DNA of 33,544 bases from Acidobacteriota bacterium (GTDB lineage: Bacteria; Acidobacteriota; Terriglobia; Acidiferrales; UBA7541), in contig QHYU01000173.1 of NCBI GenBank assembly GCA_003224235.1, positions 1-33,544 of the forward strand, given 5' to 3'. Shown piece after piece: positions 1-33,544 of this stretch. Under the pieces are notes generated by a model that made no database searches, was not told where the DNA came from, and saw only the letters and a list, made by a program, of their open reading frames with translations. The number at the start of each line of letters is the position of its first letter. Positions within the stretch are counted from its first letter, which is position 1. Made by a program: the position numbers and the translations under genes.

Positions 1-372
1 CGCGGGCACGGTGCTTTTCTCAATCACCAGCTTGGGCGAGCGGGCTTCGGTGGCGATCAGGCGGGCCACGTTGTCGATCGCGGAGAGATCGGCTTCCCCG
101 GTTTGCCGGGGCGGGGTACCCACGCAAATAAAGATGGCATCACCTGCGCGCACTGCTTCGCCCGCATGGCCGGTGAAGGTGAGACGCCCGGCGCGTCGGG
201 CGGCAGTCAGGACCGCGTCGAGGTGCGGCTCATAGATCGGCACCCGGCCCGCCTCCAGCATGGCTATCCGCCCGGGGTCATTATCCGTGCACACCACCTC
301 GTGGCCCACTTCGGCCAGGCACCCGCCGGTCACCAGTCCTACATACCCGCAACCAATTACCGAAATTCGCAT
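1..372 (-). CDS. UDP-glucose/GDP-mannose 6-dehydrogenase, N-terminal part (cut by window edge)
   Basis: The visible 124 codons begin with the NAD-binding Rossmann signature VIGCGYVGLVTGGCLAEVGH and continue through CTDND, YEP and IFICVGTPP, all hallmarks of the UDP-glucose/GDP-mannose dehydrogenase family. These cytoplasmic enzymes oxidise the C6 hydroxyl of a sugar nucleotide twice with NAD+ to give a uronic acid precursor. The catalytic cysteine domain lies beyond position 1, so the substrate cannot be decided. The ATG at 372 is chosen because the Rossmann strand begins at once after it; GGGGTGGAAGC precedes it as a weak ribosome-binding site. It is the last visible gene of the polysaccharide locus, 123 nt after the carbamoyltransferase stop. 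A uronic acid from this enzyme would be a natural substrate for the two AsnB-type amidotransferases of the locus; that link is inference. Confidence 0.93.
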   Translation of the reverse strand, partial: MRISVIGCGYVGLVTGGCLAEVGHEVVCTDNDPGRIAMLEAGRVPIYEPHLDAVLTAARRAGRLTFTGHAGEAVRAGDAIFICVGTPPRQTGEADLSAIDNVARLIATEARSPKLVIEKSTVPA

Positions 373-382
373 GCTTCCACCC

Positions 383-398
383 CGAGGGTACTCCCTCG
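383..398 (-). promoter_or_regulatory. Perfect 6-bp hairpin just upstream of the dehydrogenase start
   Basis: CGAGGG-TACT-CCCTCG is a perfect inverted repeat with a 4-nt loop, ending 11 nt before the ATG at 372. On the mRNA it abuts the purine-rich GGGGTGGAAG that would serve as ribosome-binding site, so it could affect initiation. No trans-acting factor is recognised. Confidence 0.35.
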
Positions 399-452
399 CT
401 GGTTGACAATCATAGGTCGTTTATTTTCACTCAAATCCTCTCCAGGAGAAAG

Positions 453-495
453 AAAAAAACTGGGCTGGCCTGCAGAAATTCGCACCCTGAAGACC
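453..495 (-). terminator. Possible imperfect intrinsic terminator after carbamoyltransferase 1
   Basis: Directly after the TGA at 496-498 the minus strand reads GGTCTTCAG, an 11-nt loop, then CTGCAGGCC. This is a 9-bp stem with one mismatch and one G-U pair. A run of seven T follows after a 7-nt interruption. The separation of stem and T-run makes it weak; it could attenuate rather than end transcription into the dehydrogenase gene. Confidence 0.3.
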
Positions 496-2226
496 TCAGT
501 TCTTCGAAAGGGAAAAATTGCCGATTACCAGCGCGTCAGCGCCTGAGCAGAAAAAACTCCGCACGGCGTCCCGCGGTGTAATCACTAGGGGCTCGCCAAA
601 CAGGTTGAACGAAGTGTTCACCAGCAGTGGGGCCGCCGCGCGCTCACCGAAGCGCTTCAGTAGTCGCCAGAACAAGGGATTGGCTGCACGCTCGACCACG
701 TGTAGGCGAACACGATCCCCCGGCAGAACGAACCCTTCGAGCAGGCTGCGGCCTTGGGGACGCACCCAGCCCATCGTGGTCATAAAGCGCCCGGATGGAG
801 AGCAGTCGAAATACTGTGGACAATCCTCCGCCGGCACCGAAATCGCAAACGGACGGAACGCCTCGCGATGCTTCACGTACTCGTTCAGGTTTTCCTTGAC
901 GTACGGTGCCCACGGCGAGGCCAGCAGGCTGCGGTTGCCCAGAGCGCGGGGGCCGAACTCGGCTGCGCCCTGGTGCCAGCCGACGATCTTGCCGGCTTCC
1001 AGCAGGCGCAGGACCTCGTCGATCTTTTGGTCTTCGCTGTCGTGCCAGCGGTAGCGCGCCTTGCAGTTGTCCAGCACCTGCTTGATGTCCTCGTTGGAGT
1101 AACTCGGCCCCCAGTAGAGATTCGTCATCGGCTCCAGGCGTTGGCGTCCAAGCGTGTGGTGCCACGCCAGCCAGGCCGCACCCAACGACGTGCCTTCATT
1201 GCCCGCGGCGGGCTGCACATGAACGCGCTCGAAGCCGGTATTCTTCTCCACTGCCGCCACCAGCAGCGGGTTCAAGAAGAGCCCTCCGGCCAAGCACAAA
1301 GCATTGGCTCCAGTTTGCCGGCGATAGGCCTCAGCCAGTTCTGCAACCACTACCGCGCAGGCCTGCTGGACGCTGGCTGCGAGCTGGCGCCGGAGCGTTT
1401 CGCCCAGCTCGGTGCGCCGCAAACCCTGGGGCGCGCCGGAAGATGCCGGCGGCTCGATGCCCAGGCGAGCATAGAATTTCTTCGAAAACGCGATGTGGCC
1501 GGCCAAACCGCGGTTGAAGTAACTAAAATCAAGATGCGGCAGCGCTGCCGGCGCGCGGCGGAACATTTCCAGAAAGAGCTTTTCAAACGCAGGCTCCCCC
1601 TCCAAGCTCAGCCACTGAGTCTTGTGCTCGTCCCGGCGGGGTTTGAACCCGAGCAATTCGGTCACCTGCGAATAAACCCAACCGAGCGAGTGCGGGAAGG
1701 TAATGGATTGCAACACGCGGATGCGACTGCCCTCGCCTAGCCCCACCATGCCCGAGTGGCCGTCGCCCATCTCATCGAGCGTGAGCACCAATGCCCGCTC
1801 CGCGGGCGATGCGTAATATGCGCTGGCCGCATGGCAGAGGTGATGTTCGAGGTGGATCACCCGGCCACCGAAGCATTCTCCCATCTCCTTCAGCAGCCGA
1901 TCGTTGTTCAGTTCACGGCCCAACTCGCCCAGGGCCTTGGTTTGATAGTAGCTGCTGGGAACCGGAGCAAACGGAGTTAGCCGGGCGCGCAGCCAGGCCT
2001 GACGGGCCCAATTCTTAACCGGGCGACTTGCAACGGCCACCAGGGAGACGTCGCGCCAGCTAATCCCGCCCCGTTCAAGACAATAGCGGATGGCTTCGCG
2101 CGGAATTCCGCTCACTGTGCGGGAGCGCAGCAACTTGCTTTCTTCCAGCGCAGCGGCAATGCCTCGTTCGCCCAGTAGTGCGGCTGCCGAGTCATGCGTC
2201 AGCCCCGAAAGCCCCAGAATGTGCAT
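496..2226 (-). CDS. Carbamoyltransferase 1, NodU/CmcH/TobZ family
   Basis: This 576-aa protein has the full two-domain layout of O-carbamoyltransferases, which move a carbamoyl group from carbamoyl phosphate via carbamoyl-AMP to a hydroxyl on a sugar or antibiotic. The N-terminus MHILGLSGLTHDSAAALL starts the ASKHA-like fold. The metal/active-site segment LEHHLCHAASAYYASP lies at residues 126-141. The C-terminal YrdC-like half has GAAEFGPRALGNRSLLASP, KHREAFRPFA and LVNTSFNLFGEPLV, all family signatures. ATG at 2226 is the only sensible start. It is 88 nt downstream of the FAD oxidoreductase gene and is followed by the dehydrogenase gene. A divergent paralogue lies at 7213-8985. The acceptor is probably a sugar hydroxyl in the polysaccharide repeat unit or its nucleotide precursor (inference). 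Confidence 0.93.
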   Translation of the reverse strand: MHILGLSGLTHDSAAALLGERGIAAALEESKLLRSRTVSGIPREAIRYCLERGGISWRDVSLVAVASRPVKNWARQAWLRARLTPFAPVPSSYYQTKALGELGRELNNDRLLKEMGECFGGRVIHLEHHLCHAASAYYASPAERALVLTLDEMGDGHSGMVGLGEGSRIRVLQSITFPHSLGWVYSQVTELLGFKPRRDEHKTQWLSLEGEPAFEKLFLEMFRRAPAALPHLDFSYFNRGLAGHIAFSKKFYARLGIEPPASSGAPQGLRRTELGETLRRQLAASVQQACAVVVAELAEAYRRQTGANALCLAGGLFLNPLLVAAVEKNTGFERVHVQPAAGNEGTSLGAAWLAWHHTLGRQRLEPMTNLYWGPSYSNEDIKQVLDNCKARYRWHDSEDQKIDEVLRLLEAGKIVGWHQGAAEFGPRALGNRSLLASPWAPYVKENLNEYVKHREAFRPFAISVPAEDCPQYFDCSPSGRFMTTMGWVRPQGRSLLEGFVLPGDRVRLHVVERAANPLFWRLLKRFGERAAAPLLVNTSFNLFGEPLVITPRDAVRSFFCSGADALVIGNFSLSKN

Positions 2227-2314
2227 CTAACTTGCCTCAACAGATGCCGGGCTCTCGATTGCGTCCGGGAGGATTCCGCCCGGAATTGCAGGGGAATTGT
2301 CTTGGGACACGATG

Positions 2315-3514
2315 TTAGCCACGCTCGCGGGGGGACAAGGAGCCTTTGGCCAGTATGCCACGGAGGCCAAGCAATAGGAGGCGCGGCTGGCGGACGCAGA
2401 CATGCCAGAGCACGCGGGCGACCTCGTCACGCGAATAAACACTGAGGGAGCGCCGCGCGGAGTCGTTGAGCAGGTCAACGAGCCGGCTGTAGTCGGCCTG
2501 TTGGAAGCGGTGGAGGGTTCTGCGGATCAGCAGGTGCAGATCGAGTTCGCGGCGCAACGCGCGCAGTTCGCGGCTGTGCCCGTCGTTCAAGATGGCTTGG
2601 GCAACGCCGAGCGCTCCACGGAGACCGGTCACAATTCCACCCACGGTTGTGACCTTAACTTGGCCGGCCGCATCACCCACCAGGTAAACTTGCCCTGTGC
2701 CGACCTGCCGCTTGGCCGGGACCCACCCGGTGTATACAGGGATGCGCGCGCCCTGGAACGCTAGCGGAGTGAAGCAGCGCTTTTCGAGAAACGTCTCCAG
2801 GCACCGGCGGGTTTGCGGGCCGTCTTCGCCAATTAGCCCGAGCGCGCCATGTGTCGGCGAATGGGGAATCAGCCAATAAAAATAGGGAGTATCTTCTGGG
2901 ACGAACCAGACGCGCACCACATCCGGCGCGCACTCCGAGCGGAGCCGCACGATCGCTTGGATCAGCGGTACCGTTTGCTGCTTTGGCCAGCCGGCCGACT
3001 GGGCCACCTTGCTAATCGCGCCGTCGGCACCCACCACTGTGTCTGCGGGAAGTTGCTCTCGCGAGCCATCCCGGCTGCCCTCTACGGTCAGCGAAAATCC
3101 CCCGCCGTTGCTCTCAAGAGAAACGAATCGCCGCCCTAACTCAACCCGTGCGCCGGCCTGCTGGGCCTGGAGGGCTAACCCGCGAATCAGGCTCGCGCGC
3201 TCGATGATCAGGTCGGGCCGCTCAAGCCGCACTGTCGCTGCCCGCCCGTCGGTGAACAGCTCAAACCGTCGGATTTCATTGACCACAGAGCACTCGCCAG
3301 CCGCGCCCAGCAGGTCCCGCATCCGGCTGGTGACGATCAGCGTGCGCGGCGTGGGATCCAGCTCTTCAGCTCGTTCCAAGACTCGCACACGGCAGCTCGC
3401 GCGAGCCAGGAGGTAAGCAGTGAAAAACCCGGCAGCAGATCCGCCAACGACAGCAACTTCCTGCTCGGCGTTATTCATGCCGCGGTTTACATTTGCTCCT
3501 TGCAGGTTGGCCAT
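2315..3514 (-). CDS. FAD-dependent oxidoreductase, geranylgeranyl-reductase/monooxygenase type
   Basis: The protein has an N-terminal FAD-binding motif VAVVGGSAAGFFTAYLLAR (about residues 21-38), a mid-protein VVGADGAISKVAQSAGW (160-176) and the GD-box YLVGDAAGQVKVTTVGGI (277-294). This order is typical of PHBH-fold flavoenzymes. The TPYFYWLIPHSP segment near residue 210 resembles, with an offset, the PxxYxWxFP signature of geranylgeranyl reductases, so an isoprenoid substrate is possible but unproven. With the chosen ATG at 3514 it has 399 aa. Alternatives are GTG at 3589, whose extra residues look non-native, and ATG at 3478 right before the FAD motif, whose AAGGAG lies 17 nt away. A good sigma70-like promoter sits at 3686-3713. 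It lies between the phosphoglycosyltransferase and carbamoyltransferase genes, so a tailoring role in polysaccharide or lipid-carrier chemistry is likely. Confidence 0.85.
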   Translation of the reverse strand: MANLQGANVNRGMNNAEQEVAVVGGSAAGFFTAYLLARASCRVRVLERAEELDPTPRTLIVTSRMRDLLGAAGECSVVNEIRRFELFTDGRAATVRLERPDLIIERASLIRGLALQAQQAGARVELGRRFVSLESNGGGFSLTVEGSRDGSREQLPADTVVGADGAISKVAQSAGWPKQQTVPLIQAIVRLRSECAPDVVRVWFVPEDTPYFYWLIPHSPTHGALGLIGEDGPQTRRCLETFLEKRCFTPLAFQGARIPVYTGWVPAKRQVGTGQVYLVGDAAGQVKVTTVGGIVTGLRGALGVAQAILNDGHSRELRALRRELDLHLLIRRTLHRFQQADYSRLVDLLNDSARRSLSVYSRDEVARVLWHVCVRQPRLLLLGLRGILAKGSLSPRERG

Positions 3515-3685
3515 CTTGTTCCGCTCGTCCTGCTGTTCGGCACATCGCCTCTGGGCGGGAAAGAGATGCCGCAGGCAAAAAAACTCCACGCTACCTGACT
3601 GAATGAGGACCCAACTGCTTCAACGGTGCGAAAGATTATTCGCCCTTGCTGCCATCCAAGTACCGGGGTGACGGGGCAAGCCAGA

Positions 3686-3713
3686 AGTATATCTAATCGC
3701 GGTGAGAGCGCAA
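3686..3713 (-). promoter_or_regulatory. Candidate sigma70 promoter upstream of the FAD oxidoreductase
   Basis: On the minus strand TTGCGC (3708-3713), a 16-nt spacer and TATACT (3686-3691) match sigma70 boxes, with five of six bases in the -10. It lies in the 258-nt gap between the phosphoglycosyltransferase stop (3773) and the FAD gene start (3514). It would give an internal transcript for the FAD oxidoreductase, carbamoyltransferase and dehydrogenase genes. No operator was recognised. Confidence 0.45.
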
Positions 3714-3772
3714 GCTGTAGAAACCAGAGGGAGGGTTGCTGGCCGTCAGCCAGTCTGGAGCCCGCAGAAGCG

Positions 3773-4822
3773 CTAGCCGGACTTCAAGCGTGCTTGCTGG
3801 CGCTCGTAAGGGGCGCGCTCGAGCAAGACCACAGCCGTGAGGACCGCCAGGAGCGTCAGGGCGGCGAGCGCGTAGCCTTGTCCCACGGGAAGGCGGCTGA
3901 CACCTAGCGCGAGTAGACCAAACAGGCCGCCCAAGCCGTACAGAATCAGCACAGCGCCGCGCTGGCCCAGGCCCAGATTCGCCAGTCGGTGAGCAACATG
4001 GTCTTTGCCTGGCGTAGCAAAAGGCAGCAATCCACGACGAGACCGAGAGATGGTGACCAGTGTGGTATCGAAAATGGTGACGCCGAGGATGAGAACGGGC
4101 ACCAGCCAACTGGTCGGAAGCGGCGAGTCGGCCGGCCGCAATTTCAGTCCCAGGGTAGCCATCAGAAACCCCAGGAACATCGCTCCGCCATCGCCCATGA
4201 AGATTTTGGCAGGCTTGAAGTTCCAGCGCAGGAAACCCGCGGCGGCGCCCATCACGGCCGCTGCCAGCGTGCTGACTAGAACCTGCTGGCTCATGCTCGC
4301 GAAGATGGTGAAGAATGCCGCGGCTATTGCGGCGACGCCGGCGCACAGCCCGTCCATGTGGTCAAAGATGCTGAACGAGGCAGTGACCCCCACGACCCAG
4401 ATTAGGGTCAGGGCGACATCTGCGAGTTGACCGGTGCGCCCGGGCCAGCGCAAAGAAAAGACCTGCGCATGGATTCCCGAGACCAGCAGAATCAGCGCAG
4501 CAACCGGCATCCCAGCAAAAAGTTTGATCTGATGGTGCAGCAGGCCGCGGTCATCCAGAATCCCCACGAGGGCCGCCAGCGTGGCGCCCGCCAGAATGCC
4601 AACAATCTGCGCGCGGGCCTGGCCATCCATCGACACCAGAATGGCCAGCACTACGCCGCAGTACATAGCCAGGCCCCCGAGAAGCGGGATGGGAGTCAGG
4701 TGCACCTTGCGCGGGCCGGGATGATCTACCATGCCCACGCGCAGGGCGAGTTGGCGGACCGGGACGGTCAGGCTGAGCGAGGCAATCAGTGACACGGTGA
4801 AGGCGATGAGGCTCGTGGGCAT
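3773..4822 (-). CDS. WecA/MraY-family polyprenyl-phosphate sugar-1-phosphate transferase
   Basis: This 349-aa polytopic membrane protein belongs to the family that transfers a HexNAc-1-phosphate from its UDP donor to undecaprenyl phosphate, the first membrane step of repeat-unit assembly. Visible signatures are VDHPGPRKVHLTPIPLLGG (32-50), the Asp pair LVGILDDR (85-92), IFDHMDGLCAG (152-162), KIFMGDGGAMFLGF (206-219) and the histidine motif GKDHVAHRL (272-280). Two positions differ from the usual pattern: FDHMDG replaces the more common LDNMDG/LIDGLDG, and MGDGG replaces MGDSG. Hydrophobic segments cover most of the length. The ATG at 4822 is 14 nt after the epimerase stop, so the two are probably co-transcribed. 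Its presence argues for a lipid-linked, Wzy-type pathway; the exact donor sugar cannot be read from the sequence. Confidence 0.92.
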   Translation of the reverse strand: MPTSLIAFTVSLIASLSLTVPVRQLALRVGMVDHPGPRKVHLTPIPLLGGLAMYCGVVLAILVSMDGQARAQIVGILAGATLAALVGILDDRGLLHHQIKLFAGMPVAALILLVSGIHAQVFSLRWPGRTGQLADVALTLIWVVGVTASFSIFDHMDGLCAGVAAIAAAFFTIFASMSQQVLVSTLAAAVMGAAAGFLRWNFKPAKIFMGDGGAMFLGFLMATLGLKLRPADSPLPTSWLVPVLILGVTIFDTTLVTISRSRRGLLPFATPGKDHVAHRLANLGLGQRGAVLILYGLGGLFGLLALGVSRLPVGQGYALAALTLLAVLTAVVLLERAPYERQQARLKSG

Positions 4823-4836
4823 CTGGCTTTGCGTGC

Positions 4837-5850
4837 CTAGCGCTCGGTTAGCATCCTATTCAGGATCGCCTTCACCTGCTCGCGCTCCTTGGTCTTGAAA
4901 TACCAGTCGATGGTGAGGCGCAGGCCTTCGCGCAACGTTACTTTCGGCTCCCAGCCCAGAAGTTTTTTGGCCAGGGAGTTATCCGCCACGCGGTTGAGCG
5001 GCCCTGTGGGCATATCCGGCCGAAACTCGATCTGCGGCTTGTGCCCGGTCATCTCGCAGACCATCTTCACCGCATCGATCACGCGAACGCGCTCCATCGT
5101 GCCCAGGTTGACTGCCGTGCCGTCGTCGATTTTCTCCGCGGCGAGGATCGTCCCGGAGACGATATCGTCGATATAGGTCCAGTTGCGGATCTGCGTGCCG
5201 TCGCCCCAGACTTCAAACGGGTCTTGCCGAATGAAGGCGCGCGCGATCATGGCGATCACCGCGTGATTTTCCACACCCCGCGGGCCGTACACGGTGAAGT
5301 AGCGGCACGACGCCGCTTTCAGCCCATGCTCACGCGCGTAGGCTTTCAGCGTGAACTCACCCATCAGCTTCGCCCAGCCGTACATGTTGTCGGCGTCGTT
5401 CGGCCCTTTGGTCAGATCCTCGGTCAAATAGATTTCCTTGCTCAGGTCGGACTGCAAAAAGTTGGGATAGACGCACCCGGACGAGGCAAAAACCACTTTC
5501 TTGACTCGGGCCCGAAGCGCTTCGGCGAACACCATGCCGTCGAGGAAAAAATTCGACGCCGGCCCGGCTTGGTGCAAATCGACGTAGCCGCGGCCGCCAT
5601 GGTCCGCCGCCAGATGAAAAACTGTGTGCACTCCCTCCATCGCCGCGCGCGACACGCCCGGTTCACGCAGGTCAGCCTGGAGAAACTCCAGGTGCCCGTT
5701 GGACAGATGGCGGCGAATATTCTCCAGGCGCCCACTCGTGAGATCGTCCACCACACGAACCTTTGCGCCGCGCGCGACGAGCTGGTCCACCAGGCTCGAG
5801 CCGATAAACGAAGAGCCCCCGGTGACCAGAACCTTCTGGTTCGTCCACAT
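4837..5850 (-). CDS. NAD-dependent sugar-nucleotide epimerase/dehydratase (extended SDR)
   Basis: The product is a 337-aa extended short-chain dehydrogenase/reductase. It has the NAD-binding VTGGSSFIG at residues 9-17, the acidic VVDDLTSG (33-40), VFHLAADHGGRG (77-88), the catalytic serine region FASSGCVYPN (121-130) and the catalytic pair in YGWAKLMGE (Tyr157, Lys161). RYFTVYGPRG and VWGDGTQIRNWTYIDD are typical of nucleotide-sugar epimerases. The SSGCVYPNF segment and the LTED-to-YGWAK spacing resemble GDP-mannose 3,5-epimerases, but UDP-hexose 4-epimerase activity is equally possible. The ATG at 5850 is preferred because GGGGAAACT precedes it; a GTG at 5868 in the same frame would overlap the previous gene. 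It is 14 nt behind the WbuB-like glycosyltransferase and probably supplies an epimerised donor. Confidence 0.9.
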   Translation of the reverse strand: MWTNQKVLVTGGSSFIGSSLVDQLVARGAKVRVVDDLTSGRLENIRRHLSNGHLEFLQADLREPGVSRAAMEGVHTVFHLAADHGGRGYVDLHQAGPASNFFLDGMVFAEALRARVKKVVFASSGCVYPNFLQSDLSKEIYLTEDLTKGPNDADNMYGWAKLMGEFTLKAYAREHGLKAASCRYFTVYGPRGVENHAVIAMIARAFIRQDPFEVWGDGTQIRNWTYIDDIVSGTILAAEKIDDGTAVNLGTMERVRVIDAVKMVCEMTGHKPQIEFRPDMPTGPLNRVADNSLAKKLLGWEPKVTLREGLRLTIDWYFKTKEREQVKAILNRMLTER

Positions 5851-5864
5851 AGTTTCCCCGTGCC

Positions 5865-7061
5865 TCACTCTGCGACTGCCTCCTCGATGGTCTGCGTAAA
5901 AATTTTTAGTTGCGTCACTCTATCATAGTGGACAGCAATCTCTCGGGCGCGCCGGCCCATGTGCTCAATGCGTTCAGGGTCGCGAGCGAGGGCCCGCACC
6001 GCTTCGGCCACGCCGGCCGGGTCGTCGGGACTCACCGCGACCCCGCAGCCGGTCCGGCGCACGATGCGCGCCACGTCGGTTTCTTCCGGCGCTACGGCCA
6101 GCACCGCTCGTCCTGCCGCCAGAATCGGGTAGAGCTTACTCGGCACCACCACGCCTTCGAGTCCGCGCCTGACCGTGACCACGTGTAGGTCCCCGGCCGC
6201 GAGCACGTAAGGCACTTGCTGCGGCGGGCGGAAGGGCAGAAACCGTACCGCACGGGAGGCGCCGGCGGAGGCTTCGATCTGCCGCCGGGTCGCTCCATCG
6301 CCGACGAAGACCAACCCAATGCCGTCGTTTTCGAGGAGTTTCGCCGCGCGAATCAGGGTCTCCCAGGCGCCGTAAAACCCAAGGTTACCCGCGTGCAGTA
6401 GGACGAAGGGAAAGCCGCAGCGAATCTCCTGCGCTGCTGGATGATCGGCTGGGGGAAGGCTCTCCGGCAGTTGCGCGCCGTCGCGAACGATCACCACGCG
6501 CGCTGGGTCCACGCCCTTGGCGACGATGCGGTCGCGCATGTCTTCACCGAGCACGATCACCCGCGACGCCCGGCGCAACGCTCGCCGGTGCAGCTTCTCC
6601 CAGCCCTCGACCCAGTGGCTTGGGCGGACAATCTGGCCACCGAGGGCCATGTCCGGGTAGAGATCGCGGATGTTGTAAACAAAGGGCCGCCGGGACAGCT
6701 TGGAAACGAAGGCCCCGGCGAGCCCCATGATCGGCGGGTCGGTCATAGACAGGATGACGTCGGCGCGGATGGCCAGTGCGCGCGTCACGGCCAGTGAGAG
6801 ATAGGTGAGATAGTTGCTCACCCGCCCCTTCATCCGGAAGCGCGGATAAGTGGTCGAGCCCACGCGTTCCACAGTCACGTTGCCCTGGACCTCGCGGCGC
6901 AGGAGATAGAACGGATGGCGCTCGGAGGGATCGTACGAAGGGCGTCCTGCTAGTACCGTGACCCGATGGCGCTCCGCCAGCGCTTCGACGATCATTGCTG
7001 CCATCTTCGCGGTGGCGGAAGTGTCCGGCGGGAAATACTCGTTCAGCAACAGGATGTGCAT
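5865..7061 (-). CDS. Family 4 glycosyltransferase, WbuB/WcaI-like
   Basis: A 398-aa GT-B-fold glycosyltransferase. The N-terminus MHILLLNEYFPPDTSATAKM and the acceptor-domain stretch VYNIRDLYPDMALGGQIV are characteristic of the WbuB/WcaI group, which adds amino sugars or hexoses to lipid-linked O-antigen or colanic-acid-type intermediates at the cytoplasmic face of the membrane. The donor-binding half has LLHAGNLGFYGAWETLI, VFVGDGATRRQIE and GLEGVVVPSKLYPILAAGRAVLAV. ATG at 7061 is the natural start. It sits 151 nt after the carbamoyltransferase 2 stop and 14 nt before the epimerase start. The specific linkage cannot be predicted. Confidence 0.92.
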   Translation of the reverse strand: MHILLLNEYFPPDTSATAKMAAMIVEALAERHRVTVLAGRPSYDPSERHPFYLLRREVQGNVTVERVGSTTYPRFRMKGRVSNYLTYLSLAVTRALAIRADVILSMTDPPIMGLAGAFVSKLSRRPFVYNIRDLYPDMALGGQIVRPSHWVEGWEKLHRRALRRASRVIVLGEDMRDRIVAKGVDPARVVIVRDGAQLPESLPPADHPAAQEIRCGFPFVLLHAGNLGFYGAWETLIRAAKLLENDGIGLVFVGDGATRRQIEASAGASRAVRFLPFRPPQQVPYVLAAGDLHVVTVRRGLEGVVVPSKLYPILAAGRAVLAVAPEETDVARIVRRTGCGVAVSPDDPAGVAEAVRALARDPERIEHMGRRAREIAVHYDRVTQLKIFTQTIEEAVAE

Positions 7062-7212
7062 GGCGCAATCCAGGAAGAGCGGCAGAGTAGCGATGGAGCT
7101 TTCTCCGGTTCGGATCGAGGCGGTGCGTTTTCACACCCGGAAACAGAATCCCCGCGTCGACAGATGCGGGCTGCATGCAATCGCAGATGTATTTCGGCGG
7201 GGCGCGGTCGGA

Positions 7213-8985
7213 TCAACGCAGCGATTCACCCTCGAGCGCAGAAGAGGCCGGCTTGCGGACGATGGTGTTGCCAAGCACCAGAGTGTTCATCTTGGTTCGT
7301 AGAAAGCATTCGATGGCTTCTTCCGGCTGGCAGACGATAGGTTCGTTCTCGTTGAAAGAAGTATTCAAGACTACGGGCACGCCGGTCAGGTTGGCAAACT
7401 CCCGAATCAGCCGCCAGTAGCGTGGATTGACGCTCCGGCTCACCGTCTGGAGTCTTCCCGTGCCGTCCACGTGCGTCGGCGCAGGAATCTCTTTGCGCTT
7501 CTCCGGCCGCACCGCGTAGGCTAGGGCCATGAACGGGGAAGGATAGGCCTTCTCGAAGTACTCACCGGTGGCCTCCTCCAATATCGATGGGGCAAAAGGA
7601 CGGAACACCTCGCGGTGCTTGATGCGGCGGTTGAGAATATCTTTCATTTCCGCCCGCCGTGGGTCCGCCAGGATGCTGCGATTGCCTAGCGCTCGCGGGC
7701 CCCACTCCGCTCGGCCCTGAAACCATCCCACGATCTTGCCGCCGGCGATTTCTTTGGCGGTTTCCTTGGCCAGTTGCTCTTCCGGCAGCTCCGTCACCTG
7801 AAACTCGGAGCTTGCGATCGAGCTACGTTCGAGCGCGGCGCGAATCTGCTGTTGGGAGTATGCCGGACCCCAATACGGATGTTCCATCACGAACGTCCGC
7901 GGGTGGCCGAGCACATGATGGTAGACGTAATACGCAGCCCCGACCGCCAGGCCGGCATCGCCGGCGGCGGGTTGAACGTACACCTGATCAAAAGGGGTCC
8001 GATCGAAGATCTTGCCGTTGGCTGCACAGTTGAAGGCCACGCCGCCGGCTAAGCACAGGGCCCGGTGGCCGGTACGCCGCTGAAGCGTCGTCAGCAGGTC
8101 GAAGAGGACTTCCTCGAGGCAAGCCTGCATGGTTGCAGCAGCATTGCGGTGACGCTGCTCGACCGGCTGGTCGGGGGCCCGGGTCGGCCCGAGGCGCTCT
8201 TCCAGGTAGGGGGAGAAAATCCGCCCGAGCTGCGGTGTTTTGTCGGCCTCGCGCCAGGTCATGTCGGGTCCGGTGTGGTGGTGCGAGAAGTAGGCGAGGT
8301 TCAAGCGAAAACCGAGCGCGGCGTTGCTTTGTAGAATGCGGCGGAACTCCTCCAGGTAGGCCGGCTCGCCGTAGGCGGCCAAGCCCATAACCTTGTACTC
8401 GTCGCCGAATTTCCAGAAGCCGAGGTATTGCGTGATTGCGGTGTAGTACATCCCGAGCGAGTGGGGAAACGCGACGGCGCCGTGCACGCGCAAGCGATTG
8501 CCCTCCCCGGTGGCCCACATCGTACTGGCAAAGTCGCCCAGCCCATCGGCAGAGAGCACGGCAGCTTGCTCGAACGGCGACACGAAAAAAGTGCTAGCCA
8601 GATGTGCCAGGTGATGCTCGACACGGTGATAGCGCGCCCGGATGCGCTGCGGGTCCACATCAAACGCCTGCTCTAGCGCCTCGGGGAGGCTGGTGAACCG
8701 GGCCAGTACCCTTACTCTTTCCCGGGCGAAGCGCGGCATGCGGACGGCGTAGAGCAACTTGGTGCCCAAGCGCGCCCAGGGATTGCGCGGAATGGCGATG
8801 TGATCCACGTCGTCGAGTGTGATGCCCGCTTCGGCCAGGCAATAACGGATGGCCGCGGCAGGAAATCCCGCCGCGTACTTCACCCGGTTGAACCGCTCCT
8901 CCTCCACGGCCGCGACCAAGCGACCATCACAGACGATCGCAGCCGAGGCGTTACCGTGGTAGGCGTTGATGCCGAGAATGTACAC
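7213..8985 (-). CDS. Carbamoyltransferase 2, NodU/CmcH/TobZ family
   Basis: This 590-aa protein is a second, divergent O-carbamoyltransferase. It opens with MYILGINAYHGNASAAIV, has the active-site region VEHHLAHLASTFFVSPFE (122-139), GDAGLAVGAAYYVYHHVLG, the C-terminal GRAEWGPRALGNRSILADPR, KHREVFRPFAPSI and VVLNTSFNENEPIVCQPEEA. Compared with carbamoyltransferase 1, the LNTSFN loop has NENEPIV instead of LFGEPLV and HLAS replaces HAAS, so the two belong to different subgroups and probably have different acceptors. The start is a GTG at 8985 preceded by GGGAGAG at a suitable distance. It begins 27 nt after the AsnB-1 stop, so the two are probably co-expressed. Confidence 0.93.
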   Translation of the reverse strand: MYILGINAYHGNASAAIVCDGRLVAAVEEERFNRVKYAAGFPAAAIRYCLAEAGITLDDVDHIAIPRNPWARLGTKLLYAVRMPRFARERVRVLARFTSLPEALEQAFDVDPQRIRARYHRVEHHLAHLASTFFVSPFEQAAVLSADGLGDFASTMWATGEGNRLRVHGAVAFPHSLGMYYTAITQYLGFWKFGDEYKVMGLAAYGEPAYLEEFRRILQSNAALGFRLNLAYFSHHHTGPDMTWREADKTPQLGRIFSPYLEERLGPTRAPDQPVEQRHRNAAATMQACLEEVLFDLLTTLQRRTGHRALCLAGGVAFNCAANGKIFDRTPFDQVYVQPAAGDAGLAVGAAYYVYHHVLGHPRTFVMEHPYWGPAYSQQQIRAALERSSIASSEFQVTELPEEQLAKETAKEIAGGKIVGWFQGRAEWGPRALGNRSILADPRRAEMKDILNRRIKHREVFRPFAPSILEEATGEYFEKAYPSPFMALAYAVRPEKRKEIPAPTHVDGTGRLQTVSRSVNPRYWRLIREFANLTGVPVVLNTSFNENEPIVCQPEEAIECFLRTKMNTLVLGNTIVRKPASSALEGESLR

Positions 8986-9012
8986 GCAGGGACTCTCCCA
9001 GTTCCGCGCAGA

Positions 9013-11001
9013 TCAACGCGGATGAGCGGCGGCCGCAGCCAGCCGTAGGTCCGCCACGAACTCGGTGTTGCTGCCTTGCAGGTGCCGCCGACACCATTCG
9101 TTCAGCACGTACAGGCTCCACGGGCGCGACCAACTCGTGCGTCCCGCTAAGAAATCGCCCCAGACGGCTTGCACGGCGTTCCTGTTCAAAATCGGCCGCA
9201 GCGCCGGCGCCAAATCGGCCAGCCCCGCAGCAACCTTTGCGCCGAGCGCCCCGTGCAGCCAGCGCTGCCAGGGAAAAGTAAAGGTGCGCTTGGGCTGGTG
9301 CACCACCTCGGCGGGCAGCAGTTTTCCCAGAGCATCCACCAGGAGCGCCTTGGGAGTTCCTCTCCGCCGCTTGACCGATTCGGGGAGCTGCGCCACAAAT
9401 TCCACCAGCCGGTGGTCCAGCAGGGGCACGCGCACCTCCAGCGAATGGCTCATGCTAACCGCGTCGGTGTCGCGCAGCAGGGTGTTGACCAGATACGACT
9501 GCGTCTCCAGGCAAGAGACACCTGTGAATTTGCCCAAGAGCACGGCTTGTCGCGCTGCTTCTTCCAGCCGCGCCCGCCAGAGCGACTCCTCCCGGGCTGC
9601 GGCGCCGTTCAGCAATGCCGCAACTTGCTCGCACGGGAAAACAGCTCGCGTATAAAAATAAGCGTGCGGGAGCGCGTCGGGGTTGCGCCACAAGGCTGCA
9701 AGTTTGCGCGCCGCGTCAGCATGCCTGGAGCCCTCGCGGAGCTTCACCACGATCGCCGCAGTCGCCGATCGCACGGCGCGCGGAACGAACCCACCCAGCG
9801 TGGCCAGGCGCGCAAGGTGCGGCGTCCAATGAAAGGTTCGATAGCCGCCGAAAATCTCGTCGCCGCCCAGCCCCGAGAGCGCCACTTTCAGCCCCGCCTG
9901 ACGGACCCCCCACGAGACGATGTACATGTTGATGCCGTCCATCGTGGGCTGATCGAGCGAACTCACCGCCTCTTCCAGCCGCGCCTGCATCTCTTCTCCG
10001 CTGAGCTGGAGCTCCTGGTGCTGCGTGCCGAAGCGCTCAGCCGTTTGCCGGGCGAGGTCCCCTTCGCTGAAGTCCTGCTCGGGGAAGACGACCGTAAAAG
10101 TGTGGACGTTTCTTCGCTGGCGGCTGGCCAGCGCGGCGAGCGCAGTGGAATCGATGCCGCTGCTCAGGAAAATCCCCAGCGGCACATCCGCGATCAGGTG
10201 GCTGCGAACGACATCTTCGAGCAGCGGCCGCAACTGTTCGGCGATCGCGCCGCGGGCGCGTTTGACCGGAGTCGGAGATGGCCGCGCGGCCTCGCCAATA
10301 TTCCAATAGGCTTTGCGGCGAATATCTGAAGGATGCACCGCCCTGCCGAATTCCCCCGAGGCCAGTGGAACAACCATCTGCCACCCCGGCGAGGATTCCA
10401 GCGCCTCCGCGGAAAGCCGCGGCGAGACCCATCCGCTTTCGAGCAGCGCACGAACCTCAGAGGCGAACAGTAGTGCGCCGTTTACCACCGCGTAGTAAAG
10501 CGGCTTGATACCCAAGCGGTCGCGCGCAAGGAAGACGCGCGGTGCTGCGTTGGGGTCAGGGCTGGCCGTCCTGGCGGCAGGTCCTTGCCGCAGGTCCAGC
10601 ACCGCGAATGCGAACATCCCTCGCAAGTGATCAACGCAGTCTTCGCCCCAGGTCTCATATGCATGGACGATGACTTCGGTGTCCGAGCGGGTGCGGAAAA
10701 CGTGCCCCCGGGCTTCGAGCGCCAGCCGCAACTCCTGAAAGTTATAAATCTCGCCGTTAAATACGACGGCGACATTTTGTTCTTCGTTGAAAACAGGCTG
10801 GTGGCCGCCGGGGAGGTCAATGATACTCAGGCGGCGCATCCCCACCGCCGCTCCCCACGGTCCGAGGCGCGCCCCGGGAGGAGTAACAAACAACCCTTCG
10901 TCGTCGGGCCCGCGATGCCACATAGCCGCCATCATCCGGCGGACGATGGACTCTGCCACATCGCTTCGCGCGCTCCCCACGACCCCACAGATGCCACACA
11001 C
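9013..11001 (-). CDS. Asparagine-synthase-type glutamine amidotransferase 1
   Basis: A 662-aa AsnB-family protein. Cys2 after the initiator starts the class II glutaminase domain (MCGICGVVG), which also has HRGPDDEG, FNGEIYNF and LARDRLGIKPLYY. The synthetase domain has the pyrophosphate loop FLSSGIDSTALAAL near residue 280, SSG replacing the usual SGG, followed by ALSGLGGDEIFGGY near residue 380 and EVRVPLLDHRLVEF. A short insertion rich in Pro and Ala (about residues 139-154) interrupts the glutaminase domain. In polysaccharide loci such proteins are thought to use glutamine-derived ammonia to amidate a carboxyl sugar rather than aspartate; the context supports that, but the sequence alone does not prove it. 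The start is GTG at 11001, fixed by the mature cysteine. Carbamoyltransferase 2 follows 27 nt later. Confidence 0.92.
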   Translation of the reverse strand: MCGICGVVGSARSDVAESIVRRMMAAMWHRGPDDEGLFVTPPGARLGPWGAAVGMRRLSIIDLPGGHQPVFNEEQNVAVVFNGEIYNFQELRLALEARGHVFRTRSDTEVIVHAYETWGEDCVDHLRGMFAFAVLDLRQGPAARTASPDPNAAPRVFLARDRLGIKPLYYAVVNGALLFASEVRALLESGWVSPRLSAEALESSPGWQMVVPLASGEFGRAVHPSDIRRKAYWNIGEAARPSPTPVKRARGAIAEQLRPLLEDVVRSHLIADVPLGIFLSSGIDSTALAALASRQRRNVHTFTVVFPEQDFSEGDLARQTAERFGTQHQELQLSGEEMQARLEEAVSSLDQPTMDGINMYIVSWGVRQAGLKVALSGLGGDEIFGGYRTFHWTPHLARLATLGGFVPRAVRSATAAIVVKLREGSRHADAARKLAALWRNPDALPHAYFYTRAVFPCEQVAALLNGAAAREESLWRARLEEAARQAVLLGKFTGVSCLETQSYLVNTLLRDTDAVSMSHSLEVRVPLLDHRLVEFVAQLPESVKRRRGTPKALLVDALGKLLPAEVVHQPKRTFTFPWQRWLHGALGAKVAAGLADLAPALRPILNRNAVQAVWGDFLAGRTSWSRPWSLYVLNEWCRRHLQGSNTEFVADLRLAAAAAHPR

Positions 11002-11310
11002 GCGATTACTCTACCTTGGATTGCTGAAAAGAGCTTCCCCTACCCGCAAGAGTTGTTTCCTCAGAGGCACGCATGTGATTCCCAGCCTGTGCTTGCCGTG
11101 CCAGCTCAAGGCGTAGCGACCGCATCGGCAAACCCCTTCAGATACCTCTCAGTGGAAATCTCCCAGCAGATTCCGTGCACCAAGGGAATGGCGGAGGCGA
11201 CGAGCAAGACATTGAGGAGACACCAAGAGAACTGAAGGAAGGGATAGCGCCTCCTATTCGCTTGCGCTCCGGAGTCAGCTCTCCCTCTTCCCACCCATTC
11301 GAAAGAGTGC
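11002..11310. other. 309-nt gap before AsnB-1
   Basis: Apart from the small membrane-protein frame at 11106-11294 and its possible frameshifted continuation to 11006, the gap shows no clear promoter. The minus-strand stretch near 11044-11075 (CTCTTGCGGG with GCCTCTGAGG upstream) weakly resembles part of the duplicated leader at 21822-21855, but the match is short. Confidence 0.4.
11106..11294 (-). CDS. Small single-pass membrane protein ORF, possibly a truncated gene remnant
   Basis: In the 309-nt gap between the glycosyltransferase stop (11311) and AsnB-1 there is a 62-codon frame with protein-like composition. It has a basic N-terminus (NRRRYPF), a hydrophobic stretch from FLQFSW to VASAIPLVHG and a soluble tail WEISTERYLKGFADAVATP. 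GTG at 11294 is an arbitrary start choice; AATAGGAGGCGC lies inside the frame rather than before a clear start. A single +1 shift at the stop would keep the frame open (ELARQAQAG onward) to a TAA at 11006-11008, only 4 nt before the AsnB-1 start. It may therefore be a frameshifted gene of about 97 codons or the 5' end of a deleted gene. No family is recognised with confidence. Confidence 0.38.
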   Translation of the reverse strand: MGRGRADSGAQANRRRYPFLQFSWCLLNVLLVASAIPLVHGICWEISTERYLKGFADAVATP

Positions 11311-12528
11311 TTATCGAAAGTGGCTTTCGATGCTTCCCGGAGCTCTCTCGGCGAGAACATGCGTATAGTAATCTTCCATACGGCCCCCCAATTCCTCCCA
11401 GGATATCTGCGCCACGACATTGTAACAGCCTGCTTGCAACCGAGAGTAGAGTGCCGTGTTGGCGGTAAGTTCTCGAAGTCCTTGTGTGAGGGCTCGCTCG
11501 CTGCGGGGGATCACGAGGCCGGCACCCTGGCTGACCAGCGCGCTGATCCCGCAGGATTCCGTCACGATGACCGGAGTCCCGCAGGCCATGGCTTCGGCCG
11601 CTGCGTTCGCGAAATTCTCATAGCGAGACGGCAGCGCGAATATATCCGCATCAGCCAGGGCAGCATTCTTATCGGCGCCATACAAGGGACCTGTAAATGC
11701 CACTCGGCGGTCGATACCCAGCGCTCGAGCCTTCTTCGCCAGCGTTTGCAGGTAGCCTGGTTCCCCCTCCGGGCCGGCGATGACCAGCCTGCCTGTGTGC
11801 GAAAAGGCGGTCGCGAATGCCTCCAGGAGGAGGTCTGCTCCCTTGCGGGGAATCAAGCGCCCGAAGAACAGAATCAATGGTTCGTTGGGCTCGATCTGCC
11901 ACCTTCTCCGAAAAGACCCGCGCGGGGGGAGTTGTCGGAATTCCTCTAGGTCCAGCCCGTTGTACCGCACTCGGACTCTTTCTGGCGGAAAGCCCGCGGT
12001 GATCAGCTCGCGTTGCTCCTGCTCGGAAGTGGCAATCAGCAATGACGCTCCTTGCAAGACGCGATTCCCAAGCAGCACGTGCCATAGACGCTTCAGCCAG
12101 AATCCGCGGTCAATTGGCCGAGTCATTCCCATTGGCTCCACTACATAGGGGATGTCCCGGCGGCGGGAAAGTGAGGCCACCGCTGGCCCCAGTAAATCGT
12201 AAAGACCGTAGATGTGCACCAGATCGAAATCCCCGAGGGAAGCTTGCGAAAAGCGGATCACATCAGGATTCAACGTCATGGCCCGATAGCGGGCCCGTGT
12301 GCGCAGATAGATCGCTTCCACCCCGTCCTGGCAGGATCGCCAACCCCAAGCATTCGGCTCCACCGACGCCGATAGACCAAGCGACTGGTCCAGGCCCAGG
12401 TCAGCCGTGAGAACGGTGACGTGGTGACCCCGTTGGACCAACGATCTGGCAAGGCCGCGCACCTTGAGGGCTGGACCGCCCATGTCGAGAAACGGATAGT
12501 AAGCCTGCGTGACTTTCAGAATCCTCAT
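11311..12528 (-). CDS. Family 4 glycosyltransferase
   Basis: A 405-aa GT-B glycosyltransferase. It begins MRILKVTQAYYPFLDMGGPA, with the glycine-rich acceptor loop, and has the GT4 donor-site features LILFFGRLIPRKGADLLLEA, VAFTGPLYGADKNAALADAD and the EX7E-like segment AAAEAMACGTPVIVTESCG. ATG at 12528 overlaps the TGA of the preceding methyltransferase as ATGA, implying translational coupling. A longer frame to 12558 is less likely because it lies wholly inside that methyltransferase. The donor and acceptor sugars cannot be inferred. The enzyme acts in the cytoplasm on the lipid-linked repeat unit. Confidence 0.92.
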   Translation of the reverse strand: MRILKVTQAYYPFLDMGGPALKVRGLARSLVQRGHHVTVLTADLGLDQSLGLSASVEPNAWGWRSCQDGVEAIYLRTRARYRAMTLNPDVIRFSQASLGDFDLVHIYGLYDLLGPAVASLSRRRDIPYVVEPMGMTRPIDRGFWLKRLWHVLLGNRVLQGASLLIATSEQEQRELITAGFPPERVRVRYNGLDLEEFRQLPPRGSFRRRWQIEPNEPLILFFGRLIPRKGADLLLEAFATAFSHTGRLVIAGPEGEPGYLQTLAKKARALGIDRRVAFTGPLYGADKNAALADADIFALPSRYENFANAAAEAMACGTPVIVTESCGISALVSQGAGLVIPRSERALTQGLRELTANTALYSRLQAGCYNVVAQISWEELGGRMEDYYTHVLAERAPGSIESHFR

Positions 12529-13247
12529 GGGGACGCAGCTTTTATAGCAGTAAACCAAACCTCATAAGCCAACCAGGCAAACCTCTGCACAGCCCACTGG
12601 TCGATCTGGCGCACAGCGGTGAATGCGCGCGCCGGCGGGAAGGAGAAGCGTCCGATGCTGAGTGGCACCGTGGCGAAAAGACTGTCACCCGCAATGCCGA
12701 GCAACTTCAAGCCCAGAGCTTGCAGATAGCGCCGGTAAGTCGCCGGCCGCCGGAAGTTCTGGATGAAACCTCGCTTGCGATGGTTTCTCAGTCGTACCGG
12801 CAAAGAGAACGGCGATAGCGCGTTATTCATGCTACAGACCAACAATCCGCCCGTCCGGAGCACTCGCACCATCTCCTGCAACGCGGCGAATTCATCGACC
12901 ACGTGCATCAGCACTCCAGTGCAGATCACCTTGTCAAACGATTCGGCCGCAAACGGCAGGTGGTAAGCAGTGCCGACCAATGCACGGGGCTGATAGGCGG
13001 CCAGCGAAGTCCGCAGTTCCCGAACCATGCTCTCGGATGGGTCCAGTCCCACCCAGCGAATCTTTGCTGCATCCAGGAGCGCGCGTGAGATCCAGCCGTA
13101 TCCGCAACCGACCTCCAGAACCCGGTCTGCCTCGCGAAGCTGCAAGGCTTGTACGGTCAGCGAGCGGTCGCGCTCGGATTTGAACTGTCGATAAGGACTT
13201 GAGGATTCGCGCCACCCTTTCCAGAATGTGGGCGTCCACTCAAACAA
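12525..13247 (-). CDS. Class I SAM-dependent methyltransferase
   Basis: A 240-aa methyltransferase with motif I RVLEVGCGYGWISRALL at residues 42-58, an acidic post-I WVGLDPSESMV, and the motif KVICTGVLMHVVDEF followed by MVRVLRTGGLLVCSMNN. These are typical of Methyltransf_11/25 proteins in polysaccharide clusters, where they O- or N-methylate sugars. The start is a TTG at 13247 preceded by AGGGGATCAG; no in-frame ATG gives a better N-terminus. Its stop overlaps the downstream glycosyltransferase start by 4 nt. The C-terminal third contains a hydrophobic segment around FATVPLSIGRFSF, which may be membrane-proximal. The substrate is unknown. Confidence 0.88.
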   Translation of the reverse strand: MFEWTPTFWKGWRESSSPYRQFKSERDRSLTVQALQLREADRVLEVGCGYGWISRALLDAAKIRWVGLDPSESMVRELRTSLAAYQPRALVGTAYHLPFAAESFDKVICTGVLMHVVDEFAALQEMVRVLRTGGLLVCSMNNALSPFSLPVRLRNHRKRGFIQNFRRPATYRRYLQALGLKLLGIAGDSLFATVPLSIGRFSFPPARAFTAVRQIDQWAVQRFAWLAYEVWFTAIKAASP

Positions 13248-13356
13248 GAACTGATCCCCTCCGAAAAGCTATTCGGGCACGAGAGAAGCGCAGGGGCTCA
13301 CGATACTACATGGCTGCATGGCTGAGCCAAGCCGATTTTGAAAAGAGTTTCCGCAA

Positions 13357-13372
13357 GTTCCCCACGGGGAAC
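13357..13372 (-). other. Short perfect inverted repeat in an intergenic gap
   Basis: GTTCCCCACGGGGAAC is a 16-nt palindrome located 30 nt downstream of the glycosyltransferase stop (13403). It could form a 6-7 bp hairpin. Only a weak CTCTTTTC lies further downstream, so it is not a convincing intrinsic terminator. It might be an mRNA-stabilising hairpin or a binding site. The rest of the 155-nt gap shows nothing recognisable. Confidence 0.3.
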
Positions 13373-13402
13373 CTTCGAAGCATTTCCCACGGCGAACGGG
13401 GC

Positions 13403-14521
13403 CTAGCCGATCTGCCCGGATGCTACTCCGGCAGTTCCATCCAGGATTCGGGTCAACCTCTCGCGGAATTGCTCAAACGAAAAGTTTGCTTCTACCGCTC
13501 GTCGTCCGGCATCTCCCATTCGCCTGCAGAGCTCGTCGTCCTGAAGAAGCCGGATCAGCCGATCCGCGAGAACATTCACACGGTCATATTCAACCAAAAA
13601 GCCGGTTACGCCGTCTTGCACGAACTCGGGCGTGCCCCCATGGTTGCCGGCGATAATCGGCCGGCCAAAGGCCATCGCTTCCAGGAAAACAATTCCGAAT
13701 CCTTCCTGGCGGCTTGGCATGACGAAAGCGCAACATCTCGAATAACATTCTTTCAAATCGTGCAGTGATTGCTCGCCGAGGAAGAGCACACGGTCTCGCA
13801 CGTTGCTTTCTTGCGCGAGTCGCTCCAGCCGAGCCCGGTCATTCCCCTCACCCACCACCACATAGAATGCATCTGGAACAACGCTCAAGACCTTGGGCAG
13901 AGCGCGGATAACCGTGTCGATCCCCTTGCCGGGCTCTGATGAGATCAGCCGGCCCACGGTCAGGATGAGCCGGCCCTGTGGAGGCAAGGGCAGCGAAGCT
14001 CCTGCCCTTCGCCCATTCGCGAAGCCTGGTTCCAAAGCGGGCGGAAGAAAGAATACTTTGCGGGGATCCAATCCCTGCGCCTGGACCACGCGTTCGGCTG
14101 TGAAGGCGCTTACTGCTGTGATCCCCCGCGCCTGACACAGGGCCAGACGGCGAACTGGTGAGAGCGGGCTCCAGACCTCGATACCGTGGGCCGCCACCCA
14201 ATATTGCAAGCGACGATTGAGCAGCCGCATAGACAGGCCCAAGGGGGCTAGGTGCGGATGTCCCAGGTACGCCATCTCCAGTTTCGGTGCAACGCCTGCC
14301 AGGCAGGCCACCAGCCTCGCTCTGTTGCGCCCAAATCCCTGAAAGGTGAATGGGTCGGCCCCAATGGTGTACGAGTGGATCCCAGGGTTGTCGTTAAAGC
14401 CCAGCAGCAGGCACGACCCGCCGCGGTCGAGCGCCATCTGTTGAAGGACTGCCCCGACGTGCCGGCTGAGCTGCTGGATGCCGCCGATCTCGGACAGGGC
14501 CGTAAATAGTCCAAGGATCAT
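13403..14521 (-). CDS. Family 4 glycosyltransferase
   Basis: A 372-aa GT4 enzyme. MILGLFTALSEIGGIQQLSRH carries the GGIQ acceptor loop. The donor half has LPPQGRLILTVGRLISSEPG, KGIDTVIRALPKV, YVVVGEGNDRARLE, VLFLGEQSLHDLKECY and the sugar-nucleotide site PSRQEGFGIVFLEAMAFGRP. ATG at 14521 begins directly before the first beta strand. It is 51 nt after the stop of the preceding glycosyltransferase and 155 nt before the methyltransferase start. The family is secure; the linkage made is not predictable. Confidence 0.92.
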   Translation of the reverse strand: MILGLFTALSEIGGIQQLSRHVGAVLQQMALDRGGSCLLLGFNDNPGIHSYTIGADPFTFQGFGRNRARLVACLAGVAPKLEMAYLGHPHLAPLGLSMRLLNRRLQYWVAAHGIEVWSPLSPVRRLALCQARGITAVSAFTAERVVQAQGLDPRKVFFLPPALEPGFANGRRAGASLPLPPQGRLILTVGRLISSEPGKGIDTVIRALPKVLSVVPDAFYVVVGEGNDRARLERLAQESNVRDRVLFLGEQSLHDLKECYSRCCAFVMPSRQEGFGIVFLEAMAFGRPIIAGNHGGTPEFVQDGVTGFLVEYDRVNVLADRLIRLLQDDELCRRMGDAGRRAVEANFSFEQFRERLTRILDGTAGVASGQIG

Positions 14522-14572
14522 TCCCGTCTGGCGAATCGCTTAATCTCTTACAGACTCATTGTTCGAGACGGC

Positions 14573-15796
14573 TCATGCTTTCGGGCTTTGCAGCCTGGCC
14601 GCCACGGCGGGAGATGCGCCATCTCGAACCCGCCTGGCTTGCTCAAAGAGCGCCCGCATTTCTGCCGCGTTGTTTTCCCAGGTGTATTGCTGTGCCGTCC
14701 GCGCGGCGTTCTCGCCTAGGCACCGGCGAAATTCCGCATCTTCATAGAGGCGGCGGATGAGCCGCGCGAGTTCCTCCGCGTCGGTGGGATCTTCGAGGAT
14801 CAACCCATCCACACCGTCTGTCATGACCTCGGAAGTTCCGTTGGTTACTGATGTGATCACGGGAAGACCGCAGGCCATCGCCTCGGCAGGTGGCTGAGCA
14901 AAGGTATCTTCCACCGAGGGCCCGACATAAACATCCCCCGCCGCGAAATACGCTATAACATCAGGCCGTAAAGGAAGAAAATGCACCTTTCCATCCAAGC
15001 TGTACTCCTGAATTTGCTTTTGGTAGGGACGCGAATCATCCTGCCCCGCTACCAACAAATGGAGTCGGGGGTTCTTTAGGTTCTTGAGCGCCTCCAGAAT
15101 GGTAGCTAGTCCTTTTTTCCTCCAATCGTTGCCAATGAGCAGCAATACAAATGCCCCCTCTTCGAGCTCAAGCTGCTTTCGCGCATTGCTTCGAAGGGCT
15201 TTTCGAGCTTCAGGATTGAAGATTTGGTGGTCGAGCCCCAGGTAAACAACCGGCAAAGTGTCGGTGCGACCGTAAAAGCGTTTTAGGTCCTCCGCCGTCT
15301 TCCGAGCAATGAGGATTAGGGAGGTGTCCATTCTCGAGTAAATCCTGCGCTCCAGCAAAATAATGAACCGGTAATAGACCTTCCGGTGGAGAAGCCGAGG
15401 CCAGAACGAGACGGGGTGCTGGCGGAAGCGCAATTCCGGTTGAATCTGCCGATAAAACTCGGCGAACACGATGTGCACAGAAATCGCGCCGGCATCCATG
15501 CAGTTGATCCCTGGTGAATAGACGAGGTCGGCGCGGAGTCCACGAAACCGGCGGTCCCACCAACGTTGCAGATGGTTCGCCGCAAACCACCAGAGATACT
15601 TGATCAGGTGAGGTCCTGGAATTCCATGGACCCGGTGCCAGACAATTTTCGAAAGATCGAGGTCGTTCACGCGTTCGCTGTACACGTGGAATTCGTAATC
15701 GCCAGTCAGCCGCGATACCCACTCAGCCACACGGCGTTCAGTTCCGTGGCATTTGTCGATGAAGGGTGAAACGACAGCGATCCGGGGTCTGCGCAT
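14573..15796 (-). CDS. Family 4 glycosyltransferase
   Basis: A 407-aa GT4 enzyme whose N-terminus MRRPRIAVVSPFIDKCHGTE resembles the group with a KRHGTERxxAE acceptor loop. The donor half shows FVLLLIGNDWRKKGLATILEA, LLVAGQDDSRPY, VHFLPLRPDVIAYFAAGDVY and DTFAQPPAEAMACGLPVITS. ATG at 15796 is 10 nt after the AsnB-2 stop, so the genes are almost certainly co-transcribed. GC and codon use match its neighbours. It probably adds one residue of the repeat unit at the cytoplasmic face of the membrane. Confidence 0.92.
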   Translation of the reverse strand: MRRPRIAVVSPFIDKCHGTERRVAEWVSRLTGDYEFHVYSERVNDLDLSKIVWHRVHGIPGPHLIKYLWWFAANHLQRWWDRRFRGLRADLVYSPGINCMDAGAISVHIVFAEFYRQIQPELRFRQHPVSFWPRLLHRKVYYRFIILLERRIYSRMDTSLILIARKTAEDLKRFYGRTDTLPVVYLGLDHQIFNPEARKALRSNARKQLELEEGAFVLLLIGNDWRKKGLATILEALKNLKNPRLHLLVAGQDDSRPYQKQIQEYSLDGKVHFLPLRPDVIAYFAAGDVYVGPSVEDTFAQPPAEAMACGLPVITSVTNGTSEVMTDGVDGLILEDPTDAEELARLIRRLYEDAEFRRCLGENAARTAQQYTWENNAAEMRALFEQARRVRDGASPAVAARLQSPKA

Positions 15797-15806
15797 AGCT
15801 CAGTGG

Positions 15807-17693
15807 CTAGGGGTGAACTTGCATGGTCTCACACCAGCGTTGCAGTACGAACAGGCTCCAGATGCGAGACCATCCGACCGCCGCCGACGATCGCACGTAT
15901 CGCTGCCAGAGCTGGCCTACGGATGAGGGTTCCAACACCCCTACACTCTCCAGCCGCTCCGCTGCAAACGACTGTTCGATCGTCGGACGCCAATCCCGCG
16001 TCAGCCAGCGGGCGAAAGGGAACGTGAAAGTGCGTTTCCGGCGCGCTTGCAGGTCCTGCAGCAGCTCGCTCGGCAGAAACCGCTTGGTGGCTTCGAGCAG
16101 CAGACGTTTCTGGTGGATGCGAATCGCCGACGGGATCGGGAGCAGGAACTCGACCAGGCGGTGGTCCAGGAAAACGGGCCGAACTTCCAGGCTGTGCGCC
16201 ATGCTCATAGCGTCCATATCGCGCAGCAGGCGGGGCTCAAGGTGCGTGTGAATGTCCATGAAGGCGAGTTTCTCCTTCAAATCCCGCTCCTCCACCCGCT
16301 TCGCCCAGTAGGCAAGATGGTATTCCGCCTCGGTCTGCCGGCCGTTCTCGGCGAGCGGAGGAATTAGGAGCCTTCGCAGGTCCCGCTCCAGAAACAGCAC
16401 CTTCACCGCCAGTTGCGAAGCCACAAAGGGGTCACGCCCGCCAAACAGATAGGAAAGCTTGCGCCAGCGGAAAGGCAGCGCGGTTTGATCGAGCAGCCTG
16501 CCCAAAGCTCTGGCATGCCACGGGCGCACCCACTGGGCGATTCCGGTGAAGCGCTCAAACCATGCGAGCGACTCGTAGCCTCCGAACAGTTCATCGCCGC
16601 CCTGCCCTGAGATGGCCACCTTGCAGCCGGCCTCCGCCGCCAGCCGCGAGATCCAATACGTGTTCAATCCATCCACTGTGGGCTGGTCCATGGCCCAAAC
16701 CACGTGGCTGAGATCCCGACGGATTTGCTCCGCCGGCAGCGTGACGATGCGGTGGGGAATGTCCAGGGCTCGAGCCGTCCTTTGGCTCAACTCCGATTCG
16801 TCGAACTCTTCTTCGGTAAACCCGACCGTCATCGCGGTCAGGTTTTGGGCGCCAGCCTGCCGCGCCGCGGCCGCCAGGCAAGCTGAATCAGTGCCGCCGC
16901 TGAGAAACAGCACGACGGGCACGTCAGAGACCAGATGGTGACGCATGGCATCCAGGAAGACATCGCTCAATTCCTCGGTGAGCTTTCCCGGCGGTGGAAG
17001 TGCGCCGTTGGTCGAATCCGAGCGCAGGCTCCAATAAGCCGAGGAGGTCCATTTCTGCTCTTGCCACACGGCCACATGACCGGGTTCGAGCGGCTGGATC
17101 CCCTGAATTGCCGTCCAGGGCGGCGGCACGTGCCCCAGTTGCAGGTATGCTCGCAGCCCGGCCGGGTCGAGCTTCCGCGGCAGCAGGCCGGAAGCGAGCA
17201 GGGCTTTCAACTCTGAGGCGAACAGCAGCCTGCCATGCGAAATGGCGTAGTAGAGCGGCTTGATCCCCAGCCGGTCGCGCGCCAATACCAGTTTCCGGGT
17301 GCGCGCATCCCAGATGGCAAACGCAAACATGCCACGCAACCGCTCGACGCAGCGTTCGCCGAATTCCTCGTAGAGGTGCAGGACGACCTCCGTGTCCGTG
17401 GTTGAGCGGAAGCGGTACCCGCGCTGCATCAGCATCCGTCTTAATTCGCCTGCGTTATAGCTTTCACCGTTGTAGGTGATCCAGACGCTGTGGTCCTGGT
17501 TAGCCATCGGCATGCGCCCGCGCTCGCTGAGGTCGATGATCGCGAGCCGGGTATTCACCAGCACACACTGATCGATGCACTCAACCCCGTGGCTGTCCGG
17601 ACCCCGGTGGGAGAGGGCGCCGGCCATGAGCTTTGCGGCTTCTAACAGTGCCTGCGCGGAGCCTTCAGCAACCATCCCGGCGATGCCGCACAT
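15807..17693 (-). CDS. Asparagine-synthase-type glutamine amidotransferase 2
   Basis: A 628-aa AsnB-family protein with Cys2 (MCGIAGMVAEG), HRGPDSHG, TYNGESYN and LARDRLGIKPLYY in the class II glutaminase domain. The pyrophosphate loop FLSGGTDSACLAAAA (about 263-277) and AISGQGGDELFGGYES (about 366) form the synthetase domain, followed by SLEVRPVFLDHRLVEF. The canonical SGGxDS is present, unlike AsnB-1. The ATG at 17693 is fixed by the catalytic cysteine; the open frame continues about 100 codons upstream into the Wzy-like gene, but those residues are not family-like. The start is 5 nt beyond the stop of the Wzy-like gene. Amidation of a uronic acid in the polymer is the favoured role by context; true asparagine synthesis is the alternative. 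Confidence 0.92.
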   Translation of the reverse strand: MCGIAGMVAEGSAQALLEAAKLMAGALSHRGPDSHGVECIDQCVLVNTRLAIIDLSERGRMPMANQDHSVWITYNGESYNAGELRRMLMQRGYRFRSTTDTEVVLHLYEEFGERCVERLRGMFAFAIWDARTRKLVLARDRLGIKPLYYAISHGRLLFASELKALLASGLLPRKLDPAGLRAYLQLGHVPPPWTAIQGIQPLEPGHVAVWQEQKWTSSAYWSLRSDSTNGALPPPGKLTEELSDVFLDAMRHHLVSDVPVVLFLSGGTDSACLAAAARQAGAQNLTAMTVGFTEEEFDESELSQRTARALDIPHRIVTLPAEQIRRDLSHVVWAMDQPTVDGLNTYWISRLAAEAGCKVAISGQGGDELFGGYESLAWFERFTGIAQWVRPWHARALGRLLDQTALPFRWRKLSYLFGGRDPFVASQLAVKVLFLERDLRRLLIPPLAENGRQTEAEYHLAYWAKRVEERDLKEKLAFMDIHTHLEPRLLRDMDAMSMAHSLEVRPVFLDHRLVEFLLPIPSAIRIHQKRLLLEATKRFLPSELLQDLQARRKRTFTFPFARWLTRDWRPTIEQSFAAERLESVGVLEPSSVGQLWQRYVRSSAAVGWSRIWSLFVLQRWCETMQVHP

Positions 17694-17698
17694 TGCTT

Positions 17699-19294
17699 CT
17701 ATTTGCCTCCGGTGAAGGCTATCGCGTGCCGGCTGGCCAAATCGTGCTCGGCCACTGAAACATGATGGGGAAACTGGGTTCCCAGCGTGGGCAGGCGGAA
17801 CAGGATGCCGACAAGCAGCCAGAGGTAAGCGTTCATCACAAAGTTCTGGTATGGCTGCATGCCGATGCACATGAATGGCAGCAGAACCAGAAACGCGAAC
17901 CAGAAGATACAAAGTGCCACCGGTAAGTAGGCTGTACCTTTCAGCCGCCGCACCACCCGCCAGGTAGTGAGCAATAGACTCCCTGACCATACCAGCCAGA
18001 GACTGGGACCCAAGATTCCCATTTCCACGACCAAGGCCCCAAATCCGCTCTCCACCCCCATCTTGCCGGGGGGCTCTCCCAGCAGACGCCTGACGTACTG
18101 CACACCTAGGGAGGAGGTCCCGGTCCCATAGCCGTAGGGCCAGAGGGGATTTTCAAATGCCAAAAGAAAGTTCTGGACGGGGTACCCCCATGATCTCCAG
18201 GCCAACTCGGAACTAGGACTTACGGGAGAGAGAGTCTCAGAGTAGAAGTCCCAGCGGGGGCCCACGGCCGTGGGGAAATACCAGACCACAACGGCCACGC
18301 CCAAGCCAGCCAGCAGAAGAGTTCGGCGAATGGCTTTCAACAAACGATTTGCCTGCCCCCACTTCCACGGCGCGCTCCACAGGAAACCCGCGGCCATGAC
18401 AATTGTGTTGCAAAGCGCCCACACCACCGCCGAGCGAGAGCCGCTCACCAGAATGCCGGCGGCCATTACGGCAATGGAAACAAACGCAGTTTTCCGCCCG
18501 CGGCGCGTGTGCAACAGGAAGTACCCGACGCTCCCCAGCCCCAGCAGCCAGGTCAGAACCATATACCAGCCGAACCGCCCACCGCTGACGAACACGGAAG
18601 TGGGAATAGTGACCAAGCTGCCGGAGATGGGTGCCACCCGCGTCAGTCGTCCCAGGGTTGTCAGTTCGGGCGCCAAGACCTGTGGGTTCAGGAAAGTCGG
18701 CCCCTCAATCGCCTGCACCACCCCCAGCAAGGCAATCACGCTCGCCATAACCAAATTGACGACGAGCAACCGATGTAGATCCCTCTCCGAGCGGATCAAG
18801 GCATAGCCCACAAACATCAGCGGCACGTAATAGAAATAAAGCTTCAAGCCCAGCAGCCCGTAGAGCAAGCTCGGCGAGCCCGGATTAAACATTTGCCCTA
18901 CGGCCAGCCAGAAGAACAAGCTCAGCGGAAACAGGAACGGTGGCCGGAAGGTTTCGGCCTGGCGACGCCGCAGGGCGAGAAAGAAAGACAGGTACGTCAT
19001 TCCGATGAGGACGTCCTTGCCAAAGTAAATGTACATATTGTTGCTGAGATACTTGCGTGCCAGGTCTTCGAACAGCAGCCAGACGAGGGAAAGATAGAAG
19101 CCGGAGCGCCAGTCGTTCAGGATGTTGAGGAGGATGGCCCCCCCCAGCAGTCCCAGGCCCAGCATAACCAGTTCCGTAGGCGTCCCGACCACGATCCAAC
19201 TGGTCAGTACCCAGATCGCGCCGAGTACACCCGCTGCCATGGCTAGGCCGTGCAGATGCCGCCGACTAACCGGTAGGCTGATTTTGTCGAGCAT
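17699..19294 (-). CDS. O-antigen polymerase/ligase-like polytopic membrane protein (Wzy/WaaL type)
   Basis: A 531-aa protein with about ten to twelve hydrophobic segments. Examples are LAMAAGVLGAIWVLTSWIVV, the pair around LVMLGLGLLGGAILLNIL, LFFWLAVGQMF, GLKLYFYYVPLMFVGYAL, SVIALLGVVQAI, MVLTWLLGLGSVGYFLL and WLVWSGSLLLTTW. ILVSGSRSAVVWALCNTIV matches the conserved GSRsa segment of the Wzy_C/O-antigen ligase family. The large loop before PLWPYGYGTGTSSLG resembles the periplasmic active-site loop. It would polymerise lipid-linked repeat units or ligate the glycan in the periplasm. ATG at 19294 is preceded by ACGGAGG at short spacing; a TTG at 19363 in the same frame adds an unlikely arginine-rich tail. 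AsnB-2 starts 5 nt after its stop. Confidence 0.85.
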   Translation of the reverse strand: MLDKISLPVSRRHLHGLAMAAGVLGAIWVLTSWIVVGTPTELVMLGLGLLGGAILLNILNDWRSGFYLSLVWLLFEDLARKYLSNNMYIYFGKDVLIGMTYLSFFLALRRRQAETFRPPFLFPLSLFFWLAVGQMFNPGSPSLLYGLLGLKLYFYYVPLMFVGYALIRSERDLHRLLVVNLVMASVIALLGVVQAIEGPTFLNPQVLAPELTTLGRLTRVAPISGSLVTIPTSVFVSGGRFGWYMVLTWLLGLGSVGYFLLHTRRGRKTAFVSIAVMAAGILVSGSRSAVVWALCNTIVMAAGFLWSAPWKWGQANRLLKAIRRTLLLAGLGVAVVVWYFPTAVGPRWDFYSETLSPVSPSSELAWRSWGYPVQNFLLAFENPLWPYGYGTGTSSLGVQYVRRLLGEPPGKMGVESGFGALVVEMGILGPSLWLVWSGSLLLTTWRVVRRLKGTAYLPVALCIFWFAFLVLLPFMCIGMQPYQNFVMNAYLWLLVGILFRLPTLGTQFPHHVSVAEHDLASRHAIAFTGGK

Positions 19295-19384
19295 GCGCCT
19301 CCGTTTGGAAATTGATGGCCGAGGCCGATTCCTCTCGCCCGATGGCCGCGAGCAGCGCCTCAACGTACTCGCGCGGCGGAGAAT

Positions 19385-20533
19385 TCAAAGTTTCGGCTCC
19401 GCGGGAGATACTGCGTGAGTTGGAAGCGGATCGGTCAAGAGAGCACTCTGGGGGCAATCGCTTGCCATGGTTTGGATGTAGCGCTCGGCGATGGCGTCCC
19501 AAGAGAAATGCTCCGCGTAGGCCCTCAGATTTCGTTGATGGAGCTCTCTCCACAGATCTTCTTCGGCCAGAACGCGCCTTAGGGCCTCTGCCAGCGCCTC
19601 ACGGTCGCCCTGGACGACTAACTCTACGCCGGCCTCCGTGATCGGGCCGCCGGTTTCAGAGCCGCGATAGCCGACGATCGGCAGCCCGCACGGAATCGCC
19701 GCAATTGCGCTGCTTCGCCGCGTCGAGATATGCCCCCGGACAAACAGCAGCACATCTGCTTCAGACAGAATTCGCTCGATATCCTTCGCGGGCTGAAGGC
19801 CGAGCACCGAAACTTCTACCCGCGTTCCGTCGAATTCCCGGCGCAGCATTGGCTCCGCCTCTTCCGAACCACGTCCCAGGACAACCAGACGCAAAGCTCC
19901 TACTCGGTTGCTGACGTGTTTCACCGCGTAGCCGATGTCAACGCACTCGGGGGCGATCCCGACGCCCCCGGTCACGCCAAACACGGTGACAGTTCTTGGC
20001 GTCCCTGGCCTCCGGCCATTGGATTTCGTGGAGAACCCAGCTTCCGAGATATTCGCTCCCACCGGAATAAATGTCGCCTTAGTCTGCGTGGGATTGAGCC
20101 AAGGCACCTGTTCCACGGGGACAGTCAGAATCGAGCGGTCGGCCCACCGGGAGGCCGTGCGCATCACCGCATATTGAAATGCAATGCGAAATCGGTCGAG
20201 TAACCGATGCGGCCGATCGTCGCGCACGTCATGGAACACCACCGCAGTTCTTACCCCCCGCGCTCTGAGCAGCGCGAGCACTGCAAGGACACCGAAAGGG
20301 AATCCGCGCCGCGACCAGGCCAGCGCTGTGTATTGCATCAAAACCCATTCTCCGCGCCACTTCCAGCTCTGCTTCCAGAGATTCCAGAGTTCTCGGAGCC
20401 ATCCATCTCGTTCCCAGAAAGACTCTGCAAGCTTCAATGTGACGCCACGACGGCGCAGCGCCTCCGCCAGCAGGGAACAATAGTCTCTCACGCCGTCGGT
20501 GGGCTCATCCCGCCGGCCTAAGAGCGCAACCAT
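19385..20533 (-). CDS. Family 4-like glycosyltransferase
   Basis: A 382-aa GT-B protein starting MVALLGRRDEPTDGVRDYC, with the acceptor-domain GVRDYCSLLAEALRRRGV. Donor-site features include TVTVFGVTGGVGIAPECVD, RLVVLGRGSEEAEPMLR, VEVSVLGLQPAKDIERIL, ADVLLFVRGHISTRRSS and AIPCGLPIVGYRGSETGGP. RGHISTRRSS replaces the more usual EGxxxxxxE segment, so it is a divergent member. The ATG at 20533 is chosen because homologous-looking sequence begins there; the frame stays open upstream to 20851, but that part overlaps the preceding methyltransferase and the duplicated leader. Ribosome-binding sequence is weak (CTCCGAGC). It is the second gene of the locus. Confidence 0.87.
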   Translation of the reverse strand: MVALLGRRDEPTDGVRDYCSLLAEALRRRGVTLKLAESFWERDGWLRELWNLWKQSWKWRGEWVLMQYTALAWSRRGFPFGVLAVLALLRARGVRTAVVFHDVRDDRPHRLLDRFRIAFQYAVMRTASRWADRSILTVPVEQVPWLNPTQTKATFIPVGANISEAGFSTKSNGRRPGTPRTVTVFGVTGGVGIAPECVDIGYAVKHVSNRVGALRLVVLGRGSEEAEPMLRREFDGTRVEVSVLGLQPAKDIERILSEADVLLFVRGHISTRRSSAIAAIPCGLPIVGYRGSETGGPITEAGVELVVQGDREALAEALRRVLAEEDLWRELHQRNLRAYAEHFSWDAIAERYIQTMASDCPQSALLTDPLPTHAVSPAEPKL

Positions 20534-20566
20534 GCTCGGAGCAGAATGATCCGCGTGATCCGCAGC

Positions 20567-20636
20567 TTGGGCCTTCACTCCCAAACCTCTTTTTGCCTGT
20601 GAACCGAGGATGCCCCGCGAGAAGAATATCTCAACC
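20567..20636 (-). repeat. Duplicated leader element, copy 1 (upstream of the GT4-like gene)
   Basis: About 70 nt in the 190-nt gap between the methyltransferase stop (20724) and the glycosyltransferase start (20533) closely matches 21778-21843. Shared blocks on the minus strand include GGGGCATCCTCGGT, CACAGGCAA, GAGGTTT and GGAGTGAAGGCCCAA. The element ends about 33 nt before the start codon. Differences are mostly small indels in A and G runs that do not keep one reading frame, so it looks non-coding. A short hairpin TTGGG/CCCAA around AGTGAAGG is possible. Confidence 0.7.
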
Positions 20637-20723
20637 CGTAGGCGTCCCGACGCGGCGCCGCATGGGGAGTTGTCCTGGAAGGAACGGGCCAACTTTGGGC
20701 TAAATCCAAGACTGTCCCTCGGC

Positions 20724-21755
20724 TCAGTGGTTCGGGCGTGAATGGTGCTCCGGAGGGGAGATGGGCTTCTTTCCTTTAGCATTGATTCCATTGAAGCCCA
20801 GTTTGATTTGGATCCCCTCGAGACCGGCTTCTTCGAACCACGCTCGCACATCCTCGATTCTCTGAGGGTGATCGTGAGCGGGCGACAACATGTCGAGCGC
20901 GCTCAGGATCTTCACTTCTTTGAGTTCCTCGTCGGTGTAATCAAGTTTCGGCTTATGTGAGAGTGGCCCAATAGGGATCAGAGCTGCGATGGCCTCGCCT
21001 GCGACAGGTATCTTGTAAAGTGCTTTCTTCAGCTCAAACAGCGGCGGGATGGTCCAGCGCAACACGGTGTGAAGGGTTTGGGGCTGCATCCGCCGGGCGA
21101 ATGGCCGCGCCCAGTATTTCAGCGGCGGTACGCCCTCGTGCCGCTGGTAAACATCCGCCGCGATTTCCCCGCCGCGTCGGAGAAAGGGAATCAAGCTCAT
21201 AAAGGCCTGCTTGACGTTGGGGCAATGTTGCAGCACGCCCATGCAGAAAATCTTGTCGAAGGCCTCTCGACGCAGAGGGATCTTGTAGATGCTCGCCTGA
21301 AAAATGTGAACCTTTGCCGCGTCGGTGTTGTTCTTGAAATTGGCTTCAATGGCGCTGCTCAGGTCAAAGGAGAAGACTTCAGCGCCGGTCTCCAGGGCGA
21401 TTTGGGTGAACCGGCCCATACCGCATCCGGCCTCCAGAACCCTCTGGCCTTCGAGGTGTTCGGGCCAGCCGGTCGTGGCATAGAAGCGCTCTCGGCTGAG
21501 ATCGTTCCGCATAAACTTGTCAAGCTGCAGCTTGTCGAATTGATTCCACTGGTAGCCGAGGGACGCCGCATATTCGTCGGAAGAGACGAAGCGGGGCATC
21601 GAACGCAAGATCGGGAAGGTCGCCGGGCACTGGGTGCACCTCAATTGACCTTCCTTGATCTTTCCGTTTTGAGAGCCGCCTTCCTCGCGTCGCGCTACGC
21701 GAAGCTCCGCCCCGCATTCGGGGCAAGCAAACACATCCAGCGCTTTAAGGTCCAT
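20724..21755 (-). CDS. SAM-dependent methyltransferase with N-terminal Trm112-like zinc ribbon
   Basis: A 343-aa protein, first gene of the polysaccharide locus in transcription order. Residues 1-50 form a zinc-ribbon-like module with CPECGAEL (Cys11, Cys14) and CTQCPATFPI (Cys40, Cys43). The Rossmann methyltransferase domain follows with RVLEAGCGMGRFTQIAL (105-121), an acidic VFSFDLSSAIEAN and FDKIFCMGVLQHCPN. The C-terminal part (WARPFARRMQPQTLHTVLRW and beyond) is typical of the related methyltransferases seen in glycan clusters. ATG at 21755 is preferred; a GTG at 21776 would add seven residues and touches the repeated leader. Upstream lie the second leader copy and the inverted repeat at 21865-21894. 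It may methylate a sugar or a lipid-linked intermediate; the substrate is unknown. Confidence 0.88.
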   Translation of the reverse strand: MDLKALDVFACPECGAELRVARREEGGSQNGKIKEGQLRCTQCPATFPILRSMPRFVSSDEYAASLGYQWNQFDKLQLDKFMRNDLSRERFYATTGWPEHLEGQRVLEAGCGMGRFTQIALETGAEVFSFDLSSAIEANFKNNTDAAKVHIFQASIYKIPLRREAFDKIFCMGVLQHCPNVKQAFMSLIPFLRRGGEIAADVYQRHEGVPPLKYWARPFARRMQPQTLHTVLRWTIPPLFELKKALYKIPVAGEAIAALIPIGPLSHKPKLDYTDEELKEVKILSALDMLSPAHDHPQRIEDVRAWFEEAGLEGIQIKLGFNGINAKGKKPISPPEHHSRPNH

Positions 21756-21777
21756 TTCCAGGTGTGTCCCCGGCACG

Positions 21778-21843
21778 TTGGGCCTTCACTCCAAACCTCT
21801 TGCCTGTGGACCGAGGATGCCCCCGCAAGAGACTACTGCAACC
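21778..21843 (-). repeat. Duplicated leader element, copy 2 (upstream of the first methyltransferase)
   Basis: This is the counterpart of 20567-20636, in the same orientation and ending about 23 nt before the ATG at 21755. It carries GGGGGCATCCTCGGTCCACA, GGCAAGAGGTTTGGAG and TGAAGGCCCAA in the minus-strand sense. Relative to copy 1 it has one extra G in the G-run and lacks two A and one G. Its position in front of the first gene of the locus suggests a cis-regulatory RNA or promoter-proximal element; no known riboswitch class was recognised. Confidence 0.7.
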
Positions 21844-21864
21844 TGAGAGGCAGGCCAAAGCGGC

Positions 21865-21894
21865 GTTGCAAATGAAAGTGTCGTGGATTGCAAC
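21865..21894. promoter_or_regulatory. Inverted repeat GTTGCAA-N16-TTGCAAC, candidate operator
   Basis: Two perfect 7-bp half-sites separated by 16 bp (23-bp centre spacing, close to two helical turns) lie upstream of the leader of the first polysaccharide gene and downstream of the osmC stop. The geometry suits a dimeric DNA-binding protein. No regulator gene for it was identified in the window. Confidence 0.4.
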
Positions 21895-21912
21895 CGGGCA
21901 GAATTGCCCCGG
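21894..21912 (-). terminator. Terminator-like hairpin downstream of osmC-type gene
   Basis: CCGGGCA-GAAT-TGCCCCGG forms a 7-bp GC-rich stem with one bulged G, 30 nt past the stop at 21942. No T-run follows on the minus strand, so it could be a pause or mRNA-end hairpin rather than a full intrinsic terminator. It touches the right half of the inverted repeat. Confidence 0.35.
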
Positions 21913-21941
21913 CTGCTCGGGCCGTGGGGCATGGGCCACCG

Positions 21942-22358
21942 CTACCCGCCGTCGGCGGGATTGATTTCGTAGTGGAAGGCGATGGGCGCGGTTTTGCGGA
22001 GTGTGGCGGCCACCGAGCAGTACTTGTTCTCGCTTAGCTCAATGGCGTCGCGCACCGCTTTCTCGTCGAGTTGTCCGCGCAGCTTGTAGACGATTTCCAG
22101 CTTCACCCACACCGTGGGCGGCTCTGCGGCGCGCTCGCCGCGCACCACCACCTCGAGCGATTCCAGTTTCTGGCGCTTCTTGGCGAGGATGCCGACCACG
22201 TCGGTAGCGGTGCAAGCGCCCAGGGCGACCAGCAGCATTTCCATTGGCCCGGGCGCGGCGTTCGATCCCCGGTCGGAATCGAGTGGCATGGCGTGGCCCG
22301 AAGGAGTCAGGGCGAGGAATTGCTCTTGGCCGACCCATTTGACGCGTGCAGTTTGCAT
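21942..22358 (-). CDS. OsmC/Ohr-family thiol-dependent peroxidase
   Basis: A 138-aa protein of usual OsmC length. The two redox cysteines are visible: Cys49 in LVALGACTATDV and Cys114 in SENKYCSVAATL, with Glu40 in GPMEMLLVAL near the active site. Family members reduce organic or fatty-acid hydroperoxides in the cytoplasm using a Cys disulfide cycle. The ATG at 22358 is preceded by GCGGAGGCCTG. It stands alone, 155 nt after the esterase stop and 165 nt or more before the polysaccharide genes, so it is probably not functionally part of either neighbour. YhfA-like OsmC proteins of unknown role are the closest alternative. Confidence 0.93.
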   Translation of the reverse strand: MQTARVKWVGQEQFLALTPSGHAMPLDSDRGSNAAPGPMEMLLVALGACTATDVVGILAKKRQKLESLEVVVRGERAAEPPTVWVKLEIVYKLRGQLDEKAVRDAIELSENKYCSVAATLRKTAPIAFHYEINPADGG

Positions 22359-22513
22359 CAGGCCTCCGCGAAGAAAGATTAGAAGTTGTCAGTCGAAAGT
22401 GGAAACGGAATCAGTCTAATGTCGAAAGGCAGCGAGGGGAAGAGTCAAACGGTATCGGGCTGGCAGAGTCGAAGAGTGGACAGTCACCAGTCGGGAGTTG
22501 AGCCTGTACCTGA

Positions 22514-23407
22514 CTAATGGTTTGACGGACCGAGGCCGAAGGCGCGGGAATGAAACTGGAGCGAAGCAGGCAGGTGCTCCGCGAAATAGGGCCAGTTGTG
22601 ACCGCCGGGGTAAAGGTGAAATTCGTGGGGAATGCGGCGCGACGCAAGCAGGTTGTTAAGCGCCTTGGCGCCCGCATGGAAGCCGAAATTATCCTCGGAG
22701 CCGCAATCAAAGTAGATCTTCAGTCCTGCGAGGTGAGCGGTACGCGCCAACGTAAGCGGGTTGTTGCGTTCCCAGAAGGCGCGATCGGGCGGTGAGCCGA
22801 ATACGTCGCCGAGAATTCGTAAGCTGGCAGTCTGCCCGGAATCGGCGAGCGCGACGGCGGGAAGTTTCTCGATCAGAGCGGCGCTGTGCGCGCTCACGGA
22901 TCCGAATAACTCTGGATGGCGGAAGGCCAGCCGCAGCGCGCCATATCCGCCCATCGAAATCCCTGCAATGCCGCGGAATGCGTGACCTGCTCGTGTCCGA
23001 TAGCGGTTTTCGATGAAGGGCAGAAATTCCTGCAGAAAGAAGTCCTCATAACGGCGACGGCCATCGCGCGAGTTGATGTAGAAGTTTGAATCTCCCGCTG
23101 GCGTCACGATCAAGAATTCACCGAGCTGATGTTGCTCCCAGAGGTCTTCCGTGAGATTCCACGCGCCCGAATGAAGAAACATCTGCTCGTTGTCGCCCAG
23201 GCCATGGAGAAAGTAGAGCACGGGATAGCGGCGAGTGTTTTCCCCATCGTAGCCGGGCGGTAGGAGAACGCAGTAAGCGACCGCGTGGCCCAGAATCTGG
23301 CTCCGCAGGGAAAGGCACTCGGCGCGACCCGTGGCATGCGCGGGACGCGCGAAGGCGAGACACAAAAAAACCAATGCCGCCACCCCGGCGCGCTTGAGTC
23401 TATTCAT
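22514..23407 (-). CDS. Secreted alpha/beta-hydrolase esterase (esterase D/FrmB-like)
   Basis: A 297-aa protein with a Sec signal peptide (MNRLKRAGVAALVFLCLAFA, cleavage likely after AHA at about residue 25). The hydrolase domain has YFLHGLGDNEQMFLHSGAW (oxyanion region), the nucleophile motif GISMGGYGALRL with Ser151, an acid at about Asp239 in FDCGSEDNFGFH and His270 in GGHNWPYFAEHL. This order fits the esterase D/S-formylglutathione-hydrolase and antigen-85-like fold. As an exported protein it more likely cleaves acyl esters outside the cytoplasm than formylglutathione. Its ATG overlaps the last 8 nt of the MacB-type permease gene (ATGAATAG), implying translational coupling with the transporter. 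Confidence 0.9.
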   Translation of the reverse strand: MNRLKRAGVAALVFLCLAFARPAHATGRAECLSLRSQILGHAVAYCVLLPPGYDGENTRRYPVLYFLHGLGDNEQMFLHSGAWNLTEDLWEQHQLGEFLIVTPAGDSNFYINSRDGRRRYEDFFLQEFLPFIENRYRTRAGHAFRGIAGISMGGYGALRLAFRHPELFGSVSAHSAALIEKLPAVALADSGQTASLRILGDVFGSPPDRAFWERNNPLTLARTAHLAGLKIYFDCGSEDNFGFHAGAKALNNLLASRRIPHEFHLYPGGHNWPYFAEHLPASLQFHSRAFGLGPSNH

Positions 23408-24764
23408 ACCGCAGGGCCTCGACGGGGTTGAGGCGCGCCGCGCGCGATGCCGGATAGAGCCCTGCGGCGAGGCTCACGATGATGGCGAAGGCGATTGCTC
23501 CCAGCACAAGCCACCACGGCACGGAGAAAACATGTGCGGGCGGCAAGTTTTGCCGCCGGAGATAAATATTAGTGCCCCACGTAACGGCTCTCCCGATCAG
23601 CCAACCGAAGCCCACGCCGAGGGTTCCGCCCAGCAATCCCATAACGCCGGCCTCTACGAAAAACAGTTGTTTGACGTCGCGGTCGGCCGCGCCCAGGGCC
23701 TTGAGTACTCCGATCTCACGCCGGCGCTCGAGAATGGCCATCGCCAGCGTGTTGATGATGCCGAGCGTGGCGACGGCCAGCGCCAGGCTGCCGAAAATCG
23801 CGAGCAGAAGATCAAAAACGGCGAAAAAGAGGCGGAGATTGCGCGTGGCGTCGAGCAAGGAAAAGGCGGAGAAGCCCATGTTTTTAATGGCGGTTTCGAT
23901 TCCTTCCACCTGCGAAGGGCTCTTCGCGCGCACCGTCAAGCTCGCGTAGCTGGGCTTGCCTTTCGTTCCGCGCACGACGTCCCGCAGATCGTTCACCTGC
24001 GCGGCCCTCAGCGCTGCCGCGACCTCGAGCGGGATCAGCACTCGGCCGCTGCCGAAGCCACCAAAGCCAGCCGCCGGTTCCGTCTCCACGATGCCGGCGA
24101 TGCGCAGTTTCTTCTCTCGCGGCACGATCGAGAACCCGGAACCCGCGCCGTCATCGCTATCGCCGTTGACCGGATCGCTCACTCCAGTCTGGGCTCCAAG
24201 CGCTTGGCGTTCCGCGTAGCGCAGCACGAGTTCCTCGCCGAGTAAAGTGGAAGGATGGTCGGATAATTCCTTCGCGAATTCGATCTGTAGGATGGCCTCG
24301 TCGGCGGTGGGACCGGAAAAAAAGCTGCCCTGTATCCCGTCGAATGCGCCGTTTCCACGCGCCGATGCGGGCATGCCCGCCACCATCGTCGTATAGGGAT
24401 TGCCGGCATAACGCACTTCCGTGAAGAAACGAATCTGCGGATACACCTCCACTACGTTTGGCAGGCGTTCCATTTCCTGGCGAGCTCCTTCATCCAGCGG
24501 ACGCGACGCGCGCGAAGGCGAAGAATTCGCCGGCCTGGGACGACCAAGACCGCGCAGGTTCGTCCGCGGCGTCACGACGACCGTGTTAAACAGACCGGAC
24601 TGAGAGAGGCGCTTCGAGGCAAGCTCCTGCAGGCCCACGCCGAGAGAAAGCATCGCCACGAGCGAAGCGACACCCACGGCGACGCCCAGCGTGGTCAGCG
24701 AGTTCCGCAGGAGAGCCTCACGCAGATTGCGCAGGGCAAGTTCCCCGAGGTCGCCGGCTTTCAT
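23400..24764 (-). CDS. ABC transporter permease, MacB/FtsX (type VII) family
   Basis: A 454-aa permease. One N-terminal membrane segment (about 22-44, TTLGVAVGVASLVAMLSLGV) is followed by a large MacB-like periplasmic domain from about 60 to 300 and three C-terminal membrane segments: VFDLLLAIFGSLALAVATLG, VMGLLGGTLGVGFGWLIG and LVLGAIAFAIIVSLAAGLY. ERRREIGVLKALGA and the final LYPASRAARLNPVEALRYE are diagnostic of the FtsX domain. Such proteins work by mechanotransmission and do not carry substrate through the membrane; the LolCDE and MacAB systems are relatives. No MacA-type adaptor or outer-membrane channel is adjacent. The ATG overlaps the ATPase stop by 4 nt, and the esterase gene overlaps its end. 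Confidence 0.92.
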   Translation of the reverse strand: MKAGDLGELALRNLREALLRNSLTTLGVAVGVASLVAMLSLGVGLQELASKRLSQSGLFNTVVVTPRTNLRGLGRPRPANSSPSRASRPLDEGARQEMERLPNVVEVYPQIRFFTEVRYAGNPYTTMVAGMPASARGNGAFDGIQGSFFSGPTADEAILQIEFAKELSDHPSTLLGEELVLRYAERQALGAQTGVSDPVNGDSDDGAGSGFSIVPREKKLRIAGIVETEPAAGFGGFGSGRVLIPLEVAAALRAAQVNDLRDVVRGTKGKPSYASLTVRAKSPSQVEGIETAIKNMGFSAFSLLDATRNLRLFFAVFDLLLAIFGSLALAVATLGIINTLAMAILERRREIGVLKALGAADRDVKQLFFVEAGVMGLLGGTLGVGFGWLIGRAVTWGTNIYLRRQNLPPAHVFSVPWWLVLGAIAFAIIVSLAAGLYPASRAARLNPVEALRYE

Positions 24765-25468
24765 GGTTTCACCCCGTCGCTGACCAGTCTGCCGTCCGCT
24801 ACAGTGGCGATTCGATCGGCGAATCGCTCGCCGAGAGGGCGTTCGTGCGTGACCAGCACAATCGTCATCCCCAGCGATTGCTGGATCTCGCGCAACAACA
24901 GCAGGATTCCTTCGCCTGTCGCGCTGTCCAGATTGCCCGTGGGCTCGTCCGCGAGAAGAAGAGCGGGGCGGTTTACCAGGGCTCGCGCCAGCGCCGCCCG
25001 CTGCTGCTCCCCGCCGGAAAGTTCACTGGGGCGATGGCTGAGCCGTTTTTCCAGATGCACCCGCTCCAGCGCTTCACGCACCCGCCCCGCGCGCTCGCTG
25101 CGTTCCACCTCCGCCAGGCGCAACGGCAGCTCGACATTTTCCTCCAGCGTCATTCGCGGAAGCAGGTTGAAAGCTTGAAAGACCATGCCCACGGTCCGGC
25201 TGCGATATCGGGCCAGCTCGAGCCGGCTCATCTCAGACAGATTGCGGCCGTGCGCAAAAATGGTCCCTGAGGTCGGGCGATCCAGGCCGGCCATCAGGTT
25301 CAAGAGCGTCGACTTCCCTGAACCGGAACTTCCCAGCAGCGCCAGGAACTCCCCTGCACAGACTTCGAGCGTGACATCATCCACCGCGCGGATCAGCGCG
25401 GAACCCATCTGGTAATGCCGCGAGACCCGCTCGGCGGAGACAGCGACACCATCACTTGCCGGTATCAT
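24761..25468 (-). CDS. ABC transporter ATP-binding protein, LolD/MacB family
   Basis: A 235-aa ATPase with Walker A GSSGSGKST (46-54), Q-loop MVFQAFNLLPRMTLEENVEL (Gln98), signature ELSGGEQQRAALARAL (149-164), Walker B LLLADEPTGNLD (170-181) and the switch His in VLVTHERPLGERFADR. The length and the MVFQAFNLLP and NLD features are those of the LolD/MacB/FtsE group that pairs with FtsX-type permeases. The ATG at 25468 follows GAGGGGCG. It overlaps the permease start by 4 nt, so the ATPase, permease and esterase genes form one operon. Its substrate cannot be inferred. Confidence 0.94.
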   Translation of the reverse strand: MIPASDGVAVSAERVSRHYQMGSALIRAVDDVTLEVCAGEFLALLGSSGSGKSTLLNLMAGLDRPTSGTIFAHGRNLSEMSRLELARYRSRTVGMVFQAFNLLPRMTLEENVELPLRLAEVERSERAGRVREALERVHLEKRLSHRPSELSGGEQQRAALARALVNRPALLLADEPTGNLDSATGEGILLLLREIQQSLGMTIVLVTHERPLGERFADRIATVADGRLVSDGVKP

Positions 25469-25549
25469 CGCCCCTCGATGGTACTACGCATCAAGCGCGG
25501 TCCGGGTTACGGCCTGCCATGGTGCCGATGTTGTAAGGCTGAAAAGCGT

Positions 25550-25599
25550 TCTGCCCCCCAAATGGAAAGCTGCAGGAGAAAAAACGCGGGGGGGGGAGA
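25550..25599. other. C6/G9 long hairpin between signalling gene and ABC operon
   Basis: TCTG followed by six C (25554-25559) faces nine G followed by AGA (25588-25599), able to pair over about nine bases around a 28-nt loop. It lies 25 nt past the stop of the GGDEF/HD-GYP gene and about 80 nt before the ABC operon. It may act as a transcription or mRNA boundary. The nine-G run is also a likely place for length errors in sequencing. Confidence 0.35.
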
Positions 25600-25623
25600 A
25601 ACAAGACAGCAAGAAGGGCAAAA

Positions 25624-28600
25624 CTATCCGGCGTTGGCGGGAGCGCGCTGCGATGACGACGCGGCCTCGAGAACAGGGTACGGCAGGAGGCGCATCTTCC
25701 GGATAAATACCTCCACCAAGTCCGGGTCAAACTGTGCGCTGTCGCAGCGCTCGAGCTCGGCAAACGCCTCTTCGGCGGTGCGGGCCTTCTTGTACGTGCG
25801 GTCCGAGGTAATCGTGTCGTAGGCGTCAGCGATGGCGAGGATGCGCGCGCCCAGTGGGATCCCGCTGCCGGTCAGGCCATCGGGGTAGCCCGAGCCGTCG
25901 AAGAATTCGTGGTGGTGCTTGACCATCTGCTGCACACGGCCGAGGCCGCGGACCGGCTCGAGGATGCGGGTGCCGTATTGGACGTGCGTCTTCATCGTCT
26001 CCCATTCGTCGGGGTTGAGCGGCCCGCTCTTGTTCAGGATGGATTCCGGGATGCCCACCTTGCCAATGTCGTGGAGCACGCCGGCCAGGCGCACCTCCTC
26101 GACTTCCGCTTCGCTGAGCCCGACCGCCTCGGCCAGGAGCGCAGCGTAGCTGGATACTTTTTGCGAATGGCCTTGCGTGTAGTGGTCCTTCGCGTCGATG
26201 GCAAAGGCCAGCGAAGTGATCGTTTCGATCACAGCAGGCGGCAGCGCCCTAGGTCCCTCAGCTCCATGCGGGGCAGCTTCTGAAGTTCCGTGAGTGCCGG
26301 CCGAGGAGTTTCCGCCTGCTTCCGGCATGTCCGCCGGGCTAGCGGACAGCGCCTGGGTGAACTGCTCCAGGCGCTTATAGATCTCCTCGAAGGCCTCAGG
26401 GCCGGTGGAAAACAGCCGCTTGAGTGTAACGCCGAGGTAGGCTTCCAGGACGTCGCGTTTCCACTTCTTGGTTTCATCGGGGTCGAAGTGCTCGGCGGTG
26501 GAAACGGTGTTGCCTCCCTGATGCTTGGAAAGGTACATCGAGGAGTCGGCCACCTGGATCAACTCCTGGGGCGTGGAGCCGTGCATCGGAAAGCTGGCGA
26601 TGCCGAAGCTGCCGGTAATATTTTTCTCGCGCAGCAGAGGGTCCGAACAGATCCAGGAGCGCAGCTTGGAGGCGAGCTGCTGGGCCTGCTCGATCGTGGT
26701 CTCCGGCATCAGGATGACGAACTCATCGCCGCCGTAGCGTGACACCACGTCTGAGCGGCGGCAGTTCTGCTCCAGGATGTGGCCGACGCGCTGCAGCACC
26801 AAGTCGCCTTCCAGGTGTCCGAAGAAGTCGTTGACGAATTTGAAGCGGTCCAGGTCCATCAGCACCAGCGCGAACGAACGGCCAGCGCGTGTCGAGCGCT
26901 TCCATTCGGCCGATAGCGCTTCCATGAAGAAGCGGTGGGTCTTGACGCCGGTGAGGCCATCGGTGATGGCCTGCTCCTGAGCCTTCTGGAAGGTGAGGGC
27001 GTTGTGCAGGGCGCTGGAGATCAGGTCCGCCAGGGTCCGCAGCAGGCTCTCTTCTTCGGAGAAGTCGCACGGCTCGGAGGTTTCGACGTAGAGCACCCCG
27101 TGCAGTTGGTCCGCGTAAACCATAGGCAGCGCGATAGCGGAGACTGAACCCGGCAGCACCGGGCCTCCTGCTGCATCCGGGGCGGCAAGATCGCGCACGG
27201 CGATCAACTTCCCCCTGCGTGCCACCTGGCCCACCAATCCTTCGCCCAGCGGGATGCGTTGGCCCAGGGCGCCACGCCGTCGGCCGGCTTCGGCCTGGAT
27301 CACTACTTCCTTGTTGGAGTAGTCGAGCAGGGCGATGCCGATGTGGTCGTAGGTGAGGAACTCCTCAAGCTCAGCCGCAATGTTGGCCAGCATCTCATCG
27401 GAGTTCAGCGTCGTGATGGCGTTGCGCGAGATGTTGTTCAGCAGCGTAAGCTGCCGCGACTTGGTTTGCTCTTCGCGGAACAGCCGCGCGTTTTCCAGCG
27501 CGATCCCGGCCTCGCTGGAGAGCACGCGCATGAACTCGAGGTGGCCTTCATCGAAGAGCCGCTCCTGCAGGCTGTGCACCGCCATGACGCCGATGGCGCG
27601 GCCACGCTGCATCAGCGGCACGCCGCAAAAGCAGCCCACCTGCCGGAGCGGATTCGCGCCCAGCTTGCTCGCCTCCTCGGCAAAATTCTCTCGGATCAGC
27701 AGCGCCTGTTGAGTGCGGATCAGGTACTCAGTCAGGTGGTTGCCGGCCGGGCGCGAGCGCTTCGGCAGGCGTGTCCCGTCGGTCACCTCGAGCTCGAAGC
27801 GGATTTCTTCCCGTGCAGGGTCGTGAAAGGCGATATAGAAATTGCTAACGTCGAATAGCCTCCGCATCTCTGCGTAGATCTTCTCAAACAGAGCGTCGCT
27901 TTCCAGCGTCGAGCTGAGCGCGCGCCCGATCGCGTTCAGGATGTGCAGCTCTTCCGAGCGCCGCGCGGATTGCTGGATCAAATAGCTGTTTTCGACAGCC
28001 ATGCCGATCTGGTGTCCCAGCGCCAGCAAAAGGCGCAGCTCGGCGGGCGTGAATCGCCGCGTATCAGGAGTGCCCAGCAACAGCACGCCGAAGGCCTGCT
28101 CCTTGGCTTGCAGGCTGATGGCGACTACGGTGCGCAGGCATTGCTTCACCGCCAGTTGCCGGAACTTTCGGAAGGCTTCTTCTCGGTCCAACGCCACCCA
28201 GGCGGAGTCACGCGTCAAGTCGCGAAAAACCACCAGGCCGCCCAGGCGCGTTACAAGGCTGACCAGGTGGTCATCCAAGCCCTCTTCCTGTGCCGCCCCA
28301 CAGAAAGAGTCGCTCAGCCCTGCTGCCACCAGCGAAGTGGGTCCCTGTGGGTCCCCGTGATGAAGGAAAAGCGCGCCTGCCGGAATGCGCACTACGCTCA
28401 ACACGCGATCCAGCGTTTGGGACAACATCCTTTGGATTTCGCCGCCAACGAAGCTCGAGGTTGCCAGATTCAGGTTTGAGAGTGCCAGCATGTTGCGCTC
28501 GACACGCCGTTTTTCTTCCTCGTAGAGCGCCATCACCATCAACACGGCGGCGAACAGTTGCGGGACAATCGCCAGCAGCCGCAGACCGGCTGCGAGCTGC

Positions 28601-29094
28601 GACGAAAGCCGGCCGCCGAACAGCGGAGCAACCAGCATCCCTCCCCACACCAGGAACGCCGCTGCCAACAGCAGGTCGGCCATGGTTTCCTGCCTGCGGC
28701 CTTCCTGCCAGAAAACGCGGGCCGCGCCAAGTAAAACCAGCGCCACGCCGAGATCCGGAGAGACGCTGACCCAGTGCAGGTGATAGCTCACCGCCCAGAC
28801 CATAAATAGCGCCCCGGCCGCCGCGAGCGGGCGCACCCAGGGGCGGGCCTGTGCGTACAGCTGCGCGGTACAGAAAAAAAGCAGCGCCGCCGCAGCCAGC
28901 AGCCAATGGTCCAGCGCCGTCTGCCAGGGCGCCGCTGCCATCCAGGGCTCCAGTGCCAGGCTCAAGTAGCTCAGTGCCACCAGGCTCCAGCCGCACGTCC
29001 ACAGCAGCAGATAGAGCTGGCGTTTCAGCGTGTACACGTAGGCGAAGAAGGCGGCGGTGAAAGCCGCGGCTGACAACAGCCCCAGAGCGATCAT
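25624..29094 (-). CDS. Membrane GAF(x3)-GGDEF-HD-GYP cyclic-di-GMP signalling protein
   Basis: A very large sensor of about 1156 aa. The first 195 residues carry about seven hydrophobic segments, so sensing may occur in or through the membrane. Three GAF-like modules follow at about 220-370, 390-545 and 560-705. The GGDEF domain (about 725-880) has an intact SRYGGDEFVIL active site and an RRSD inhibitory RxxD site five residues before it. The HD-GYP domain (about 955-1150) has LHDIGKVGIPE, HHEFFDGSGYPDGLTG and IADAYDTITSDRTYKKA, all intact. The protein could therefore both make c-di-GMP from GTP and degrade it. ATG at 29094 is preferred to a TTG at 29112. A strong candidate promoter lies at 29293-29322. 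Polysaccharide synthesis is a common target of c-di-GMP, but a direct link here is inference. Confidence 0.93.
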   Translation of the reverse strand: MIALGLLSAAAFTAAFFAYVYTLKRQLYLLLWTCGWSLVALSYLSLALEPWMAAAPWQTALDHWLLAAAALLFFCTAQLYAQARPWVRPLAAAGALFMVWAVSYHLHWVSVSPDLGVALVLLGAARVFWQEGRRQETMADLLLAAAFLVWGGMLVAPLFGGRLSSQLAAGLRLLAIVPQLFAAVLMVMALYEEEKRRVERNMLALSNLNLATSSFVGGEIQRMLSQTLDRVLSVVRIPAGALFLHHGDPQGPTSLVAAGLSDSFCGAAQEEGLDDHLVSLVTRLGGLVVFRDLTRDSAWVALDREEAFRKFRQLAVKQCLRTVVAISLQAKEQAFGVLLLGTPDTRRFTPAELRLLLALGHQIGMAVENSYLIQQSARRSEELHILNAIGRALSSTLESDALFEKIYAEMRRLFDVSNFYIAFHDPAREEIRFELEVTDGTRLPKRSRPAGNHLTEYLIRTQQALLIRENFAEEASKLGANPLRQVGCFCGVPLMQRGRAIGVMAVHSLQERLFDEGHLEFMRVLSSEAGIALENARLFREEQTKSRQLTLLNNISRNAITTLNSDEMLANIAAELEEFLTYDHIGIALLDYSNKEVVIQAEAGRRRGALGQRIPLGEGLVGQVARRGKLIAVRDLAAPDAAGGPVLPGSVSAIALPMVYADQLHGVLYVETSEPCDFSEEESLLRTLADLISSALHNALTFQKAQEQAITDGLTGVKTHRFFMEALSAEWKRSTRAGRSFALVLMDLDRFKFVNDFFGHLEGDLVLQRVGHILEQNCRRSDVVSRYGGDEFVILMPETTIEQAQQLASKLRSWICSDPLLREKNITGSFGIASFPMHGSTPQELIQVADSSMYLSKHQGGNTVSTAEHFDPDETKKWKRDVLEAYLGVTLKRLFSTGPEAFEEIYKRLEQFTQALSASPADMPEAGGNSSAGTHGTSEAAPHGAEGPRALPPAVIETITSLAFAIDAKDHYTQGHSQKVSSYAALLAEAVGLSEAEVEEVRLAGVLHDIGKVGIPESILNKSGPLNPDEWETMKTHVQYGTRILEPVRGLGRVQQMVKHHHEFFDGSGYPDGLTGSGIPLGARILAIADAYDTITSDRTYKKARTAEEAFAELERCDSAQFDPDLVEVFIRKMRLLPYPVLEAASSSQRAPANAG

Positions 29095-29233
29095 ACTTTC
29101 ATGTGTGATCAAGTTAGGTCCGCCACTCGGAACCGGGATGGAGGATCACAACAGTCCCTTGCAGTTGTGCCGTCTGTTCCCGGGTCGGAATGTTGGCGCC
29201 CATGGCCAGAAAGTTCGCCAGTTTCCCGCGAAG

Positions 29234-29255
29234 CTGGAGGAGTTATCTCCACCAG
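29234..29255 (-). other. Hairpin in the 5' leader of the GGDEF/HD-GYP gene
   Basis: CTGGTGGAG-ATAA-CTCCTCCAG on the minus strand forms a 9-bp stem with one mismatch and a 4-nt loop. It lies about 30 nt after the predicted transcription start. It might stabilise the long leader; no riboswitch class was recognised. Confidence 0.35.
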
Positions 29256-29292
29256 ACACACCACTTCACGCGGAATTCTCGAAGCTTTGGCG

Positions 29293-29322
29293 AATATAGC
29301 CTATGGTTTCTGGAAGGGTCAA
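29293..29322 (-). promoter_or_regulatory. Strong candidate sigma70 promoter for the GGDEF/HD-GYP gene
   Basis: On the minus strand TTGACC (29317-29322), an 18-nt spacer and TATATT (29293-29298) each match five of six consensus bases. Transcription would start near 29286, leaving a leader of about 190 nt before the ATG at 29094. A GTAC-N4-GTAC repeat lies just upstream of the -35 box. Confidence 0.55.
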
Positions 29323-29510
29323 GGGTACAGGGGTACTGCTCACGATACAAAGCAGCGAGCCCGCCAGGATCAAGAAGACGATGGGATAAGCATGTTCCGC
29401 ACACGAGAACTGTCGGGCCTTTAACAAGTTAGTAAAACTGAGGTCCGAGACTCTGGCCCCACAGGGTAACCGTTGGCTGCGTTCGGATTCCGAAGAGGGT
29501 TGAAGAAAAA

Positions 29511-29619
29511 ATGAGTTCTCCACAGACGCAGGACTCGACAGGAATCACGTGACGTGCAGGCGGAGCTGGGGCACGACCGGCTGAAGCTGCTCTTGGACAT
29601 GACAAATACCCTGGTTTAA
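29511..29619 (+). pseudogene. Frameshifted N-terminal fragment resembling a GAF/sigma54-type regulator
   Basis: This is the only plus-strand segment with protein-family-like character. ATG at 29511 gives MSSPQTQDSTGIT and then a stop at 29550. One frame later, 29557-29619 reads QAELGHDRLKLLLDMTNTLV followed by a stop. The segment DRLKLLLDMTNTLV is very like the conserved start of the GAF region in FhlA/NtrC-type sigma54 activators. After it no recognisable GAF, AAA+ or HTH sequence follows, so the gene is truncated as well as frameshifted. The call rests on one short motif, so it could be chance; the combination of start, near-continuous frame and family-like motif makes decay more likely. 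Confidence 0.4.
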
Positions 29620-29840
29620 AACTGGTGGGCAAAGCGACGGGCGATAACCAGCAGGGTGGAGATGCGCTCAAGAACGCAGCCCAGCTCCCGGTGCAGCGTT
29701 GCGAATCAGAATCGAACAGCACCTCGACCCAGATTTGTTTCGACTTCGTGAACTTACAAAATCGCGGGCACAGAAAGGGCCATGGCCAGCTCATGCTGCC
29801 CCCTTGCTTGATTACACAGGTGTAGCGGAGTCAATGACCT

Positions 29841-30011
29841 TCACTGGGTGGTCCGACGGCATGTTGGGCAGCGCCATACGGCCAGGAAGTAGCCTTGCCC
29901 GGAATCCTCCCGCACATGGACCAGGCGAGGTTCGATGAGGTTATTACAGCAGGATCTAATCAGTCCGGCGCTGGACCTAAGCCCAGCCTTTATGTCTGTG
30001 CTCACATTCAT
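29841..30011 (-). CDS. Small 56-aa cysteine-containing protein ORF
   Basis: An ATG at 30011 is preceded by AAAGGAGAAAGTCC, one of the best ribosome-binding sites in the window. The frame begins MNVSTDIKAGLRSSAG and ends with WRCPTCRRTTQ. It contains a Cys-Cys pair and a CPTC motif about 25 residues apart, a spacing that could hold zinc, and a hydrophobic stretch is absent. The first ten residues are matched by a decayed copy in the adjacent tandem unit (30146), which suggests the N-terminus was once under selection or duplicated as a unit. No family is assigned. Alternatively only the first part is ancestral and the rest is read-through into non-coding DNA. Confidence 0.4.
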   Translation of the reverse strand: MNVSTDIKAGLRSSAGLIRSCCNNLIEPRLVHVREDSGQGYFLAVWRCPTCRRTTQ

Positions 30012-30100
30012 GGACTTTCTCCTTTGCCTGATTTCGAGGGTCTTTCTTTGCCCTCACTCTGTAACGCGAAAATCGCGCCCGAAACGGCTCACGAATTACC
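30009..30100 (-). repeat. Tandem unit A (promoter-proximal part of the small ORF)
   Basis: Minus-strand core CGATTTTCGCGTTACAGAGT followed by GAGGGC, then 46 nt from GTGA to the ATG of the small ORF. The core matches unit B at 30200-30211 and unit C at 30327-30338. Unit spacing is 136 and 127 bp. This is the only copy with an intact start codon. Confidence 0.5.
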
Positions 30101-30119
30101 GGTGAACACCTAAAAGCGC

Positions 30120-30215
30120 AGCCTTGATGCCCATCTTCGCCTTCGTGGTCCTGTCTTCCTCTCCTCAAAACGTGGAGCGGCTGAGGCCTTCACCCAGGAA
30201 CGCGGAAATCGGGAA
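30120..30215 (-). repeat. Tandem unit B (decayed copy)
   Basis: Minus-strand core CGATTTCCGCGTTCCTGGGT followed by GAAGGC, then 47 nt from GTGA to an ACG at 30146 that takes the place of the ATG. GAGGAGAGG stands where the ribosome-binding site would be. The following codons read TKAKMGIKAALL, with Ile-Lys-Ala at the same positions as in the small ORF, and stop after 16 codons. Confidence 0.45.
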
Positions 30216-30316
30216 AGAAAGGACTTACGGGTGGTGAATAGAGTTTCGTTAGCTTTGAAACTCGCGGGGCTGGCCCAGGAGGGCGATCCCGCCCGCTACG
30301 GCTGTGGCGGCTGGTT

Positions 30317-30358
30317 TCACCCTATAAGGCGAGAATCGTGCCTGAAATGGCCCATTAG
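30317..30358 (-). repeat. Tandem unit C (most diverged copy)
   Basis: Minus-strand GGCCATTTCAGGCACGATTC followed by TCGCCTTATAGGGTGA aligns with unit A's GAGCCGTTTCGGGCGCGATT and TTCGCGTTACAGAGTGA. No ribosome-binding site or start codon is visible at the expected distance. It marks the far end of the repeated region. Confidence 0.45.
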
Positions 30359-30586
30359 TCAGAGCAATTTTCCCCTCGGCGAGAGCCCGGCCTACCGGTG
30401 ATTGGGACGGGGCAGGCGTGGGCCGGGGCGGGCCGAAAAGTACACCCTGAACAACGACTGCATTTCAAGCACTTCTTTTAGCTCGCAAGGTTTGTTTCAG
30501 GCTGACGAGGAGAATCCGTTGCTCCACTGGGGATCGGTATCGAGGGCGAACTCGTCTCTCACTATCAGGCAAGGGAAGCCAAGCTC

Positions 30587-33544
30587 CTAGCTCCTCGCGG
30601 CGGCGGCCTTGCGCGCAATGAGACCAAAGCCCTTCGCTATTGCGTCCTTTTCGAGGGCCTCAAGGTGAGCGCGGCCAGCGGCGACCTTGCCCGATTTCAT
30701 TTCGACCTCACCCAGGGCCAAGCGGGCCTCGAACTGATCGCCAACGAAACCGTACTTCGTCGCTTCGGCGAGAGTAGCCTCAAGACTCTTGGAGGCTTCG
30801 GCAGGTTTGCCCAAAGCGGCGCGGACGCGGGCAGCGACAATCGCCATCTGGAGACGGGCGTCGCGGTTCTGATTCTTCGCAACAAGCCCTGCCACGCGGG
30901 CGATCTCTCTCTGCGCCTCGGCGGGGTTTCCCATTTCAAGAAGAGCGCGGGCAAGTATGGATTGTGCAGAGATCTCGTCGTCAATCATTCTTTCCTTTTG
31001 GAACTCTACAACGGCCTGTCGGATGGGCACTGCGGCCTCTGCTGGATGCCCTTCTTCGATGGACAGCTCGGCAAGTGCCACCAGAGTCTCGCCGGCCTCT
31101 CCGTTGTTTCCGATCTCATTCCGGATGCTCAGCGCCTCCTGAAGTTCCTTCCGCGCCCCAGCCAGGTCCCCCTCCGCAGAAAGGATTACACCCAGGTCAA
31201 AGAGCGCGTACGCGGAATATTTCTTTTCGCCAGTCTCGCGAGACATGGACTGCGCCTCCTCCAACCTCTTCTTTGCCCCGCTCAGGTCCCCCTGGGAGTA
31301 GAGTGTCAACCCCAAATTGACTAGCGCGAGCGTCGTCTGACTCTTGTCGCCAATTTCGCGGAACATTGCCAGGGACTCCTCAAACATCCTTCGTGCCCCG
31401 GCGAGGTCCCCCAGGGAAAGGAGATCGTCCCCGATGTTGTTCAGGGTAAGAGCGGCGTCGGGTTTAGCGCCAGTTTCGCGGAAGACTGCCAACGCCTCCT
31501 CTGACATCCTCTTTGCCCCAGCGTAATCCCCCCGCACCGCGAGTGTGGTGGCGATGTTGTCAAGTGCCGCGGCCATGTCTCTCTTGTTTCCGGTCTCGCG
31601 AAAAACCGAGAGGGCCTCTTCATTCTTCGTCTTTGACCCGGCAAAGTCCCCTTGATTAAAGAGCACCGCCCCGATATCCTTTAACGAATGTGCTAGGCCA
31701 GCTCGATCACCCGCCTCAGTAGAGATGCGTTTCGCATCCTCGCAAGAGGCTATCGCCTGTTTCGGTTGGCCAAGATTCGCAAGGGCCCAGCACTCTTCCC
31801 TGCGCGCTCGAGCAACCAGGAGCCGCGCACCCTGTGCCGCCCCCTTTTCCGCCGCTTTCGCTGCCACTGCTTGCTCCCGCTTGAAATTTCCCAGCGATTT
31901 GGCCGCGAAGGCTTCCTCGAGGTCGACGCGCGGGTCTTCTGAAGCGGGGGGAGGGAGCTTCCGGAGCGCCTCAAGCGTGGCGAGGGCATTTTGCCCCTTC
32001 CCGGCAGAAGTCTGCACGCTGGCCAACCGCAGGCCGTAGTCGAGGTTATCGGGGAAGAAGCCGAAGAGCGTCCGGTAGATCTCAACGGCTTTGTCCCATT
32101 CCCTGGCGGTTTCGCGATACCTACCTTCCACCCAAAGCCGCTCCTCGCGCGACAAGTTCGCTGAAAGGTCAAATGCTCTCTGGGCCTGCTCCTTGGCCTT
32201 CTGCTCATAACCCAGGTGCCACCAGGCCGAAGCCAAGGCTGCGTGGGCAAGGGCATGGTTCAGATCGGCAGCCACCGCCTTCTGCAACAAGTCTCGGGCG
32301 GCGAGCGCATCAAGAACTCGCAATTTGGCCAGCCCATCGGAATAAAGCCGGGCGGCCTCGGGATTCGACGGCAGCGAGGCACGCACAGCAGCGGCCTCAG
32401 CCGCCGAAATCGCCCCGGCACCAAGCTTTTCTCGGACAATAGCCCCCGTGCGCGCAACCAGATCAGAGACTTCGGCTTCCGCTCCAGATGCCGACACCGA
32501 GGTAAGCGTCTCCCCAGCCGCGGCGTCCTGAAGCCGCAAGTCCAAGCGGAGTGTCCGGCCCGAATCTTTTCCCAGGGCGAGATACGAGCCGAGAACAACG
32601 TAATCAGTCCCCAGGTTCTTGCGGATGCGCGCCAGGGTATCCGGGGCATAGCTGTCGGCATCGGCGAGCGAAAGGTCAATCTTGGTTCGGGCGACGTTTT
32701 CGCCGGCGATGGTCCGCAGCTTTTCCCCAGCAGCGAGTTCCGTGGTGAGCATTTCGGAGAGCGCCGTGGAAAGCCAGGCCTCATCCGGCCGGCCCGAGAG
32801 GTTTTTGAAGCCAAGCACAGCCACAGAGCGGCGGGGTTTGAGGCGGACTTGGTTCATCTCGGTCCTGGCCTTGCGCACCTCCCAGGTGGTGGCTGCAATG
32901 CCGCCAATCAGCGTAAGCACGCCCAGTACGGCCGCTGCTACTTCTATTTTGTGCCTCTGAACGAACTTGGAGCTGCGGTAGCCGAAGGTGGCTGGCCGAG
33001 CCGTTACCGGCAGGCTCTCCAGGTGCCGCCGGATGTCTTCGGAGAACTGCTCCACCGAGGCATAGCGTTGCTGCGGCTCCTTACGAAGAGCCATCAGCAC
33101 GATCGTGTCTAGATCTCCGTGCAGACGTCGGCGCAATTCCTCCGGCCGACCCTCGCGCGTTTGGCTCACCAGCTCAGGTGTGAGGGTGATTGTGCTTCCC
33201 TCGGAGGAGGTTATCTCTTCCACCCGGCTGATAGCGGTGCTGGGCTTTTCCGGGTCCTCCTCGCAAATCACCCGCTCGATCTCCAAAGGAGTCTGGCGCT
33301 TCAGACGGTACGGCCGATGGCCGGTCAGCAGTTTGTAAAGCAACACTCCCAGCGAGTAAATGTCCGTTGCGTTGGTGATCGGCTCTCCACGCACCTGCTC
33401 CGGGCTGGCGTATTCTGGGGTCATGGGCTGTAAACCGGTGCGGGTGACCAGCAGGGTCTGGGAAGAGAATTCCAGGTTCAGCAGCTTGGCAATGCCGAAG
33501 TCCAGCAGTTTGGGCACCCCCTCGGAGGTCACCAAAATGTTGGC
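30587..33544 (-). CDS. Ser/Thr protein kinase with TolB/FlgO-like and TPR domains (5' end beyond window)
   Basis: The visible 985 codons begin in the kinase catalytic loop region (ANILVT, the end of an HRDLKPxNI motif) and continue with the metal-binding LLDFGIAKLL, the activation-segment TPEYASPEQVRGE and DIYSLGVLLYKLLTGHRPY. A single membrane segment follows at about 198-217 (VAAAVLGVLTLIGGIAAT). Then comes a TolB/FlgO-like nucleotide-fold region (RRSVAVLGFKNLSGRPDE to VREKLG, about 236-370) and TPR helices to the C-terminus. At about 640-880 at least six units of about 40 residues repeat the pattern GDxAGAKxxxEEALxxxRExG. The protein is a membrane-anchored Hanks-type kinase with an extracytoplasmic TPR scaffold. 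This architecture is frequent in Acidobacteriota. The TAG stop is at 30587-30589; targets are unknown. Confidence 0.93.
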   Translation of the reverse strand, partial: ANILVTSEGVPKLLDFGIAKLLNLEFSSQTLLVTRTGLQPMTPEYASPEQVRGEPITNATDIYSLGVLLYKLLTGHRPYRLKRQTPLEIERVICEEDPEKPSTAISRVEEITSSEGSTITLTPELVSQTREGRPEELRRRLHGDLDTIVLMALRKEPQQRYASVEQFSEDIRRHLESLPVTARPATFGYRSSKFVQRHKIEVAAAVLGVLTLIGGIAATTWEVRKARTEMNQVRLKPRRSVAVLGFKNLSGRPDEAWLSTALSEMLTTELAAGEKLRTIAGENVARTKIDLSLADADSYAPDTLARIRKNLGTDYVVLGSYLALGKDSGRTLRLDLRLQDAAAGETLTSVSASGAEAEVSDLVARTGAIVREKLGAGAISAAEAAAVRASLPSNPEAARLYSDGLAKLRVLDALAARDLLQKAVAADLNHALAHAALASAWWHLGYEQKAKEQAQRAFDLSANLSREERLWVEGRYRETAREWDKAVEIYRTLFGFFPDNLDYGLRLASVQTSAGKGQNALATLEALRKLPPPASEDPRVDLEEAFAAKSLGNFKREQAVAAKAAEKGAAQGARLLVARARREECWALANLGQPKQAIASCEDAKRISTEAGDRAGLAHSLKDIGAVLFNQGDFAGSKTKNEEALSVFRETGNKRDMAAALDNIATTLAVRGDYAGAKRMSEEALAVFRETGAKPDAALTLNNIGDDLLSLGDLAGARRMFEESLAMFREIGDKSQTTLALVNLGLTLYSQGDLSGAKKRLEEAQSMSRETGEKKYSAYALFDLGVILSAEGDLAGARKELQEALSIRNEIGNNGEAGETLVALAELSIEEGHPAEAAVPIRQAVVEFQKERMIDDEISAQSILARALLEMGNPAEAQREIARVAGLVAKNQNRDARLQMAIVAARVRAALGKPAEASKSLEATLAEATKYGFVGDQFEARLALGEVEMKSGKVAAGRAHLEALEKDAIAKGFGLIARKAAAARS

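Follow-up and report, generated by a model that had tools for sequence, protein, structure and literature searches.

A direct repeat at the start signals of two neighbouring polysaccharide genes in an Acidobacteriota bacterium, most likely left by local operon rearrangement

Elements shared by the 5' ends of bacterial operons have been described in several forms. RfaH/ops (JUMPstart) elements lie in the leader regions of Gammaproteobacterial polysaccharide operons, while UpxY/LoaP leaders are found in the 5' leaders of polysaccharide or long biosynthetic operons; except for RfaH-type single cistrons, the NusG paralogues adjoin their targets (PMC7819879). Locally duplicated operon 5' regions, produced by tandem duplication or gene relocation and comprising promoter, leader or ribosome-binding site, form adjacent direct repeats in front of neighbouring genes, are private to a lineage and include the ribosome-binding site and start codon. 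The locus analyzed here shares the leader position of the first two systems and all of the listed properties of the third. However, it differs from RfaH/ops in that ops is absent, two copies occur in one operon and no NusG paralogue is encoded in the contig; from UpxY/LoaP in having no adjacent paralogue gene and no terminator-like hairpin in the repeats; and from simple duplicated 5' regions in that a core is conserved far above its flank and the gene behind the second copy is out of frame.

The window, i.e. the whole stretch of 33,544 nt that was analyzed, makes up a complete contig of a 4.57-Mb genome. As originally predicted, two similar segments are present in the same orientation, as leaders before a glycosyltransferase (GT) and a methyltransferase (MT) gene. 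Both genes are on the minus strand, and thus the leaders must be read on that strand. The features of the locus are as follows.

19385..20578, minus strand: GT4-type glycosyltransferase (Pfam PF13692/PF00534), likely start GTG 20578 inside R1
20567..20616, minus strand: core repeat R1, upstream of and overlapping the likely glycosyltransferase start
20586..20590, minus strand: Shine-Dalgarno sequence AGAGG in R1, 7 nt before the GTG
20617..20660, minus strand: diverged 5' extension of R1, 26/44 identical to the R2 flank, above shuffles with loose scoring
20724..21755, minus strand: methyltransferase (Pfam PF08241), ATG 21755, alternative start GTG 21776
21745..21789, minus strand: 14-codon frame opened by the R2 GTG (21789), VKAQRAGDTPGNGP-stop, overlapping the methyltransferase ATG
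21778..21823, minus strand: core repeat R2, upstream of the methyltransferase
21796..21800, minus strand: Shine-Dalgarno sequence AGAGG in R2, from the anti-Shine-Dalgarno analysis
21824..21868, minus strand: diverged 5' extension of R2, from its alignment to the R1 flank
21942..22358, minus strand: OsmC-family protein (Pfam PF02566), an old neighbour after which the glycan cluster begins

The repeat itself is real, although not the even, nearly end-to-end match of about 70 nt that had been proposed. It totals about 95 nt and consists of a 50-nt core, in which 45 of 46 aligned positions are identical and one 3-nt and one 1-nt indel occur, and a 5' flank of about 45 nt matching at 26 of 44 positions; the two identities differ significantly (Fisher p = 4e-6). 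When one copy was compared with the 4.57-Mb genome by BLAST, the other was recovered at 90% identity (E = 3.4e-11), and the two intergenic regions, aligned locally, scored 81, whereas the best of 1000 dinucleotide shuffles reached 30. The near flank was matched or exceeded by 1 of 1000 shuffles in local alignment with loose scoring and by 0 of 2000 in global alignment, and did not exceed shuffles under strict local scoring. At the 3' end the similarity stops abruptly, right after GGCCCAA (GTG AAG GCC CAA), four codons inside the glycosyltransferase frame opened by the GTG. We also considered a coding remnant and rejected it from the sequence: the R1 frame is open, but the substitutions are not protein-like and R2 is frameshifted.

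The distances from the repeats to the annotated ATG codons, 33 and 23 nt, agree with the original description, yet the core holds an in-frame GTG that makes a better glycosyltransferase start. GTG 20578 shares the glycosyltransferase frame, 15 codons before ATG 20533, and the predicted anti-Shine-Dalgarno duplex reaches -6.5 kcal/mol at the AGAGG of R1 vs -3.3 kcal/mol at ATG 20533. Homologues of the glycosyltransferase carry short variable N-terminal tails ahead of a conserved [IV]ALLGRRDEPTDGV motif, which makes the longer, GTG-started protein plausible. Judged from these sequence features, GTG 20578 is probably the true start, and the start of this gene would then need correction. Since the core includes a Shine-Dalgarno sequence and a start codon, part of what had been called a leader is ordinary translation-initiation sequence. 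Behind R2, the methyltransferase does not share the frame of the repeat's GTG; its N-terminus shows a weak Trm112p-like match. As a separate observation, positions 13089-13123 and 21408-21442 form a 35-nt direct repeat at 77% identity in the SAM-binding motif region of the cluster's two methyltransferases, a coding similarity.

Searches for additional copies were uniformly negative. Within the genome itself, no third copy was found above chance by BLAST, by a covariance model or by a short pattern with two mismatches. No copies were found in 100 relatives, in a DNA search of 395 further genomes from the phylum, in a covariance-model search of 94 genomes from the order, by IUPAC pattern searches or in phage and plasmid records. 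A GTDB scan with the most conserved 18-mer, GCATCCTCGGTNCACAGG, returned 52 public contigs from many phyla; none has the second half of the core, and we therefore regard them as chance matches. The repeat is also missing from the 29 glycosyltransferase-homologue loci read in relatives, the closest homologues being only 53-54% identical and thus too distant to be expected to show the earlier arrangement, and neither a single repeat before the glycosyltransferase nor a repeat-GT-MT intermediate, as expected of a pre-duplication state, was found in any relative. The two copies thus lie 1.2 kb apart and nowhere else in what was searched. The original prediction had tied its regulatory reading to further copies upstream of glycan genes; there are none in the genome or in the relatives, and on those terms the reading as a regulatory family fails. 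A search of the literature on similar duplicated leaders gave nothing useful.

The same distribution bears on a small mobile repeat, MITE-like or cassette-site-like, inserted twice. One gene is indeed flanked by direct repeats, but with only two genomic copies, without terminal inverted repeats and without counterparts in the phages, plasmids and relatives searched, such an origin appears extremely improbable. Two further candidates were rejected by eye: an integron attC site, whose core-site motifs do not follow the required order, and a sigma-54 site, whose spacing is unfit in both copies.

Gene order around the repeat varies between lineages. In the window, the methyltransferase precedes the glycosyltransferase on the minus strand, each behind a spacer of about 190 nt. 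Family homologues of both genes sit in the same kind of cluster, which in relatives contains a carbamoyltransferase, glycosyltransferase, methyltransferase, ligase-like membrane protein, asparagine synthase and further glycosyltransferases. Most relatives with both genes (G039, G027, G017 and G123) have the glycosyltransferase first, and in three of these a spacer of about 70-120 nt separates the two genes; the methyltransferase comes first in G004, about 10 nt from the glycosyltransferase, and a same-genus genome, G001, has the methyltransferase while the glycosyltransferase was not found. The 190-nt spacer containing R1 is specific to the window. R2 sits at the edge of the glycan cluster, next to osmC. 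In the two relatives examined, G001 and G003, osmC homologues have no glycan cluster alongside, and at the DNA level the window resembles G001 only as far as the end of osmC; the cluster has therefore either arrived in this lineage or been lost in both others. In the window, an esterase and an ABC transporter pair (22514-25468) separate osmC from the GGDEF/HD genes (21942-29112 overall), which in G001 and G003 are close neighbours of osmC; beside the glycan cluster, the site differs here in a second respect.

In our view the repeat most likely goes back to a local operon rearrangement, not to a new family of regulatory RNAs. More specifically, we somewhat favour a duplication of the 5' end of the polysaccharide operon through lineage-specific rearrangement, with the core kept by its use in initiation or by gene conversion. 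The duplicated unit would have comprised the untranslated leader, the Shine-Dalgarno sequence, the GTG start and the first four glycosyltransferase codons, and the rearrangement would have placed the methyltransferase ahead of the glycosyltransferase to give the order R-MT-R-GT, where R is the repeat. For instance, R-GT-MT could have been duplicated in tandem and could then have lost the first glycosyltransferase and the last methyltransferase. Each copy would then serve as a ribosome-loading region for the gene behind it, and the 14-codon frame of R2, which overlaps the methyltransferase start, may provide translational coupling to that gene. The private, adjacent copies that include start signals argue for this duplication, as do the stronger Shine-Dalgarno pairing of the in-frame GTG, the end of similarity four codons into that frame, the gene order in most relatives, the window-specific R1 spacer and the osmC loci of G001 and G003. 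Against it, about 20 nt upstream of the Shine-Dalgarno sequence (GCATCCTCGGTYCACAGG) are as conserved as that sequence itself, more than ribosome binding alone would call for; the gene behind R2 does not continue the GTG frame, and the relatives provide no R-GT-MT intermediate. If the duplication is correct, the locus illustrates a way in which glycan operons can be reshuffled together with their start signals.

The uneven divergence of the repeat points either to constraint on the initiation region or to gene conversion, which two sequences cannot separate. Under the duplication reading, the core may have been maintained by translation initiation or homogenised by conversion while the upstream part drifted. 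A stricter alternative is that recent gene conversion homogenised the core between two old copies, with no function beyond that. Recombination is possible between direct repeats 1.2 kb apart, and identity rises sharply, from 26/44 to 45/46, over about 95 nt; however, 50 nt would be a short conversion tract, and its 3' boundary falls together with the initiation region, so that we consider conversion by itself quite unlikely.

With respect to known RNA classes, the repeat matched no Rfam covariance model at the gathering threshold. The sole weak match, Burkholderiales-2 (E 1.3, 17 bits vs a cut-off of 67.9), falls outside the core. The description of a reused non-coding 5' element holds, with the core far more conserved than the flank, while its assignment to an RNA leader, attenuator or ops kind finds no support. 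No terminator-like hairpin was found on the coding strand of either repeat, and a scan for sigma-70 promoters found none (0.4 expected).

A private cis-acting leader RNA would explain the conserved block differently: a core hairpin closed by a GGGC...GCCC helix would hold the GTG in its stem and gate both genes in step. The two ends of the block are complementary to each other, and the helix has a probability of about 0.9 in both copies when folded in isolation, but below 0.15 with flanking sequence on both sides, and the individual copies do not fold better than their shuffles. In the two-copy consensus, both bases are exchanged in two outer pairs (GC to CG) and a single U-G becomes C-G; the marginal column-shuffle p of 0.04-0.06 comes from only two sequences, without homologues, and a window chosen after the fact. 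We consider such an RNA unlikely. Its fuller version, a lineage-specific leader of about 55 nt present twice per operon, whose hairpin would gate two start codons and whose 14-codon frame would couple to the methyltransferase, is slightly less likely still. If the leader were regulatory, it would represent a private two-copy control element, for which the present evidence is weak.

An RfaH/ops-like site had also been suggested. The ops consensus GGCGGTAGNNT had no match with at most one mismatch in either repeat, and its total in the window equals chance. NusG-family matches occur only on contigs C90, C170 and C93, with none on C212, the contig of the window. Besides the best-matching protein, the genome thus encodes two NusG-family proteins, on C170 and C93, and that on C170 adjoins a tyrosine kinase and a chain-length gene inside an exopolysaccharide cluster. 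These extra proteins speak for an antitermination site of the ops, LoaP or UpxY kind serving a specialised NusG paralogue; but neither is in this contig, no copy of the repeat lies near them, and paralogues of this kind, RfaH-type single cistrons apart, neighbour their targets. Such a site is therefore very unlikely here.

The C170 paralogue is a candidate UpxY/LoaP-like system for its own operon. That cluster (locus L119 on C170, approximately 5000-12700) comprises, besides the paralogue, an export protein, a chain-length protein, an ATPase, a tyrosine kinase and a sugar-phosphate transferase. Its ATPase (L119:7388-9805) contains a long repetitive linker of EPEAVAGSGMEVP and KVGVSEPPL units between the ATPase part and a LysM-like end.
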